Shown: one piece after another, positions 1 through 64,000 of the stretch
Numbering within the stretch: position 1 is the stretch's first letter
Layout of the letters: every line of letters begins with the position of its first letter
From: Curvibacter lanceolatus ATCC 14669
GTDB lineage: Bacteria > Pseudomonadota > Gammaproteobacteria > Burkholderiales > Burkholderiaceae_C
Length of the DNA: 64,000 nucleotides
Direction: 5' to 3'
NCBI RefSeq assembly: GCF_000381265.1
Contig: NZ_KB906260.1
Coordinates: forward strand, 1 to 64,000
Program-made: the position numbers and the translations under genes
The notes under the pieces: generated by a model
The model's database searches: none
Seen by the model: only the letters and a program-made list of their open reading frames with translations
Told to the model about the DNA's origin: nothing

Positions 1-410
1 GGCTTGGTCAGGTTGGGGTTGGTGGCGGCACCGGTGATGTGCGGGATGCCGCAGTCGTTGTACACCTTGGCGGCCGGGATGGTGGTGCCCGAGTTCAGGT
101 GGCCGACCACGCCGGCGACCTTGGCGTCGCACAGCTTCTGTGCCGCGGCCGTGCCTTGCTTCGGATCGGCTGCATCGTCTTCAGCGGCCAGTTCCCACTT
201 GATCTTCTTGCCACCGATCACGATGTTTTGCGTGTTCAGGTCTTCAACGGCCATGCGGGCGCCGTTCTCGTTGTCCTTGCCGTAGTGGGCCTGGGCACCC
301 GACATCGGGGCGACGTGGCCGATCTTCACGACCTGGACGTCTTGTGCCGAGGCAGCGCCTGCCAGAACTGCCAGGGCAGCAACAGCGGTGATTTTCAACT
401 TCATTTGCAT
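1..410 (-). CDS. Branched-chain amino-acid ABC transporter substrate-binding protein, N-terminal part (cut by window edge)
   Basis: Periplasmic binding protein of the LivK/Leu-Ile-Val family; about 136 residues are visible before the gene runs off the left edge. The N-terminus is a signal peptide (MKLKITAVAALAVLAGAASA) followed by the usual start of the mature domain (VVKIGHVAPMSGAQAHYGKD) and the GVVGHLNSG and TTIPAAKVYND segments that line the ligand cleft. Two in-frame ATGs lie at 410 and 404; I chose 410 because a GGAG lies six bases upstream of it. The protein would deliver leucine-type amino acids to an inner-membrane LivHMGF permease, whose genes are not in the window. The ligand cannot be told from this fragment. 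Confidence 0.9.
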   Translation of the reverse strand, partial: MQMKLKITAVAALAVLAGAASAQDVQVVKIGHVAPMSGAQAHYGKDNENGARMAVEDLNTQNIVIGGKKIKWELAAEDDAADPKQGTAAAQKLCDAKVAGVVGHLNSGTTIPAAKVYNDCGIPHITGAATNPNLTK

Positions 411-559
411 AAGAGACTCCGAGATAAGTGCTGAGGTTGATCTTGACTCAGTGACAGCCACGATAGCGCAATCCACACAACAGAAACATCAGGGAACACG
501 ATAAGTCATCAAAAACAACAGCGCCGAAATGAGGTGGGTCAAACGTGATTCATGCCGCC
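411..559. other. Intergenic region upstream of the livK-like gene
   Basis: About 150 bp, less GC-rich than its surroundings. It must hold the promoter of the leftward binding-protein gene and the 3' end of the holC operon. I found no convincing -35/-10 pair and no hairpin with a T-run. Confidence 0.4.
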
Positions 560-859
560 TCAGCGCGGCGAGGCCAGCTCCTGCGCCAGCGCCTCGCTGA
601 CCGAGCCACGGACCACGGAGTCCAGCTCTTCGCGCAGCCTGGGCAGCAGGCTGCGCGTCTGCTCCTCGATCACATGGGTCACGGCCTGCCGCACCCGCTG
701 CTCCAGCAAGGCGTCCACCCGCTGCATGACCCGGTGCACCAGTTGCTCTTCAAACGCCAGCGCATCAAAGACGGGCGCCGCTGCGGGCGGCGCCGCCACC
801 TGCACCACCTCGGTCAGGGTGGGCACAAAGCGCGGGGGAACTCGGGGGGGTTGGCTCAT
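560..859 (-). CDS. Small hypothetical protein in the pepA-holC operon
   Basis: A 99-residue protein of unknown function. The ATG at 859 shares its A with the holC stop codon (TGATG) and follows a perfect GGAGG with a 6-base spacer. A TTG three bases earlier is less likely because it sits too close to the GGAGG. The N-terminus is Pro-rich (PTLTEVVQVAAPPAAAP); the rest is predicted helical and rich in Arg, Glu and Leu, without Cys or membrane segments. The VPTLTEVV stretch recalls small betaproteobacterial proteins such as DUF2486, but that link is tentative. Tight coupling to holC suggests co-production with DNA polymerase III chi. Confidence 0.7.
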   Translation of the reverse strand: MSQPPRVPPRFVPTLTEVVQVAAPPAAAPVFDALAFEEQLVHRVMQRVDALLEQRVRQAVTHVIEEQTRSLLPRLREELDSVVRGSVSEALAQELASPR

Positions 860-1293
860 CAAGCACCTCCTTTGACCTGGATGTCGTGGCGCTGGATGGC
901 GTAGCCACGATCGGCATAGTGGCGCCAGCGTGCACGCCCGGCCTGGCGGTCAGCGTCTTCGAGGCTGACCATCTCGATCACACGCTCGAAGCGCTCGAAG
1001 CCGGACGGCACCTCGGCGCCGACATTGACCAGCACCTGCGGCTGGCTCTGCAGCGACAGGTCGGCGGTCAGCAGCACCGGTGAATGCTGCAGCACATGGG
1101 CTTCGGCACCCGCCGCACAGTGGGGAATGAACTCCTGGGGAGCCAACTCCCACAGGCGCGTATCCACCGTGCGCAGCTGCGCCTCGGCCCCGGTCACGGT
1201 GACACGCGCCCCCGCCGCCACCGCTTTGCGGATCAGCCGCAGCACATAGGGCAGCTTCTGCGGCATGTTGAAGTGGAAGGCGATCTCGGTCAT
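859..1293 (-). CDS. holC: DNA polymerase III chi subunit
   Basis: A 144-residue HolC protein. In the replisome, chi pairs with psi and links the clamp loader to single-strand binding protein. The sequence starts MTEIAFHFNMPQKLPYVLRL, the usual chi opening (short beta strand, then a helix carrying the Lys/Arg-rich LLRK-type segment), and continues with the LWELAPQEFIPH and VLVNVGAEVPSGFERF motifs of the family. Its ATG overlaps the pepA stop codon (ATGA), so translation is coupled to pepA, an order common in proteobacteria. Its own stop overlaps the next small gene. Length is normal. Confidence 0.95.
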   Translation of the reverse strand: MTEIAFHFNMPQKLPYVLRLIRKAVAAGARVTVTGAEAQLRTVDTRLWELAPQEFIPHCAAGAEAHVLQHSPVLLTADLSLQSQPQVLVNVGAEVPSGFERFERVIEMVSLEDADRQAGRARWRHYADRGYAIQRHDIQVKGGA

Positions 1294-2861
1294 GCCTTCT
1301 TGGCGGCGGATGGTTTGGCACGTGGTGTGCTGGCCTTGACGGGGGCCTTGACGGGCTTGCTGGCAGCAGCGGTCTTGGCCGGCGCCTTGGCGACTGGCTG
1401 GTGCGCATCATGGTTGGCCTGGCTCAGCAGGTACTCCAGCAACAAGCCCACCGGACGGCCCGTGGCCCCCTTGGCACTGCCGCTCTTCCAGGCCGTGCCC
1501 GCGATGTCAAGGTGGGCCCAGGGGAACTTGCCCGCAAAGCGCTGCAGGAACTTGGCCGCTGTGACGGCACCACCGGCGCGCCCTGCCACGTTGGCCACAT
1601 CGGCAAAATTGCTCTTGAGGCCTTCGGCATAGTCTTCGTCCAGCGGCAGGCGCCAGCACAGGTCATGGGCCCGGTCACCCGCCGCCTGCAAGGCATTGGC
1701 CAGGGTGTCGTCGGTGGCAAACAGGCCCGAGCGCACGGCGCCCAGGGCCACCACGCAAGCGCCAGTGAGCGTGGCGATATCGACCACGGCACGCGGCTTG
1801 AAGCGCTCGGCGTAGGTCAAGGCATCACACAGGATCAGGCGGCCTTCGGCGTCGGTGTTCAAGACCTCGATGGTCTGCCCACTGAGGCTGGTCACCACAT
1901 CGCCGGGCTTGAGGGCCCGCCCGTCGGGCATGTTCTCGCAGGCCGGGATCAGGCCCACCACATTGATCTTGGGTTTGAGTTCGGCCAACGCACGGAAGGT
2001 GCCCAGCACGCTGGCCGCACCGCACATGTCGAACTTCATCTCGTCCATTTCGCCGGCCGGCTTGATCGAGATGCCACCGGTGTCGAAAGTGATGCCCTTG
2101 CCCACCAGCACCACGGGGGCCTGGGTGCGGGCCGCGCCCTGGTAGCGCAGCACGATGAAGCGCAGCTCCTGCTCGGAGCCCTTGGCAACCGCCATGAACG
2201 AGCCCATGCCCAGTTTGGCCACATCACGCGGCAGCAGAACCTCGCATTGGACACCGGAGCCCCGGTTGGCCAGCGCCTTGGCGGCCGCGGCCAGATCGGT
2301 GGGCGTGGCATGGTTGGCGGGGCGGTTGCCCCACTCTTTGGCCAGTTCAATCCCCAGCACGGCCGCGGTGGCCTGGGCCAGGGCGGCGCGCTGCTCGGCA
2401 TTCGGGGCGGCGGCCAGACCCAGGGTCACTTTTTGCAACACACGGGCGTCGGCGCGCGGCTTGGTGGCGGTGTAGACGTAGCTGCCATCGGCCACGGCCT
2501 GCACTGCAGAGCGCACGGCGGCGGCCGAGACCTCGGCGCCGGCAAACACCAGCGTCAGGCGCTTGACGGATTCGGCACGCACCGAGGCCAAGGCTGCCTG
2601 CACGGCCTGACGAACGGCCTTGGCCGAGCCATCGCCCACACCGGCAAACACCACCCGGGCGCTGCCGACACCGGCCAGCCGGTAGGCCGACAGCAGGCGG
2701 GCCGCCTTGGTGTTGAAGTCTTCGGCCTTGAGCGCCTGCGCCAGCACGGTGGACAGGGTGTCCGGGCCAGGCTTGAAGCCCTCCGGCACCAGGATCACCA
2801 GAAGATCAGCCTTCTCGGCAGCGGCCGCAGACAGGCTGAGGGGTTTCAGTTCAAAGTTCAT
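1290..2861 (-). CDS. pepA: Leucyl aminopeptidase with Lys/Ala/Pro-rich C-terminal tail
   Basis: A 523-residue cytosolic M17 zinc/manganese aminopeptidase that removes N-terminal residues from peptides. The catalytic domain shows VLVGKGITFDTGG (Lys255, Asp260), MKFDMCGAAS (Asp278) and the metal-binding NTDAEGR at 335-341. ATG 2861 was chosen because AGGGTG lies just upstream and the family N-terminus begins MNFELKPL; upstream codons would give unrelated sequence. The last roughly 44 residues (from about 480) are a low-complexity tail rich in Lys, Ala and Pro, absent from the E. coli enzyme. In some bacteria PepA also binds DNA, so a basic tail is of interest. It heads the pepA-holC-small ORF operon and diverges from lptF. 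Confidence 0.97.
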   Translation of the reverse strand: MNFELKPLSLSAAAAEKADLLVILVPEGFKPGPDTLSTVLAQALKAEDFNTKAARLLSAYRLAGVGSARVVFAGVGDGSAKAVRQAVQAALASVRAESVKRLTLVFAGAEVSAAAVRSAVQAVADGSYVYTATKPRADARVLQKVTLGLAAAPNAEQRAALAQATAAVLGIELAKEWGNRPANHATPTDLAAAAKALANRGSGVQCEVLLPRDVAKLGMGSFMAVAKGSEQELRFIVLRYQGAARTQAPVVLVGKGITFDTGGISIKPAGEMDEMKFDMCGAASVLGTFRALAELKPKINVVGLIPACENMPDGRALKPGDVVTSLSGQTIEVLNTDAEGRLILCDALTYAERFKPRAVVDIATLTGACVVALGAVRSGLFATDDTLANALQAAGDRAHDLCWRLPLDEDYAEGLKSNFADVANVAGRAGGAVTAAKFLQRFAGKFPWAHLDIAGTAWKSGSAKGATGRPVGLLLEYLLSQANHDAHQPVAKAPAKTAAASKPVKAPVKASTPRAKPSAAKKA

Positions 2862-2883
2862 AATCACCCTTTTATCTCGTTCT
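2862..2883. promoter_or_regulatory. 22-bp divergent pepA/lptF intergenic region
   Basis: Only 22 bp separate the two ATG codons, so promoter elements must extend into the opposite coding regions. The pepA side has a ribosome site (AGGGTG). The lptF side has none. A TTATCT at 2872-2877, with a weak TTCAAA 16 bp before it, would place the transcription start at or next to the lptF ATG, suggesting a leaderless message. This is inference from spacing. Confidence 0.35.
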
Positions 2884-3990
2884 ATGTTATTCCATTCAAC
2901 TCTGCGCAAGGAACTGGCCCGCAGTTTCGGCGCCACGCTGGTGGTGCTGGCCACGGTGGTCATGACCATGATGCTGATCCGCACCCTGGGACAGGCCTCG
3001 CGTGGCGCCGTCAGCCCGTCCGACGTGATGATGGTCATGGGCTACACGGTGCTGGGCCATCTGCCCACCATCCTGGCGCTGAGCCTTTTCGTATCCATTG
3101 TCGGCACCCTGTCGCGCATGTACCGCGACAGCGAGATGGTGATCTGGTTTGCCAGCGGACGCGGCCTGGCCAGTTTCGTTTCGCCCCTGTTCCGCTTTGC
3201 CTGGCCCGTGTTGCTGGTGATCGCGCTGCTGGCCCTGGTGGGCTGGCCCTGGTCCAACCAGCAGGTGCAGGACATGCGCGACCACTACGAAAAGCGCGGC
3301 GATGTGGAACGGGTGGCCCCGGGGCAGTTCCAGGAATCGGCCAATGGGGCCCGGGTGTTCTTTGTGGACAAGCAGTCCAACGACAACACCACCGGCAGCA
3401 ATGTGTTCATTGCCGCACAGGAACATGGCAAGGAAGCCGTCACCTCGGCCCGCACCGCACGCATCGAAACCCTGCAGCATGGCCGCTACGTGATGCTTAG
3501 CCAGGGCCAGCGCATGGAGCAACTGATGAGCGATGGCAGCATCAAGGTCAGCGATTTCAGCGAATACGGCACCCTGGTCGGCAGCACCAGCCTGATCGAA
3601 GCCGATGACGGGCCGACCAAGGCCCTGTCCACCCTGCGCCTGTTGCGCGACCCGACCCCGCCCAACCTGGGCGAGCTGACCTGGCGCCTGGGCCTGGCCC
3701 TGGCCGGCCTGAACTTTGTGGTGCTGGCCCTGGCCGTGTCGGTGGTCAACCCGCGCGCCGGGCGCGCCGGCAGCCTGGTGTTCGCGCTGTTTGCGTTCGT
3801 GGTTTATTACAACTTCATCAACCTGGGGCAGAACTGGGTGGCCAACGGCAGCATCCAGGCCGGCCAGTTCATGCTGCTGCTGCACGGTGGTGCCGGCGTC
3901 GTGGGCCTGGCCTTGCTGGCCAAACGGCACTACAACTGGAGTTGGCGCCACCTGCTGATGCGCCGGCTGAGCGCTGGGGAGGCGGCATGA
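2884..3990 (+). CDS. lptF: LPS export system permease LptF
   Basis: A 368-residue inner-membrane subunit of the LptB2FG complex that extracts lipopolysaccharide for transport to the outer membrane. It has the YjgP/YjgQ fold: a helix pair near the N-terminus, a third helix around the LLVIALLALVGWPW segment, a periplasmic beta-jellyroll (about 130-245, with FVDKQSNDNTTGSNVFIA), then three C-terminal helices. The start begins MLFHSTLRKELARSF as in homologues; no Shine-Dalgarno sequence is visible. The stop overlaps the lptG ATG (ATGA), so the two partners are made together. Confidence 0.96.
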   Translation: MLFHSTLRKELARSFGATLVVLATVVMTMMLIRTLGQASRGAVSPSDVMMVMGYTVLGHLPTILALSLFVSIVGTLSRMYRDSEMVIWFASGRGLASFVSPLFRFAWPVLLVIALLALVGWPWSNQQVQDMRDHYEKRGDVERVAPGQFQESANGARVFFVDKQSNDNTTGSNVFIAAQEHGKEAVTSARTARIETLQHGRYVMLSQGQRMEQLMSDGSIKVSDFSEYGTLVGSTSLIEADDGPTKALSTLRLLRDPTPPNLGELTWRLGLALAGLNFVVLALAVSVVNPRAGRAGSLVFALFAFVVYYNFINLGQNWVANGSIQAGQFMLLLHGGAGVVGLALLAKRHYNWSWRHLLMRRLSAGEAA

Positions 3991-5084
3991 ACACCATCCG
4001 CCGCTATCTGTATGGGCAGATCCTGAGCGCCGTGTCCTTCGTGACCCTGGGTTTTCTGGCTTTGTTCTTCTTTTTTGACTTGGTCGATGAGCTGCGCTGG
4101 GTGAACCAGGGTGGCTACCACATCACCCAGGCCCTGATGTATGTGGGCCTGGCCATTCCCAGTCATTTGTATGAGCTGTTCCCGATCACCGTGCTGATCG
4201 GCACCATTTTCGTGATGGCCAACCTGGCGCAGAGTTCCGAATTCACCATTCTGCGCACCGGCGGGCTCGGCCCCTGGCGCGCCCTGGGCACCCTGCTGAC
4301 GCTGGGCCTGGCCTTTGTGATCACGACCTTTGCCGTGGGCGACTACCTGGCGCCCGCGGCCGAACGGGCTGGCCAACTGATGAAAGCCCGCTACCAGGGC
4401 CGGCTGACCACCGGCCAGACCGGTGCCTGGATGAAAGAGCGCCAGGCCTACAGCTCGTATGCGGTCAACATCGCCCGCATGCGGCCAGATGGTGGCATGC
4501 AGAAGATCCGCATCTTCGAGTTCGACCCCCAAGGACACTTGGTGTCGATGACGCGGGCCGAGACAGGGCACTTCAACCAGGACGATTCCTGGCAACTGGA
4601 GCAGGTCGAGCGCAGCGAGTTTCCCAACGAAGAGCGCTCCAGCGCCCGCATCGACCAGCGCAAGCTGCCAGAATTGCGCTGGCCCACCCAGATCACGGCC
4701 GAGATGGCCTCGGCCGCCCTGCTCAAGCCAGATCGCATGCGCACGATTGACCTGTTCGAGTACATCCAGCACCTGGACGCCAACGGACAAAGCGCCCAAA
4801 GCTACGAGATCGAGTTCTGGCGCAAGGTGTTCTACCCATTGAGCTGCCTGGTGATGGTGGTGCTGGCCCTGCCCTTTGCCTACCTGCACTTCCGCTCGGG
4901 CGGCATTGCCACCTATGTGTTTGGCGGTGTGATGGCGGGCATCAGCTTCTTCCTGCTCAACAACGTGTTCGGCTACATCGGCAACCTGCAGAACTGGGTG
5001 CCGTGGGTGGTGGCCGCCGCGCCCGGACTGATTTATTCACTGATGTCGCTGGCCGCGTTTGGCTGGCTGGTGCTGCGCCGCTGA
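3987..5084 (+). CDS. lptG: LPS export system permease LptG
   Basis: A 365-residue partner of LptF. It begins MNTIRRYLYGQILSAVSFV, typical of LptG, with the FFDLVDELRWV segment after the first helix, a periplasmic jellyroll (about 135-270) and terminal helices that include FAYLHFRSGGIATYVFGG. It is translationally coupled to lptF by a 4-base overlap. The cytosolic ATPase LptB and the bridge proteins LptA/C are not in the window, which is normal because they are usually encoded elsewhere. Confidence 0.96.
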   Translation: MNTIRRYLYGQILSAVSFVTLGFLALFFFFDLVDELRWVNQGGYHITQALMYVGLAIPSHLYELFPITVLIGTIFVMANLAQSSEFTILRTGGLGPWRALGTLLTLGLAFVITTFAVGDYLAPAAERAGQLMKARYQGRLTTGQTGAWMKERQAYSSYAVNIARMRPDGGMQKIRIFEFDPQGHLVSMTRAETGHFNQDDSWQLEQVERSEFPNEERSSARIDQRKLPELRWPTQITAEMASAALLKPDRMRTIDLFEYIQHLDANGQSAQSYEIEFWRKVFYPLSCLVMVVLALPFAYLHFRSGGIATYVFGGVMAGISFFLLNNVFGYIGNLQNWVPWVVAAAPGLIYSLMSLAAFGWLVLRR

Positions 5085-5121
5085 CCCCACAGCCTGCAGC
5101 CCGAGAAAGTACCCCCACCCC

Positions 5122-5481
5122 ATGACCGCCATCATCTTGTTTGCCCATGGCTCGCGCGACCCGGCCTGGGCGCGCCCCATCGAGGCCGTGGCCCAGCGCG
5201 TGCGCGAGCGTTCGCCCGGCACCCCCGTGAGTTGCGCCTACCTCGAACTCACCTCCCCCAGCCTGCCCGAGGCCGCCGCAGCACTGATCGCCGAGGGCGC
5301 CTCGCGGGTGCGCGTGGTGCCCATGTTCCTGGGTGTGGGCCGCCACGCCCGCGAAGACCTGCCGGTGCTGATGGCCGAGCTGGCGCGTCAGCACCCGGCG
5401 GTGGCCTTCGATCAAAGCGATGCCGTGGGCGAACACCCCGACATCCTGGATGCCCTGGCCGTGGTCGCCCTGGCCCCCTGA
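5122..5481 (+). CDS. CbiX/SirB-type chelatase, short form
   Basis: A 119-residue single-domain chelatase-like protein. The FAHGSRDPAW motif near the N-terminus carries the metal-binding His (HGS), followed by YLELTSPSLPEA and the VRVVPMFLGVGRHAREDLP segment with the second conserved His. Members of this size (CbiXS) insert Co or Fe into sirohydrochlorin as homodimers. Siroheme serves sulfite and nitrite reductases, and the next gene is a CysB-type sulfur regulator, so a role in siroheme supply is plausible. The metal cannot be decided from sequence. Confidence 0.85.
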   Translation: MTAIILFAHGSRDPAWARPIEAVAQRVRERSPGTPVSCAYLELTSPSLPEAAAALIAEGASRVRVVPMFLGVGRHAREDLPVLMAELARQHPAVAFDQSDAVGEHPDILDALAVVALAP

Positions 5482-5552
5482 ACGGGGCTGGGCCGGCAGG
5501 ATTCATTAGACTTCTGCAGCATAATGCCCAGCATCTTTAGCCGATATTCGAT

Positions 5553-6494
5553 ATGAACCTGCACCAATTCCGCTTCGTCCAGGAGGCCGCCCGGCGCAAT
5601 CTGAACCTGACCGAAGCCGCCAAGGCGCTCCACACCTCGCAGCCTGGGGTGTCCAAGGCGATCATCGAACTCGAAGAGGAATTGGGGGTTGAGATCTTTG
5701 CCCGCCACGGCAAGCGCCTCAAACGCATCACCGAGCCAGGGCAGCACGTGCTCAAGAGCATCGAACTGATCATGCGCGAAGTGGGCAACCTGCGTCGCAT
5801 CGGCGAACAGTTCAGCGCCCAGGACAGCGGCACCCTCTCGATCGCCACCACCCACACCCAGGCCCGTTACGTGCTGCCGGTGCCGGTGGCGCGACTGCGC
5901 GAGGCCTACCCCAAGGTCAACGTCAGCCTGCACCAGGGCGCCCCCGACCAGGTGGCCCGCATGGTGCTCGACGAGGTGGCCGAAATCGGCATCGCCACCG
6001 AATCGCTGGCCGACTATGCCGACCTGGTCACCCTGCCCTGTTACGAATGGCAGCACGTGCTGGTGCTCCCGCCGGAGCACCCCCTGGTGCAGAAAGAGCG
6101 CCTCAGCCTCGAAGACATTGCCAACGAGCCGCTGATCACCTACCACCCCTCCTTCACGGGCCGCACGCGCATCGACCAGGCCTTTGCAGCCAAAAAGCTG
6201 CAGCCCCGCATCGCTCTGGAGGCCATCGACTCCGACGTGATCAAGACCTATGTGCGCCTGGGCCTGGGCGTGGGCATCGTGGCCGAGATGGCGGTGCGCG
6301 ATGACCCGATCGGCGACCTGGCCGTGCGCCCCATGGGCCACCTGTTCGGTCAGAACGTGGCCCGCGTGGCCTTCAAGCGCAGCGCCTACCTGCGCAATTT
6401 CGTGTACAAATTTGCTGAGTTGCTGAGCGACCGCCTCAGCCGCGAACTGATCGCCAAGGCCTTGAGTGGCCATGTGAACGATTACGAACTCTGA
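5553..6494 (+). CDS. cysB: CysB-family LysR-type transcriptional regulator
   Basis: A 313-residue LysR-type regulator of sulfur assimilation. The winged helix-turn-helix occupies about residues 1-60 (MNLHQFRFVQEAARR, LTEAAKALHTSQPGVSKAI). The effector domain contains the CysB hallmarks TTHTQARYVLP, which binds O-acetylserine/sulfate, and YVRLGLGVGIVAEMA. Homologues activate cys genes when reduced sulfur is scarce. The start at 5553 matches the family N-terminus. AT-rich sequence just upstream (CATAAT at 5519-5524 and GATATTCGATAT directly before the ATG) may contain the promoter and an autoregulatory site. Confidence 0.9.
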   Translation: MNLHQFRFVQEAARRNLNLTEAAKALHTSQPGVSKAIIELEEELGVEIFARHGKRLKRITEPGQHVLKSIELIMREVGNLRRIGEQFSAQDSGTLSIATTHTQARYVLPVPVARLREAYPKVNVSLHQGAPDQVARMVLDEVAEIGIATESLADYADLVTLPCYEWQHVLVLPPEHPLVQKERLSLEDIANEPLITYHPSFTGRTRIDQAFAAKKLQPRIALEAIDSDVIKTYVRLGLGVGIVAEMAVRDDPIGDLAVRPMGHLFGQNVARVAFKRSAYLRNFVYKFAELLSDRLSRELIAKALSGHVNDYEL

Positions 6495-6522
6495 TCTGAA
6501 CCCACTTCATCCGTCGTCCGCC

Positions 6523-7701
6523 ATGAGCACCAACGCCAGCCCGGCCACCGGCCGCACCCCTCCGCTGCAAACCAAGCTGCCCGCTGTGGGCACCACCATC
6601 TTCACGGTGATGTCGGCCCTGGCCACCGAGACCGGCGCCGTCAACCTGGGCCAGGGCTTCCCCGACTTCAACTGCGACCCGCGCCTGGTGGACGATGTGA
6701 CCCAGGCCATGCAGCAAGGCCTGAACCAGTACCCGCCGATGGCCGGCGTGCCGGCCCTGCGCGAGGCCATCTCACGCAAGATTGAAGCCCTGCATGGCCG
6801 CCACTACAGTGCCGCCGACGAGATCACCGTCACGGCCGGCGCCACCCAGGCCATCATCACCGCCATCCTGGCCATCGTGCGTGCCGGCGACGAAGTGATC
6901 GTGCTGGAGCCCTGCTACGACAGCTATGTGCCCAACATCGAGTTGGCCGGCGGCGTGGTGGTGCGCGTACCGCTCACGCCAGGCACCTTCCGCCCCGACT
7001 TCGACCTGATTGCCGCCGCCATCACGCCGCGCACCCGGGCCATCCTGATCAACTCGCCGCACAACCCCAGCGCCACCGTGTGGAGCGAGGCCGACATGCT
7101 GCGCCTGCAAGACCTGTTGGCCCCGACCGACATCTTCCTGATCAGCGACGAGGTGTACGAACACATGGTGTTCGATGGCCAGACGCATCAGAGCGCGGCG
7201 CGCTTTCCCGGCCTGGCCGCCCGCGCCTTCATCGTCTCGAGCTTTGGCAAGACCTACCACGTGACCGGCTGGAAGGTCGGCTATGTGGCCGCCCCGGCGC
7301 CGCTGACGGCCGAGTTCCGCAAGGTTCACCAGTTCAACGTGTTCACCGTGAACACCCCGGTGCAGCATGCCCTGGCCCGTTACATGGCCGACCCCACGCC
7401 CTACCTGGACCTGCCGGCCTTCTACCAGCGCAAGCGCGATCTGTTCCGCGCCGGGCTGGAGCGCACCCGTTTCAAGCTGCTGCCCAGCGAGGGCAGCTAC
7501 TTCCAGTGCGTGGACATCTCCGAGGTCAGCGACCTGGGCGAGGCCGACTTTGCCCAGTGGCTCACGCGCGAGATCGGCGTGGCGGCGATCCCGCTGTCGG
7601 CCTTCTATGGCAATGGCTTTGACCAGCGCGTGGTGCGCTTCTGCTTTGCCAAGAAGGACGAGACGCTGCTGGCGGCGCTCGACCGCCTGGCCAAGCTGTG
7701 A
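6523..7701 (+). CDS. PLP-dependent class I/II aminotransferase, methionine aminotransferase type
   Basis: A 392-residue fold-type I aminotransferase close to YbdL/KAT-type enzymes that transaminate methionine, glutamine or aromatic amino acids with 2-oxo acids. Visible motifs are NLGQGFPDF near the N-terminus, NQYPPMAGVPALR, TAGATQAI (phosphate cup), NSPHNPSA (cofactor Asn), SDEVYEHMVF, and SSFGKTYHVTGWKVGY, whose Lys forms the Schiff base. The gene follows cysB by 28 bp, which fits a sulfur amino-acid context. Substrate preference is inferred from resemblance to YbdL. Confidence 0.88.
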   Translation: MSTNASPATGRTPPLQTKLPAVGTTIFTVMSALATETGAVNLGQGFPDFNCDPRLVDDVTQAMQQGLNQYPPMAGVPALREAISRKIEALHGRHYSAADEITVTAGATQAIITAILAIVRAGDEVIVLEPCYDSYVPNIELAGGVVVRVPLTPGTFRPDFDLIAAAITPRTRAILINSPHNPSATVWSEADMLRLQDLLAPTDIFLISDEVYEHMVFDGQTHQSAARFPGLAARAFIVSSFGKTYHVTGWKVGYVAAPAPLTAEFRKVHQFNVFTVNTPVQHALARYMADPTPYLDLPAFYQRKRDLFRAGLERTRFKLLPSEGSYFQCVDISEVSDLGEADFAQWLTREIGVAAIPLSAFYGNGFDQRVVRFCFAKKDETLLAALDRLAKL

Positions 7702-7728
7702 ACCCAGTGGGGGCCGGAAGGCCGCCCC

Positions 7729-8949
7729 TCAGGCCTCGGACCAGATCTCGTCAAGGTACTTGAAGCCCCACTTCTCCTTGTCTTCCACCGCCACGATCTT
7801 CTCGTGGCTGTGACGACCGGCCAGGTCCAGCACCTGGCGCGAAATGGGCTCGTTCGACTTGAGCGAGAAAAACACCGTGACCTTGGGTGTGAGCAGCGAG
7901 CTGTCGTTCTGCTCCGTCACCACCGCCAGGCGGCCGGACTCCAACCGCACCAGCGATCCAACCGGGTAGATACCGATGCTGCGGATGAAGGCTTTCAGGA
8001 TCACCGGGTCGAAATGGCCGGCCCATGAATTCATGCGCCGGATCGAGGTGCCCGGATCCCATCCGGCCTTGTAAGGCCGGTTGGATGTCACGGCGTCATA
8101 CACATCGCAGACTGCCCCCATGCGCGCCAGCAGCGTGATGTCGGTGCTCTTGAGCCGATGCGGGTAGCCGGAGCCATCCACTTTCTCGTGGTGGTGCAGT
8201 GCGATATCGAGGGTGGCCGCCGTGGCACCGCCCCCCTCTTTGAGCAGCTTCCAGCCGGCCTCGGGGTGGCGTTTCATGATGCCGTACTCGTCCTCGGTCA
8301 GGCTGCCGGGCTTGTTGAGCACATCCAGAGGCATCAAGGCCTTGCCAAGATCGTGCATCAGCCCGCCCATGGCCGCGTCGCGGCTCTGCGCCTCGTCCAA
8401 GCCCAGCTGGCGCGCCAAGGCCACCATCAGCGCGCACACGGCCACCGAGTGCATGTAGGTGTAGTCGTCACGGTTCTTCAAACGAACGATGCTCACCAGG
8501 GCGCCGGGGTTGCGCATCACCGACGAGGTCACCTCTTCCACCAGCGGCATGGCGCCATTGACATCGATGGCCTTGCCCAAGCGCACATCGTTGAACAAGG
8601 ACGTCACCGCCTCGCGGCTTTGCAGCAGAATGCGCTTGGCCTGCACCAGCTCCTGGCTCATGCTGGTGCCAGCTTGCCTCACAGGCGCTGGTGCCGGGGC
8701 GGGTGCCGGAGATGGGGCGGGTGGCGGTGCCGGCTCAGCCACGGCCACCGGCGACGCGTCGGGCAATCCACAACCGCGGGAAAGATCGATCCACAGCTCG
8801 CTCACCCCACTGGCCGCGATCGCATCCAGGTCTTTTTGATCTTCCAGCAAAAAGGCACTGCGCCAGAAAGGGTGGTGCAACCAGGACCCTTCAAACTTGT
8901 GCACATACATGCCTAGCCTCAATTGCTTGGCATTTATGAGTTTCAACAT
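7729..8949 (-). CDS. HD-GYP cyclic-di-GMP phosphodiesterase with N-terminal DUF3391
   Basis: A 406-residue protein. Residues 1-60 form a DUF3391-like domain (LGMYVHKFEGSWLHHPFW), 66-91 an Ala/Pro linker (PAPAPAPAP), and 95-406 an HD-GYP domain. The HD pair lies at 199-200 (MHDLGK) and the signature HHEKVDGSGYP at 253-263, so the metal site and GYP motif look intact and active hydrolysis of cyclic-di-GMP is expected. It has no membrane segment and no REC or PAS domain, so DUF3391 is the probable input module. It is convergent with the aminotransferase gene. Confidence 0.93.
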   Translation of the reverse strand: MLKLINAKQLRLGMYVHKFEGSWLHHPFWRSAFLLEDQKDLDAIAASGVSELWIDLSRGCGLPDASPVAVAEPAPPPAPSPAPAPAPAPVRQAGTSMSQELVQAKRILLQSREAVTSLFNDVRLGKAIDVNGAMPLVEEVTSSVMRNPGALVSIVRLKNRDDYTYMHSVAVCALMVALARQLGLDEAQSRDAAMGGLMHDLGKALMPLDVLNKPGSLTEDEYGIMKRHPEAGWKLLKEGGGATAATLDIALHHHEKVDGSGYPHRLKSTDITLLARMGAVCDVYDAVTSNRPYKAGWDPGTSIRRMNSWAGHFDPVILKAFIRSIGIYPVGSLVRLESGRLAVVTEQNDSSLLTPKVTVFFSLKSNEPISRQVLDLAGRHSHEKIVAVEDKEKWGFKYLDEIWSEA

Positions 8950-9115
8950 GTTTCTATTCTAGGAAGTGACAAGCCCTGTCCTGAGGCACGGATCAAAAAT
9001 TCAACGAATTCAACGAAAATGCCGCAAGGCAAGCGCTGTTGCGATCAGAAATTCCTGATGCTTTCCACACAACGAACAAAAGCCCCGCGTGCCCAACGTG
9101 CCCCGACCTGCCCAC
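8950..9115. other. Intergenic region with small repeats
   Basis: 166 bp between the HD-GYP gene (leftward) and a small rightward ORF. It contains a tandem AATTCAACG duplication (about 8999-9016) and an imperfect palindrome at 9044-9059 (ATCAG-A-AATT-C-CTGAT, 14 of 16 positions symmetric). Either could be regulatory. I see no strong promoter. Confidence 0.35.
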
Positions 9116-9388
9116 ATGACGCCCTCCACTCAACTTGACTCCCTGAGCGCTCTGTTCGAGCATCTACGCGATGGCAGCCTGTCTCCTCATGAGTTCAGTC
9201 GCCAGGCCCGTCTGTTTGAATCACTGCTCTCGGCATTGCCATCCGCCTTCCGCGAGGTTCTGTCCCAGTTGCTGGATCGACTGGAGTCTTCGGCCCTGTT
9301 TTCGGAAGAAAGCTGCTCGTTCAGCCAGCAAGGCCTGATCGACCACCTGCAAGTCTGGATCGACAAGGCCCGCGGCCGCCTGGCTTGA
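9116..9388 (+). CDS. Small hypothetical protein
   Basis: A 90-residue protein I do not recognise. It starts MTPSTQLDSLSALFEHLRDG and is helical and acidic/hydrophobic (LFESLLSALPSAFREVLSQLLDRLES), with no signal peptide or Cys cluster. A GTG at 9089 would add nine residues; ATG 9116 is preferred because the extension is Pro-rich and unlike a folded N-terminus. Neither candidate has a convincing ribosome site. The helical register suggests a small oligomeric or partner-binding protein, possibly related to the divergent HD-GYP protein, but this is unproved. Confidence 0.55.
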   Translation: MTPSTQLDSLSALFEHLRDGSLSPHEFSRQARLFESLLSALPSAFREVLSQLLDRLESSALFSEESCSFSQQGLIDHLQVWIDKARGRLA

Positions 9389-9431
9389 CCTGGCACAGAG
9401 GGCCCCTGCGGCCTGGGCTTATGATCACGCC

Positions 9432-9803
9432 ATGCGTCGCCCCGGCCTGCTGTTGCTGATCTGCCTGCTCACCCTCAGAGTGTGGGTGGGCGACGCCATG
9501 GCCTTCGCCAGCCTGCCGTCGCTGCAAGGGCCCGCTTCGGTCGAGGCAGCGAGCCAGGCCCTGGCGCCCTGTCACGAAGCCGCAGCGCTGGTCACCACCA
9601 CGCCGACCGACGCCACTCCCGATGCCGGGCCAGCCGACCACGGTGGCCTGTGCAATGCCTGCCAGGTGTGCCATTTGCCGCTGCTGGCATTGGCCCTGCC
9701 GGTCTGCCTCGGCGGCCCTCTGCCTCAGGCTGTGCACACAGCGCCGGTGACACGCTTCCAGAGCACCCATCTGGCGCCACACCTCAAACCCCCCATCGGC
9801 TGA
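9432..9803 (+). CDS. Small secreted Cys/His protein, DUF2946-like, in metal-resistance context
   Basis: A 123-residue protein with an N-terminal signal or anchor helix (PGLLLLICLLTLRVWVGDAMA) and a mature part with an isolated PCHEAA and a compact CNACQVCH motif suited to metal binding. The layout (hydrophobic start, CxxC-type motif, variable tail ending in HLKPP) matches short DUF2946-type proteins seen next to copper and heavy-metal efflux genes. It precedes a TolC-type lipoprotein and a multicopper oxidase, so a periplasmic copper-handling role is the best guess. The exact family is uncertain. Confidence 0.6.
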   Translation: MRRPGLLLLICLLTLRVWVGDAMAFASLPSLQGPASVEAASQALAPCHEAAALVTTTPTDATPDAGPADHGGLCNACQVCHLPLLALALPVCLGGPLPQAVHTAPVTRFQSTHLAPHLKPPIG

Positions 9804-9913
9804 GAACCCGTTCGCCTTGCCCCGCCAGGCTCCTTAGAGCCTGCGGTGCGGTGTCCGCCTGCCCAGGCCTAGTGCCAGGCGGCGTCTGTTCTCACGATTG
9901 TGGAGTGACCTTC
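9804..9913 (+). promoter_or_regulatory. Leader with two hairpins before the TolC-type gene
   Basis: Two inverted repeats lie in this 110-bp gap. One is a 7-bp stem with a CTTA loop at 9826-9843 (CAGGCTC/GAGCCTG). The other is a 7-bp stem at 9855-9861 and 9876-9882 (CCGCCTG/CAGGCGG). Neither has a T-run, so they are more likely leader structures than terminators. A GGAG at 9902-9905 serves the downstream start. Confidence 0.4.
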
Positions 9914-11359
9914 ATGTCCCAAACCCCGGGTGGCTGCCGCCGCCCTGTCCCCCTCCTCGCGTCCTGTCTGCTGGCCGCCGGTCTGCTGGGCGCCTGTGCC
10001 TCGCCGGGCGGCCCCGCCGATGGCGCCGACATCCCCGACATGCGCACGCTGGTGCAACAGCATGGCGGCCCTGAAGCCAGCCAATGGCAAGCCCCTGCCG
10101 GCGAAAGCGTGGGCGATGCCCGCCAGCGCCTGTTGTCACACCCACTTGACGCCGACGCAGCCCAGCGCCTGGCCCTGCTCAACAACCCGGCCCTGGAGGC
10201 CGCGCTGGCGGCGCTCGACGTGTCGAATGCGCAGCGCCAGCAGATGGCCCTGTGGCCCAACCCCACCCTGGGCCTGGGGCGGGTGGTGGAAGGCCAGCAG
10301 GTCGAAATTGAGCGCCTGCTGCGCATCGATCTGTGGAGCCTGATCACCCTGCCCTGGCGCCTGCAATGGCAAGACCGGCAGCTGGCCCTGGGCCGCCTGC
10401 AGACCGCTCAAGAGGTGCTGCGCCTGAGCGCCGACGTGCGCCGCGCCTGGGTGCGCGCCGTGGCAGCCCAGCAGACGGCCGACTACCTGGCCCAGGTGCA
10501 GGAGGCCGCCGAGGCGGCCGTCGAGCTGGGCCACGCCATGGTGCGGGCCGGCAACTGGAGCCGGCTGCAACAGGCCCGCGAGCAGGCCGTGCTGGCCGAC
10601 ATACGGGCCCAGCTGCAACGCAGCCGCCTGCAGGCCCAGGCCAGCCGGGAGCAATTGATCCGCCTGCTGGGCCTGGAAAGCGGTGAGTCGCTGCAACTGC
10701 CCGCCCAGCTGCCGGCCTTGCCCGACGCCCTGCAGCCCGCCCCCGACTACGAAGCCCAGGCCCTGCGCGAACGGCTGGATGTGCGGGCGGCCCAGGACGA
10801 ATACCGCCATGTGGCGGCCAGCATGGGCTTCACCCGGGTGACGGGCTATGTCAGCGCTTTCGAGCTGGGCGCGGGCTACAACACCGTGACCACCCCGGGC
10901 AACCGCGACAGCAAGCGCAGTTTTGAAATCGCCGTGCCGCTGCCGCTGTTCGACCAGGGCCAGGCCCGCCAGGCCCGTGCCGAGGCCCAGTTGCGCCTAG
11001 GTCAGGCCCGGGTGCGCGAGGTGGCCGTGCTGGCACGCAGCGAGGCGCGCACGCGTTGGCAGGCCTGGCAATCGGCCTGGGCCCTGGCCCGGCACTACGA
11101 GACCGAGGTGCTGCCGCTGCGCCGCCAGCTCAGCGACGAAACCCTGCTGCGCTACAACGGCATGCTGCTCAGCGTGTGGGATCTGCTGAGCGAAACCCGC
11201 AGCAACTTGCTGAGCGTGAACGCAGCCATTGAGGCCCGGCGCGACTTCTGGCTGGCCGACACCGACCTGCGCCTGGCGCTCAACGGCACCTCGCCCGGTG
11301 CGCTGAGCCTGACCTACCCCCAAGGCACTGCCCCCGCAGCCACACCCCAAGGACATTGA
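9914..11359 (+). CDS. TolC/CusC-family outer-membrane efflux lipoprotein
   Basis: A 481-residue outer-membrane factor. It carries a lipoprotein signal (LLAAGLLGACAS; the Cys in LGAC would be acylated) and two repeated TolC half-domains rich in heptad Leu/Ala/Gln (for example SRLQAQASREQLIRLLGLE and FDQGQARQARAEAQLRLGQ). ATG 9914 is set by a GGAG eight bases upstream and the signal peptide. No inner-membrane RND or MFP partner is encoded next to it; instead it is followed two bases later by a multicopper oxidase. That pairing suggests copper or related metal tolerance. Confidence 0.88.
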   Translation: MSQTPGGCRRPVPLLASCLLAAGLLGACASPGGPADGADIPDMRTLVQQHGGPEASQWQAPAGESVGDARQRLLSHPLDADAAQRLALLNNPALEAALAALDVSNAQRQQMALWPNPTLGLGRVVEGQQVEIERLLRIDLWSLITLPWRLQWQDRQLALGRLQTAQEVLRLSADVRRAWVRAVAAQQTADYLAQVQEAAEAAVELGHAMVRAGNWSRLQQAREQAVLADIRAQLQRSRLQAQASREQLIRLLGLESGESLQLPAQLPALPDALQPAPDYEAQALRERLDVRAAQDEYRHVAASMGFTRVTGYVSAFELGAGYNTVTTPGNRDSKRSFEIAVPLPLFDQGQARQARAEAQLRLGQARVREVAVLARSEARTRWQAWQSAWALARHYETEVLPLRRQLSDETLLRYNGMLLSVWDLLSETRSNLLSVNAAIEARRDFWLADTDLRLALNGTSPGALSLTYPQGTAPAATPQGH

Positions 11360-11361
11360 CC

Positions 11362-12876
11362 ATGCAAAGACGACAATTTTTCTCGGGCGCCCTGGCCGGT
11401 GCGGTGGCCAGTGCCGCCGTGGCCCGCAGTGCCCTCGCCGCCCTGCCCGAGCCCGCCACCCAGACCGACGCCGACAGCGCCGCCCCCTGGCGCCCCGAGG
11501 GGGCGACCTACAACCCGGTGTTGACCCTGAACGGCTGGACCCTGCCCTGGCGCATGAATGCCGGGGTGAAGGAGTTCCACCTGGTGGCCGAGCCTGTGGT
11601 GCGCGAGATGGCGCCCGGCATGAAGGTCAATCTCTGGGGCTACAACGGGCAGAGCCCCGGCCCCACCATCGAGGTGGTCGAGGGCGACCGGGTGCGCCTG
11701 TTCGTGACCAACCGGCTGCCCGAACACACCAGCGTGCACTGGCACGGCCAGCGCCTGCCCAATGGCATGGACGGCGTGGCCGGCCTGACCCAGCCGGCCA
11801 TCCAGCCCGGTCAGACCTTTGTCTACGAGTTCACTGCGCGCCGACCCGGCACCTTCATGTACCACCCGCATGCCGACGAAATGGTGCAGATGGCCATGGG
11901 CCTGATGGGCCTGTGGGTCACCCACCCACGCCAGCGCCACCCGCACATTGCCAAGGTCGACCGTGACTTCTGCTTTCTGATGGCGGCCTACAACATCGAG
12001 CCCGGCTCGATGACGCCCCAGGTCAGCACCATGCTCGATTTCAACCTCTGGACCTGGAACAGCCGGGTGTTCCCGGGCATTGACAGCCTCAACGTGCGCC
12101 AGGGCGACCGGGTGCGCATCCGGGTGGGCAACCTGACCATGACCAACCACCCCCTGCACCTGCACGGCCATGAATTCACGGTCACCGGCACCGATGGCGG
12201 CCCCGTGCCCCCCTCGGCCCGCTGGCCGGAGGTGACCACCGATGTGGCCGTGGGCCAGGTGCGCCAGATCGAGTTCGTGGCCGACGAGGAAGGCGACTGG
12301 TCGCTGCACTGCCACAAGAGCCACCACACCATGGGCCCGATGGGCCACGCCGTGCCCACCATGATCGGCGTGGACCAGCGTGCCGTGCTGGACAAGATCC
12401 AGAAGCTGGTGCCCGACTACATGCCCATGGGCGACCGGGGCATGGCCGACATGGGCGCCATGCGCATGCCCCTGCCCGAGAACACCCTGCCCATGATGAC
12501 CGGCACCGGCCCCTACGGCCCGCTGGAGATGGGGGGCATGTTCAGCCTGCTCAAGGTGCGGCGCGGGCAAAAGCCAGGCGACTACAGCGACCCCGGCCCC
12601 TTCAATCCCCCCGTCGGCAGCGTGGCCCGCGAATGGACCGGCCCGCTGCCCGAGCCGGTGCGGGCAAAGGGCAGCCCGCCGGCGGCCCCGGCGGCCAATG
12701 CGCCGGGCGCCATGCACCACCACGGGCATGACCATGGACAGGCTGCAGGCACGGCAGGCGATCATTCAGCCCACGGTGCCCAGGCGATCGAGCCCCCGGC
12801 GTCTGCGGCCCCAACAGCCCCCGAGCCCGGTCTGCCCAGCGTGCGCAAGCCAGCAACGGGCAGCCACGTGCACTGA
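11362..12876 (+). CDS. Tat-exported multicopper oxidase with His-rich C-terminus
   Basis: A 504-residue three-cupredoxin oxidase. The N-terminus is a twin-arginine signal (MQRRQFFSGALAGAVASAA). Copper ligands are all visible: VHWHG (His126, His128), YHPH (168, 170), HPLHLHGH (263-270) and HCHKSHHTM (316-324, with the type-1 Cys317). A Met-rich stretch around 350-395 resembles the substrate-gating Met region of CueO/CopA, and the C-terminal tail has a His cluster (MHHHGHDHG). The likely role is periplasmic oxidation of Cu(I). It is probably co-transcribed with the preceding TolC-type gene. Confidence 0.92.
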   Translation: MQRRQFFSGALAGAVASAAVARSALAALPEPATQTDADSAAPWRPEGATYNPVLTLNGWTLPWRMNAGVKEFHLVAEPVVREMAPGMKVNLWGYNGQSPGPTIEVVEGDRVRLFVTNRLPEHTSVHWHGQRLPNGMDGVAGLTQPAIQPGQTFVYEFTARRPGTFMYHPHADEMVQMAMGLMGLWVTHPRQRHPHIAKVDRDFCFLMAAYNIEPGSMTPQVSTMLDFNLWTWNSRVFPGIDSLNVRQGDRVRIRVGNLTMTNHPLHLHGHEFTVTGTDGGPVPPSARWPEVTTDVAVGQVRQIEFVADEEGDWSLHCHKSHHTMGPMGHAVPTMIGVDQRAVLDKIQKLVPDYMPMGDRGMADMGAMRMPLPENTLPMMTGTGPYGPLEMGGMFSLLKVRRGQKPGDYSDPGPFNPPVGSVAREWTGPLPEPVRAKGSPPAAPAANAPGAMHHHGHDHGQAAGTAGDHSAHGAQAIEPPASAAPTAPEPGLPSVRKPATGSHVH

Positions 12877-12951
12877 ACAGGCCCACGGCGGGTCGCAAGC
12901 CTGACAGCGCCCATAATCGGGCGCCGTCTGTCTCGAAAATCCGCCCCCGCC

Positions 12952-14004
12952 ATGACCTCTGCCGTCCGAGCCCCCCGCCCCGCCCCAACAGGCTCCCCAG
13001 CCCCACGCCGCCGCCACCCCGGCAGCATCACCGAGGTGCCCGGCATCGAGGTGGGGCATTTCACCGACCCGCGCCGCCCCACCGGCTGCACCGCCATCCT
13101 GGCCCGTGACGGGGCGGTGGCCGGGGTGGACGTGCGCGGCGCCGCCCCGGGCACCCGCGAAACCGATCTGCTCGACCCCTCGAACCTGGTGCAGCAGGTG
13201 CATGCCATCGTGCTGGCCGGCGGCAGTGCCTGGGGACTGGAGGCGGCCACGGGGGCCGTGCGCTGGCTGGAGGAGCAAGGCGTGGGCTTCAACGTGGGCG
13301 TGGGCCGGCTGCCCATCGTGCCCTCGGCCGTGCTGTTCGACCTGCTGGTGGGCGACATGCGCATCCGCCCGGACGCCGCTGCGGGCTATGCGGCCTGCGT
13401 GGCGGCCGGCACCCGCCGCCCGCCCGAAGGCAATGTGGGCGCCGGCACAGGTGCCGCCGTGGGCAAGATCTTCGGCATCGACCGGGCCATGAAGGGGGGC
13501 GTGGGCACGGCCTCTTTGACGGTGGCCGGCGTCACCGTGGGCGCGCTGGTGGCCTGCAATGCGCTGGGCGATGTGATCGACCCGGACACCGGCGCCGTGG
13601 TCGCCGGGGCCCGGACCCTGAACGGCAAGGGCCTGTTGGACAGCCGGCGCGCCCTGCTGCGCGGCGAGCCCCCCAAACCCCTGCTGCCCGGCACCAACAC
13701 CACCCTGGCCGTGCTGGCCACCGACGCGCCGCTGAGCAAGGCCCAGGCCCATCGACTGGCCGTCTCGGGGCACGACGGGCTGGCCCGGGCCATCAACCCG
13801 GTGCACACCCCCTCGGATGGCGACACCGTGTTCGCCCTGGCCACCGGCCGCGCCGCCAGCACACCGGGCATGATGGTGCTGGCCACGCTGGCCGCCGAAG
13901 TCACCGCCCGGGCCACGCTGAACGCCGTGCTGGCCGCCCGGGGCCTGACCACGGCCGAGGGCCTGCACCTGCCCGCCGCAGCCGAGCTGCGGGCGGCACG
14001 CTGA
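12952..14004 (+). CDS. P1-family (S58/DmpA-NylC-like) self-processing hydrolase
   Basis: A 350-residue member of the DmpA/NylC superfamily of N-terminal nucleophile hydrolases, which includes beta-aminopeptidases and 6-aminohexanoate-oligomer hydrolase. Family motifs are TEVPGIEVGHFTD near the start, LAGGSAWGLEAATG, GNVGAGTGA, KGGVGTAS and GTNTTLAVLATDAPL. Homologues are cleaved between Asn and Thr of such an NTT motif to expose the catalytic Thr; here that is Asn249-Thr250. The N-terminal 25 residues are Pro/Arg-rich. The substrate is unknown. The next gene, a TAXI binding protein, starts 10 bp downstream and may be co-transcribed. Confidence 0.88.
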   Translation: MTSAVRAPRPAPTGSPAPRRRHPGSITEVPGIEVGHFTDPRRPTGCTAILARDGAVAGVDVRGAAPGTRETDLLDPSNLVQQVHAIVLAGGSAWGLEAATGAVRWLEEQGVGFNVGVGRLPIVPSAVLFDLLVGDMRIRPDAAAGYAACVAAGTRRPPEGNVGAGTGAAVGKIFGIDRAMKGGVGTASLTVAGVTVGALVACNALGDVIDPDTGAVVAGARTLNGKGLLDSRRALLRGEPPKPLLPGTNTTLAVLATDAPLSKAQAHRLAVSGHDGLARAINPVHTPSDGDTVFALATGRAASTPGMMVLATLAAEVTARATLNAVLAARGLTTAEGLHLPAAAELRAAR

Positions 14005-14013
14005 GGGGTCACC

Positions 14014-15387
14014 ATGTCCAAGCTGTCACGCACCCTGCGTTACTACCTGCTGACCCTGCGCGACCTGCTGGTCTCGGCCGGGCCGATCGCGCTGTTGCCG
14101 GTGCTGCTGCTCGGGCTGGCCTACTGGTGGCTCAACCCCAACCCGCCGCGCGAGGTGACCCTGGCCACCGGCCCGGCCCAGAGCGCCTACGAACGCTTTG
14201 GCAAGGCCTATGCCGAGGCCCTGGCCCGCGAGGGCATCACCGTGCACCTGCTGCCCTCCGAAGGCTCCGCCGCCAACCTGCAGCTGCTGGCCGAGGGCCG
14301 CGCCGACCTGGGTTTTGTGCAAGGCGGCACGGCCTCGGCCGAAAGCGCGGACGATGACCAGGCCCTGGTGTCGCTGGGCAGCCTGTTTGTCGAGCCGATC
14401 TGGGTGTTTTACCGGCCCAGCCCGGCCAGCCCGGAGCCTGCGGGCAGCAAGCTCACGCTCAACAGCCTGGTCCAGTTGCGTGGCCTGCGCGTCAACGTGG
14501 GCGCCCCCGGCACCGGCGTGCCGGCCTTGATGAACCAGTTGTTGCAGGCCAATGGCCAGGACCCGGCCAGGCTCAAGCTGTCGCACCTGCCCCAGACCGA
14601 GGCCGTGGTGGCTTTTCTGGGGGGCGAGCTGGATGTGGTGGTGTTTGCCTCGGCCCCCGAATCGGCCTTTGTGCGCATGCTGCTGCAGACGCCCGGCGTG
14701 CAGCTGATGAACTTTGTGCAAAGCGAGGCCTATGCGCGACGCTTTCCCTACCTGAGCCCAGTCACCCTGCCGCGCGGCATGGTGGACCTGGCGCGTGACC
14801 TGCCCGGGCGCGAGCTGCGCCTGGTGGCCTCGACCACCTCGCTGCTGGCCCATGAAGACACCCACCCGGCCCTGCAGCAGCTGTTTGCCCAGCAGGCGCT
14901 GCGCCTGCATGGCGGGGCGGGCTGGTTCAACCGGGCGCGCGAGTTCCCCAACCTCAACCACAGCGAACTGCCGCTGAGCCGCGAAGCCGAACGCGCCTAC
15001 ACCGAGGGCCCTTCGATCCTGCAACGGCACCTGCCCTTCTGGCTGGCCAACCTGGTGCAGCGCATGGCCCTGGCCCTGGGCGTGATCGTGGCCATCGTGC
15101 TGCCCCTGAGCCGGGTGATACCGCCGCTGTACACCTTCCGCGTGCGCTCCCGGGTGTTCCGCTGGTACGGGCGCCTGCGCGACATCGAAGGCCGTTTCGA
15201 TCGGCAGGAGGCCGACGCGCCCAGCCTGCTGGCCGAACTGGACGAGGTGGAGCAGCAACTGGGCCACATCCACCTGCCCCTGTCCTACACCGACGAGTTG
15301 TACGCGCTGCGCAGCCACCTGCAATGGGTGCGGCGCCGCCTGGGGGGTGAGCCGGGCGCCAACGACCCGGCCAGTGCCCCCCCCTGA
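14014..15387 (+). CDS. TAXI-family TRAP-type solute-binding protein with two membrane anchors
   Basis: A 457-residue protein. One N-terminal membrane helix (about 20-40) is followed by a TAXI periplasmic domain (VTLATGPAQSAYERFGKAYA, ADLGFVQGGTAS, LRVNVGAPGTGVPALM) and a second helix near 350-370 (LALGVIVAIVLPL). A cytosolic coiled segment of about 85 residues ends the chain. Classical TAXI proteins are soluble partners of TRAP permeases, but no TRAP membrane genes lie nearby. This anchored two-helix form, common in Burkholderiales, may sense or present a ligand instead of feeding a permease. Confidence 0.85.
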   Translation: MSKLSRTLRYYLLTLRDLLVSAGPIALLPVLLLGLAYWWLNPNPPREVTLATGPAQSAYERFGKAYAEALAREGITVHLLPSEGSAANLQLLAEGRADLGFVQGGTASAESADDDQALVSLGSLFVEPIWVFYRPSPASPEPAGSKLTLNSLVQLRGLRVNVGAPGTGVPALMNQLLQANGQDPARLKLSHLPQTEAVVAFLGGELDVVVFASAPESAFVRMLLQTPGVQLMNFVQSEAYARRFPYLSPVTLPRGMVDLARDLPGRELRLVASTTSLLAHEDTHPALQQLFAQQALRLHGGAGWFNRAREFPNLNHSELPLSREAERAYTEGPSILQRHLPFWLANLVQRMALALGVIVAIVLPLSRVIPPLYTFRVRSRVFRWYGRLRDIEGRFDRQEADAPSLLAELDEVEQQLGHIHLPLSYTDELYALRSHLQWVRRRLGGEPGANDPASAPP

Positions 15388-15393
15388 ACCACC

Positions 15394-17964
15394 TCAGCCT
15401 GTGACCGGCCCGGGTCCGCCGCCAGCATCGGCCTCGGGCGTGGAGACGGTGTTGCGCAAGGCCGTGCGCGCCACTTCGTCCAGGGCACCCGCGACCACAG
15501 GCTGGGTGCTGAGCACCCGCATCAGGCCCTCGCGCATCATGCGCTCCCGCATCCGCCGGGTCATCGACTGGGTGCTGCCGTCTGGGCGGGTGAAGAGGAA
15601 CAAGGTGCCATGCGGGCTGGCCCAGGTCAGCTGAGAGCGCTGCCAGCCCCGGCCCGTGTTCATCTCCACCCAGTTGCCCAACTCCAGATTGGGTAGCGCT
15701 TCGTTGGCCAAGGGCGGCAACAAAGGCAGCGCCTCGTCCTCGGCAGGTTGCTCGGACGGCAGCGTCAGGAAACCGGAGTCCCGCGCCTCCTGGGGGGCCA
15801 GCCAGGCCGGGTTGTCATCCAACTCGATCTCAGTGGGGCTGGCGGTCGGCAGCTCAGCGGGCGGCCTGGATGCTGCCGACGGCAATTCGGAAGGCGCTTG
15901 TGCGGGCGCCGCAACGCCAGTGCGGTAGCCCGCCTGGTGCAGAACGATGAGCTTTTCAAGAAAGGCGCTGGTCTGCACTGGCGGGTAGTCGATGGTTTTG
16001 AGCCCCTCACGCAGGCGCCCCAGCAGGCTGGGGATCAGCCTCGTCAGACGTCCAGGGTTGCGCCGCGTGAGCACGGGCTGGGCACTCCACAACAGTTCGT
16101 CGACCAGGGCCAGGTAATGCCCGGGGTCGCCTTCCGACGCCCGGTCACCCAGCCGGGCCTGGGCCATCACCTGCACCCATGGGCCCAACAGGAACTCACT
16201 CACCTCGGCAGGCACCTGGGCCAGGCCCGGCAAGGCCTTGAGCTCGTGGCGCAGGCGGGTCGCCAACAGATTGCGCTGCTCAGCGTGCAACAAGGCCTTG
16301 ACCGCCAGATCGCGCTTGCGGCGTTCAGCCTCCTGGTGCTCGCTCCAGGTGCGCTCCAACTCCTTGAAAGCCACCTCGAACGGACCTGGGCCGTCAATGG
16401 CAGCCCCGCCCAGCATCTCCGCCACCTGGCGCACCGGGGCCATGAAGGCCTCAAAACCCGGCGCACTCTCATTTTCGAAAGCCAGGCTGCGCTGGGTCAG
16501 CTCGTCCAGCAAGCGGCGGGCTGGATGCGCCTTGTCGCTGAAAAAGCGCTGATCAGCCACGACCAACTGGGCCAGTGGATTTTCCAACTCGCGCACGGTC
16601 TGGCGCACGACCTGCGGCAACCGGGCGTCACGCGTGATGTTGTCGATCATCAAGGCAACCACCTCCAGCGCCACCAGCGGCCCAACCTCCTGCCCTTGTC
16701 GGCGCAGTTGCTCACGCAGTTCACGCACGCTGATCGGGCGCCCTGCCGGGGCCAGCGCCCCTTGGCGCTGGGCCAGGCGCTGCAGAACCTGGCTCATCTC
16801 CCGCTCGCTGCTCAAGGCATCGAAGGCCGCCGGCAGGGTGCTGTCGAAATCGGTGTGATTCACCTCATCGGGCTCAGCCTCGGCCTCAAACCGCCGCTCA
16901 AATTGCTGTGCAAAGGTTTCCAGTCGCGAGGCATCCGGACTTGCAGCACGTGCCCCACGGGCGTTGCCATCGCTGGCCAGGAGGCGCCGCAATTGACCGA
17001 CCGTGAGAGCACTGGCGTCGTCCGCGTCACGTGCTACCAGCGGACCCGGCAAGGACTGTGGCAATGCATCCAGGTAGAGCGGTGGAGCCCCTGCGCCAAC
17101 GCGACGGCCTGACGCTGCGGGGCTGCCGGAGGCCACCGAACGCCCCGCCGCAGAACCCGTTGGCACAACCGACCCGCCCTGCCCCAGGCCCGCGCCGCTG
17201 ACGGGCGCGCTGCCCCGAGCGGAACCGACAACGCCCATGGAGGGAGGGGCCGCGACAGGCAGGACCTCCGGCACATACACGGGTCGGCTGCTGGCCTCCT
17301 GCTGGGCCACGGTGTAGAGGGCCGGCTTGATGCCGCGCTGCTTCAGCTTGTGGTTGAGAAAGCGGTAGAAATCGTTGAGCTCGGTGCCCAGCAGGCTGCA
17401 CATCTGCTGCGTCCACACCATGCGCACGGCGGCCGACACCGGCACGCTCTCGAGCGAAGCCTGCAAGGCGCGCAGGTACATCTCGGGGCGAAAGGGGTTG
17501 CGGTCGGGGATCACCACCGGCAGGCCTTGCAAGGCGCAGCTCAGGGTGTTGAGTTCGGGCAGCGTGGGATCCACCGCGTGCAGGGTCATCTGCAGGGCGC
17601 GCGCCAGCTCGACCCGGCTTTGCACCTGGTCCTCGTCCATCAGCTCCAGTTGGTCGAACTTGAGCTGCATCAGCGACTGGTTCTGGGCTTTCTCCGTGGC
17701 GGCCTGAGGCGATGCCATCAGCCCCTGGTTGACCCGGGTCACAAAGCCATCGACCAGCCCCCGTTGATGACGCCCCAACTCATCGATCGCCGCGGTGACC
17801 GCATTGCGGTCGGTGAAGTTGCGCCCGGCGCTCTCGCGATGACGCAGGTTGTGGCGGGTGAAATCGACCAGTTTCTCGATCAGCAGGCGCGCCTCGCGAC
17901 GCGCGTCTTCCAGGCACTCCTGAAGCACGGCAGAGGGCTGGCTGCTGGGCGGCTGGGCTGACAT
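15394..17964 (-). CDS. DUF1631 family protein
   Basis: An 856-residue cytosolic protein of the DUF1631 family, function unknown. The start MSAQPPSSQPSAVLQECLED was chosen by family similarity over an upstream codon at 18012, which would pass through the terminator hairpin. The N-terminal half is helical (ARREARLLIEKLVDFTRHNL). A low-complexity Ser/Gly/Ala linker covers about 245-330. The C-terminal region (NWVEMNTGRGWQRSQLTWAS, GTLFLFTRPDG) looks like a small beta-barrel module resembling PilZ-like domains, but I see no RxxxR c-di-GMP motif. It is convergent with the TAXI gene, six bases between stops. Confidence 0.85.
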   Translation of the reverse strand: MSAQPPSSQPSAVLQECLEDARREARLLIEKLVDFTRHNLRHRESAGRNFTDRNAVTAAIDELGRHQRGLVDGFVTRVNQGLMASPQAATEKAQNQSLMQLKFDQLELMDEDQVQSRVELARALQMTLHAVDPTLPELNTLSCALQGLPVVIPDRNPFRPEMYLRALQASLESVPVSAAVRMVWTQQMCSLLGTELNDFYRFLNHKLKQRGIKPALYTVAQQEASSRPVYVPEVLPVAAPPSMGVVGSARGSAPVSGAGLGQGGSVVPTGSAAGRSVASGSPAASGRRVGAGAPPLYLDALPQSLPGPLVARDADDASALTVGQLRRLLASDGNARGARAASPDASRLETFAQQFERRFEAEAEPDEVNHTDFDSTLPAAFDALSSEREMSQVLQRLAQRQGALAPAGRPISVRELREQLRRQGQEVGPLVALEVVALMIDNITRDARLPQVVRQTVRELENPLAQLVVADQRFFSDKAHPARRLLDELTQRSLAFENESAPGFEAFMAPVRQVAEMLGGAAIDGPGPFEVAFKELERTWSEHQEAERRKRDLAVKALLHAEQRNLLATRLRHELKALPGLAQVPAEVSEFLLGPWVQVMAQARLGDRASEGDPGHYLALVDELLWSAQPVLTRRNPGRLTRLIPSLLGRLREGLKTIDYPPVQTSAFLEKLIVLHQAGYRTGVAAPAQAPSELPSAASRPPAELPTASPTEIELDDNPAWLAPQEARDSGFLTLPSEQPAEDEALPLLPPLANEALPNLELGNWVEMNTGRGWQRSQLTWASPHGTLFLFTRPDGSTQSMTRRMRERMMREGLMRVLSTQPVVAGALDEVARTALRNTVSTPEADAGGGPGPVTG

Positions 17965-17998
17965 GGACAGGCTCCTAGGGTACGGCCCGACCCGACAC

Positions 17999-18022
17999 AA
18001 AAACGGGGCCATGGGGCCCCGT
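17999..18022 (-). terminator. Rho-independent terminator of ettA
   Basis: On the minus strand an 8-bp stem (ACGGGGCC/GGCCCCGT, 18003-18010 with 18015-18022, 4-base loop) is followed by TTTTT at 18003-17999. It lies 22 bp after the ettA stop codon and before the DUF1631 start. Confidence 0.8.
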
Positions 18023-18043
18023 CATTGTTTCAGTTTTTTACGC

Positions 18044-19705
<1,662 letters not shown>

Positions 19706-19936
19706 GTTCTGCTTTGATGGAAAAAGTGACGAATCAATCCGTGATTATCGACTCATGCGACAATCACCCTCGTTGCGCTCACCAGTAAACGCAACATCAG
19801 CGATCTGCTGCGGGGCAAAAGGGCCTGAACCAAGCCCTTGCCTGCCCCACCCTGAAGTTCATCTGCCTAGACTGGCCCAGCGCTGCCAAGCGCCTGGACA
19901 GGCCGATTCCCCAGTGCCCGGCAAGGGCACCACACC
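19706..19936. other. Divergent ettA/rhlE region with long rhlE leader hairpin
   Basis: 231 bp between divergent starts. On the rhlE side a composite hairpin spans 19812-19848: an outer GGGGCA/TGCCCC stem and an inner AAGGGC/GCCCTT stem (19819-19824 with 19834-19839, 9-base loop). No T-run follows. If transcription starts upstream, this would form about 90 bases before the rhlE ATG. I found no decisive promoter. Confidence 0.45.
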
Positions 19937-21757
19937 ATGACTTTTGACGATCTGAACCTCGCTCCGGCGATTCTCAAAGCCGTTAGCGAACAAGGCTACG
20001 AAAACCCAACCCCCATTCAGGCACAGGCGATTCCCGCCGTGCTCGAAGGCCAGGATCTGCTGGCAGGTGCCCAGACCGGCACCGGCAAGACTGCCGCCTT
20101 CACCCTGCCCGTGCTGCACAAGTTGAGCCTGGGCAACCGCGCCACCAACCGCACGGGCGGCGTCGGCATCCGCGCCCTGGTGCTCACCCCCACCCGCGAA
20201 CTCGCGGCTCAGGTGGAAGAGTCGGTGCGCGACTACGGCAAGTACCTGCAACTGAGCTCCGCCGTCATCTTCGGCGGCGTGGGCATGAACCCGCAGATCA
20301 GCACCCTCAAGCGTGGCGTCGACATCCTGGTGGCCACACCGGGCCGCCTGCTCGACCTGCAGCAACAGGGCCACCTGGACCTGTCCAATGTGCAGATCCT
20401 GATCCTGGACGAAGCCGACCGCATGCTCGACATGGGCTTCATCCACGACGTGAAGAAGGTGCTGGCCCTGGTGCCCAAGGAAAAGCAGAGCCTGCTGTTC
20501 TCGGCCACCTTCAGCGACGAGATCCGCGACCTGGCCGCCACTTTGCTGCGCAACCCGCAAAGCATCCAGGTGACCCCGCGCAACACCACCGTGCAACGCA
20601 TCACCCAGGTGATCCACCCGGTGGGCCGCGGCAAGAAAAAAGCCCTGCTGACCCACATCATCCAGGAGCACAACTGGAGCCAGGTGCTGGTGTTCACCCG
20701 CACCAAGTTCGGCGCCAACAACGTGGCCGAATTCCTGACCAAGAACGGCATCAAGGCCATGGCGCTGCACGGCAACAAGAGCCAGAGCGCCCGCACCCAG
20801 GCCCTGCAGGGCTTCAAGAGCGGTGACATCCGCGCCCTGGTGGCCACCGACATCGCAGCCCGCGGCATCGACATCGATGAGCTGCCGCACGTGGTGAACT
20901 ACGAAATCCCCAACGTCAGCGAAGACTACGTGCACCGCATCGGCCGCACCGGCCGCGCGGGCGCCAGCGGCGAGGCCGTGAGCCTGGTCTGCCTGGACGA
21001 AGAAGGCTTCATGCAGGACATCGAGCGCTTCACCAAGCAGAACATCGACGTCAAGGTGATCGACGGCTTCGGCCCCGAACCCGGCGAGCGCGCCGAACCC
21101 ATCGCCATGGGCCGCCAGACCATCTGGGGCGGCGCCGGCAAGCCGCCGAGCCGTGAAGTCATGGCCGCTGCGGCCAAGGCGGCACGTGCCGAGATGATGC
21201 AACGCATCCGCGAGAACAAGGCCGGCCAAGGCGGCGGCAACGGTGCAGCCCAGGGCAACGGCGGCAATGGCGGCGGCGGCGGTCGTGGCCAGGGCGGCGG
21301 TGCCGCCGGTGGCGGCCAACGCAATGGCAACGGCCAAGGCCAAGGCCCCCGTGGCGCCCGTCCGGCCCGCGACGGCCAGGGTGAAGGCGGTGCTCAACGC
21401 GCCCAGGCGCCGCGTCCGCCGCGTGCCCCGGGTCACGGCCAAGGCCAGGGCCCGCGCGGCCCCCGCCAAGGCGGCGGCGGCGGTGCCGACCGCTTTGAAA
21501 GCCAGGCCGGTGTGCGCCACGACGCCTCCGCCGCGCTGGCCAGCCTGACCGGCCGCGCCGTGCCAGCCCAGCGCAGCACGCCCGTGGGCCAGCCCGACCC
21601 GATGCGCACCAGCGTCGACAGCATGGCCGACCGCGGCCGGGGCGGTCGCGGTGGACGCGGCGGCTTCGGTGGTGGTGGCGGCGGCGGTGGCCGCTCGGGT
21701 GGTGGTGGTGGCTTCGGTGGCAACCGCTCTGGCGGTGGCCGTTCCTTCGGTCGTTGA
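19937..21757 (+). CDS. rhlE: DEAD-box ATP-dependent RNA helicase RhlE
   Basis: A 606-residue RNA helicase for ribosome assembly and RNA turnover, often important in the cold. All motifs are present: Q motif ([11 protein letters not shown]), [57 protein letters not shown] and [10 protein letters not shown]. After about residue 415 comes a low-complexity tail of roughly 190 residues, full of Gly, Arg, Asn and Gln with RGG-type repeats near the end ([13 protein letters not shown]). Such tails bind RNA and can promote condensate formation. The repetitive DNA here could be prone to length changes. Confidence 0.96.
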
Positions 21758-21765
21758 GCCACGCC

Positions 21766-22824
21766 ATGTCGCAAGACCTGGCCCCCTCTTCCGGCTCCTC
21801 CTCTGGCAACACGCGGTACGCCACCCTCTCGGTGGCGACCTGCAATGTGCTCAACCTGGCCAACCCTGGCCGGGTCTACTACCCCAACCAAGACCCTTAC
21901 ACCCAGCACGAGTTTGACCACAAACTCGCCTGGCTGGGTGAGCGCTTCGCCACCCTGAACGCCGACATCCTGGCCGTTCAGGAGGTGTGGGATGAGGCCG
22001 CCTTCAAGGGCGCCATCCACCGCAGCAAGCTGCACTACAACGAGATCCGGGTTCCAGGCGCCGAGAACAACGCGCACCAGCACGGCGCCAGCGGCACCCC
22101 CCGGCTGGGCCTGGCCACACGCCTGGCCGTGGAAGAAATCCGCTCCCTCACCGACTACGCCCTGCCTCAGGCGCTCGACATCCCGGGCTGCGGCGTGCAT
22201 GGCCAGTTCGAGCGCCCGCCCCTGCTGGCGGTGTTGCGCATGAAGCATGGGCAGCGCATCCGCGTGCTGAACGTGCACCTCAAGTCCAAGCGCCCGCGCT
22301 TTCTGCTCGATGCACAGGGCCGATCGCTGGAAGACCGCGACGACCCCAAGATCATGGCCCTGGCCACCCTGCGCTCGCTGATGATGCGCGGCGCCGAGGC
22401 CGCGGCCTTGCGGGGCCTGGTGGTCGATCTGCTGAACACCGACAAGGCCCCTCTGGTGATGGTGGGCGACTTCAATGACAGCCCGACCAGCGTCACCACC
22501 CAATTGGTGGCCGCCACCTCCGAGGTGGCCTATGACAAGTCGGCCCGGCGCCTGGCCTTGTTCAATGCCTACGACGTGCAAAGCGAGATGGCGCTGCGCA
22601 AGGACGTGGCCTATTCCCACATCCACCAGGGCCGCCCCGAGGTGCTGGACCAGATCCTGGTGAGCGAAGGCTTTCTGGCCGAAGGCCGTTTCAGCCTGGG
22701 CGATGTGCGCCGCATCCAGTATTTCACCGACCACCTCAACGAGGGGCACAGCCGCACCCGCTCGGATCACGGCTTTGTGCGCGCCCTGCTGCGCCTGCGC
22801 CTGCCCGAGGACTACCGACCCTGA
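21766..22824 (+). CDS. Endonuclease/exonuclease/phosphatase (EEP) family protein
   Basis: A 352-residue protein of the EEP (DNase I-like) fold. Metal and catalytic motifs are recognisable: ATCNVLNLANP (Asn), ILAVQEVWDEAAF (Glu), LNVHLKSKRP (His), MVGDFNDSPTS (Asp/Asn) and TRSDHGFVRALL (Asp-His). Substrates in this fold range from nucleic acids to phospholipids and inositol phosphates, so the reaction is undetermined. ATG 21766 lies eight bases after the rhlE stop; a TTG overlapping the rhlE stop would add four residues. No signal peptide is visible. It is probably co-transcribed with rhlE. Confidence 0.85.
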   Translation: MSQDLAPSSGSSSGNTRYATLSVATCNVLNLANPGRVYYPNQDPYTQHEFDHKLAWLGERFATLNADILAVQEVWDEAAFKGAIHRSKLHYNEIRVPGAENNAHQHGASGTPRLGLATRLAVEEIRSLTDYALPQALDIPGCGVHGQFERPPLLAVLRMKHGQRIRVLNVHLKSKRPRFLLDAQGRSLEDRDDPKIMALATLRSLMMRGAEAAALRGLVVDLLNTDKAPLVMVGDFNDSPTSVTTQLVAATSEVAYDKSARRLALFNAYDVQSEMALRKDVAYSHIHQGRPEVLDQILVSEGFLAEGRFSLGDVRRIQYFTDHLNEGHSRTRSDHGFVRALLRLRLPEDYRP

Positions 22825-22842
22825 GGCCGGTGCCTGCGGGTT

Positions 22843-23262
22843 TCAGTCGCGCAGGAACACGGTCACCAGCGGATCGGGCCCCACCTGCCGGCTCCAGTGC
22901 CCATGCACCGCAGGGTCGAACACCGCGCCTGCCGGCAAGGTGTCGGCCGAGTAGAAATGCTGGCCCGGCCCGAACACGCGCGAGACCCCACCCTGCAGGC
23001 CGATCTCCATCTGCCCCTGCAGAATGAATACCCACTGCGGCTCGCCCGTGCAGTGAAAATCGCTGCGAAAGCCCACCGGGCTGTGGCGCAACTGGTAGCC
23101 CTGCGCGCTCATGAAGGGGCTGAGTTGCGAGGCCGGCTTGCCTTCGCTCAGGGGCAACGATTCTTCACGGAAACAGGCTCGGCCGTCGGCACCGGTGGCC
23201 AACACCACGCGGGTGAAACTGGATTGGCCGCTGGCGGCATCGGTTTGAATCAAGGGTGACAT
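22843..23262 (-). CDS. Single-domain cupin protein
   Basis: A 139-residue cupin. The core HCTGEPQWVFILQGQMEIG and GPGQHFYSADTLPAG match the two cupin motifs, including His/Glu-type metal ligands and the Gly turn. Start MSPLIQTDAASG at 23262 was chosen over an upstream in-frame ATG because it fits the size of the fold; no strong Shine-Dalgarno sequence supports either. The function could be enzymatic or small-molecule sensing; it cannot be assigned. It diverges from an SDR gene and may serve the same pathway. Confidence 0.75.
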   Translation of the reverse strand: MSPLIQTDAASGQSSFTRVVLATGADGRACFREESLPLSEGKPASQLSPFMSAQGYQLRHSPVGFRSDFHCTGEPQWVFILQGQMEIGLQGGVSRVFGPGQHFYSADTLPAGAVFDPAVHGHWSRQVGPDPLVTVFLRD

Positions 23263-23354
23263 CTGAAACGGGGCCCTGAGGCCGAAATGAACGCCAAGCA
23301 TAGCGCCTGCGGGCGCATGCCCGGCGCTGCGGGGCAAGCTGTTAGCATGCCCCG

Positions 23355-24158
23355 ATGACTTCTCACAACGCTTCCATCTCGTTCGGCCTGCAAGGCCGCG
23401 TGGCCATCGTCACCGGGGGCTCGCAAGGCATTGGCGAGGCCTGCGTGCGCCGCTTTGTGCGTGAACAGGCCCAGGTCGTGATCGCCGACGTGGCCGACGC
23501 CCCCGGCCAGGCCCTGGCGGCCGAGACCGGCGCCCTGTATGTGCACTGCGATGTCAGCCGCAAGGCCGATGTCGATGCCCTGGTCGCCCGCGCGCTGCAG
23601 GCCCACGGCCGCATCGACATCCTGGTCAACAATGCCGGCATCTTCAAGGCCGCCGATTTTCTGGACATCACCGAGGCCGACTTCGATGCCGTGCTCGACG
23701 TCAACCTCAAGGGGGCCTTCCTGGTCGGCCAGGCCGTGGCCCGTGCCATGGTGCAGCAGGCCGGCACCACCCCCGAGCGGGCGCCCGGCGCCATCATCAA
23801 CATGAGTTCGGTCAATGGCGTGCTGACCATTCCCACCATCGCCAGCTACAACGTGAGCAAGGGCGGCATCAACCAGCTCACCCGCGTGATGGCCCTGGCT
23901 TTGGCCGATCACGGCATCCGAGTCAACGCCGTGGCCCCAGGCACCATCGCGACCGAACTGGCGGCCCAATCGGTGCTGACCAGTGACGAGGCCCGGCGCC
24001 GCATCATGAGCCGCACCCCGCTGAAACGCCTGGGCACGCCTGACGAGATGGCCGATGTGGTGGCCTGGCTGGCCAGCGATGCCTCCAGCTACGTCACCGG
24101 CGAAATCGTGGTGGCCGACGGCGGCCGCATGACGCTCAACTACACCGTGGCCGCCTGA
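23355..24158 (+). CDS. Short-chain dehydrogenase/reductase (FabG-like)
   Basis: A 267-residue classical SDR. The cofactor motif TGGSQGIG is at about 20-27, NNAG follows near 95, the catalytic Ser is in NMSSVNG, and YNVSK supplies Tyr and Lys. The acidic residue in VVIADVAD after beta-2 favours NAD(H) over NADP(H). A C-terminal DGGRMTLNYTVAA is typical of sugar or alcohol dehydrogenases in this group. The substrate is unknown. It is divergent from the cupin gene with 92 bp between starts. Confidence 0.9.
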   Translation: MTSHNASISFGLQGRVAIVTGGSQGIGEACVRRFVREQAQVVIADVADAPGQALAAETGALYVHCDVSRKADVDALVARALQAHGRIDILVNNAGIFKAADFLDITEADFDAVLDVNLKGAFLVGQAVARAMVQQAGTTPERAPGAIINMSSVNGVLTIPTIASYNVSKGGINQLTRVMALALADHGIRVNAVAPGTIATELAAQSVLTSDEARRRIMSRTPLKRLGTPDEMADVVAWLASDASSYVTGEIVVADGGRMTLNYTVAA

Positions 24159-24174
24159 GCGCCTGGGCTGAAGT

Positions 24175-24678
24175 TCAGGCCCCGGCTGCCTGTTCTGCAG
24201 CGGCCGGCTCAGCGGCCGGTTCGACCAGAAGTTCCATGCAGTCATCGATCAGCCCGTGCAGGGCCACCACCGTGGACTCACCCAGCATCTCGTTCAGGCT
24301 GAGTTGTGCCACCCGCCACAAGGCCTGGGCCTCACGGCGTTTTTCGCGCCCGGCCTCGGTGATGTGAACCAGGCGGCTGCGGGCGTTCTGCCCCGGGCCC
24401 AGCAGCAGCCAGCCTGCGTCCATGAGGGGGCGCAGATTGCGCGTGAGCGTGGAGGCGTCCATGGCCATGCTGCGCGCCAACTCGGACGGCTGGATGGGCC
24501 CCAGGCGCTCCACCGTGTTCAGCAAGGAGTACTGCGTGGTCTTCAGCCCGCACGGGCTCATGTGGGCGTCGTAATGCTGGGCCACCTGCCGCATCAGGCG
24601 GCGCAGCTTGAAATTCGTGCAGCCCTGCGGACGGGCTGTCGCGTCCTTGACAGTTTCGGAGGGGGTGCGCTTGTTCAT
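24175..24678 (-). CDS. MarR-family transcriptional regulator
   Basis: A 167-residue winged-helix regulator. The DNA-binding core is recognisable (TQYSLLNTVERLGPIQPSEL, MDASTLTRNLRPLMDAGWL, then the wing RSRLVHITEAGREK). ATG 24678 fits the fold; an extension to 24750 would run through the operator. The Cys-containing CTNFKLRR N-terminus and MSPCGLKTTQ are typical of OhrR/MarR-like sensors, and the Cys could sense oxidants, but this is inference. Two tandem palindromes separate it from the divergent thioesterase gene, so it probably represses that gene and itself. Confidence 0.9.
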   Translation of the reverse strand: MNKRTPSETVKDATARPQGCTNFKLRRLMRQVAQHYDAHMSPCGLKTTQYSLLNTVERLGPIQPSELARSMAMDASTLTRNLRPLMDAGWLLLGPGQNARSRLVHITEAGREKRREAQALWRVAQLSLNEMLGESTVVALHGLIDDCMELLVEPAAEPAAAEQAAGA

Positions 24679-24684
24679 GAGTTC

Positions 24685-24713
24685 ATTGTATTTGCAATAA
24701 TTGCATCTGCAAT
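24685..24713. promoter_or_regulatory. Tandem MarR-type operators in the marR/thioesterase divergent promoter
   Basis: Two 14-bp inverted repeats of the form ATTG(T/C)A-NN-TGCAAT lie at 24685-24698 and 24700-24713, 15 bp apart. Between them TGCAATAATTGCA (24693-24705) is itself a perfect palindrome. The element fills the 53-bp gap between two divergent start codons and is strikingly AT-rich. Confidence 0.75.
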
Positions 24714-24731
24714 ATTTAACGGAATTCAACC

Positions 24732-25325
24732 ATGCGCACTGCCAACCCACCCAGCAGCCACGCCGATACCGATCCTACGGCAGACTCCCGTGAAGCCACC
24801 CTGCAGCGTTGGCTGCAGGAGGAAGCCGCCATCCGCGCCATCTTGGACCAGGGCCCTGGCCCCGGCGTGGCCCGCCCCGAACAGATTGTCGGCAAGAATG
24901 GCCTGCAACAGATGCAGGCCCTGCTCGAGGGCACCCTGCCCTATGCCGAAATGGCGCGCACGCTGGATTTTCTCATCGTTGAGGTGGGCCCCGGGCGCGC
25001 CGTGTTCCAGGGCACGCCCAGGCAACAGCACCTGAACCCCATGGGCACCGTGCACGGGGGCTGGTTTGCCACCCTGCTCGATTCGGCCCTGGGTTGCGCC
25101 GTGCACACCTGCATGCTGCCGGGTCGGGGCTACACCACCGCCGAGCTGGGGGTGTACCTGGTCAAGGCCATCACCCCCAAGGTCGGCCGTGTGCGGGCGG
25201 AGGGCCGCGTGATCCATTGCGGCCGCCAACTGGCCACGGCCGAGGCGCGCCTGGTGGGGCCCGACGGCACCTTGTACGCCCATGCCACCACAACCTGCCT
25301 GGTGTTCGACCTGCCAACACGTTGA
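24732..25325 (+). CDS. PaaI/hotdog-fold thioesterase
   Basis: A 197-residue hotdog-fold protein. The signature NPMGTVHGGWFATLLDSALG carries the catalytic HGG and Asp typical of PaaI-type acyl-CoA thioesterases, and the strands VGRVRAEGRVIHCGRQLATAEA complete the fold. A roughly 60-residue N-terminal helical extension precedes the domain, longer than in minimal PaaI proteins. It likely hydrolyses a short or aromatic acyl-CoA in the cytosol. Regulation by the divergent MarR protein is suggested by the shared operator region. Confidence 0.88.
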   Translation: MRTANPPSSHADTDPTADSREATLQRWLQEEAAIRAILDQGPGPGVARPEQIVGKNGLQQMQALLEGTLPYAEMARTLDFLIVEVGPGRAVFQGTPRQQHLNPMGTVHGGWFATLLDSALGCAVHTCMLPGRGYTTAELGVYLVKAITPKVGRVRAEGRVIHCGRQLATAEARLVGPDGTLYAHATTTCLVFDLPTR

Positions 25326-25382
25326 GGCGCGCAGAAACACGCAAAATGGGCGCCTTGTCTTTGCCTATTGATGGACCCCCGA

Positions 25383-25793
25383 ATGCGGTTTCTGCACACC
25401 ATGCTTCGCGTTGGCAACCTCCAGCGCTCGATCGACTTCTACACCCAGGTGCTGGGCATGCAACTGCTGCGCACCTCGGAAAACCCCGAGTACAAGTACT
25501 CGCTGGCCTTCCTGGGCTACGGCCGCAACCCCGAGCATGCCGAGCTGGAGCTGACCTACAACTGGGGCGTGGAAAGCTATGAACTGGGCACGGCCTACGG
25601 CCACATCGCCCTGGGCGTGCCCGACGCCTACGCCGCCTGCGAAAAAATCAAGGCCGCCGGTGGCAACGTGACGCGCGAGGCCGGCCCAGTCAAGGGTGGC
25701 AGCACCGTGATCGCCTTTGTGACAGACCCGGATGGCTACAAGATCGAGCTGATCCAGCGGGCCGAACACGAAGAAGGCAAGGGCCTGCGCTGA
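25383..25793 (+). CDS. gloA: Lactoylglutathione lyase (glyoxalase I)
   Basis: A 136-residue glyoxalase I that converts the methylglyoxal-glutathione hemithioacetal to S-lactoylglutathione. It is the short Ni-type enzyme. Metal ligands are in LHTMLRV (His5), ELELTYNWG (Glu), GHIALGV (His) and YKIELIQ (Glu). ATG 25383 gives the canonical N-terminus [20 protein letters not shown]; a TTG 15 bases earlier would add five odd residues. It follows the thioesterase by 57 bp and is convergent with eda. Confidence 0.96.
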
Positions 25794-25815
25794 GGCCCTG
25801 GGGGCAGCACAAGCC

Positions 25816-26459
25816 TCAAGCCCGCGGCAACTGGCTGGCCTCGCGCGCCAGCGCCTCGATGCGGGCCCAATCGCCCTGTGCCACGGCATCGGCCGGGGTG
25901 AGCCACGAGCCGCCCACGCAGGCCACGTTCGGCAAGGCCAGAAACTCGGCCGCATTGGACGGGCTGACACCGCCCGTGGGGCAGAAGCGGATGTCGCCAA
26001 ACGGGCCATGCCAGGCCTTGAGCATGGCGGGGCCGCCGGCCTGCATGGCCGGGAAGAACTTCAGCTCGGTCAGGCCGTCTTCCATGGCGGCCATGATCTC
26101 GCTGCCGGTGGCCACGCCGGGCAGCAGGGGCAGCGCCAGGTCACGACAGGCCTGACCCAGTGCCGATGTGTAACCCGGGCTGACGCCGAAACGTGCACCG
26201 GCGTTGACGGCCGCACGGGCATCGGCCGCGCTGCGCAGCGTGCCGGCACCGGCCACGGCCTCGGGCACCTCGCGGGCGATCGCCTCGATGCAGGCCAGGG
26301 CCTGTGGCGTGCGCAGCGTCACCTCGAGCATGCGGATGCCGCCCGCAACCAGGGCGCGGGCCAGCGGCACGGCATGGGCCACATCGTTGAGCACGATCAC
26401 CGGGATCACCGGGGCATCGCGCATCACGGCGAGGGCGTTCAAGGGGGTGGCGAGGGGTT

Positions 26460-26469
<10 letters not shown>
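25816..26469 (-). CDS. eda: KDPG/KHG aldolase
   Basis: A 217-residue class I aldolase of the Entner-Doudoroff pathway that cleaves 2-keto-3-deoxy-6-phosphogluconate to pyruvate and glyceraldehyde-3-phosphate. Visible motifs are [12 protein letters not shown] (catalytic Glu), [25 protein letters not shown] (Schiff-base Lys) and RFCPTGGVS (phosphate site). It overlaps the end of edd by 10 bp, so it is translated from the edd message and shares its regulation. Confidence 0.96.
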
Positions 26470-28283
<1,814 letters not shown>

Positions 28284-28289
28284 GGTTTA

Positions 28290-28304
28290 TGTAACTAAAT
28301 TACA
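28290..28304 (-). promoter_or_regulatory. HexR-like operator before edd
   Basis: TGTAACTAAATTACA is an inverted repeat (TGTAA-N5-TTACA) that matches 14 of 15 positions of the HexR consensus TGTARTWWWAYTACA as I recall it. HexR controls edd, zwf and related genes in many proteobacteria and is released by KDPG. The site lies 7-21 bases before the edd start, where bound protein would block transcription initiation. No hexR gene is in the window. Confidence 0.7.
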
Positions 28305-28729
28305 GCGCTATGGTAACGCCGAAGACCGGGCTTTGGACCCAGCCCTGGTTACAGAATGGGTACGAACCCTGTGGCCACCCCGGTAGGTTCAAAATCCAGC
28401 TGCCGCCCCGCCGGGCAGTCTGCCAATCCTGCAGCTGTTTGACCACAGTCAAATTTCTACGCTAGCGCTTGCGCGCGGTGGAATCAAGCTTCTGAAACAA
28501 TTCAGACATGCTCTTACCGCTGCCCTCCCCTCCCTCGCTGCAGGCCCTGCCGCGGCCTGCAGGGGCTCAGCGCCCCCGGGCACTACGTAGCATCCACACG
28601 CCTGCCCTGGCGGGCCTGGGTGACACTTTGCTGGGCGCTTACGCGCCCACAAAAACTAATTCAAGCCAACTCATCATCTTATGAGCGCCACTTGGCGCCT
28701 TGGTGAATCCATCTGAGGAGAAAGACAGC
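28305..28729. other. Long edd/uspA intergenic region
   Basis: About 425 bp without a gene. Visible elements are an FNR/Anr-type dyad (28438-28453), a 9-bp-stem hairpin at 28538-28562 (CTGCAGGCC/GGCCTGCAG, 7-base loop), a 7-bp-stem hairpin at 28632-28649 (TGGGCGC/GCGCCCA) and a 5-bp stem at 28685-28698. The hairpins lack T-runs and may be leader structures of the uspA message. The uspA ribosome site GAGGAG lies at 28715-28720. Confidence 0.5.
28438..28453. promoter_or_regulatory. FNR/Anr-like dyad upstream of uspA
   Basis: TTTGAC-CACA-GTCAAA is a perfect 6-bp inverted repeat with a 4-base spacer, the geometry of FNR/Anr boxes (consensus TTGAT-N4-ATCAA; the half-site here has C for T). Universal stress genes are often FNR/Anr targets. 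It is 277 bases from the uspA ATG, and I could not place a matching -10. Confidence 0.45.
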
Positions 28730-29173
28730 ATGTACAAACACCTTTTCGTCCCCGTCGACGGCTCTGAATTGTCCCACCGTGCCATGGATGGCAGCATCGA
28801 TCTCGCTCTGCAGCTCGGCGCCAAAATCACCGGCTTCGTGGTCGAACCCGACATGCCGCTGTCAACCATCAGCAGTGATGCCACCGTGGCCACCGCCCGG
28901 ATGAAAGAGCACGAAGACCGCAACCAGAGCCATGCCAATGCCCTGTTGACGCAGTTCGAAGAACGCGCCCAAGCCGCTGGCGTGACCTTTGCCGGCCTGA
29001 CCGTGACCGCCTATGCCGTGGACCACGCCATCATCGAAGAAGCTGAGAGGGCCGGCTGCGACATGATTGTCATGGTCACCCACGGCCGTGGCCCGCTGGG
29101 CGAATTTGTCTTTGGCTCGCACACCAAGAAGATCATCGCCCGCAGCAAGCTGCCGGTGCTGGTGCTGCACTGA
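28730..29173 (+). CDS. Universal stress protein, UspA family
   Basis: A 147-residue single-domain Usp. It starts MYKHLFVPVDGSELSHRAM, the usual first strand and loop, and ends with MVTHGRGPLGEFVFGSHTKK and SKLPVLVL. The ATP-binding pattern G-2x-G-9x-G(S/T) is nearly complete: HG plus nine residues plus GS is present, but the first Gly is replaced by Val (VTHG). It may therefore bind nucleotide weakly or belong to the many Usp variants with THG. Start choice is fixed by GAGGAG ten bases upstream. It has a clear terminator. Confidence 0.93.
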   Translation: MYKHLFVPVDGSELSHRAMDGSIDLALQLGAKITGFVVEPDMPLSTISSDATVATARMKEHEDRNQSHANALLTQFEERAQAAGVTFAGLTVTAYAVDHAIIEEAERAGCDMIVMVTHGRGPLGEFVFGSHTKKIIARSKLPVLVLH

Positions 29174-29241
29174 TTTCACGCCGGGGTGGCGGGGCGCGGC
29201 CCCCACCGTGCCCCAGTCTGAGGCCCCACCGGTCCGGGCAG

Positions 29242-29252
29242 TGCACCATTTT
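29242..29252 (+). promoter_or_regulatory. Possible NtrC half-site
   Basis: TGCACCATTTT matches the left half and spacer of the NtrC palindrome (TGCACC-N5-GGTGCA); the right half is not conserved. It lies about 140-160 bp upstream of the sigma-54 promoter, a normal distance for an enhancer site. Confidence 0.35.
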
Positions 29253-29254
29253 CC

Positions 29255-29276
29255 AACCTGCCTGAAGCCGCAGGTT
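29255..29276 (+). other. Inverted repeat downstream of uspA
   Basis: AACCTGC at 29255-29261 and GCAGGTT at 29270-29276 form a perfect 7-bp stem with an 8-base loop. No T-run follows. It may be a 3' mRNA structure of uspA. Confidence 0.4.
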
Positions 29277-29290
29277 CGGCCCGAACCCAG

Positions 29291-29316
29291 GCCCCGTCAC
29301 GGGGCCTTTTCTGTTT
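29291..29316 (+). terminator. Rho-independent terminator of uspA
   Basis: A 7-bp GC stem (GGCCCCG/CGGGGCC, 29291-29297 with 29301-29307, 3-base loop) is followed by TTTTCTGTTTTTT. It separates uspA from the atzF cluster. Confidence 0.85.
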
Positions 29317-29382
29317 TTTCCCCTCTGTAGGCCTGCTGCTGAGCGTTGGCTCGGTGCCCTCTCGCCGCTGGGCCCGGCAGGG

Positions 29383-29399
29383 TTGGCACAGCGTTTGCA
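29383..29399 (+). promoter_or_regulatory. Sigma-54 (RpoN) promoter of the biuret/triuret cluster
   Basis: TTGGCAC-AGCGT-TTGCA matches the -24/-12 consensus YTGGCAC-N5-TTGCW. The invariant GG (29385-29386) and GC (29397-29398) are exactly 10 bases apart. Transcription would begin near 29410, 23 bases before the atzF ATG. Such promoters need an activator such as NtrC, implying control by nitrogen limitation. Confidence 0.85.
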
Positions 29400-29432
29400 T
29401 TCCTTCTTGTATCCAAGCTTGAATGCATTGAC

Positions 29433-31154
29433 ATGGTGCACCATCCAACCTCAACGCCGACCACCGCGCCGCTGGCTCATACCGACACGGAGCCAGCTTG
29501 GCTTCATCGGCTGCACACCCCCCTGCAAACCAGCGCCGAAGGCGCATTGGCGGGATGGACGTTTGCGGTGAAAGACAACATCGACGTGGCGGGCCTGCCC
29601 ACCACGGCGGCCTGCCCCGCCTTCAGTCTGACCGCAACGTCGCACGCCACCGTGGTGCAACGCCTGCTGGCAGCCGGCGCCAGCCTGCGCGGCAAAACCA
29701 ACATGGACCAGTTTGCCTGCGGCCTGAACGGCACCCGTTCGCCCTACGGGCCGGTGCCGAATGCCTTCGACCCGCGCCTGGTCAGCGGGGGTTCCAGCTC
29801 GGGCTCGGCCTGGGTGGTGGCCACCGGCCAGGTGGACTTCGCCCTGGGCACCGACACCGCGGGCTCGGGCCGGGTGCCGGCCGGGCTGAACAACATCGTG
29901 GGCCTGAAACCTTCCAAGGGCCTGATCAGCACCCACGGCGTGCTGCCTGCGGCCCAAAGCGTGGACTGCGTGTCCATCTTTGCCCGCACGGTCGATGTGG
30001 CGGTGCAGGTGCTGCACACACTGGCCGCCCACGACCCGGCCGACCCCTACTCACGCGCCCTGCCCCTGCTCGACCAGCCCTTGCCCGCCGCCTTTGTGTT
30101 CGGCGTGCCCGACCGGCTGGAGTTCTTCGGCGACGAGCTGGCCCGCGCCGCCTTTGACGAGGCCCAGGCCCGCCTGCGCTCACTGGGTGGCACCCCGCGC
30201 ACGATCGACTACGCGCCGCTGGCCGAAGCCGCTGCCCTGCTCTACGAAAGCGCCCTGGTGGCCGAACGCTATGCCGCCGTGCGCGACTTCTTCGATGCCC
30301 ACGAAGCGGAGGTCATCGAGCCCGTGCGCAGCATCCTCGGGGCCGGCCGCCGCTACAGCGCGGCCGATCTGGTGCAGGCCCAGCTCCGCCTGAAGGCTTG
30401 CGCCCAGCGCGTGGTCGACCTGTGGCAGCAGATCGATGTGTTGCTGGTGCCCACCGCGCCCACCCACTACAGCATCGAAGCCATGCTGGCCGACCCGGTG
30501 ACGCTGAACCGCAACCTGGGCCAGTACACCAACTTCGTCAACCTGCTCGACTACGCGGCCCTCTCGGTGCCCAGCAGCCTGCGCCCTGACGGCCTGCCCT
30601 TCGGCATCACCCTGATCGGCCCTTGCGGCAGCGATCTGCAACTGGCCGAGCTGGGCCAGCGCTACCACCAGGCCAGCGGCCTGCCGCTGGGCGCCACCGG
30701 CCAGGCGCTGCCAGCGCCCCAGCCTGTGCAAGGCCTGCGCGCCAGCACCGCCCCGGCCAGCCTCAAGCTGGCGGTGGTCGGCGCCCACCTGTCGGGCATG
30801 CCGCTCAACCACCAGCTCACCGAGCGCGGCGCCACCCTGCTCGAAGCCACCACCACCTCGGCCCACTACCGGCTGTTTGCGCTGCCGGGCACCACACCGC
30901 CCAAACCCGGCCTGCAACGCCGCCCCGGCCAGGGCGCGCCCATCGCCGTCGAGGTGTGGCAGGTGCCCATGGAACAGGTCGGCAGCTTTCTGGCCGGGGT
31001 GCCCGCGCCACTGGGCCTGGGCAGCCTCGAATTGATCGACGGCCGATGGGTGCATGGCTTCATCTGCGAAGGCCACGCTCTGGAGGGCGCCACCGACATC
31101 ACCGCCCGCGGTGGCTGGCGAGCCTATGTGGCCTATACCAGCGCGAACCGCTGA
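29433..31154 (+). CDS. atzF: Allophanate hydrolase
   Basis: A 573-residue amidase-signature enzyme that hydrolyses allophanate and so finishes urea-type degradation to CO2 and ammonia. The N-terminal amidase domain has the full Ser-cisSer-Lys triad: Lys47 (FAVKDNID), cis-Ser121 in GGSSSGSA, nucleophile Ser145 in GTDTAGSGRVPA. The Gly/Arg after Ser145 is typical of allophanate hydrolases. The C-terminal domain (from about 440, KLAVVGAHLSGMPLN to WRAYVAYTSA) is the second AtzF domain. No urea carboxylase is fused or adjacent, so allophanate must come from biuret-type substrates. First gene of the cluster. Confidence 0.93.
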   Translation: MVHHPTSTPTTAPLAHTDTEPAWLHRLHTPLQTSAEGALAGWTFAVKDNIDVAGLPTTAACPAFSLTATSHATVVQRLLAAGASLRGKTNMDQFACGLNGTRSPYGPVPNAFDPRLVSGGSSSGSAWVVATGQVDFALGTDTAGSGRVPAGLNNIVGLKPSKGLISTHGVLPAAQSVDCVSIFARTVDVAVQVLHTLAAHDPADPYSRALPLLDQPLPAAFVFGVPDRLEFFGDELARAAFDEAQARLRSLGGTPRTIDYAPLAEAAALLYESALVAERYAAVRDFFDAHEAEVIEPVRSILGAGRRYSAADLVQAQLRLKACAQRVVDLWQQIDVLLVPTAPTHYSIEAMLADPVTLNRNLGQYTNFVNLLDYAALSVPSSLRPDGLPFGITLIGPCGSDLQLAELGQRYHQASGLPLGATGQALPAPQPVQGLRASTAPASLKLAVVGAHLSGMPLNHQLTERGATLLEATTTSAHYRLFALPGTTPPKPGLQRRPGQGAPIAVEVWQVPMEQVGSFLAGVPAPLGLGSLELIDGRWVHGFICEGHALEGATDITARGGWRAYVAYTSANR

Positions 31155-31246
31155 CGCCCCCCTGCCCCCGACACCCCATCACCCCCCATCACCCCCCATC
31201 ACCCACACCCATCACCCACACCCGTCCCCCGACCAGGAGCCCGCCC
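31155..31246 (+). repeat. Short tandem C-rich repeats between atzF and the binding-protein gene
   Basis: About three copies of a 10-bp unit (ACCCCCCATC, 31171-31200) are followed by two copies of ATCACCCACACCC (31199 to about 31224). The repeats lie 20-75 bp before the next ATG; the ribosome site GGAG is at 31236-31239. They could expand or contract by slippage and change spacing or mRNA structure. Confidence 0.6.
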
Positions 31247-32245
31247 ATGAGCCCAGCCCCCCGTTCCCTCCACCAACCGACCCGGCGCCACCTGCTGCAA
31301 GCCGGCAGCACCCTGGCCCTGGCGGCACCCGCCGTGCTGCGCGCCCAGAGCGGCCCCAAGATCCGCATCGGCTACTGGCCCATCGCCGCCGGCCTGCCCT
31401 TTTATGCGGCGGTGGAGATGGGTTTCTTCAAGGAGGCCGGCCTCAACGTCGAGGTGCAGCGCCACGCCGGCGCACAGCAGATCATGGAAGCGATGCTGTC
31501 GGACCGCTGCGACGGCAGCGCCAACGGCACCGGCTCGGCCAACATCGCCATCGGCGAGCTGGCGGCCCCGGGCACCTTCAAGATCTTCTGCTCCAACCCC
31601 AGCAACGCCAAGTACGTGCTCGATGAGGTGCTGGTGCCCAGCGCCAGCCCGGCCAAGGTGATGGCCGACCTCAAGGGCAAGCGCATCGCCTCGGGCCCCG
31701 GCATCCAGAACGTGACCCTGGCCAAGACCGTGCTGGAGCGCGGCGGCGCCACCGGCGCCACGGTCATCGAGCTGCCCATCGGCCAGCACGTGGCCGCCCT
31801 GGCCGCCGGTCAGGTCGATGGCTGCTACACCCTGGAACCCACCGGCACCATCGGGCGCCTGAACAGCAGCACCCGGGTGCTCGAGGCCGGCGTGATCTCC
31901 CGCTACGTGCTGGGCGACCCCATGGCGCCGTGGTTCGGCGGCTCGGCCTCGCTGACCTCGGCCTTCATCAAGAAGTACCCGGCCGAGGCCCAGAAGTTCA
32001 TCGCTGCCTATGCCAAGGGCGTGGCCCATGTGCGCAGCAAGCCGGCCGACGCGCGTCAGTACCTCAAGGGCTACACCGCCATCGAAGGCCCCCTGACCGG
32101 CGAGGTGCCCCTGGCGGCCTACACCCTCTACAACGAATTCACGGCGGCCGACATCGCGCACTTCCAGAAGTTCTTCGACCTGTTCTCGGACAAGGGCATC
32201 TTCGCCTCGCGTCTGGTGGTCGACAGCATGCTCTACAAGGCTTGA
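31247..32245 (+). CDS. NMT1/TauA-type ABC transporter substrate-binding protein
   Basis: A 332-residue periplasmic binding protein of the SsuA/TauA/NMT1 class. It carries a Tat-like signal (RRHLLQAGSTLALAAPAVLRA), then KIRIGYWPIAAGLPFYAAVE, FFKEAGLNVEV, DGSANGTGSANIAIGE and LKGKRIASGPGIQNVTLAK, all usual for this fold. It is followed five bases later by a matching permease and ATPase. Its place inside the AtzF/G/E/H cluster suggests it binds a small ureide such as biuret, triuret or a related amide; the ligand is inferred. Confidence 0.88.
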   Translation: MSPAPRSLHQPTRRHLLQAGSTLALAAPAVLRAQSGPKIRIGYWPIAAGLPFYAAVEMGFFKEAGLNVEVQRHAGAQQIMEAMLSDRCDGSANGTGSANIAIGELAAPGTFKIFCSNPSNAKYVLDEVLVPSASPAKVMADLKGKRIASGPGIQNVTLAKTVLERGGATGATVIELPIGQHVAALAAGQVDGCYTLEPTGTIGRLNSSTRVLEAGVISRYVLGDPMAPWFGGSASLTSAFIKKYPAEAQKFIAAYAKGVAHVRSKPADARQYLKGYTAIEGPLTGEVPLAAYTLYNEFTAADIAHFQKFFDLFSDKGIFASRLVVDSMLYKA

Positions 32246-32250
32246 GCGCC

Positions 32251-33126
32251 ATGGGCACCGCCACCCCAACACCGGCTGCGATGACGGCCACTACACCGGC
32301 CACGACGCCGCCCGCCACCCGCCCCTGGCAGGCGCCCTCGGCCCAGGCGCCGCAAGCCCCACGCCGCTTCGCCTCCTCGGCCTCGGCCGCCCTGCCCTTT
32401 GCCGGCCCCTTGCTGCTCTTCATCGTGTGGGATCTGGTGGTGCGCGTGGGCTGGGTCAAGCCCATCCTGCTGCCGGCGCCGGCCGACACCCTGGCCACCT
32501 TGATCACCGGGCTGGCCGGGGGCGCCCTGCTGGGCGATTTTCTGACCACCGTGTGGCGCACCGTGCAGGCCTTTGTGATCGCCGCCGTGCTCGGGGTGCC
32601 CCTGGGCGTGCTGTTGGGCAGCCAGGAGCGTGCCTACCGCAGCGTCGAGTTCCTGATCGACTTCTTCCGCTCCACGCCCTCGTCGGCCCTGATCCCGCTG
32701 TTCCTGATGATCTTCGGGGTGTCCGACGTCAACAAGATCGCCATCGCGGCCTTCGGCGCCTGGCTGATCGTGGTCTTCAACAGCGCCTACGGGGTGATCA
32801 ACGCACGCAAGCAGCGCGTGATGGCGGCCCAGGTCATGGGGGCCAGCCGCTGGCAGACCTTTCGCGACGTGCTGATCTGGGAAAGCCTGCAGCCCAGCTT
32901 TGTCGGCCTGCGCTCGGCCGTGTCCATGGCCCTGGTGATCGTCATCGTGGCCGAGATGTTCATCGGTGCCGACAGTGGCCTGGGCCACCGCATCATCAAT
33001 TCACAGCAGGTGATGAACGTGCGTGACATGTACGCCTCCATCCTGGCCGCAGGTGCCCTCGGCTATGTGCTCAACATCAGCTTCTTGCTGGCCGAACGCC
33101 GCATCGTCCACTGGAGCGGGAGATAA
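32251..33126 (+). CDS. SsuC-type ABC transporter permease
   Basis: A 291-residue inner-membrane permease. After an N-terminal Thr/Pro/Ala-rich cytosolic stretch (about 45 residues, longer than usual) come about six helices starting FAGPLLLFIVWDLVV. The EAA loop that docks the ATPase is in MGASRWQTFRDVLIWESLQPSFVGL. It is co-transcribed with the binding protein (5 bp before) and the ATPase (3 bp after) and forms one importer with them. Confidence 0.9.
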   Translation: MGTATPTPAAMTATTPATTPPATRPWQAPSAQAPQAPRRFASSASAALPFAGPLLLFIVWDLVVRVGWVKPILLPAPADTLATLITGLAGGALLGDFLTTVWRTVQAFVIAAVLGVPLGVLLGSQERAYRSVEFLIDFFRSTPSSALIPLFLMIFGVSDVNKIAIAAFGAWLIVVFNSAYGVINARKQRVMAAQVMGASRWQTFRDVLIWESLQPSFVGLRSAVSMALVIVIVAEMFIGADSGLGHRIINSQQVMNVRDMYASILAAGALGYVLNISFLLAERRIVHWSGR

Positions 33127-33129
33127 ACC

Positions 33130-33951
33130 ATGAGTGTGGTCGCCAACGCCCCTGTCTTCGCCGACCTGCCCACGCCGGCCTTTCGCCCAGGCCCGGCCGG
33201 AACCCACATCACCATCCGCGGCCTGACCAAGTACTTTGCCGGCTGGCCGCTGTACGAGAACTTCGACCTCGACATTCCCAAAGGCAAGATCGTCTCGGTG
33301 TTCGGGCCCAACGGCTGCGGCAAGAGCACCCTGATCAACATGATCGCCGGCCTGGTGCCCATCGATTCGGGCGAGGTGCTGTTCGACGGCAAGTCGCTCA
33401 AGGACACCCAGATCGGCTACGTGTTCCAGAACTACCGCGAGGCGCTGTTCCCCTGGATGCGCACCCTGGACAACATCGCCTACCCGCTCAAGCTGCAGGG
33501 CTGCAGCAAGGCCGAGGTGGACCGGCGCATGGAAGAGCTGGTGGCCTCGTTCGACGTCAAGTTCGACCTGCGCCGCTACCCCTACGAGCTGTCGGGCGGC
33601 CAGCAGCAAACCGCCTCCATCATGCGGGCGCTGGCGCCACGGCCCGAGGTGCTGTTCCTGGACGAGCCCTTCTCGGCGCTCGACTTCGAGATGACGCTGT
33701 TCATCCGCGAAAAGCTGCAGGAGGTGTTCATGCAGACCGGCACCACCATGCTGCTGGTCTCGCACGACCTCGAAGAAGCCGTCTACCTGGCCGACGAGGT
33801 GCTGCTGCTGACCAAGCGCCCCACCCGGGTGGCCGAGATCCTGCGCTACGACGCACCGCGCCCGCGCACCGTCGACACCCTCAGCGAGCCCGATTTCGTG
33901 AGCACGCGCCGGCGCAGCCTGGAGATCTTCCAACGCGAGGTGCGCCGATGA
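33130..33951 (+). CDS. SsuB-type ABC transporter ATPase
   Basis: A 273-residue ATPase. Walker A is GPNGCGKST, the Q loop YVFQNYREALFPWM, the signature LSGGQQQTASIMRAL, Walker B VLFLDEPFSALD and the switch His LVSHDLEEA. The Arg-Val that normally follows LSGGQQQ is Thr-Ala here. A roughly 25-residue N-terminal extension precedes the domain. It overlaps the next gene (atzG) by 4 bp, tying transport and catabolism together. Confidence 0.92.
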   Translation: MSVVANAPVFADLPTPAFRPGPAGTHITIRGLTKYFAGWPLYENFDLDIPKGKIVSVFGPNGCGKSTLINMIAGLVPIDSGEVLFDGKSLKDTQIGYVFQNYREALFPWMRTLDNIAYPLKLQGCSKAEVDRRMEELVASFDVKFDLRRYPYELSGGQQQTASIMRALAPRPEVLFLDEPFSALDFEMTLFIREKLQEVFMQTGTTMLLVSHDLEEAVYLADEVLLLTKRPTRVAEILRYDAPRPRTVDTLSEPDFVSTRRRSLEIFQREVRR

Positions 33952-34196
33952 GCCCGGACATCCCCCCCGAAGCCCTGGCCCGCTACGTGGAGGCCGCCGC
34001 CGACGCGCTGGGCCTGTCACTGACACCCGAGCAACGCCCCGGCGTGCTGGCCTTTTTCGGCATGGCGGCGCGCTTTGCCGCCGTGCTCGAAGCCACCGAG
34101 CTGCATCCGCACGATGAATCGGCCCTGCACTTCGAGCCCGTGGCCGTGCCACCGGCCCCACCCGCCGGGCCCACCGGAGGTGAACATGCCCTCTGA
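33948..34196 (+). CDS. atzG: AtzG-like small subunit (DUF4089)
   Basis: An 82-residue protein like AtzG, the small GatC-like partner that stabilises the AtzE amidase. The core is a helix pair (PEALARYVEAAADALGLSL, PGVLAFFGMAARFAAVLEA) followed by an extended FEPVAVPPAPP tail, as expected for a chain that wraps around the amidase. It overlaps the ATPase stop by 4 bp and the atzE start by 11 bp. Size and position directly before atzE make the call strong despite the low intrinsic information. Confidence 0.85.
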   Translation: MSPDIPPEALARYVEAAADALGLSLTPEQRPGVLAFFGMAARFAAVLEATELHPHDESALHFEPVAVPPAPPAGPTGGEHAL

Positions 34197-35622
34197 CGCC
34201 ACCCCCTGGCTGGGCCAGGACGCCAGCGCCATGGCCCAGGCCGTGCGCACCGGCCAGCTCAGCGCCAGCGCGCTGACCGAAGCCTGCCTGCAGCACATCG
34301 ACCAGAGCAACCCGCAGCTCAACGCCTTCACCGCGGTGCTGGTCGATCGGGCAAGGCAACGGGCGCGCCAGATGGATGCCGATCCGCTGCTGCGCCAGGG
34401 CCCGCTGGCCGGCGTGCCCTTTGCCGTGAAGAACCTGTTTGACATCGCCGGCCTGCCCACCCTGGCCGGCTCGCGCATCGAGCGCGACAGCCCACCCGCC
34501 AACGCGGACGCCCTGCTGGTGCGCCGGCTGGAGGCCGCAGGCGCGGTGCTGGTGGGCGCGCTCAACATGGACGAATACGCCTACGGCTTCACCACCGAGA
34601 ACAGCCACGAAGGCCCCTGCCGCAACCCGCACGACACGGCGCGCATCGCGGGCGGCTCGTCGGGCGGCTCGGGGGCCGCGGTGGCGGGTGGGCAGGTGCC
34701 GCTGAGCCTGGGCTCGGACACCAATGGCTCGATCCGCGTGCCGGCCTCGCTGTGCGGGGTGTTCGGCCTCAAGCCCACGTTCGGCCGCCTGCCGCGCACG
34801 GGCAGCTACCCCTTTGTGTCGAGCCTGGACCACCTGGGCCCGTTTGCCCGCTCGGTGCGCGACCTGGCCCTGGCCTACGACCTGATGCAGGGGCCTGAAG
34901 ACCCCCGGCTGGCCCACGACCCCGGCTGCGGCCAGCGCCCGGTGCAGGCCTGCAGCCCGTTGCTGACCCAAGGCCTGGCCGGCCTGCGCGTGGGCGTGCT
35001 CGGCGGCTGGTTCGAGGAGCAGGCCGGCGCCCCGGCCCAGCGCGCCGTGCAGCAGGTGGCCCAGGCCCTGGGCGCCACCACCCGCCACGAGCTGCCCCTG
35101 GTAGAGGCCGGGCGCGCGGCCGCCTTTGTCATCACCAATGCCGAGGCCGCCAGCGGCCACCTGAACGACCTGCGCCGCCGCGCCGACGACTTCGAGCCCC
35201 TGTCGCGTGACCGCTTTCTGGCCGGCGCGTTGATCCCGGCGGCCTGGGTGGCCCGCGCCCAGCGCGTGCGGCTGCGCTATGCCCAGGCCGTGGCGGCGGT
35301 GTTCCAGCAGGTGGACCTGCTGCTGGCCCCGGCCACCCCCTGTGCCGCCACACCGATCGGTGCCGAGACCCTGCAGCTCGGCGAGCGCCGACTGCCGCTG
35401 CGCCCCAGCATGGGCCTGCTCACCCAGCCCATTTCGTGCATCGGCCTGCCGGTGTGCAGCGTGCCGGTGTGGGGCTGCGACCCCGAGCTGCCCCACCTGC
35501 CCATCGGCGTGCAACTGATCGCCGCGCCCTGGCGCGAAGACCTGACCCTGCGCGCCGCCGCCGCGCTGGAGGCCCTGGGCCCGGCCCGGGCCCCGATCGC
35601 GCCGGATTTCCTGCCCCGATGA
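34186..35622 (+). CDS. atzE: AtzE-type amidase (1-carboxybiuret hydrolase catalytic subunit)
   Basis: A 478-residue amidase-signature enzyme. Lys82 (FAVKNLFD), cis-Ser158 in GGSSGGS and nucleophile Ser182 in [11 protein letters not shown] form the triad. With AtzG, the known homologue deaminates 1-carboxybiuret to 1,3-dicarboxyurea in the cyanuric acid route. Here no cyanuric acid hydrolase is present, so carboxybiuret would have to come from triuret. ATG 34186 follows a perfect GGAGG by five bases. It is distinct from AtzF: no C-terminal second domain and a longer GatA-like core. Confidence 0.87.
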
Positions 35623-36032
35623 GAGTGATTGCCATGCCCCACACCCCCTCCACCCTGCTGCCCATCAACCTGCCTGAAGTGCTCGCCGAGGTCCAGGCCG
35701 TCTTCGCCCGCTACGAAGACGCGCTGGTGCACAACCGCGTCGAGGTGCTCGACGAGCTGTTCTGGAACAGCCCGCACACCCTGCGCTATGGCGCCACCGA
35801 AAACCTGCTGGGCTACCAGGCCATCCAGGCCTTTCGCGCCGGCCGCTCGCCGCAAGGCCTGGCGCGCAGCCTGCACAACACCGTGATCACCACCTACGGG
35901 CCCGACTTTGCCACCGCCAACACCGAGTTCCGCCGCGCCGGCAGCACCCGCCTGGGGCGCCAAAGCCAGACCTGGATGCGCACGCCCGAGGGCTGGCGCG
36001 TGGTGGCCGCCCACGTGAGCCTGCTCGACTGA
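35619..36032 (+). CDS. atzH: AtzH-like protein (DUF3225, SnoaL/NTF2-like fold)
   Basis: A 137-residue NTF2-like protein of the DUF3225/HpxZ-AtzH type. Characteristic segments are [37 protein letters not shown] and [20 protein letters not shown]. These proteins accompany AtzE or HpxY amidases; their role is unclear but probably assists ureide amide hydrolysis. The ATG at 35619 overlaps the atzE stop (ATGA); an internal ATG at 35634 is an alternative giving MPHTPSTLL. Confidence 0.85.
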
Positions 36033-36120
36033 GCCCCTTTTTCTCTTGGGCAGCGTGGACCGGGGTTCCCGCTGTCAACCCTTGCAAGTGCCCCCGACCT
36101 GAACCCATGGAGCCCGAAAC
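36033..36120 (+). other. Gap between atzH and the BMP-type importer genes
   Basis: 88 bp. A search for a second sigma-54 promoter found none with correct GG-N10-GC spacing. A GGAG lies at 36109-36112, nine bases before the next ATG. No terminator is visible, so read-through from upstream is likely. Confidence 0.4.
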
Positions 36121-37236
36121 ATGAACCGCAAGCTGAACCGCCGTCTCGCCCTGCAAACCCTCGCCAGTACCGGCGCCGTGGCCTCGTTCGGCCCGCTGAG
36201 CCTGCTGGCCCATGCCCAGAAGCCGCTCACCGTCGGCGTGATCTACGTCGGCCCGCGTGACGACTACGGCTACAACCAGGCCCATGCCCAGGCCGCCGCC
36301 GAGCTCAAGAAGCTGCCCGGCATCAAGGTGGTCGAGGAAGAGAACGTGCCCGAGACCGCCGCCGTGCAAAAGACCATGACCGGCATGATCGCCCAGGACG
36401 GCGCCGGCCTGCTGTTCCCCACCTCCTTCGGCTACTTCGACCCGCACATCCTGGCCCTGGCGCCCAAGTACCCCGATGTGCGCTTTTCGCACTGTGGCGG
36501 TCTGTGGACCGAAGGCAAGCACCCCAAGAACGTGGGCAGCTTCTTCGGCTACATCGATGAGTGCCAGTACCTCAATGGCGTGGTGGCCGGCCACATGAGC
36601 AAGAGCCGCAAGATCGGCTTCGTGGCCGCCAAGCCGATTCCGCAGGTGCTGCGCAACATCAATGCCTTCTTGCTGGGCGCGCGCTCGGTGCACCCCGACA
36701 TCACCTGCAGCGTGATCTTCACGGGCGACTGGTCCATGGCCGTCAAGGAGGCCGAGGCCACCAACAGCCTGGCCGACCAGGGCGTGGACGTGTTCACCAT
36801 GCACGTCGACGGCCCCAAGGTGGTGGTCGAGACCGCCGCCAAGCGCGGCAAGATGGTCTGTGGCTACCACGCCAGCCAGGCCAAGCTGGCCCCGGCCGCC
36901 TACCTGACCGGTGCCGAATGGAACTGGCTCACCGCCTACAAGACCATCATCGAGGCCGCCCAGGCCGGCAAGCCGCACCCCAACTTCCTGCGCGGCGGCC
37001 TGAAGGAAGGCTACGTGAAGATGTCGCCCTATGGCAGCAGCGTGAGCGAGGCGGCCAAGAAGAACGCCGACGAGGTCAAGGCCAAGATGCTCGCGGGCAG
37101 CTTCGACATCTTCAAGGGCCCGCTCAAGGACAACAAGGGCAACACCATCCTGGCCGCCGGCAAGGTGCTCAAGCAGACCGACCTCGAGCTCGAAAAGATG
37201 AACTACCTCGTCGAGGGCGTGGTCGGCTCGATCTGA
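36121..37236 (+). CDS. BMP-family ABC transporter substrate-binding protein
   Basis: A 371-residue basic membrane protein (BMP/Med) family binding protein with a Tat-like signal (NRRLALQTLASTGAVASFG to AHA). It contains VGVIYVGPRDDYGYNQAHA, which supplies ligand contacts, and GSFFGYIDECQYLNGVVAGHMS. Known members bind nucleosides or purine-like compounds and work with two permeases and a double ATPase, as encoded downstream. In this cluster the ligand is more likely a linear ureide or related N-compound than a nucleoside; this is inference. Confidence 0.9.
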   Translation: MNRKLNRRLALQTLASTGAVASFGPLSLLAHAQKPLTVGVIYVGPRDDYGYNQAHAQAAAELKKLPGIKVVEEENVPETAAVQKTMTGMIAQDGAGLLFPTSFGYFDPHILALAPKYPDVRFSHCGGLWTEGKHPKNVGSFFGYIDECQYLNGVVAGHMSKSRKIGFVAAKPIPQVLRNINAFLLGARSVHPDITCSVIFTGDWSMAVKEAEATNSLADQGVDVFTMHVDGPKVVVETAAKRGKMVCGYHASQAKLAPAAYLTGAEWNWLTAYKTIIEAAQAGKPHPNFLRGGLKEGYVKMSPYGSSVSEAAKKNADEVKAKMLAGSFDIFKGPLKDNKGNTILAAGKVLKQTDLELEKMNYLVEGVVGSI

Positions 37237-37257
37237 CGCCCGCACGGCCCACCCATC

Positions 37258-38331
37258 ATGCGCAACGCCCTGCGGGAAATCGCTCTGCCCATCGGCGCCC
37301 TTGCGGCGGCGCTGCTGGTGTTCGGCGCACTGGTCTGGCTGGCCGGTGTGGATCCGTTCGACATGGCCTGGCTGCTCTTCAAAGGGGCCTTCGGTGATGC
37401 CTTCTCATGGCAGAACACCCTGCAACGGGCCGCCCCGTTGATGCTGACCGCGCTGTGCGTGGCCCTGCCGGCCCAGGCCGGCCTGGTGGTGATCGGGGGC
37501 GAAGGGGCGCTGGTGCTGGGCGGCCTGGCCTGCGCCGCGGCAGCCACCCAGCTCCCCCTGCCGGCCAACCTGGCCGGCAGCGTGCTGGCCTGCGTGGCCG
37601 GCGCCCTGGCCGGGGCGCTGTGGGTGATGCTGGCGGGCGCGTTGCGCCAGTACCGGGGCATCAACGAGACCATCAGCAGCCTGTTGCTGGCCTATGTGGC
37701 CATCGGGCTGTTCAAGCACCTGGTCGAAGGGCCGCTGCGCGACCCGGCCAGCCTGAACAAGCCGTCCACCCTGTCGCTGCCCGAAGGCCTGCGCATCGGT
37801 GGCATCGCGGGCTCCGATGTGCACTGGGGCCTGGTGCTGGGCGTGCTGGCCTGCTTGCTGCTGGGCGGCTGGCTGCGCCTGACCGCCTCGGGCTTTGCGC
37901 TGCGGGTGGTGGGGGGCAACCTGCGCACGGCCCAGCTCATGGGCCTGCCGGCCACCCGCCTGGTGCTGCTGGCCTGCGCCCTTGGGGGCGCCTGCGCCGG
38001 CCTGGCCGGCGCGGTCGAGGTGGCCGCCGTGCACACCAATGCCAACGCCTCACTGATCGCGGCCTACGGCTACGCGGGCATCCTGGTCTCGTTCATTGCC
38101 CGCCACCAGCCCCTGGCCATCGTGCCGGTGGCCATTCTGTTCGGCGGCTTTGGCGCGGCCGGCAGCCTGCTGCAACGCCGCCTCGGCCTGCCCGACGCCT
38201 CGGTGCTGGTGCTGCAGGGCCTGACCTTTGTCTTCATCCTGGCCAGCGAGGCCTTGCGCCAGGGCGAGCCGGCGGCGCTGTGGCGCCGCCTGTGGCCGGC
38301 CCGCCCCGCTTTGAAGGAGTCCAGCCCATGA
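37258..38331 (+). CDS. BMP-type ABC transporter permease 1
   Basis: A 357-residue permease with about nine hydrophobic segments (ALAAALLVFGALVWLAGVD, then GLVVIGGEGALVLGGLACA). The segments RQYRGINETISSLLLAYVAIG and GYAGILVSFIARHQPLAIVP are typical of YufP/NupP-type permeases. Its stop overlaps the next permease start by 4 bp. It pairs with that permease in the membrane. Confidence 0.92.
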   Translation: MRNALREIALPIGALAAALLVFGALVWLAGVDPFDMAWLLFKGAFGDAFSWQNTLQRAAPLMLTALCVALPAQAGLVVIGGEGALVLGGLACAAAATQLPLPANLAGSVLACVAGALAGALWVMLAGALRQYRGINETISSLLLAYVAIGLFKHLVEGPLRDPASLNKPSTLSLPEGLRIGGIAGSDVHWGLVLGVLACLLLGGWLRLTASGFALRVVGGNLRTAQLMGLPATRLVLLACALGGACAGLAGAVEVAAVHTNANASLIAAYGYAGILVSFIARHQPLAIVPVAILFGGFGAAGSLLQRRLGLPDASVLVLQGLTFVFILASEALRQGEPAALWRRLWPARPALKESSP

Positions 38332-39245
38332 ACGCCGATCAATGGATCACCCTGCTGGCCGCCATCGTGGGTGGGGCCTTGCGCGTCGGCGCGCCTTTCC
38401 TGTTCGTCAGCCTGGGCGAGTGCCTGACCGAAAAGTCGGGGCGCATCAACCTGGGGCTGGAGGGCGTGCTGGTGCTGTCGGCCATGGCCTCGTTCGGTGG
38501 CGCCTACCTCAGCGGTTCGCCCTGGGTGGGGGTGCTGTGCGGGGCCCTGGCGGGCGCCGCCCTGGCCAGCCTGCATGCGGGCCTGTGCAGCCTGCCCGGG
38601 GTCAACGACGTGGCCACCGGCATCGCCCTGATGCTGCTCGGCACCGGCCTGGCCTTCTACCTGGGCAAGCCCCTGATCCAGCCGCAGGCGCCGCAACTAC
38701 CCGCCCTGGCGCTGGGCCAATGGAGCAGCAGCCCCGCCGTGCAGGCCGCCTTGCAGGTGAATGCCCTGCTGCCGCTGGGCCTGGTGCTGGCCGGCCTGAT
38801 GAGCTGGGCCTTTGCCAACACCCGCATGGGCCTGTTGGTGCGCCTGGCCGGCGATTCGGCCGATGCCGCGCGGGCGCTGGGCTATTCGGTCGGTGGCATC
38901 CGCTGGGCCGCCACCGCCGGCGGGGGGCTGATCGCCGGCCTGGGCGGCGCCTCGCTCACGCTGTTCTACCCGGGCAGCTGGAACGAGGGCATCTCCAGCG
39001 GCCAGGGCCTGATCGCCGTGGCCCTGGTGATCTTTGCCCGCTGGAGCCCGCTGCGCTGCGTGGGGGCTGCCGCCCTGTTCGGCGGCGCTGGCGCCATCGG
39101 CCCGGCCCTGCAGTCGGTGGGCATCGGCTGGGGCTACCACCTCTTCAACACCGTGCCCTATGGGCTGACTCTGCTGATCCTGGTGATCACCTGCCGCCCC
39201 GGCAGCGTGGCCGCGGGCAGCCCAGGTGAACTGTCGTCACGTTGA
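38328..39245 (+). CDS. BMP-type ABC transporter permease 2
   Basis: A 305-residue permease of the YufQ/NupQ type, beginning [20 protein letters not shown] and containing [19 protein letters not shown], a conserved segment of this family, and [18 protein letters not shown]. Translation is coupled to permease 1 through ATGA. The biuret hydrolase gene follows after 25 bp. Confidence 0.92.
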
Positions 39246-39270
39246 CCTCTTGATCGAAACCAGCCTCGCC

Positions 39271-39999
39271 ATGAGCCCACTCCTGCCTACCCCCACCGCG
39301 CTCCACGTGGACGCCCAGCCCTACGCCTGGCCCTGGAACGGCGCCCTGCGCGCCGACAACACCGCCCTGATCGTGATCGACATGCAGACCGACTTCTGCG
39401 GCCCCGGCGGCTATGTCGACGTGATGGGCTACGACATTTCGCTCACCCGCGCCCCCATCCAGCCCCTGCGCCAGGTGCTGGCCCGGCTGCGCGCCCTGGG
39501 CTTTCTGGTGATCCACACCCGGGAGGGCCACCGCCCCGACCTGTCGGACCTGCCTGCCAACAAGCGCTGGCGCTCGCGCCAGATCGGCCGCGACGGCCTG
39601 GGCATCGGCGATGCCGGCCCCTGCGGCCGCATCCTGGTGCGCGGCGAGCCGGGCTGGGAGATCATCCCCGAGCTGGCCCCATTGCCCGGCGAGCTGGTGA
39701 TCGACAAGCCCGGCAAGGGCTCGTTCTATGCCACCGACCTGGACATGGTGCTGCGCCTGGCCGGCATCGAGAACCTGATCCTGGGCGGCATCACCACCGA
39801 TGTCTGCGTGCACACCACGATGCGCGACGCCAACGACCGGGGCTTCGAGTGCCTGCTGCTGTCCGACGGCACGGCCGCCACCGACCCTGCCAACCACCAG
39901 GCCGCGCTCAACATGATCACCATGCAGGGGGGCGTGTTCGGCGCCCACGCCAGCTCGAATCAGCTGCTGGAGGCCCTGGCGGGGCTTTCATCCATCTAG
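39271..39999 (+). CDS. biuH: Biuret hydrolase (isochorismatase-like)
   Basis: A 242-residue isochorismatase-like hydrolase. From memory it is strikingly like the characterised Rhizobium biuret hydrolase in its opening ([20 protein letters not shown]), [30 protein letters not shown] and [20 protein letters not shown]. The catalytic triad is Asp37 (IDMQTDF), a Lys in IDKPGKGSF (146 or 149) and Cys179 ([10 protein letters not shown]). It would convert biuret to allophanate plus ammonia, feeding AtzF. ATG 39271 fits the known N-terminus. It lies between the BMP permease and ATPase genes. Confidence 0.85.
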
Positions 40000-40014
40000 G
40001 CGCAGGAGCCCACC

Positions 40015-41631
40015 ATGCCCGACATGACCCACCCCACCCTGTCAGCCCAGCACCAGCCCCAGCATCCCATTGGCGCGCTGCCCGCCGGCACCGGCGCCCT
40101 GGCGCTGGACACCTACCGCCTCACCAAGCGCTTTGGCGCCTTCACCGCGCTGGACAGCGTGGACTTGAAGGTGGCCGCCGGCAGCGTGCACGCGTTGCTG
40201 GGCGAAAACGGGGCTGGCAAAAGCACGCTGGTCAAGTGCGTGGCCGGCTTCCAGCGGGCCGAAGTGGGCAGCGTGCTGATCGACGGGCGCGAGCAGGCCA
40301 TCAGCAACCCGGTGGTGGCCCGGGCCCTGGGCATCGGCATGGTGTACCAGCACTTCACGCTGGCCCCGGGCATGAGCGTGGCCGAGAACCTGCTGCTGGC
40401 CGGCGGCCAGGTGCCGGGCCTGATCCACTGGCGCGAGCGCCGCAGCGAACTCCAGCGCTTCATCGAATCCACACCGTTTCGCCTCGACCTGGAGGCCCGG
40501 CCGGCCGAGCTGGCGGCCGGCGAGAAGCAGAAGCTCGAACTGCTCAAGCAGCTGTACCTGCGCCCACGCCTGCTGATCCTGGACGAGCCCACCTCGGTGC
40601 TGACCCCGCAAGAGGCCAATGAGGTGCTGGGCCATGTGCGAGAGCTGGCGCGCCAGCGCCTGTGCACGGTGCTGATCATCACGCACAAATTCCGCGAGGT
40701 GATGGCCTTTGCTGATGCCGTGACCGTGCTGCGCCGCGGCCAGGCGGTGCTGCACGCCTCAGTGGGCGACACCAGCCCGGCCCGGCTGGCCCGCGCCATG
40801 ATGGGCGAGACCGAGGCATCTTCCGACGCCGCCCCCCACGCAGCGGCAGGCCAGCCCCCGCGCCGCGCCCTGGCCGCCGAGGCGCCCGTGGCGCTGGAGG
40901 TGCAAGGCCTGCAGGCCCCGGGCGACCGGGGTCTGCCCGCCGTGCACGATCTGAGCCTGCAGGTGCGGGCCGGCGAGATCCTGGGCGTGGCCGGTGTGTC
41001 CGGCAACGGCCAGCGCGAGCTGGTCGAAGCCCTGGTGGGGCAGCGCGCGCGCACGGCCGGCAGCGTGCGCGTGGCGGGCCAGCCCTACCTGGCCCGGCGC
41101 GAGGAAACCCGCCGCCTGCGCGTGCGCAGCCTGCCCGAAGAGCCGCTGCGCAACGCCTGCGTGGGCGAGCTCAGCGTGGCCCAGAACATGGCCTTGCGCG
41201 ATTTCGACCAGCCCCCGCTGAGCACCCACGGCTGGCTGCGACCGCGGCTGTGGCGCCAGCGTGCACGCGACTGGATTGCGGCCTACGGCGTCAAGACCCG
41301 CAGCGAAAACGCCCCGATCAAAAGCCTGTCGGGCGGCAATGTGCAGCGGGCCGTGCTGGCGCGCGAGCTGGCCGGCGACATCCAGGTGCTGATCGCGGCC
41401 AACCCGGTGTTCGGCCTGGACTTTGCCGCCGTGCGCGAGATCCACCAGCGCATCGTGCAGGTGCGCGAGCGCGGCGGTGCGGTGCTGCTGGTCAGCGAAG
41501 ACCTGGACGAACTGCTGGAGCTGGCGGACCGCCTGGTGGTGATGAGCGAAGGCCGCATCGTCTACGAAACCCCGGCCGCCGGCGCCGACCGACTGGAGCT
41601 GGGCGCCCACATGGGCGGTGGCGCGCATTGA
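40015..41631 (+). CDS. BMP-type ABC transporter ATPase with two nucleotide-binding domains
   Basis: A 538-residue fused ATPase like RbsA/NupO. Domain 1 is canonical: [36 protein letters not shown] and IITHKF. Domain 2 is degenerate, as in the family: the P-loop is replaced by [14 protein letters not shown], the signature is [15 protein letters not shown], and the Walker B Asp-Glu is replaced by [11 protein letters not shown]. Only one site is expected to hydrolyse ATP. It works with the BMP binding protein and the two permeases, despite the biuH gene inserted between them. Confidence 0.92.
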
Positions 41632-41701
41632 GGCGCCACCAGCCCCCCCTCAGCCCCCCACCCTCCCGCCACCCTGCCCCACACCTCTGCACGGAGCCCC
41701 C

Positions 41702-42388
41702 ATGAGCACCCTTACCCTGGCCGCCCGCCCCTTCGACTATGTGTTCGACCCGGCCCACACCGCCCTGCTGATCATCGACATGCAACGCGACTTCGTGGAG
41801 CCCGGGGGCTTTGGCGAGTCGCTGGGCAACGACGTGAGCCTGTTGCAGGCCATCGTGCCGGCCTGCCAGGCGGTGCTGCAGGCCTGGCGTGCGCTTGGCG
41901 GCTGCGTGGTGCACACGCGCGAGGCGCACCGCCCCGACCTCAGCGACTGCCCGCCGGCCAAGCGCCTGCGTGGCCAGCCGCGCCTGCGCATCGGCGACCC
42001 AGGGCCGATGGGGCGCATCCTGGTGGCCGGCGAGCCCGGCAACCAGATCATCCCCGAGCTGGCGCCGCAGCCCGGCGAGATCGAGATCGACAAACCCGGC
42101 AAGGGGGCTTTTTACGCCACCGGCCTGCATGAGCTGCTGCAGCAGCGCGGCATCAGCCACCTGATCGTGATGGGCGTGACCACCGAGGTCTGCGTGCAGA
42201 CCAGCCTGCGCGAGGCCAACGACCGCGGCTACGACTGCCTGTTGCTGGAAGACTGCACCGAGAGCTACTTTGCCGCCTTCAAGGCGGCCACCCTGGAGAT
42301 GGTGAGCGCACAGGGTGCCATCGTCGGCTGGGTGGCGGCCAGCCCCGCGCTGCTGGCCCTGCTGAGCCAGCCGCCGACAGCAGCCTGA
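41702..42388 (+). CDS. trtA: Isochorismatase-like amidohydrolase, candidate triuret hydrolase
   Basis: A 228-residue paralogue of the upstream biuret hydrolase. The triad is Asp26 (IDMQRDF), a Lys in IDKPGKGAF (131 or 134) and Cys164 ([15 protein letters not shown]). It shares [16 protein letters not shown] and [20 protein letters not shown] with BiuH but has its own [10 protein letters not shown] opening and [16 protein letters not shown]. Triuret hydrolase (TrtA) is a described enzyme of this superfamily encoded beside biuH and atzF; the neighbourhood and relatedness point to that role. A different ureide amidase (for example N-carbamoyl type) remains possible. Confidence 0.65.
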
Positions 42389-42400
42389 TACAGTCCTGCC

Positions 42401-43129
42401 GTGCACACCACAGGTCAACAGATTCCCCGCGCCGCGCGCGCTCCCGCCCGGCGTTCGCGCGCCGACGATGTCTACGATCAGCTCAAGGCCGACATCGCCG
42501 GCTTCCAGCTGGTGCCCGGCGACCGATTTTCCGAAAACGAGCTGTGCGATCGCCTGCAGGTGTCGCGCACGCCGGTGCGCCAGGCCCTGGTGCGCCTGCA
42601 GCAAGAGGGCTATGTCGAGGTTCAGTTTCGCAGCGGCTGGCGGGTGCTGCCCTTTGATTTCGAGCAGTTCGAGCAGCTTTACGACCTGCGCCAGGTGCTG
42701 GAATCGACCGCCGTGCAGCGCCTGTGCTCGGGCGACGACAAGGTCGACCAGGCGCTGCTGCGCCAGCTCGAAGCCATCTGGCTGGTGCCCGAGGCCGAAC
42801 GCAGCCACGACGGCGCCGAGGTCTCACGCTGGGACGAAGGCTTTCACTGCGCGCTGGTCGAGGCCGCCGGCAACCGCGAGATGGCGCGCGTGCACCGCGA
42901 GGTGACCGAGCGCATCCGCATCATCCGCCGCCTGGACTTCACCAAGCAGGACCGCATTGCCGCCACCTACGAAGAGCACGGCAAGATCCTGAGCGCCATC
43001 CGCTCGCACCGCAGCGACCAGGCCGTGATGCTCTTGCGCGCCCACATCCAGACCAGCCAGGCCGAGGTGCGCAAGATCACGCTGCACCAGGTGCACATGG
43101 CCCGGGCCGCGTCAGCGCCACCGGGCTGA
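42401..43129 (+). CDS. GntR/FadR-family transcriptional regulator
   Basis: A 242-residue regulator with a winged HTH (DDVYDQLKADIAGFQLVPGDRFSE..., SRTPVRQALVRLQQEGYV) and an all-helical FCD effector domain (LYDLRQVLESTAVQRL, WDEGFHCALVEAAGN, HGKILSAIRSH). FCD domains often bind metal plus an organic acid. The start is GTG at 42401, 12 bp after the hydrolase gene; a downstream in-frame ATG would lose the HTH. As the last gene it probably controls the cluster in response to a pathway intermediate. Confidence 0.9.
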   Translation: MHTTGQQIPRAARAPARRSRADDVYDQLKADIAGFQLVPGDRFSENELCDRLQVSRTPVRQALVRLQQEGYVEVQFRSGWRVLPFDFEQFEQLYDLRQVLESTAVQRLCSGDDKVDQALLRQLEAIWLVPEAERSHDGAEVSRWDEGFHCALVEAAGNREMARVHREVTERIRIIRRLDFTKQDRIAATYEEHGKILSAIRSHRSDQAVMLLRAHIQTSQAEVRKITLHQVHMARAASAPPG

Positions 43130-43152
43130 GCCCCTGTTGCCGGTGTGAGGGC

Positions 43153-44307
43153 TCAGCCCAGGGCCACCAGGCAGGCGTTGTGGAAGCGCGGCAGGCGCGG
43201 CAGGCCCGCTGCGTCCAATGTGTCGATCTCGCCCAGGGTCAGTGCCCCCAGCAGCGCGCCCTGCCCGCTTTGCCGCTGCAGGCTCTGCAGCTCCTGCAGG
43301 GCCTGCTCACCCAGGTGCATGCGTCGCCCGGCACAGTAGAAATGCAGCCAGCTGCGCGCAGGCGCGCTGCGCTGGCGTTCGGCCACAAAGGTGGCCAGTT
43401 CATCCACGGCCGTGCCTTGCCCGGCCGCGGGGGCACGCAGCAGGCGCATCAAGGTGTTGGGCGGAATCTCGCCCACGCAGATCAGCGAGCCGTCTTCGCC
43501 CAGCGCCACCGGGATGCGCACCAGCACATCCACCATCGTCACCAGGCCGAAAGGGAAATGCACCGCATAGTCGTAGAAGTTTTCACGCGTCAGGTGCACG
43601 CCGTATTCTTCGAGGATCAGTTGCTGGTAGACGTCGAAGGCCGGCCGATGGTCGATGGTGTCGATGCGGTTGCCCTCGCCCGAGGTGGCCGTCATCAGCG
43701 CGCGGCTGACCGGGTAGCCATGGCGGGTCAGCGCATCCACCGCCGGGGGCAGCAACAGGCTGATCACGCCCATGCCGGCCTGCCGCTCGGCATCGAACAG
43801 GCAAGCCATGGGCTGGAAGGTTTCGCTGCCCGCATTCACCCCCGAATAGCGCACTGGTTTTTCGAGCGCCATGTGGAGCTCGTCCACCAGCGAGCCCACG
43901 TCGGGCAGCATGCCGTCGAAGACCATGAACAGCAGCGGCTCGGCACCAGGCGCCACAGGCTGGGTGGCCTGCATGAAGCGCACGGCCTCGTGCCAGGCCT
44001 CGCGCCCCGCAGCATCGAGCACGGGCTGAAACAGCCAGGGGGGCATGGGGGCCAGGCACAGCAGCAGCACCTGGTCGGTGACAAAGCCCTGGGCGGTGAA
44101 CAGGCTGGGGAACACCGCCCCCAACAGTGGCACGACGTGGTCGCGGCAGGCGGCCTGAAGGCTGGGCACCCGGTCGGCCAAGGCTTCGGGCACCAGGGCC
44201 AGCACGCCCATGTCGGGCCAGCGGGCCTGCCAGGCCGCCAAGCTGACCGACAAGGTATCAGACAGATCGGGAAGATCGGCAGGGATCAGGTGCTGGGCGG
44301 CAAACAT
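43153..44307 (-). CDS. FIST-domain protein
   Basis: A 384-residue protein of the FIST (F-box intracellular signal transduction) type: an N-terminal domain around GAVFPSLFTAQGFVTDQVLL and VRYSGVNAGSETFQP, and a C-terminal domain around GEGNRIDTIDHRPAFDVYQQL and GEIPPNTLMRLL. FIST domains are thought to bind small ligands such as amino acids; in other proteins they are fused to signalling outputs, but here they stand alone. The gene lies 66 bp after the FAD-oxidase stop and may end that operon, so it could report on the imported substrate. Confidence 0.8.
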   Translation of the reverse strand: MFAAQHLIPADLPDLSDTLSVSLAAWQARWPDMGVLALVPEALADRVPSLQAACRDHVVPLLGAVFPSLFTAQGFVTDQVLLLCLAPMPPWLFQPVLDAAGREAWHEAVRFMQATQPVAPGAEPLLFMVFDGMLPDVGSLVDELHMALEKPVRYSGVNAGSETFQPMACLFDAERQAGMGVISLLLPPAVDALTRHGYPVSRALMTATSGEGNRIDTIDHRPAFDVYQQLILEEYGVHLTRENFYDYAVHFPFGLVTMVDVLVRIPVALGEDGSLICVGEIPPNTLMRLLRAPAAGQGTAVDELATFVAERQRSAPARSWLHFYCAGRRMHLGEQALQELQSLQRQSGQGALLGALTLGEIDTLDAAGLPRLPRFHNACLVALG

Positions 44308-44373
44308 GGGCACGGTGAGGTTCTGGCAGAACGCACATTCTCACATGCGGCCCGGCCGCTGGCGCGCGCCCCC

Positions 44374-45735
44374 TCACATGGCAGCCGCCTGCCAACTGCG
44401 CAGCTTGCCGGGGTTGAGCAGGCCTTGCGGGTCGAAGCGATGCTTCATGTCCAGCACGCCCTCAGCCAGCTTGCCGGCCTGCTTGCCGTCTTCCACCACA
44501 AACACGTGCGGGTTGTTGATGAACACACCGTGATCGCGGTAGATCTGCATGATGGCGTTGAGGCGCTCCTCGGTGCTGTAGCGGATGATTTGCAGCCCGC
44601 TGCAGGTGAACACGCCCTCTTTGGTGCGCAAGAACTCCAGGTGCGTCATCACCTCACCGGCCAGAACCTCCTCCAGCGCCAACACCTGGGCCAGGTGGCG
44701 GCTGGGGTCGAAGCCGCTCTGGATGTAGGTGAGGCCCTTGTCCACCTTGAGGGCGTGCAAGGTGCTGTGGTTCCAGGTGTACTCCAGCAGCGTGCGGTGG
44801 CTGTCGGCCACCTCTTCGGCCGTCTTGCGGTAGCTGATGCGCCCGCCGTGGCGCGCCAGCAGGGCCTGCATGCCGGCCTCGGCCGCCGGCGCCAGGATCA
44901 GCAGCACGGCGTGGCTGCCGGTGGGCAGGTGATCGGCCAGGTTGACGAAGTAGTCGGGGATGGGCGCCCCCAGAAAGCACACCTCTTTCTTGAGCAGGCC
45001 CGGGGCGGCACCGAATTCGCTGGCAAAGCGCAGCCCGGCCTCGAAATCCTCGAACACCGCGATGCACTCCAACCAGGGCGTGGCCGGGGCCAGGGCCACC
45101 TCCAGCTCCAGCACGATGCCGTTGGTGCCGTAGGTGTGGTGCAGCAGCATGGCGTCTTCGCCGCGCAGCTCGGTGATCTGCGGCTCGGGCTCGACCGACA
45201 TCACCCGCACCCCCAGCACATTGCCGCTGGCGGCCAATGGGCCCCAGGTGATGGAACCGGCCCCGCCAAAGCCGCCACCGAACAGGCCGCCCAGGGTGGC
45301 GCTGCGGTAGGTGGAGGGCAGCCAGCGCAGCTCCCAGCCCAGGGGCTGGCTGCGCTGGTCGAAATCAGCCAGGCGGATGCCGGCCTGGGCCCGGCCCACG
45401 CCGTCGCGGCACCACATGAAGCCGTTGTAGGCGCTCAGGTCCAGCACCACGCCGCCCGACAGCGGTGTGCTCTGGCCATAGTTGCCGGTGCCGCTGCCGC
45501 GCACCGTGATGGGCACGCCCTGGCGTGCGCACAGCGACACCACCTGGCGGATCTCGTCTTCGGTGCGCGGGCGCACCACCACCTCGCCCACCTTGCCGCC
45601 CAGCTCGCGCTTGAGCACGGGGCTGAACCAGGCAAAGTCCTGCGACAGGCGCGCCACCCGTGAGGGGTCGGTGATCCAGTCGATCTGGGGCAGTTGGTCG
45701 GGCAGTTCGGCAGCGGTCAGGCTGGGGGCGGTCAT
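44374..45735 (-). CDS. FAD-binding oxidoreductase (GlcD/VAO type)
   Basis: A 453-residue flavoprotein of the PCMH/VAO superfamily. The FAD-binding half shows VVVRPRTEDEIRQVVSLC, VRGSGTGNYGQSTPLSGG and LDLSAYNGF, followed by STYRSATLGGLFGGGFGGAG. The C-terminal half ends with HRFDPQGLLNPGKL, the usual FAD-side Asn-Pro-Gly-Lys motif. Relatives oxidise hydroxy acids, alcohols or lactams. The substrate is unknown. It is the seventh gene of the minus-strand operon that starts at 51887, 52 bp after the permease stop. Confidence 0.88.
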   Translation of the reverse strand: MTAPSLTAAELPDQLPQIDWITDPSRVARLSQDFAWFSPVLKRELGGKVGEVVVRPRTEDEIRQVVSLCARQGVPITVRGSGTGNYGQSTPLSGGVVLDLSAYNGFMWCRDGVGRAQAGIRLADFDQRSQPLGWELRWLPSTYRSATLGGLFGGGFGGAGSITWGPLAASGNVLGVRVMSVEPEPQITELRGEDAMLLHHTYGTNGIVLELEVALAPATPWLECIAVFEDFEAGLRFASEFGAAPGLLKKEVCFLGAPIPDYFVNLADHLPTGSHAVLLILAPAAEAGMQALLARHGGRISYRKTAEEVADSHRTLLEYTWNHSTLHALKVDKGLTYIQSGFDPSRHLAQVLALEEVLAGEVMTHLEFLRTKEGVFTCSGLQIIRYSTEERLNAIMQIYRDHGVFINNPHVFVVEDGKQAGKLAEGVLDMKHRFDPQGLLNPGKLRSWQAAAM

Positions 45736-45787
45736 GGTGGGGTCTCCGGAAAGCTGGGGAGGATCAAAGAGTGCTCAGGGAACAGGC

Positions 45788-46615
45788 TCACTCGTGGGAG
45801 GTCTCGCTGGCATGCCAGCCGCTGAGGGCGCGCCGGCTCAGCCAGGCCATCAGCGCGAACAGCGCCACCCCGGTGAGCGAGATCAGCAACAGCGCGGCAA
45901 ACATGCGCGGGATGTTGAGCTGGAAGCCGGCCTGCAGGATCTGGTAGGCCAGCCCGGCGCCGGTGCCACCGGTGCCGGCCACGAACTCGGCCACCACCGC
46001 CCCGATCAGGGCCAGGCCGCTGGAGATGCGCAGGCCGCCAAAGAAGTACGGCAAGGCGCTGGGGATGCGCAGGCGCACCAGCGACTGCCAGCGCGTGGCG
46101 TGGTTGAGCCGGAAGTAGTTCTGCAGGTCGGGCTCGATGCTGCGCAGGCCCAGCGTGGTGTTGCTGATGATCGGAAACAGCGCCACCAGGGCGGCGCAGA
46201 TCACCATCGACAGCGTGGCATCGCGCACCCAGATGATGATCAACGGGGCCACCGCCACGATGGGGGTCACCTGCAGCAGCACGGCATACGGGAACAAGGC
46301 GGTCTCGATCAGGCGGCTCTGCACGAACAGGAACGAAATCAGCACGCCCACCACCACCGCCAGGGCGAAGGCCAACAGCGTGATCTTCAGGGTGACCCAC
46401 AGGGCCAGGCCCAGGGTGGCCCAGTCCTTGATCAGGGTCTGCAGCATCAGGCCCGGCGAGGGCACCAGGTAGGGGGGCAGCTCCAGCCCGGTGACCAGGC
46501 CCTGCCACAGCGCCAGCAGGAACAGGCCCACCAGCAGCGGGTAGACAACGCGCTGCACCTCGGGGCGGTGCAGCCAGGCCACGGGGGCTTTGGGTGCAGG
46601 TGCATGCGGGCTCAT
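45788..46615 (-). CDS. ABC transporter permease (SsuC/ThiX type)
   Basis: A 275-residue inner-membrane permease with about six helices (VVYPLLVGLFLLALWQGLV, then LKITLLAFALAVVVGVLISFLFV). The ATPase-docking loop is RLNHATRWQSLVRLRIPSALPYFFGGLR. Its ATG overlaps the ATPase stop by 4 bp. It forms one importer with the NMT1-type binding protein encoded upstream. Confidence 0.92.
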   Translation of the reverse strand: MSPHAPAPKAPVAWLHRPEVQRVVYPLLVGLFLLALWQGLVTGLELPPYLVPSPGLMLQTLIKDWATLGLALWVTLKITLLAFALAVVVGVLISFLFVQSRLIETALFPYAVLLQVTPIVAVAPLIIIWVRDATLSMVICAALVALFPIISNTTLGLRSIEPDLQNYFRLNHATRWQSLVRLRIPSALPYFFGGLRISSGLALIGAVVAEFVAGTGGTGAGLAYQILQAGFQLNIPRMFAALLLISLTGVALFALMAWLSRRALSGWHASETSHE

Positions 46616-47460
46616 GGCTGGGGCTCCTCGATGCTGGCGCGCAGCAGGCTGTCCTGCAACTGGCGGGCGTACTGGCTGAACTGGGGTGAGACCATGAAGT
46701 CGGCGTGCCGCGGGTGCGGCTCGTCGATGAAGAACTGCTCCACCACCCGACCGGGGCGGGCCGCCATCATCACAACACGGCTGGACAGGAACACCGCCTC
46801 ATGGATCGAATGGGTGACGAAGATGACCGTGAGCTTCTTCTTGCGCCACAGCTCCAGCAGGTCGGCATCGAGCTTGTGGCGGGTGATCTCGTCGAGGGCG
46901 CCAAAGGGCTCGTCCATCAGCAGCAGATCGGGCTCGGTGACCAGGCCGCGGGCAATCGACACCCGCATCTGCATGCCGCCGGAGAGGGCCCGGGGCAAGG
47001 CCCGGTCGAACTTGGACAGGCCCACCAGGGCCAGCACCTCGCTCACGCGGGCCTCGGCCTCGGCACGGGGCACGCCGGCCAGGTCCAGCGGCAGGCGCAC
47101 ATTGCTGCGCACGCTGGCCCAAGGCATCAGCGTGGGCGACTGGAACACAAAAGCCATGCGCCGCCCGGTCTGGGCCAGATCGGCCACGGGCTTGCGCCAC
47201 AGCAGCAGGCGCCCGTCGCTGGGTTCGAGCAGGCCGGCCACCATCTTCAGCAAGGTGCTCTTGCCGCAGCCCGAGGGGCCCAGCAGGGTCACGAATTCAC
47301 CCTCGCGCAGGCTCAGGTCCACCGGCAACAAGGCCCGGGTGCCGTTGGGGTAGATCTTCTCGGCCGACAGGATGTCGACGGCCGGCACCTCGGGCACGGG
47401 GGCTGGCTCGACGACGGGGGGCCGGGGCGCGGACGGCAGACTACTGGGGTCGGGTTTCAT
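46612..47460 (-). CDS. ABC transporter ATPase (SsuB/ThiZ type)
   Basis: A 282-residue ATPase: Walker A GPSGCGKST, Q loop FVFQSPTLMPW, signature LSGGMQMRVSIARGL, Walker B LLLMDEPFGALDE, switch His VTHSIHEAVFL. The first 28 residues are Pro-rich. It is separated from the binding-protein gene by 86 bp that contain a strong hairpin, which could lower ATPase and permease levels relative to the binding protein. Confidence 0.93.
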   Translation of the reverse strand: MKPDPSSLPSAPRPPVVEPAPVPEVPAVDILSAEKIYPNGTRALLPVDLSLREGEFVTLLGPSGCGKSTLLKMVAGLLEPSDGRLLLWRKPVADLAQTGRRMAFVFQSPTLMPWASVRSNVRLPLDLAGVPRAEAEARVSEVLALVGLSKFDRALPRALSGGMQMRVSIARGLVTEPDLLLMDEPFGALDEITRHKLDADLLELWRKKKLTVIFVTHSIHEAVFLSSRVVMMAARPGRVVEQFFIDEPHPRHADFMVSPQFSQYARQLQDSLLRASIEEPQP

Positions 47461-47481
47461 GGCGGGGCTTTCCGGATCGAA

Positions 47482-47507
47482 GCGGCCTGTGAGCGGGCAC
47501 AGGCCGC
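47482..47507 (-). other. Strong intercistronic hairpin
   Basis: GCGGCCTGTG (47482-47491) and CACAGGCCGC (47498-47507) form a perfect 10-bp stem with a 6-base loop. No T-run follows in either direction. Its position just after the binding-protein stop and before the ATPase suggests an mRNA-stabilising or attenuating structure, like those that raise binding-protein levels in other ABC operons. Confidence 0.65.
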
Positions 47508-47517
47508 CCTCAGCAAG

Positions 47518-47555
47518 GTCAATGCAGCAGAGTCAATGCAGCAGGGTCAAGGCAG
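47518..47555. repeat. 14-bp tandem repeat at the 3' end of the binding-protein gene
   Basis: GTCAATGCAGCAG occurs at 47518-47530 and 47532-47544 (14-bp period), with a degenerate third copy GGTCAAGGCAG at 47545-47555 that covers the stop codon. This looks like local duplication of the gene end. Confidence 0.7.
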
Positions 47556-48557
47556 AACCTTCACGTCCTTGACGAACTCGGTGCTGTAGGCCTCGCTCAT
47601 CTTGACCTTGGCCGGGTCGATCAGCTGGGTGCTGACCAGGAAGTCGTAGCTGGCCTTGATGCGTGCCTCGGTCATCACGCCGATGCCCAGCTTGGCCGCG
47701 TCGCCGCCGCCCACCATCCCGGTTTCCTTGAGCTTGGCCACGCTGTAGGTCAGTTGCTCGTCGGTCATCTGCGGGTTGTCTTTCTTGATCAGGGCGTTGC
47801 CCGGGGCCGGGTCGGCCAGGTAGCTCTTCCAGCCCTCGATGGAGGCCTTCACAAAGGCGGCCACCGCCTTCTTGCGGGTCTGGGTGGTCTTGTCCATGCA
47901 GGAGATGGTGGTGGCATAGGCCGGGAAGCCGTGGTCGCTGAACATCAGGGTGTTGGCCTTGACGCCGGCCTTCTGGATGGCGAAGGGCTCGCTGGTCAGG
48001 TAGCCCTGCTGGGCCGTGTTCTTGTCGGCCACAAAGGGCTGGATGTTGAAGGTGTAGGGGCGGGTCTGGGCGTCGGTGAAGCCGTACTTGGCCTTGAGCC
48101 AGGGCCAGAAGCCCTTCTGGGCCGAGCCGGCGATCAGGATGGTCTTGCCCTTGAGGTCTTCGAACTTCTTCACGTCCTCATGGGCGATCAGCACCTGCGG
48201 GTCTTTCTGGAACAGCGCGGCCACGTTGACCACGGGCACGCCGCCTTCGCGGATCTGCACCATCTGCAGGTCGCTGGAGCCCATCACGCAGTCGGCCTGG
48301 CCGGCGGCCATGATCTGCACCACATTGACCTGGGGGCCGCCCATCTTGATGCTCACATCCAGCCCGGCCTTCTTGTACAGGCCGGTGGCCAGGGCCTGGT
48401 AGAAGCCGCCATGCTCGGCCTGGGCGTACCAGTTGGTCATGTACACAAAGGACTCATCGGCCCGCGCGGCACCGGAGCCCAGGGCGCACAGGGCCAGGCT
48501 GGCCAGGGCCAGCGGGCGCAGGCGGCGAAGAGTGGACGACACGGCAGAGAAGGTCAT
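47547..48557 (-). CDS. NMT1/THI5-like ABC transporter substrate-binding protein
   Basis: A 336-residue periplasmic binding protein. The Sec signal is LRPLALASLALCALGSGAARA. The mature start ESFVYMTNWYAQAEHGGFYQA is typical of NMT1/ThiY-type proteins that bind pyrimidine-like ligands, followed by YKKAGLDVSIKMGGPQVNVV and GQADCVMGSSDLQMV. The aromatic NWYAQAEHGG segment lines the binding site in relatives. With the downstream deaminase and amidohydrolase genes, a nitrogen heterocycle is the likely ligand. Confidence 0.9.
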   Translation of the reverse strand: MTFSAVSSTLRRLRPLALASLALCALGSGAARADESFVYMTNWYAQAEHGGFYQALATGLYKKAGLDVSIKMGGPQVNVVQIMAAGQADCVMGSSDLQMVQIREGGVPVVNVAALFQKDPQVLIAHEDVKKFEDLKGKTILIAGSAQKGFWPWLKAKYGFTDAQTRPYTFNIQPFVADKNTAQQGYLTSEPFAIQKAGVKANTLMFSDHGFPAYATTISCMDKTTQTRKKAVAAFVKASIEGWKSYLADPAPGNALIKKDNPQMTDEQLTYSVAKLKETGMVGGGDAAKLGIGVMTEARIKASYDFLVSTQLIDPAKVKMSEAYSTEFVKDVKVLP

Positions 48558-48634
48558 GGCATAGCTCCAGTGGGGTGGTTGAAACAGGGGGGAACGGTGG
48601 ATGGCAGCGGCACAGGCACAAAGCGGGCCAGGCC

Positions 48635-49483
48635 TCAGCCCTCGATGTGGCCGGTGTGCTGGGCGCGGCCCCAGGTGGGCTCGGCACGCGGTGCCCAGCT
48701 CAGCTCGTGCAACTCGGTGATGGCCTGGGCCCAGCTCTCGGCCAGCGAATCGAGGATGGCCTGGCCCTGCTCGGCCGTGGCCGGCAGCGGGTCGCCGATC
48801 ACCCCGCTGGGGCCGAAATCACGCGCGCTCCAGGCACAGGCAGGCCGACCATCGGGCGACAGCAGGCGCGAGGGGAATTCGGGTGGGTAGTTGCTCACGG
48901 CCAGCGACATGTCCACGGTGTCGGGGGCCAGGGCCAGCATGAGGGCCGTCTCGGCATGGCCGGCGTGCATGGCCAGCTTTTTTTCGCGCTCCGACAGGTA
49001 GCGCCCGGCCACATGGGGTACGCGCCAGGTGAAGCTGGGCACCACGATGAAGTCGCCATGGCGCAGGCGCAGCTCGCGCGCCGCCATCTCCATCACCTGC
49101 GGCTGGCCGCCATGGCCGTTGACGATCAGCAGCTTGCGAAAGCCGGCGCGGTACACCGATTCGCCGATCTCGTTCATGGTGGCCAGCAGGGTTTCGCCAC
49201 TCAGCGTCATGGTGCCGGGAAAGTGCAGGTGCTCTTCGCTCTTGCCGTAGGTGATGGGCGCCATGGCATAGGCCGGCACCGAAGCGCCCAGACGGGCCAG
49301 CGCGTGGCCCACCACGCCGGCGGCGATCACCGAATCCACCGCGCACGGCAGGTGCGGGCCGTGCTGCTCGGTGGCGCCGGTGGGCAGCACGATGACGGTG
49401 TTGGCCGGGTCGGGCAGGTCAGCGATCTGGCGCCAGCTCAGGTAGGGCAGGTAGCGTTGGGGTGGGTTGTAGCCGTGCAGCAT
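48635..49483 (-). CDS. Creatininase-family amidohydrolase
   Basis: A 282-residue creatininase-fold metalloenzyme. Metal ligands are visible in LPTGATEQHGPHLPCAVDS (Glu, His, Asp), VNGHGGQ and MHAGHAETALMLAL (His, Glu). The family opens small rings or cleaves amides: creatininase itself, formamidopyrimidine-type amide hydrolases and MftE. The exact substrate here is not known. The gene sits between RidA and the binding protein, suggesting it acts after deamination of the imported ring compound. Confidence 0.88.
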   Translation of the reverse strand: MLHGYNPPQRYLPYLSWRQIADLPDPANTVIVLPTGATEQHGPHLPCAVDSVIAAGVVGHALARLGASVPAYAMAPITYGKSEEHLHFPGTMTLSGETLLATMNEIGESVYRAGFRKLLIVNGHGGQPQVMEMAARELRLRHGDFIVVPSFTWRVPHVAGRYLSEREKKLAMHAGHAETALMLALAPDTVDMSLAVSNYPPEFPSRLLSPDGRPACAWSARDFGPSGVIGDPLPATAEQGQAILDSLAESWAQAITELHELSWAPRAEPTWGRAQHTGHIEG

Positions 49484-49511
49484 GGGGGTTCCTTGGGTTC
49501 AACGCCGGGGT

Positions 49512-49976
49512 TCAACGCAGCGGCAGGTAGGCGGTGGCTTCGACCTCGATCACGATGTCGGGGCTGGGCAGCATGCCGCTGACCTCGACCACGGTGGAGG
49601 CCGGTGGCTCGCCCGGGAAGAACAGCCGGCGCACCCGGCTGTAGCGTGGAAAGTCGTCCAGGCACTTGAAATACTGGACCAGCTTGAACACATCGCTCAT
49701 CTGGCCGCCGGCGGCCTCGACGGTGAGGCGGATGCGGTCCAGCACGAACCAACTCTGGGCCAGGATGGGGCCGTCCTTGTAGTCGCTGGAGAACTCACCG
49801 GTGCGGCCAATCAACTCGGCCGCCTCGTCGGGGATGTCGGCAAAGCCGCGCACGATCTTCTGCTGCGCCGGCTCCACCGCGATCACCCCCGACAGGAAGA
49901 TGAAATCACCGGCACGGCGCCAGGCGGCATAGCGGGCCAGGGGCTGGGCGATGGTGGGCGTGGGTTGCGGGGTCAT
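49512..49976 (-). CDS. RidA/YjgF-family protein
   Basis: A 154-residue Rid-family protein. RidA-type enzymes hydrolyse reactive imines/enamines, and RutC acts in pyrimidine breakdown. Family signals are FIFLSGVIAVEP, SSDYKDGPILAQSWFVLDRI, and VEVSGMLPSPDIVIEVEATAYLP. The canonical RidA Arg (in VCLPR-type motifs) is not obvious, so this may be a distant subfamily with a different activity. It is translated from the same operon as the neighbouring amidohydrolase (22 bp apart) and creatininase genes. Confidence 0.82.
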   Translation of the reverse strand: MTPQPTPTIAQPLARYAAWRRAGDFIFLSGVIAVEPAQQKIVRGFADIPDEAAELIGRTGEFSSDYKDGPILAQSWFVLDRIRLTVEAAGGQMSDVFKLVQYFKCLDDFPRYSRVRRLFFPGEPPASTVVEVSGMLPSPDIVIEVEATAYLPLR

Positions 49977-49998
49977 GAGCGGGCCTCCTGCAGCGGAT

Positions 49999-51303
49999 TC
50001 AGAACGGGTTCAAAGGGGCCAGGCGCCGCCCCTGGCGCAGCACCACGCGGCGGGCGCTGCGCGAGGGAAAGCCCCAGGCGTTGGCATCGGGAAAGATCAG
50101 CAGGTCGGCCTCGCTGCCCACGCCCCAGGGGCGGGCTGCCTCGGCGCGGGCCAGCCAGTCGCGCCGGCACAGGGTGTCGGTCCAGTCGTCGAAGGCCTGC
50201 GTCAACTGCCCCATGGCCACCCCGACGCCAAAGGCCTCCAGCGGGTCGAAGCTGCCCAGCGGGCAGAAAGGGTCTTGCACGTTGTCGCTGGCCAGCAGCA
50301 GCGGGATGCCCCGCGCCCTCGCCTCTTTGACCAGGGTCAGCCCGCGCTGGCGCGGCGTGCGCCCGGTGACGGCGTCCTGCAGCAGCAAGTTGGTGATGGG
50401 CAGGGTGACCAGGGTCAGGCCGGCGCGGGCCACCGCGTCCAGGGTGCGCAGGGCCCGGTCTTCGGGCATGGCGGCCAGGGCACAGGTGTGGCCGCACACC
50501 ACGCGCCCCTGCAGGCCCAGGGCCGGCACCAGCTCGGCGATGTGGGCCAGGCCCTGGGCGTTGGCCTGCAGTTCCTCGTCCACATGCAGGTCCACATCCA
50601 GATCGTGCTGGCGGGCGGCCATCAGCAGGTGCCTGAGGGCCTGCGGGTCCCAGTTGGTGCTGTGCACAAAGCCACCCAGGCAGGCGCCGGGGCCGGAGGC
50701 CGCCACCCGGGCGGCCAGTGAAAGCGCAGTGTCCAGCTCGGCAAACAGGTGCAGCGGGATCAGGCTGACGCGGTCGAGCTGCACCCGGCCACGCCAGTCT
50801 TCGGCCAGCTCGCGCAGCACCGGCCAGGCCACCGGTGTGACCTCGGGCTCCCACCAGTCGCAATGGCTGCGCAACTGCACCACCCCGGCGGCATGGGCCC
50901 ACTGCAGGCCCTGGCTGGCGCGCTGGTGCACGTCCTGCGGCGTCCAGTGCGCGCGGTCGGCCATCATGGCCTCGATGGCGCCCAGCAGGCCAGGCTGCAC
51001 CTGGCCCATGCGCGGCAGGGTGAAAGCCTTGTCGAGGTGGGTGTGGGCATCCACCAGGCCGGGCAGCACAGGCGCGCCGCCCAGGGCCCAGGCCCCCGGT
51101 GGCAAAGGGGCGGCGCCCTGAGGGCGCACGGCGGTGATGCGCCCTCCTTCGAGCAACATGTCGGCCAGCACGGGCAGGCCCTGGCTGCGGGGCCAATCGG
51201 CCGGCAGCGCCCAGGTGGGCAGGCGGGCACCGCCCAGGGCGGGTGGTGCGTCGTCCAGGACGGCACCTGTGTTCAGGTTCAAGTTCAGGTCAAGCGGGCT
51301 CAT
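49999..51303 (-). CDS. Cytosine-deaminase-like amidohydrolase
   Basis: A 434-residue amidohydrolase-superfamily enzyme like CodA. Metal motif PGLVDAHTHLDKAFTLPRMG, then VDLHVDEELQAN (His and Glu), VVCGHTCALAAM (His) and LLLASDNVQDPFCPLGS (Asp) parallel CodA. CodA-like enzymes deaminate cytosine, isoguanine, creatinine and similar rings. ATG 51303 overlaps the stop of the upstream oxidoreductase (ATGA). The first residues (LDLNLNLNTGAVLDD) are low complexity. Ring substrate unknown; creatinine or a pyrimidine analogue are reasonable guesses. Confidence 0.85.
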   Translation of the reverse strand: MSPLDLNLNLNTGAVLDDAPPALGGARLPTWALPADWPRSQGLPVLADMLLEGGRITAVRPQGAAPLPPGAWALGGAPVLPGLVDAHTHLDKAFTLPRMGQVQPGLLGAIEAMMADRAHWTPQDVHQRASQGLQWAHAAGVVQLRSHCDWWEPEVTPVAWPVLRELAEDWRGRVQLDRVSLIPLHLFAELDTALSLAARVAASGPGACLGGFVHSTNWDPQALRHLLMAARQHDLDVDLHVDEELQANAQGLAHIAELVPALGLQGRVVCGHTCALAAMPEDRALRTLDAVARAGLTLVTLPITNLLLQDAVTGRTPRQRGLTLVKEARARGIPLLLASDNVQDPFCPLGSFDPLEAFGVGVAMGQLTQAFDDWTDTLCRRDWLARAEAARPWGVGSEADLLIFPDANAWGFPSRSARRVVLRQGRRLAPLNPF

Positions 51304-51887
51304 GCGAAGCGCCTCATGGCCTGGCCGACGCGGGCCTTGAAGGCCTCCAGCGTCTTCGGGGTGGCCACGTTCATGTGGTAGTGGGCGTGGTAGCTGACCT
51401 TGGCCCCGCCGCCGGTGAGCAGGCGCAGGTAGCGCGAGATCACCTTGCGCGGCGGGTCGCCCATCAGCAGCGCCGTCCAACGCGGGCGGCCGTAGGTGAC
51501 CACGGCCGAGATGTGGCGGATGTGGGTCAGCGAGGGTTTGACGTTTTGCGGGTCGCTGATGTCGAAGGCCACGCCGGGCATCAGCACCCGGTCGAAAAAG
51601 CCCTTGAGGATGGCCGGCAGCCCGAAGCACCAGGTGGGGAAGCAGAACACCAGGGCCTCGGCCCACAGCAAGCGGTCCACATAGCGCTGCACCGGGCGCT
51701 GGTTGTGCGGCACCTCGTGGTAGCCCAGGCGCTCTTCACGCGACATCACGGGGTTGAACTCTTCTGCGTACAGATCGCAATCATCCACCTCGTGGCCTGC
51801 CTGGCGCAGGCTCTCCAGCACCTGGCGGTGCAGCGCCGCATTGAAGCTGGTCTCCACCGGGTGGGCGTAAATCACCAGAATCCGCAT
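51300..51887 (-). CDS. Flavodoxin-fold NAD(P)H oxidoreductase
   Basis: A 195-residue quinone-reductase-like flavoprotein (KefF/YwrO/MdaB group). It opens MRILVIYAHPVETSFNAALH, the FMN phosphate loop type, and has FPTWCFGLPAILKGFFDRVL and VVTYGRPRW. It may reduce a flavin, quinone or the imported ring. It is the first gene after the 29-bp operator and has a good ribosome site (GGGGAGAAG), so it heads the operon. Confidence 0.88.
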   Translation of the reverse strand: MRILVIYAHPVETSFNAALHRQVLESLRQAGHEVDDCDLYAEEFNPVMSREERLGYHEVPHNQRPVQRYVDRLLWAEALVFCFPTWCFGLPAILKGFFDRVLMPGVAFDISDPQNVKPSLTHIRHISAVVTYGRPRWTALLMGDPPRKVISRYLRLLTGGGAKVSYHAHYHMNVATPKTLEAFKARVGQAMRRFA

Positions 51888-51946
51888 CGACTTCTCCCCT
51901 TTCGTGGCGAAGGAATCAACCCCAGCAAAACCCGTTCGGCTGAAAG

Positions 51947-51975
51947 TTGACCGTTTGATTTGATCAATCGGTCAA
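51947..51975 (-). promoter_or_regulatory. RutR/TetR-type operator upstream of the minus-strand operon
   Basis: TTGACCGTTTGAT-TTG-ATCAATCGGTCAA: arms of 13 bp match at 12 positions around a 3-base centre. The outer half-sites TTGACC/GGTCAA equal those of the RutR consensus (TTGACCA-NN-TGGTCAA) but are spread further apart. It lies 60-88 bases upstream of the oxidoreductase start and downstream of the tetR gene, so it belongs to the catabolic operon promoter. Confidence 0.75.
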
Positions 51976-52032
51976 ATCACTTGCAAACGCTGTGCCAGGC
52001 CTGTTTCGAGGCCAAAGCGGGCATGACCCGGG

Positions 52033-52728
52033 TCAAGCGGTGTCGGATGCCCCAGGGCGATGCACCGCTGCGTCATCCGCGGGCAGACCGCAGCCCAGCA
52101 GCACGAAATTGGTGAGTTCCTGCACGATCGGCCCGCGTTCGATCGGTGCATCGGGGGCCAACCCCAGCATCACCCGCACCTGCACGCCGTAGTCGGCGTA
52201 GTGCTGGGTCATGCCCCAGATCTGCATCAGCAGCACGCGCGGGTTGAGGGGGCGGATCAGCCCCTGCGCCATCCAGCGCTCGATGATGGCCACCTTGTCG
52301 TCGGTGGACTGGCGGGCCACCGGCCAGTAGCGCCCCAGCTTGCGCCCGCCGGCCAGCACCTCGCTGGTGAAGATGCGCGACAGGCCGGGGTTGTCCAGTG
52401 CGTAGTCGAGCTTGCGGCGCACGTACTCGCGCAGCACCTCGCGCGGCTCGGCGGCATTGCCGTCGAACACGAAGGCATTGCTCCAGCCGGCCAGCACCGA
52501 ACCCAGCAGCTCTTCGTACAGCTCGTCCTTGCCGCGGATGTAGTAATGCAGCTGGGGCTTGGTCAGGCCGGCGCGCTCGGCAATGGCCTGGGTGGAGGCG
52601 CCCTTGAAGCCGTGCAGGCTGAACTCGGCGATGGCCGCCTCACGGATCAGCGCCAGCGTGCGCTCACGGCCCAGCCGATGCCGGGCCTGGGGGGCAGGCT
52701 CGTCCAGGGACAGGGGCTCGGCGCTCAT
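52033..52728 (-). CDS. RutR-like TetR-family regulator
   Basis: A 231-residue TetR regulator. The HTH is in LIREAAIAEFSLHGFKGAST, QAIAERAGLTKPQLHYYIRGKDELYEE; the KPQLHYYI recognition helix resembles RutR. The C-terminal domain (WSNAFVFDGNAAEPREVLREYV, FTSEVLAGGRKLGRYW, LLMQIWGMTQHYADYGVQVRV) fits the YcdC/RutR type that binds uracil or thymine. ATG 52728 is chosen because an upstream ATG adds nine odd residues. It lies 10 bp after the deaminase stop and presumably acts on the 29-bp operator. Confidence 0.9.
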   Translation of the reverse strand: MSAEPLSLDEPAPQARHRLGRERTLALIREAAIAEFSLHGFKGASTQAIAERAGLTKPQLHYYIRGKDELYEELLGSVLAGWSNAFVFDGNAAEPREVLREYVRRKLDYALDNPGLSRIFTSEVLAGGRKLGRYWPVARQSTDDKVAIIERWMAQGLIRPLNPRVLLMQIWGMTQHYADYGVQVRVMLGLAPDAPIERGPIVQELTNFVLLGCGLPADDAAVHRPGASDTA

Positions 52729-52738
52729 GCGGCGCCCG

Positions 52739-53278
52739 TCAAAGCTTCCAGGCACCGACGTGCGAACGACTGGCCTCTTCGATCAGCGCCGGGCCGATGC
52801 ACTCGATGGCGTAGGGCGAGGCCTCGAACACATCGCGGCACGACAGCTCGGCGTCGCGTTGGTCCAGGCGCTCGCCGCGGAAGGCGCGCAGCCGCCAGGC
52901 GTCAATGCCGTACACCACGCGGCGGATGTTGGACCAGTAGATGGCCCCGGCGCACATCACGCAGGGCTCGCCCGACGAATACAGCGTGGCCTGGGCCAGC
53001 ACGTCCCGAGAGTAACGGGGGCTGACGGCGCGCACCAGGCTGGTCTCGGCATGCCCGGTGCAGTCGCCGGTTTCGGTGGTGTTGCACCAGGCCTCGCCCA
53101 TCACCTCGCCGCCCGGTGACACCAGCACCGCCCCGAAGGGCCGATTGCCACGCGAGCGCCCCAGATCGGCCAGGCCGATGGCCTGGCGCAGGTAGCGGCC
53201 ATCGCGCTCGTCCAGGGGCACTTCGGCCGGCAAGGCGGCGGCGGTATCAGGGGTTGCCAGAGGTGAATCAGAGGACAT
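52739..53278 (-). CDS. CDA-fold nucleobase deaminase (guanine-deaminase/TadA-like)
   Basis: A 179-residue zinc deaminase. The catalytic motif is TGHAETSLV (His, Glu) with GEPCVMCAGAIYWSNI (PCxxC). The layout (FGAVLV before HAE, WSNIRRVVYGI after PCxxC) fits GuaD/nucleoside deaminases rather than tRNA deaminases. ATG 53278 gives MSSDSPLATPD; an upstream extension is unlike the family. It leads the tetR transcript, suggesting that the first step of the pathway is deamination of an amino-substituted ring. Confidence 0.85.
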   Translation of the reverse strand: MSSDSPLATPDTAAALPAEVPLDERDGRYLRQAIGLADLGRSRGNRPFGAVLVSPGGEVMGEAWCNTTETGDCTGHAETSLVRAVSPRYSRDVLAQATLYSSGEPCVMCAGAIYWSNIRRVVYGIDAWRLRAFRGERLDQRDAELSCRDVFEASPYAIECIGPALIEEASRSHVGAWKL

Positions 53279-53421
53279 CAGGAACAGGCCCAAAGGCGAA
53301 ATGAAGGAACACGGAGCCGCCGCAGCCAGGGCCCGGACGGCCACCGGCTGCGCCCCGGACCGAAGCATTTCCCATGCCACAGCACAGGGGCTGCGCTGCA
53401 CCGGCGGACTGAAAAAACGAC

Positions 53422-53451
53422 TTGACCCCGGCCTGAACGCCCCGGGATACT
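53422..53451 (+). promoter_or_regulatory. Sigma-70-type promoter of the FAD oxidoreductase gene
   Basis: TTGACC (53422-53427) and GATACT (53446-53451) are separated by 18 bp and would start transcription near 53458. Confidence 0.55.
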
Positions 53452-53465
53452 CTCGCCGCCGATCG

Positions 53466-53484
53466 GAAAATGATCATTATTAAC
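53466..53484 (+). promoter_or_regulatory. Fur-box-like sequence
   Basis: The 19 bases match the classic Fur consensus GATAATGATAATCATTATC at 15 positions and contain the perfect palindrome AATGATCATT. They start 15 bases after the -10 element and overlap the possible start codon at 53470. The stretch is AT-rich in a very GC-rich setting. Confidence 0.55.
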
Positions 53485-55668
53485 AATTCAAACCGCTCCA
53501 TGAACACAGCGCAGAACACCCGCCCCAAGCAGAAGATCGCCATTCTGGGAGGTGGCGTCGGTGCCATGACCAGCGCCTTCCAGATCACCAGCGAGCCCGG
53601 CTGGCAAGACCGTTACGAAGTGACGGTGTACCAGATGGGCTGGCGGCTGGGCGGCAAGGGGGCCAGCGGGCGGCGTGCCCCGCACTGGCGCATCGAGGAG
53701 CATGGGCTGCACATCTGGCTGGGCTTCTACCACAACGCCTTTCGCATGATGCAGCAGGCCCTGACCGAGCTGAACCCCGAAGCCGCGCCTGTGGCCGTGG
53801 GCCACACACCGCCGCGCATCGCCAAGGGCGTGTTCCTGCGCTGCGAGGACGCCTTCGAACCCCACAGCTATGTGGGCGCCTACGAGGCCTTCGACGGCGA
53901 CCCCACGCCCTGGATGATGCAGATGCCCACCAATGGCCAGAAGCCCTGGGAGGGCGGCGCCCTGCCCTCGCTGTGGTCCTACCTGTCCGAGCTGGTGCAG
54001 CTGTTGCTGGGCCAGGCCGGCCAGTCGGTGCATGCCCAGGTGTACCGCAACGAGCACCCGACCCACCACCACGGACTGATCGGCTGGATCAAGGAACAGG
54101 CCCTGGAACTCGCCCTGACCGTGGAGGAAGTGGCCGTCAGTGCGGGCCTGGGTGCCCTGGTGCTGTTGCAACACCTGCTGGCCCGCCTGGCCAAGGACCC
54201 TGCGGCGCACCAAGCACGCGAACGCGCGCTGATCGAAAGCCTGTTGGGCCACCTGCAGACCTGGGTGGCGCACGAGTACGAGCGACTGGACCCGGACGAC
54301 CTGGCCGCGCTGCGCCACCTGCTGATGGTGGATCTGGTGGTGTCGGTGCTGCGTGGCCTGCTGGTGGACGAGGTGCTGGAAGGCCGCCCCCTGGGTGAGC
54401 TGGACGAGGAGATCCGGGTCTGGCTGAAGCGCCACGGCGCCATGCCGGCCACGCTGGACACCCGCATCAACCCCTTGCTGCGCCTGTTCTATGACTTTGT
54501 GTTCGCCTTTGACAACGGGGACAGCCAGGACACCGAACGCACGGCCAACTACGCCACCGCGCCCACGGTGCGCACCCTGTTTCGCATGTGCTGCACCTAC
54601 AACGGCGCGATCTTCTGGAAGATGCGCGCCGGCATGGGCGACACCATCTTCACCCCGCTGTACAAGGCGCTGGCCCAGCGCGGGGTGCAGTTCCGCTTCT
54701 TCCACAAGGTGCAGAGCCTGGGCCTGTCGGAGGACCGCCGCTCGATCGAGCGCATCGCCATGGTGCGCCAGGTCGACACCGCCGGCCCCTACCAGCCCTT
54801 GGTGAACGTGAAAGGCCTGGACTGCTGGCCAGCCGAGCCCGACTACAGCCAGCTGAGCCAGGGTGAGGCCTTGCGCCAGGCGGTGGCCGAGCAGGGCCTG
54901 GACCTGGAGTCGCTGTGGTTCCGCTGGGACAACGCGGCCGAGTTCGAGCTGCAGCGCGGGCGCGATTTCGACACCGTGGTGTTCGGCATCTCGCTGGGCA
55001 GCGTGCCCCTGCTGTGCAAGGAGCTGTGCCGGGCCGAGCCGCGCTGGCAGACCATGGTCGACCGGGTCAAGACGGTGTGCACCCAGGGCGTGCAGTTCTG
55101 GCTGCGGCCCAGCCTGCCCGAACTGGGCTGGACGGCCCCAGCGCCCATCGTCGACTCCTTCCTTGAGCCGCTGGACAGTTGGGCCGACATGAGCCATCTG
55201 TTACCGATGGAGGTCTGGCCCGAAGGCCAGGCGCCGCGCAACGTGGCCTATTTCTGCGGCGCTCTGGACGAACCGCCGCTGGACCCGCAAGACGCAGCCA
55301 CACCCTACCGGGCCCTGGACAAGGTCAAGGCCGCCACGGCCACCTTGACCCGCGAGCATGTGCGCCTGCTGTGGCCCGAGGCCGTGGACGGCGCGGGCGC
55401 CCTGCCCGCCGATACCGTGGTCGAGGTCTACCAGCGCGCCAACGTCGACCCCTCGGAGCGCTATGTGATGTCGGTGGCCGGCAGCGCCTCGGCGCGCATC
55501 AAGGCCAATGAGACCGGCTTTGACAACCTGGTGATCACGGGCGACTGGATCGACAACGGCTTCAATGCCGGCTGCGTGGAAGCTGCCGCCATGGCCGGGC
55601 TGCAGGCCGGCAACGCGGTGCTGGGCCGGCCGCTCTACGACGGCGTCACGGGGCAGGATCTGTGCTGA
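53470..55668 (+). CDS. Large FAD/NAD(P)-binding oxidoreductase (carotene-desaturase/amine-oxidase-like)
   Basis: A 732-residue flavoprotein (722 if it starts at the second ATG, 53500). The N-terminal Rossmann motif is IAILGGGVGAMTSAF, followed by WRLGGKGASGR and the GLHIWLGFYHNAF segment typical of phytoene-desaturase-like enzymes. The C-terminal FAD motif is NLVITGDWIDNGFNAGCVEAAAMAG. A long inserted helical region (about 170-320, including WIKEQALELALTVEEVAVSAGLGA) has no match I recognise. Neither ATG has a good ribosome site; the Fur-like box over 53470 favours 53500. Substrate unknown. The gene runs 23 bp into the opposite cyclase gene. Confidence 0.75.
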   Translation: MIIINNSNRSMNTAQNTRPKQKIAILGGGVGAMTSAFQITSEPGWQDRYEVTVYQMGWRLGGKGASGRRAPHWRIEEHGLHIWLGFYHNAFRMMQQALTELNPEAAPVAVGHTPPRIAKGVFLRCEDAFEPHSYVGAYEAFDGDPTPWMMQMPTNGQKPWEGGALPSLWSYLSELVQLLLGQAGQSVHAQVYRNEHPTHHHGLIGWIKEQALELALTVEEVAVSAGLGALVLLQHLLARLAKDPAAHQARERALIESLLGHLQTWVAHEYERLDPDDLAALRHLLMVDLVVSVLRGLLVDEVLEGRPLGELDEEIRVWLKRHGAMPATLDTRINPLLRLFYDFVFAFDNGDSQDTERTANYATAPTVRTLFRMCCTYNGAIFWKMRAGMGDTIFTPLYKALAQRGVQFRFFHKVQSLGLSEDRRSIERIAMVRQVDTAGPYQPLVNVKGLDCWPAEPDYSQLSQGEALRQAVAEQGLDLESLWFRWDNAAEFELQRGRDFDTVVFGISLGSVPLLCKELCRAEPRWQTMVDRVKTVCTQGVQFWLRPSLPELGWTAPAPIVDSFLEPLDSWADMSHLLPMEVWPEGQAPRNVAYFCGALDEPPLDPQDAATPYRALDKVKAATATLTREHVRLLWPEAVDGAGALPADTVVEVYQRANVDPSERYVMSVAGSASARIKANETGFDNLVITGDWIDNGFNAGCVEAAAMAGLQAGNAVLGRPLYDGVTGQDLC

Positions 55669-58600
55669 GCGGGCAGGCGCTGGCGGCCAACGCCGCGCGC
55701 GCCTCGCGCACCACCCAGGTGTCCTGACCTTCGGTGACCTGGGCCAGCAACTCGGGCAGCCAGGGCGCTGGCGGCCCGCCCGCCTGGGCCACCCGCCACA
55801 GTTGGGTGGCGATGCGCAGGCCCCAGGGCAACTGGTGCAGGCGCTGGGCCAGTTCCAGGCCCGACCGCAGATGATCCAGGCCCAGTTCGGGCTCAAGAGG
55901 GTGGCGGCGCAATTCGATCTCGCCACGCACACGCAGGATCTCGATGCGGCAGAAGAAGTCTTCATTGGCCTCGCAAGCCAGCAGTGCCGCCTCGATCTCA
56001 TCCGAGGCATCCTGGTACTGACCATTCAGCATCAGGGCCTCGGCCAGCTTGCAACGCCACTGCGGCTGGATCACGCCCACGCCGATCGAGCCCTGAAAGG
56101 CGAGCGCCGCGCGCAAGGCCTCGATGCCTTCGGGCAGACGTCCGCTCATGGCCAGGGCCCAGCCCCGGCTGGCCGTGGTGGTGGCCAGCCAGAACACATG
56201 GCCCACCTCGCGGCAGTAGGCAATGTGCTGATCGATCTCTTCGAGCAGACGCTCGGGCTCATGCACCATCACGTTGTAGGCGCTGCGGAAAGCCAGCGCC
56301 CAGGCCTGGCTGAAGGGGTGGTTCAGCGCACTGGACCAGCGCCCGGCGCGCTCGATGGCGGCCTGGGCCTGGTCTGTCAGGCCCAGCGCCCACAGCGCAT
56401 ACGAGCGGTAGCACTCGGCGGCCACGCGCGGATCTGAGCCGTAGATGCGGCAAGTCTCGGCATCGCGCACGGGGTCGTAGACCTCAACCGCGCGCAAAAA
56501 GGTCTCGTTGGCGCGGCGGAAGTCGCCAGTCCACAGCAAGGACACGCCGACCGAGAACGTGGCCTGCGCCAGCATGGTGGGCGCCCCCGCACGCCGCACA
56601 AAGGCCAGGTTCTGCTCGGCCAGTTGCACCAGACCCGCCTGCTGCCCCTTGACCTGGCGGTAGCCCCAGACGCCATTCAGGGCCACAAAGATTTCGGGCC
56701 GGTCCGGCATGACCTGGCACAGGGCTTCCACCCGGGCGTACAGGGTCTCCAGCTCGGGCGCTGTGAAGCCGCGCGTCACCTTGATGGCCGGCGCCAGGGT
56801 GCCGAGCAGACTGAGTTCAAGCTGCGCCCCCTCCTCAGGCGTGAGGTGGCTGACCAGTGCCAAACCCGCGCGCAGGTGCAGCACGGCCTCGTGGTTGGCC
56901 GAGCGGGCCAGGGCCATCTGGCCCGCGCGCAGCCACAGTTGCACAGCCTTGGACCATTGATGGGCTTCGCTGTGGTGGTGGGCCAGCAGTTCGGGCTGAC
57001 GCTGCATCAGGCCGGGGTCGCGCCGCACCAGCTCACCGGCCAGCAAGCCATGCAGCATGAGCCGATCTCGCCGCAGCATCGAGTCGTAGGCCGCGGCCTG
57101 CACCAGCGCATGCTTGAATTCAAAATCCTGGTCGCTGCCTTCCAGCGCGAACAACAGGCCCGCGGCGAGCAGCTCCTGCAGGCCCTGCTGCACCAGCGCC
57201 TCGTCGGCGCCGCACAAGGCGGCCAACAGGCCGCGCTGGAAACGCCGCCCAATCACGGACGCCCGCCGCGCCACGGCGCGCCCGGCATCCAGCCGGTCCA
57301 GACGCGCGGCCAGCGAATCGCGCAGGTTGTCCGGGATCAGCGCCACCGGCAAGGCCACGCGCAACTCGAAGCCCCCCGGGGTTTCCTGCAGCACATCGGA
57401 CTCCAGCACGGTGCGGGTGAACTCTTCAATGAACAGGGGAACCTCATCGGTGTTTTCGATGATGCGGCGCACCACCACGGCGGGCAGACGCTTGCCCCCC
57501 ATGCAGTGCAGCAACAAGGCCTCGGCCGCCTCGCTGGGCAGGCGATCCAGCAGCAAGTGTCGGGTGCTCGCCGTGGGAGCCCAGCGTGCGCTGTCGCCGC
57601 AACGCTGGGTCAGCACCAGCAGCAGGCGCTGCGAGGCCATCTGCTCGGCCAGGGACACGGCGAGGGCCAGGGTGGAGGGGTCAGCCCAATGCAGGTCCTC
57701 GACCGCCAGCATCAAAGGATGTTGCTGCACCACCAGGTTCAGCCAGCGCAGCAAGGCGGCTTCGGTGCGCTTTTTAGCCAGCGCCGGGGCCAAGTTCAAG
57801 GCCGGCATCGGCTCCTCGGGCGCCGCACGCAGCAGGCGCGCCAGAAGTTGAACGTCCTGCTCATGGTCGCTCATGCCGGGTGGCAGGGATTTCAGCAACT
57901 TGCGATAGCGCTCATGGGGAGCGTCCTGGGCCTCGAACTGGGCCAGACGTTCCATGCCTTCGATCACAGGAAACCATTCGCTGGCGGCGTGGTAGGGCGA
58001 GCAGCGCAACACCATGGACAGGGCGCCGTCGCCTCGTGCCTTCTGCCTCAACTGGGCCAGCAGATGCGACTTGCCGATCCCGGGCTCACCCTCGATGAGG
58101 ACCACGCGGGGCTGGCCCAGAAGGGCGTGCTGCCAATCGTGCTCAAGTTGGGTCAATTCGTCGTCGCGCCCAATCTGGCGCCTGGCATGGCTGGGGCCGA
58201 CCTGCGCCCCGGATTCGCCAACCCCGCACAGGCGCCAGGCCTCGACAGGGTGTGCCACGCCGCGCAAACTGAGCTCTCCCAGCGCTTGCCAGGGCAGCGC
58301 ATCACGGATGGCCTGACGGGTCGTGCCCGACACCACCACCTCATTGCCTTGTGCGACAGCCTGCAGACGGGCCGCAATGTTGGGGGTTTCGCCGATGGCC
58401 AGGCGCTCGTGGCGCGCCCCTTCCCCCACCTGGCCCACCACCACCATGCCGGTGTGAATGCCGATGCGCACCTGCAGGTCCAGCGTGGTGATATGGCGCA
58501 AGCGAGCGCTCAGGCGCGGCAACGCAGAGATGATGCCCTCGGCCGCGCGCAGCGCGCGCGCTGGCGAATCCTCATGCGCCCGCGGGTAGCCGAAATAGAC

Positions 58601-58969
58601 CAGCAGGCCATCGCCCAGGTACTGGGCGATGTAGCCGTCGTACTGGCGGATGATGTCGGCCGCGATCGCCTGGTAGGCCTGGATGATCTCTCGCAGGTCT
58701 TCGGCGTCCACCACACCGGACAAGGCCGTCGAATCCACCAGGTCACAGAACAGCACGGTCAGGTGGCGTTTCTCGGCCGCGTCATTCAACTCGCCGGCGG
58801 AGCGCCCTTGCAGGTGGAAGCTCAGGCGTGCACCGCACGAAGCACAGAATCGATGGGCGGCAGCGGCCGGGGTGCCACAGGCTGAACAGCGCATGCGCTG
58901 ATCCTGTCCACAGTTCGAGCACTGCGGGTCTCCATCGGCCAACACGCCGTGACAGGCAATGCACAACAT
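55646..58969 (-). CDS. Zinc-ribbon/class III nucleotidyl cyclase/AAA ATPase/TPR fusion protein
   Basis: A 1107-residue signalling protein. Residues 1-50 hold two zinc ribbons (Cys3/6/17/20 and Cys28/31/42/45). A class III cyclase domain follows (about 65-245): metal Asp76 in VLFCDLVDST, second Asp120 in YLGDGLLVYFG, IGIHTGMVVVGQVG, and GETPNIAARLQA with the transition-state Asn/Arg. So it looks active, probably making cAMP. A P-loop NTPase comes next (GEPGIGKSHLL; Walker-B-like MLAVEDLHWAD), then about 450 residues of TPR-like helical repeats. The architecture resembles large regulatory ATPases of the STAND type. Its last 23 bp overlap the convergent oxidoreductase gene. Confidence 0.9.
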   Translation of the reverse strand: MLCIACHGVLADGDPQCSNCGQDQRMRCSACGTPAAAAHRFCASCGARLSFHLQGRSAGELNDAAEKRHLTVLFCDLVDSTALSGVVDAEDLREIIQAYQAIAADIIRQYDGYIAQYLGDGLLVYFGYPRAHEDSPARALRAAEGIISALPRLSARLRHITTLDLQVRIGIHTGMVVVGQVGEGARHERLAIGETPNIAARLQAVAQGNEVVVSGTTRQAIRDALPWQALGELSLRGVAHPVEAWRLCGVGESGAQVGPSHARRQIGRDDELTQLEHDWQHALLGQPRVVLIEGEPGIGKSHLLAQLRQKARGDGALSMVLRCSPYHAASEWFPVIEGMERLAQFEAQDAPHERYRKLLKSLPPGMSDHEQDVQLLARLLRAAPEEPMPALNLAPALAKKRTEAALLRWLNLVVQQHPLMLAVEDLHWADPSTLALAVSLAEQMASQRLLLVLTQRCGDSARWAPTASTRHLLLDRLPSEAAEALLLHCMGGKRLPAVVVRRIIENTDEVPLFIEEFTRTVLESDVLQETPGGFELRVALPVALIPDNLRDSLAARLDRLDAGRAVARRASVIGRRFQRGLLAALCGADEALVQQGLQELLAAGLLFALEGSDQDFEFKHALVQAAAYDSMLRRDRLMLHGLLAGELVRRDPGLMQRQPELLAHHHSEAHQWSKAVQLWLRAGQMALARSANHEAVLHLRAGLALVSHLTPEEGAQLELSLLGTLAPAIKVTRGFTAPELETLYARVEALCQVMPDRPEIFVALNGVWGYRQVKGQQAGLVQLAEQNLAFVRRAGAPTMLAQATFSVGVSLLWTGDFRRANETFLRAVEVYDPVRDAETCRIYGSDPRVAAECYRSYALWALGLTDQAQAAIERAGRWSSALNHPFSQAWALAFRSAYNVMVHEPERLLEEIDQHIAYCREVGHVFWLATTTASRGWALAMSGRLPEGIEALRAALAFQGSIGVGVIQPQWRCKLAEALMLNGQYQDASDEIEAALLACEANEDFFCRIEILRVRGEIELRRHPLEPELGLDHLRSGLELAQRLHQLPWGLRIATQLWRVAQAGGPPAPWLPELLAQVTEGQDTWVVREARAALAASACPLSTDPAP

Positions 58970-59054
58970 CTAACGAACTCCTGGTGGTCGCAGCACAGCC
59001 CGTCTCAAGGGCGCGGCGACAGCGAAAAAACAAACAGCCGGGACAGTGGGCAGG

Positions 59055-60500
59055 TCATGGCTGGGGGGCACCGGGCGGGCTGGTCAACCTGGGGCCATGG
59101 ACATAACGCTCAATCGCATTGAGCCAGCGCGGGGCCTTGGGGTCGACCGACCAGGTGTGCAGCGTGGCATGGACTTCGCCCAACAATTCGGTGGGCAACA
59201 CCAGAGGCCGCGTCTGACTGAGGAGGAACGCCCAGACATACTGCTGCCCGATCAAACGGGTGAAGAAGCGCGCCAGCGAAAACCCAGGCACGAACACGCG
59301 CACCAGCGCATCCAGCCCCCGCGTCAAAGCCATGCCCGCGTTGAAGAGGAACACGCTCAAGCCGCCGGCAGGCGTGCGCACACCAATCTCGTCCGCCACT
59401 TCCTGACCACACAGATGATGGATCATCAAAGGCCCCACAGGCTTGAGCACGCGCAAGGGAACAACGCTTTCCAGGTTGGCCACCAGCGCTTGGCCCAGCA
59501 ATGGGCGCACGTCCGGCATGGGCCGGCCCGCCCGCGCACGTTGCTGGATCAGGGCGAACAGCTGGGCCGCGCTGCCGTAGTCGCTGGCCAGCATGGCCTC
59601 GCTCACGCCCAGCAGGCGGGCGGCCCGGTTCCAGCAATGCAGGTAAGCCGTCTCCTGCTCGGGCTGCAAACCAAGCCCCAGGCGACGCAAGCTGCGCAGA
59701 AAAACGAAGCTGAAGGTCAGCAAGGTGTAGCCCAGCTCCTCCTGGTTGCAGGGCATGCCGTGCTGGTGCAGATCCCACCCATGAGACAGCAAGCTGGCTT
59801 GCAGCCCCTGCACCGGCGTGGCAGAAGACAGCGGCGGCACCATGCCCTGCGGCGTGCCGGCGGCCCGCCGCACCGACTCCAGCACCACTTGAGGTTCGCC
59901 GCGCAGGATCAGGTGGCGGATGGTGGCATGGATCAGGCGCACCTTGAGGACCTGACCCACCCCACGCCCGCTGGCCGAGGTCAGTCCACCAGGCAGCATG
60001 ACCGGAAAGATCATGGCGGCGGTGGCGCGGATGCGGTGATCGGTGTGCTGCTCCAGTTGGCCGGCCACATGCAGAACATCGGACAGGTCGGGCACCACAT
60101 AGCACTCGGGCAGGCTGGCACAGAATTGAATCAGGCACGACAGCACGCCCAGCTCGGCAAACACCTTTTCGGCCTGGTCGACCTGTGGGTCGGTCTCCCA
60201 GGCGTAGCCCTGCAGGGCCTGGTGCACGTAGTCGATCAGGATGCCTGCCAGATCAGGGTGGGCCGGAGGCGGCTGGGGCCGCCAGTCGGCCAGGCCGCCA
60301 TTGACCGGCATCTGGTGCAGCAGGCGGGTGGCCGCATTGAGGCGTTCCAGCGGCGCCTGGTTGAGCTGCTGCAACTGCTCCAGGCTGTGACCGGCCTGGG
60401 GCCGAACCCAATCGTGCATCAGCCGGGCCACCGTGGCATCGGCCAAGGGATCGCCTGCGTACCGCAGAGCGTCCAGCGCTTCATTGCTCCAAGTCTGCAT
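59055..60500 (-). CDS. DUF2236 (MpaB/rubber-oxygenase-like) protein
   Basis: A 481-residue protein of the DUF2236 family, which contains the haem b rubber oxygenase Lcp and fungal MpaB. The characteristic region is HRIRATAAMIFPVMLPGG (Arg158/Thr160) followed by LKVRLIHATIRHLIL, where His191 corresponds by position to the axial haem ligand of Lcp. There is no Sec or Tat signal, unlike secreted Lcp, so it may act inside the cell. ATG 60500 follows AGGG by five bases; an upstream codon at 60536 is less likely. The substrate is unknown. The gene is in tandem with the cyclase gene (85 bp apart). Confidence 0.78.
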   Translation of the reverse strand: MQTWSNEALDALRYAGDPLADATVARLMHDWVRPQAGHSLEQLQQLNQAPLERLNAATRLLHQMPVNGGLADWRPQPPPAHPDLAGILIDYVHQALQGYAWETDPQVDQAEKVFAELGVLSCLIQFCASLPECYVVPDLSDVLHVAGQLEQHTDHRIRATAAMIFPVMLPGGLTSASGRGVGQVLKVRLIHATIRHLILRGEPQVVLESVRRAAGTPQGMVPPLSSATPVQGLQASLLSHGWDLHQHGMPCNQEELGYTLLTFSFVFLRSLRRLGLGLQPEQETAYLHCWNRAARLLGVSEAMLASDYGSAAQLFALIQQRARAGRPMPDVRPLLGQALVANLESVVPLRVLKPVGPLMIHHLCGQEVADEIGVRTPAGGLSVFLFNAGMALTRGLDALVRVFVPGFSLARFFTRLIGQQYVWAFLLSQTRPLVLPTELLGEVHATLHTWSVDPKAPRWLNAIERYVHGPRLTSPPGAPQP

Positions 60501-60720
60501 GGAACCCTTTGTGAGATGGATGGCTGAAAATATCATATTGAAACGAACAATCTGACGAAACCCTGTCGCGGGCGGCAAATCCGCGGCTTTTCTGACGTTC
60601 GATTCGATGGGAATGCAGGTGGAATCATTCTGAAAACCACAGGCGATCGCGTCGGCCCGGTGCGCTGGCGCAAAATACCCACTCCACCCTGACCCCAGCG
60701 CCCCGGAATTCGAAGCACCC
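60501..60720. other. Divergent DUF2236/chaC intergenic region
   Basis: 220 bp. The half nearest the DUF2236 gene is AT-rich (TATGAT-like element on the minus strand near 60535). A small CGCGG/CCGCG stem occurs around 60567-60585. I found no confident promoter or operator. Confidence 0.35.
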
Positions 60721-61329
60721 ATGAGTGAATTCACCCCAGCAGGCATGACGGCCTTGCGCGACCCCGGCCCCATGTTGGAACACACCCGACGCCAGTGGGG
60801 CGGGCAGCACGACTTGTGGGTTTTTGCCTACGGATCGCTGATCTGGCGCCCCGAATTTGCGTTTGACGAGCAGCGCCCGGCGCGCGTGCATGGCTGGCAC
60901 CGCGCCCTCAAGATGTGGAGCCGCATCAACCGGGGCACCCCGGAGTGCCCGGGTCTGGTGTTCGGCATGTTGTCGGGCGGGAGCTGCCAGGGTGCCGTGT
61001 TCCGCATCCCGCGCCACGAGGCCGAATCGGCCCTGGTGCGCCTGTGGCACCGCGAGATGATGACCGGGGTGTACGACCCGCGCTGGCTGCGCTGCCACAC
61101 CCCGCAGGGCCCGGTGTCGGCGCTGGCCTTCACGCTGTCACGGCGCAGCCCCAGCCACACAGGCCAGCTCAGCGAAGCCGATTACCAACGCATCTTCAGC
61201 CAGTCGTGCGGCAAGTTCGGCACCACCCTCGACTACGTGCGCCAGACCCACGAAGGCCTGCTGAAACTGGGCATCCACGACCGCAGCCTGGCCCGCCTGT
61301 TGCGGCTGGCCCCCCACGGCGCGGGCTGA
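60721..61329 (+). CDS. chaC: Gamma-glutamylcyclotransferase (ChaC type)
   Basis: A 202-residue ChaC-family enzyme that releases 5-oxoproline from glutathione or gamma-glutamyl peptides. The substrate-binding loop FAYGSLIWRPEF, GWHRALKMWS and the catalytic Glu in WHREMMTGVY match the family, as does FSQSCGKFGTTLDYVRQT near the end. Length is normal. The stop codon abuts the stop of the opposite gene: TGATCA covers both. Confidence 0.92.
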   Translation: MSEFTPAGMTALRDPGPMLEHTRRQWGGQHDLWVFAYGSLIWRPEFAFDEQRPARVHGWHRALKMWSRINRGTPECPGLVFGMLSGGSCQGAVFRIPRHEAESALVRLWHREMMTGVYDPRWLRCHTPQGPVSALAFTLSRRSPSHTGQLSEADYQRIFSQSCGKFGTTLDYVRQTHEGLLKLGIHDRSLARLLRLAPHGAG

Positions 61330-61950
61330 TCAAGGCCACGGGTGGGACGCACGGACCGCGCGAGCCGCACGGGCCAGGTCGTCCAGGGTGTCGATGTCGG
61401 TCACGATGCCGGCGTCGTCCAGGTCCAGCATGAGCGCCTGACCCAGCCCCTGCCACTGGCGCAGCACCGAGGCCGCGCCCACATCGCCCGACAGGGCCAG
61501 CAAGCCTTCGCGGCAGACGGCGGCAAACCCCACCGGATGCCCCTTTTCACCGGCATGGCGCGGCAGCACGACCGACCAGCGCGACAGCGCCTCGGCCACC
61601 CGCTGCAGGCTCTCGGGCTGCACCAGCGGCAGGTCCCCGGGCAGGATCAGCCAGCCCGGGGCCTGGGCGGTGGCCCGCACGGCCGCCGCAATGCTGTCAC
61701 CCATGCCCGGGTGGCCCCGATCCTCCAGATGCCAGGCCAGGCCGCTGGCACGCACCGCGTCCAGGGTGCGCTGCAGCACGGGGCGCCCCCCCAGGTCGGC
61801 CTGCAGCTTGTGGGTCAGGCCACCCGAGGCACGAAACCGTTCGCCGCGCCCGGACGCCAGCACCAGCACGACCGGGCCCGGGCCAGGCGGGGCATGCACG
61901 GGTTCGAAGGCCGTCTTGTGCTCATGTTCCATGCGCCCGATTCTGCCCAT
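61330..61950 (-). CDS. MobA/MocA-like nucleotidyltransferase
   Basis: A 206-residue NTP-transferase-domain protein. It shows VVLVLASGRGERFRASGG (a variant of the LAGGxGxRxG nucleotide loop), THKLQADLGGRPVLQRTLDAV, GWLILPGDLPLV (metal Asp) and GHPVGFAAVCREGL. Relatives attach CMP or GMP to molybdopterin (MocA/MobA) for xanthine dehydrogenase-type enzymes. ATGs at 61950 and 61932 are both possible; the second gives MEHEHKTAFEPV. No molybdenum enzyme is adjacent. Confidence 0.82.
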   Translation of the reverse strand: MGRIGRMEHEHKTAFEPVHAPPGPGPVVLVLASGRGERFRASGGLTHKLQADLGGRPVLQRTLDAVRASGLAWHLEDRGHPGMGDSIAAAVRATAQAPGWLILPGDLPLVQPESLQRVAEALSRWSVVLPRHAGEKGHPVGFAAVCREGLLALSGDVGAASVLRQWQGLGQALMLDLDDAGIVTDIDTLDDLARAARAVRASHPWP

Positions 61951-61978
61951 CTGAGCCTGGGCAAGGTCTGTGGATCAC

Positions 61979-62007
61979 GAAAAAAAAGACGAGGCCAGGC
62001 TCGTCTT
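61979..62007 (-). terminator. Rho-independent terminator of scoAB
   Basis: On the minus strand an 8-bp stem (AAGACGAG/CTCGTCTT, 61986-61993 with 62000-62007, 6-base loop) leads into TTTTTTTT. It lies about 50 bp after the scoB stop. Confidence 0.88.
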
Positions 62008-62060
62008 CTGAAAAACCGCCGCTCGAGAGACTCGGGGCGGTGAGGGGCTCGGTCGGCTGA

Positions 62061-62699
62061 TCAGATCAGCGTGACGCCGGTCTTGGATTGCAGGAACTCG
62101 CGGGTCACGCCCGGGGCCAGCTCCACCACCTTGAGGCCTTCAGGGGTGACATCCATCACGGCCAGGTCGGTGATGATGCGGTCCACCACACCCACGCCGG
62201 TCAGCGGCAGAGTGCATTGCGGCAGGATCTTCAGGTCTTCGGTGCCGTCTTTCTTCTTGGCCACGTGTTCCATCAGCACGATCACGCGCTTGACGCCGGC
62301 CACCAGATCCATCGCACCGCCCATGCCCTTGACCATCTTGCCCGGGATCATCCAGTTGGCCAGATCGCCTTTTTCGCTGACCTGCATGGCGCCCAGGATG
62401 GACAGGTTGATCTTGCCGCCACGGATCATGGCAAAGCTGTCATGGCTGCCGAAGATGGACGAGCCCTTGATGGTGGTGACGGTCTGCTTGCCGGCGTTGA
62501 TCAGGTCGGCGTCGACCTCGTCCTCGGTCGGGAAAGGGCCGATGCCCAGCATGCCGTTCTCGGACTGCAGCCACACCTCGATGGTCGAAGGCACGTGGTT
62601 GGCCACCAGGGTGGGGATGCCGATGCCCAGGTTGACGTAGAAGCCGTCTTCCAGTTCGTGTGCGGCACGGGCCGCCATTTGGTCTTGATTCCAGGGCAT
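62061..62699 (-). CDS. scoB: Succinyl-CoA:3-ketoacid CoA-transferase subunit B
   Basis: A 212-residue beta subunit. It contains [15 protein letters not shown] and [12 protein letters not shown], where the Glu of ENG forms the covalent CoA thioester, plus [14 protein letters not shown] and [11 protein letters not shown]. With ScoA it transfers CoA from succinyl-CoA to acetoacetate or a similar acid. ATG 62699 is two bases after the scoA stop, so the subunits are made together. Confidence 0.95.
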
Positions 62700-62701
62700 G
62701 T

Positions 62702-63409
62702 TCAGACTCCTGCCTTTTCGGTGATGGTGCGTTTCTCGATGCGCTTCTCGGGCTGGGCGTTGAGCACCAGGCGGTGCACATAGATGCCAGGCAGGTGCAC
62801 GTCGTCGGGCGCGATCTCGCCCACTTCGACGATCTTCTCGACCTCGACGATGCACAGCTTGCCGGCCATGGCCACGGCAGGGTTGAAGTTGCGCGCGGTG
62901 TAGCGGAAACGCAGGTTGCCGGCCTTGTCGGCCACATCGGCCTTCACCAGGGCCACGTCGGGCACCAGCGAGCGTTCCATCACATAGGTTTCGCCGTCGA
63001 AATCACGCAGCTCCTTGCCGTCGGCCACCACCGTGCCCACGCCGGTCTTGGTGAAGAAGGCCGGGATGCCGGCGCCGCCCGCGCGCAGCTTTTCGGCCAG
63101 CGTGCCCTGGGGGGTGAATTCCAGCTCCAGCTCGCCCGCCAGGTACTGGCGTTCGAACTCCTTGTTTTCACCCACATAGCTGGAGATCATCTTCTTGATC
63201 TGGCGGGTTTCGAGCAGCTTGCCCAGGCCGAAACCGTCAACCCCGGCGTTGTTCGAAATCACCGTGAGGTTCTTGGCGCCGGTGTCGCGCAAGGCGTCGA
63301 TCAGGGCCTCGGGAATGCCGCAGAGGCCGAAGCCGCCGACAGCCAGCAATTGCCCGTCACTGACCACGCCCTTGAGCGCTTCGGTGGCGGAGGGAAAAAG
63401 TTTGTTCAC
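62702..63409 (-). CDS. scoA: Succinyl-CoA:3-ketoacid CoA-transferase subunit A
   Basis: A 235-residue alpha subunit. Motifs are [48 protein letters not shown] and [16 protein letters not shown]. The start is GTG at 63409 after a strong AGGAG six bases upstream. It forms a two-gene operon with scoB, ended by a good terminator, and is divergent from a PAS-LuxR regulator that may control it. Confidence 0.95.
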
Positions 63410-63513
63410 AAATGTCTCCTGAAGATGCGTGCAGGTGGAACTTAGAATCGCTGAAGATACTACCTATTTGAATACGTAGAAGCTCGTAAGCAAGACCCTG
63501 TAGGACAACCCCC
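63410..63513. promoter_or_regulatory. Divergent scoA/luxR promoter region
   Basis: 104 bp, AT-richer than its surroundings, with both ribosome sites (AGGAG for scoA; AGGA eight bases before the TTG for the regulator). A loose dyad CTAC...GTAG lies around 63461-63480. No confident operator or promoter boxes were found. Confidence 0.4.
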
Positions 63514-64000
63514 TTGATTCCACTGGACTACCGCCTGGCATTCGACCTCGCCCCCGTCGGCCTGGTGCTGTCGCGCCACCGCGCCATCGTGGACTGCAAC
63601 CTGCATGTGTGCGAGATGTTCGGCACCACACGCGACCAGTTGGTGGGCCAGTCGTTCAAGGTGCTGTACCCGAGCGCCGACGAATACGAACGCACCGGTG
63701 AACGCATCGCGCCCATCCTGAATGCCCATGGCCATTACTCGGACGACCGGGTCATGAAGCGGGTGGACGGCCGTTTCAAGGGAGAGACCTTCTGGTGCCA
63801 CGTGACGGGCCGGGCGCTGAACCGCGACAACCCGCATGAGGCCGGCATCTGGACCTTTGAAGACCTGAGCTCACGCCGCCCGGTCAAGGCCGAGCTGACG
63901 GCCCGCGAACGGGAGGTGGCCGCCCATTTGATGAACGGCTTGACGTCCAAGGAGATCGGGCGCTCGCTGGCCATCAGCCACCGCACCGTCGAGATCTACC
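63514..64000 (+). CDS. PAS-LuxR transcriptional regulator, 5' part (cut by window edge)
   Basis: About 162 codons of a regulator that runs off the right edge. The likely start is TTG at 63514 (MIPLDYRLAFDLAPVGLVLS), with AGGA eight bases upstream. Residues about 5-120 are a PAS sensor (IVDCNLHVCEMFGTTRDQLVGQ, then FWCHVTGRALNRDN). The LuxR-type HTH begins AELTAREREVAAHLMNGLTS and continues KEIGRSLAISHRTVEIY. There is no receiver domain, so signal input is through the PAS. It is divergent from scoAB and may regulate it. Confidence 0.85.
   Translation, partial: MIPLDYRLAFDLAPVGLVLSRHRAIVDCNLHVCEMFGTTRDQLVGQSFKVLYPSADEYERTGERIAPILNAHGHYSDDRVMKRVDGRFKGETFWCHVTGRALNRDNPHEAGIWTFEDLSSRRPVKAELTAREREVAAHLMNGLTSKEIGRSLAISHRTVEIY

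Follow-up and report, generated by a model that had tools for sequence, protein, structure and literature searches.

Triuret and biuret are impurities of urea fertiliser, and a triuret hydrolase (TrtA) is recognised by its hydrolysis of triuret with very little activity on biuret. Operons of the trtA-biuH-atzF type have been described in Herbaspirillum sp. BH-1 and Rhizobium leguminosarum, where they free all four nitrogens of triuret; TrtA forms carboxybiuret, which decays with a half-life of about 20 min and is described as a substrate of AtzEG (PMC7948467). Ammonia-oxidising bacteria and comammox Nitrospira carry trtA-trtB-biuH-atzF loci with a bmpA-nupABC importer and with gntR among the annotated neighbours; trtB is present or, in comammox, absent, with allFGHK alongside (PMC12625717). 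The atzDGEHF operon of Pseudomonas sp. ADP has a sigma-54 promoter, the regulator AtzR and the BMP-type protein AtzT (PMC6834077). Clusters from Comamonadaceae and other Burkholderiales, sketched in 2018 with no substrate in the accessible part of the article, have an allophanate hydrolase gene ahead of atzG-atzE-atzH, in about half of the cases separated from it by an ABC transporter, and further ABC transporters and “amidase enzymes” downstream (PMC6219798).

Here we analyse a window of 64,000 nucleotides from the soil-type bacterium Curvibacter lanceolatus ATCC 14669 (contig NZ_KB906260.1, positions 1 to 64,000), in which a 14-gene cluster has the architecture of the 2018 Burkholderiales clusters, the downstream “amidases” corresponding to BiuH and TrtA. 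The cluster shares TrtA, BiuH and AtzF with the operons of Herbaspirillum sp. BH-1 and R. leguminosarum, and the same three proteins, the BMP importer and a gntR neighbour with the loci of ammonia oxidisers and comammox Nitrospira; for the latter, the accessible part of PMC12625717 describes no atzGEH inside the operon, its abstract naming atzH once beside trtA and biuH. Like Pseudomonas sp. ADP, the window has AtzG, AtzE, AtzH, AtzF, a sigma-54 promoter and a BMP-type protein related to AtzT, but it lacks AtzD, has BiuH in addition and carries an adjoining regulator of the GntR type in place of AtzR; its carboxybiuret would come from triuret via TrtA. The Herbaspirillum loci compared here (L111-L119) share the BMP importer, the NMT1 importer and gntR with the window, but lack atzE within the span and carry an AtzH-like gene, probably trtB, directly after trtA, whereas the window has atzGEH. 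We put at roughly 0.8 the probability that this operon imports and mineralises triuret and biuret, by a predicted TrtA-AtzEG-AtzH-AtzF route with BiuH serving biuret.

Organisation and promoter of the cluster

The 14 genes lie on the + strand from atzF to gntR, with every intergenic gap at most 92 bp or an overlap:

29384-29399, +: sigma-54 -24/-12 promoter, perfect match TGGCACAGCGTTTGCA, 33 bp 5' of the atzF start codon
29433-31154, +: atzF, allophanate hydrolase with C-terminal domain (TIGR02713, 743.7 bits, cut-off 511.05; PF21986; PDB 4gyr, E 3.6e-147)
31247-32245, +: NMT1/SsuA-type substrate-binding protein (PF09084, PF13379; weak relatives only in PDB)
32251-33126, +: NMT1-type importer, ABC permease (PF00528)
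33130-33951, +: NMT1-type importer, ABC ATPase (PF00005)
33948-34196, +: atzG, carboxybiuret hydrolase small subunit (PF13318, 47.0 bits, cut-off 24)
34186-35622, +: atzE, 1-carboxybiuret hydrolase (TIGR02715, 654.3 bits, cut-off 425.75; PDB 6c62 AtzE, E 1e-159)
35634-36032, +: atzH, dicarboxyurea decarboxylase type (NF033625, AtzH/HpxZ, 212.3 bits, cut-off 135; PF11533, 202.3 bits, cut-off 27; PDB 6bjt AtzH, E 4e-51; pocket YRRRRFRQQ)
36121-37236, +: BMP-type substrate-binding protein, AtzT/PnrA-like (PF02608; PDB 6pi5 AtzT, E 4.9e-64)
37258-38331, +: BMP-type importer, ABC permease 1 (PF02653)
38328-39245, +: BMP-type importer, ABC permease 2 (PF02653)
39271-39999, +: biuH, biuret hydrolase (NF050097, the BiuH equivalog, 413.7 bits, cut-off 370; PDB 6azo, E 2.1e-109; BiuH residues 7/7; BiuH clade)
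40015-41631, +: BMP-type importer, double ABC ATPase (NF047930 and RbsA-like models, below equivalog cut-offs)
41702-42388, +: trtA, triuret hydrolase (PDB 6xix TrtA, E 2e-91; TrtA residues 7/7; tree group with TrtA)
42401-43129, +: gntR, transcriptional regulator, GTG start (GntR-type models; every listed score falls below its cut-off)

A preliminary description of this DNA had proposed 14 co-directional genes behind one sigma-54 promoter, with AtzF, AtzG-AtzE-AtzH and two ABC importers inside the unit. The gene coordinates and the perfect promoter match, which begins one base past the start given there, agree with this layout, Pfam domains reveal both importer gene sets, and the profile scores mark the Atz proteins as genuine family members, AtzE being assigned to AtzEG by its family score together with the AtzG partner gene.

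The promoter pattern TGGCAC-N5-TTGCW occurs twice in the window, against 0.21 expected from shuffles, and 16 times genome-wide, against one with the reversed control. It is also conserved: among 55 unique related operons with bmp or atzF as first gene (56 before duplicate removal), 49 are preceded by a site with at most two mismatches, compared with 3/55 for the reversed control. A scan of the window for NtrC sites with at most two mismatches found 11, which is not above chance (9.74 expected). The cluster is probably a complete operon with predicted nitrogen control; the sigma-54 promoter would restrict its expression to nitrogen need, presumably with NtrC as activator, and the GntR protein is likely a substrate sensor. 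In related loci gntR often adjoins trtA. The operon resembles two modules joined into one that otherwise occur separately, one with atzF, the NMT1 importer and atzGEH, the other with the BMP importer, biuH and trtA.

Identity of the two isochorismatase-fold hydrolases

The protein encoded at 41702 carries all seven TrtA diagnostic residues (F35, N41, A134, E160, Y187, Q202 and I205), keeps the catalytic D24, K129 and C162, and scores 263 on NF050097, under the BiuH cut-off. The protein encoded at 39271, which exceeds that cut-off, shows the BiuH set Y, Y, S, D, T, Q and V at the seven corresponding positions. A phylogeny, proposed in the preliminary description as a check, places both with these enzymes and not with unrelated isochorismatase families: in a tree of 50 rows, about half of those at hand, the 39271 protein falls inside the BiuH clade (support 96/99) and the 41702 protein groups with Herbaspirillum TrtA (100/99). 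The TrtA group has 15 rows and holds 6xix, 14 TrtA-type sequences and the aberrant L103, which lacks the catalytic Cys; a paralogue from the window genome (OWN_L004) entered as a poor extraction. Among 82 isochorismatase sequences from 56 loci, 52 are of the TrtA type (50 at 7/7, two at 6/7), 25 of the BiuH type (23 at 7/7, two at 6/7), and five fit neither.

The families and diagnostic residues, direct results of the computation, turn what had been called a biuret-hydrolase look-alike and a candidate TrtA into well-placed members of both groups, from which we infer the substrates. Tree and residues thus point to triuret and biuret as the likely entry compounds, as had been suggested. That both proteins are look-alikes with other substrates, in a cluster unrelated to biuret or triuret, has hardly any probability in our view: isochorismatase-fold enzymes are diverse and the genome has 11 PF00857 matches (some of them pieces of one gene), but the full residue sets, the equivalog-level BiuH score and the tree placement all speak against it.

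Search for a cyanuric acid hydrolase

The absence of cyanuric acid hydrolase, claimed previously for the unit, extends to the whole window genome, in which PF09663 (the cyanuric acid hydrolase family, which also holds barbiturases) finds no match; the search works as a positive control in 18 of 46 AtzE-bearing genomes (18 of the 45 other than the window genome). This absence also favours triuret and biuret as the probable entry compounds. A cyanurate operon was rejected as a reading of the cluster because the genome has no AtzD-family match. Nine Herbaspirillum genomes likewise gave no AtzD-family match.

Substrate-binding proteins of the two importers

The genes of the BMP-type importer alternate with biuH and trtA, and its most likely cargo is biuret, triuret or both. 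The linkage is conserved: of the 24 TrtA loci with biuH, 22 encode a BMP protein and the remaining two run into contig ends, whereas none of the 26 TrtA loci that lack biuH encodes one. A tie of this importer to trtA alone was therefore rejected, since BMP presence follows biuH. Two loci are exceptions, L127 with BMP and trtA without biuH, and L126 with biuH and trtA and BMP absent within about 9 kb upstream.

The window BMP protein keeps much of the purine-type pocket (S97, F98, N169 and W194), but the Glu165 contact of AtzT is replaced by Gln, and the pocket also has His218 and Asp220 (AtzT numbering). At position 165, the 79 unique operon BMPs (88 before duplicate removal) have Gln in 75, Ser in three, Thr in one and Glu in none, whereas the 33 other unique BMPs (37 before removal) have Glu in 24, Leu in nine and Gln in none. 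The Gln165 protein is a candidate for an uptake protein dedicated to biuret or triuret. The NMT1-type importer may serve another compound, because its module recurs where TrtA, BiuH and AtzD are not found. The import systems had been called the least described part of the unit; this holds for the NMT1-type importer but not for the BMP-type, which was reported beside trtA and biuH in 2025 (PMC12625717).

AtzH Arg66 and the TrtB-type proteins

The window AtzH, the single AtzH-family match of its genome, has all nine pocket residues identical (Y22, R46, R63, R66, R73, F94, R96, Q106 and Q108). NCBIfam labels it as HpxZ of oxalurate catabolism. In trtA/biuH operons, all 35 AtzH proteins with an adjoining AtzE keep Arg66, and 48 of the 49 with none beside them have lost it; the sole exception has AtzE elsewhere in its genome, and in operons without AtzEG the replacements are Cys, Leu, Val, Thr or other residues. 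The idea that absence of AtzE always entails loss of Arg66 was rejected, as 17 of 17 AtzH proteins outside trtA/biuH operons, with no AtzE in the fetched locus, keep it; the loss is therefore specific to trtA/biuH operons. We assigned proteins to the TrtB type if encoded directly after trtA, with Arg66 replaced and no AtzE, their presumed identity with TrtB being judged by position. The window AtzH, encoded before bmp with Arg66 kept and AtzE present, does not belong to this type.

We consider it slightly better than an even chance that one DUF3225 fold has two specificities, AtzH and the Herbaspirillum-type carboxybiuret decarboxylase TrtB, with Arg66 as the switch, that in the window AtzGEH takes the place of TrtB in clearing the product of TrtA, and that the structural-genomics entry 2owp is an unrecognised TrtB structure. 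Arg66 would be retained for a doubly charged substrate, the dicarboxyurea made by AtzEG, and replaced in trtA/biuH operons without AtzEG, where the substrate would be the singly charged carboxybiuret; a kept Arg66 may stop AtzH from wasting carboxybiuret. Arg66Ala and Arg66Lys are not among the impaired AtzH variants named in the accessible part of the published cascade study, whose assay did not measure carboxybiuret apart (PMC6219798); our prediction for Arg66 thus concerns carboxybiuret.

Discussion

Our analysis suggests that TrtA would convert imported triuret to 1-carboxybiuret and one ammonia, that AtzE with AtzG would hydrolyse 1-carboxybiuret to 1,3-dicarboxyurea and a second ammonia, that AtzH would decarboxylate the latter to allophanate, and that AtzF would release the last two ammonia, giving four NH3 and three CO2 per triuret. 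BiuH would convert imported biuret to allophanate and would also take the biuret that arises from spontaneous CO2 loss of carboxybiuret. This scheme presumes that carboxybiuret passes from TrtA to AtzEG. In the sample of the order, 30 of the 50 genomes with TrtA also have AtzE, compared with 16 of the 349 others (odds ratio 31, kinship ignored). AtzH accompanies AtzE in 17/17 cases of the order sample, but among the 127 unique TrtA loci of a wider set 37 have AtzE, of which 33 have AtzH and four lack it; a rule that atzE always comes with atzH was therefore rejected. Of the 46 genomes with AtzE, nine show neither a TrtA nor an AtzD-family match, an observation that counts against the triuret and biuret reading.

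It is also conceivable, though unlikely, that the operon joins two pathways around a shared AtzF, with BMP, BiuH and TrtA serving biuret and triuret, and the NMT1 importer and AtzGEH serving another carboxylated ureide, such as an oxalurate-like acid; carboxybiuret would then just lose CO2 to give biuret. The atzF-NMT1-atzGEH-gntR module indeed stands complete and alone in two genomes (G152 and G250) with no TrtA, BiuH or AtzD-family match and partial in two more (G138 and G237) where these were not found either, TrtA and BiuH being judged at E <= 1e-30 and atzG read by eye; G049 carries both halves as separate convergent operons, and the HpxZ label of the AtzH family model fits such a substrate. 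However, 15 of the 127 unique TrtA loci have atzE no more than 500 bp from trtA, and in these 15 the fetched span encodes no NMT1 binding protein; AtzE and TrtA are strongly associated across genomes; Arg66 of AtzH tracks AtzE within trtA/biuH operons; and G340 and G191 have TrtA, AtzE and AtzH with a single isochorismatase match at E <= 1e-30, and are thus without BiuH at that threshold. Less probable still is an operon primarily for purine or nucleobase salvage, with purines imported by the BMP system and the hydrolases degrading oxidation products, for example triuret formed from urate within the cell. The closest solved BMP relatives bind guanine (AtzT) or carry adenine (3s99) (PMC6834077), and triuret has been hypothesised to arise from purine or urate oxidation (PMC7948467, PMC12625717), but the Gln165 of operon BMPs, seen in none of the others, and profile searches that identified no purine-degrading enzyme among the 14 genes argue against this reading.

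Compared with the described systems, what is new is the presence of AtzGEH in an operon where the Herbaspirillum type has an AtzH-like gene, probably trtB, directly after trtA. At the level of sequence, the kept or lost Arg66 of AtzH that follows AtzE in trtA/biuH operons and the BMP Gln where purine-binding relatives have Glu are also new. The 2018 gene arrangement that lacked a substrate is now given a putative one, and two routes by which the unstable carboxybiuret from TrtA would be handled can be told apart. AtzH and TrtB-like proteins both match the single Pfam model PF11533. The Arg66 pattern amounts to a one-residue specificity prediction open to enzyme assay and, if true, would let annotators separate AtzH from TrtB-like proteins. 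TrtA is not rare in the order (50 of 399 genomes sampled), and the bacteria that bear it may meet biuret and triuret in urea fertiliser.

Operon organization and promoter

Gene calls and a perfect σ54 site agree with the preliminary description of fourteen co-directional genes behind a σ54 promoter. The features are as follows.

29433-43129 (+): fourteen genes in one direction, with intergenic gaps of at most 92 bp; in order, atzF, an NMT1-type ABC importer (binding protein, permease, ATPase), atzG, atzE, atzH, a BMP-type binding protein, two permeases, biuH, a double ATPase, trtA and gntR
43153-51887 (-): second gene cluster
51982-51997 (-): 16-base σ54 site heading the second cluster, identical to that of the operon, spacer included

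The double ATPase between biuH and trtA is part of the BMP-type importer. The σ54 site lies 33 bp ahead of atzF, and the pattern matches 16 times in the whole genome (assembly of 6.8 Mb) vs. once for a reversed control; a σ70-type scan of 29100-43300 gave no match, and terminator-like sites numbered 9 vs. 5.4 expected. Among 83 related loci with enough upstream sequence, the operon starts with bmp or atzF in 56 (55 unique); the σ54 pattern precedes 49 of the 55 at up to two mismatches (reversed control, 3/55) and 29 at up to one (reversed control, 0). We infer NtrC control of the operon.

The second cluster encodes FMN-reductase-like, cytosine-deaminase-like amidohydrolase and creatininase-family proteins, an NMT1-type ABC importer, an FAD-binding oxidase and a FIST protein, with RutR-like TetR and deaminase genes upstream; it is possibly a co-regulated pathway for a nitrogen compound.

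Identities of BiuH and TrtA

The two isochorismatase-fold proteins are named here by gene start. The 39271 protein scores 413.7 bits against the BiuH equivalog (cut-off 370) and has BiuH 6azo as its closest solved structure; the 41702 protein scores 263, below the cut-off, and is closest to TrtA 6xix. At the seven positions reported by Tassoulas et al. to discriminate TrtA from BiuH (PMC7948467, available text), the 41702 protein carries the full TrtA set (F35, N41, A134, E160, Y187, Q202, I205) and the 39271 protein the full BiuH set (Y, Y, S, D, T, Q, V); catalytic residues are present in both. A tree built from 50 sequences, roughly half those at hand, shows BiuH as a single clade (support 96/99) that includes the 39271 protein; the window TrtA shares with 6xix a group supported at 100/99, whose members include the aberrant L103. 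The phylogenetic comparison proposed earlier thus places each protein as predicted, and the residue sets, equivalog score and tree bear out, at the level of sequence, the putative BiuH and candidate TrtA.

TrtA relatives (E <= 1e-30) occur in 59 of 399 Burkholderiales genomes. The 56 loci fetched from this sample contain 82 isochorismatase sequences: 52 TrtA-type, 25 BiuH-type and five of neither type (L103, L106, L107, L109, L110). The last four form a further group, in which Glu occupies the site of TrtA Q202 and Tyr replaces K132.

Genes around trtA

With TrtA defined by six or seven of the seven residues, 50 of the fetched loci qualify and 24 carry biuH; a BMP gene is found in 22 of these 24 (the other two reach contig ends) and in none of the 26 that lack biuH. 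To these loci, a search of named genomes added the best 80 of more, picked by likeness to Herbaspirillum TrtA. In the pooled 127 unique loci (three duplicates dropped), biuH is present in 94 and BMP in 85 of those; of the nine biuH loci that lack BMP, seven are truncated by the locus edge, L126 is clearly not, and L163 is ambiguous. L127 is the sole locus with BMP but without biuH.

The gene atzE occurs in 37 of the 127, with atzH alongside in 33; in 15 loci it lies within 500 bp of trtA, and no NMT1 binding protein was seen in any of these spans. At least seven loci hold the window-like set (biuH, BMP protein, BMP ATPase, atzE, atzH, NMT1 protein and gntR within the fetched span), a lower bound, as the flanks fetched were limited. 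In the order sample, uncorrected for kinship, TrtA and AtzE occur together in 30 genomes, TrtA alone in 20 and AtzE alone in 16, and both are missing from 333. Seven of the AtzE-only genomes have an AtzD-family match, and nine have neither TrtA nor such a match.

Eleven TrtA loci (L069, L070, L076, L080, L084, L087, L089, L092, L094, L096, L100) have FdrA-like, DUF1116-like, DUF2877-like and carbamate-kinase-like neighbours, families named by eye; these trtA genes lie mostly outside a BMP/biuH operon, which L069 and L070 also carry. Such neighbourhoods might represent an energy-saving phosphorolytic route. Eight related loci (L056, L063, L065, L069, L070, L075, L077, L078) share a formamidase/aliphatic-amidase-like gene, also named by eye; in L069 it lies between permB and biuH, where the window has no gene.

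Arg66 of AtzH

Nine Herbaspirillum loci (L111-L119) have the operon of the window but without atzE, and an AtzH-like gene immediately 3' of trtA. As the other operon genes are accounted for and trtB is stated to co-occur with trtA (PMC7948467, available text), this gene is probably trtB. In a first AtzH tree its products group, with support of 99/97, with the structural-genomics entry 2owp (Bxe_B1374); the TrtB-like grouping is weak in a larger tree. The 2owp protein, among the TrtB-like relatives, has Cys at position 66. The window AtzH is nearest, among compared rows, to a Variovorax protein (82% identity).

Six of the nine AtzH pocket residues (Y22, R46, R63, R73, Q106, Q108) are invariant in 87 rows; three further AtzH outside these rows (L216, L218, L234) differ at one or two of the six. 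Arg66, counted over unique sequences, follows AtzE within trtA/biuH operons: it is kept in 35/35 with AtzE in the locus and lost in 48/49 without. For the lone keeper, Devosia L184, AtzE is encoded elsewhere in the genome. AtzE (E <= 1e-100) was not found in 40 of 42 named genomes checked; besides that of L184, the L132 genome has AtzE, and its AtzH lacks Arg66. AtzE was likewise not found in any of seven order genomes whose trtA/biuH operon carries an AtzH lacking Arg66. Outside these operons Arg66 is kept in 20/21 with AtzE (exception, L230), in 3/3 where a contig end truncates AtzE, and in 17/17 whose locus holds no AtzE. Most TrtB-like proteins also carry a change at position 96, which the other Arg66-less lineages do not.

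Position 66 changes five times on the best tree (5 to 7 in bootstraps); the well-supported branches by themselves require just one change, so independent losses may be fewer than the best tree suggests. As the available text of PMC6219798 does not list Arg66Ala and Arg66Lys among impaired variants of the AtzH cascade, we restrict the claim for Arg66 to specificity, not catalysis. In the literature searched, subscription papers excepted, we found no account tying Arg66 to substrate choice.

Importers and assembly of the operon

The closest relatives of the BMP protein are 3s99 and AtzT, which binds guanine and 2-hydroxyatrazine. Residue 165 of AtzT contacts guanine; at this position the operon BMPs have Gln in 75/79 unique sequences (three Ser, one Thr), counts that are not independent events since these proteins are mutually related; 33 other unique BMPs have Glu (24) or Leu (nine, remote and unsurely aligned there).

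An NMT1 binding protein occurs in 24 of the 127 TrtA loci, seven of them with atzE. Two order genomes (G152, G250) hold a complete atzF-importer-atzGEH-gntR unit with the NMT1 protein (atzG identified by eye) and no TrtA, BiuH or AtzD-family match; G049 carries both halves of the window operon, apart and convergent. Given this separate existence of both halves, the window operon looks like a fusion of two units. L276, L277, L278 and L281 carry an NMT1 importer, atzE and gntR (L277 and L278 also atzF and atzH), and TrtA, BiuH and AtzD-family matches were not found in their genomes.

Proposed pathway

The same gene architecture was described in 2018 without a substrate (PMC6219798), and BMP adjoining trtA, biuH and trtB in 2025 (PMC12625717), whose abstract mentions atzH once beside trtA and biuH, as far as the available text of both goes; the literature searched, subscription papers excepted, yielded no account of AtzGEH within a TrtA operon. 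The claimed lack of a cyanuric acid hydrolase held: PF09663, which covers these enzymes and barbiturases, has no match in the whole window genome, and in a positive control it matched 18 of 46 AtzE-bearing genomes, the window genome being one of those without a match (some matches low-scoring, one a fragment).

According to the available text of PMC7948467, the TrtA product carboxybiuret breaks down to biuret (half-life near 20 min) and is a substrate of AtzEG, whose product AtzH converts to allophanate (PMC6219798, likewise in part). TrtA would thus convert triuret to carboxybiuret, AtzEG would consume it, AtzH would yield allophanate and AtzF would act on the latter; BiuH would consume imported biuret and that from spontaneous carboxybiuret decay. 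The enzymes are assigned by sequence, and the flow of metabolites between them is our reading of the gene set. As all pathway genes sit in the operon, it may allow four ammonia to be obtained from triuret without a biuret intermediate.
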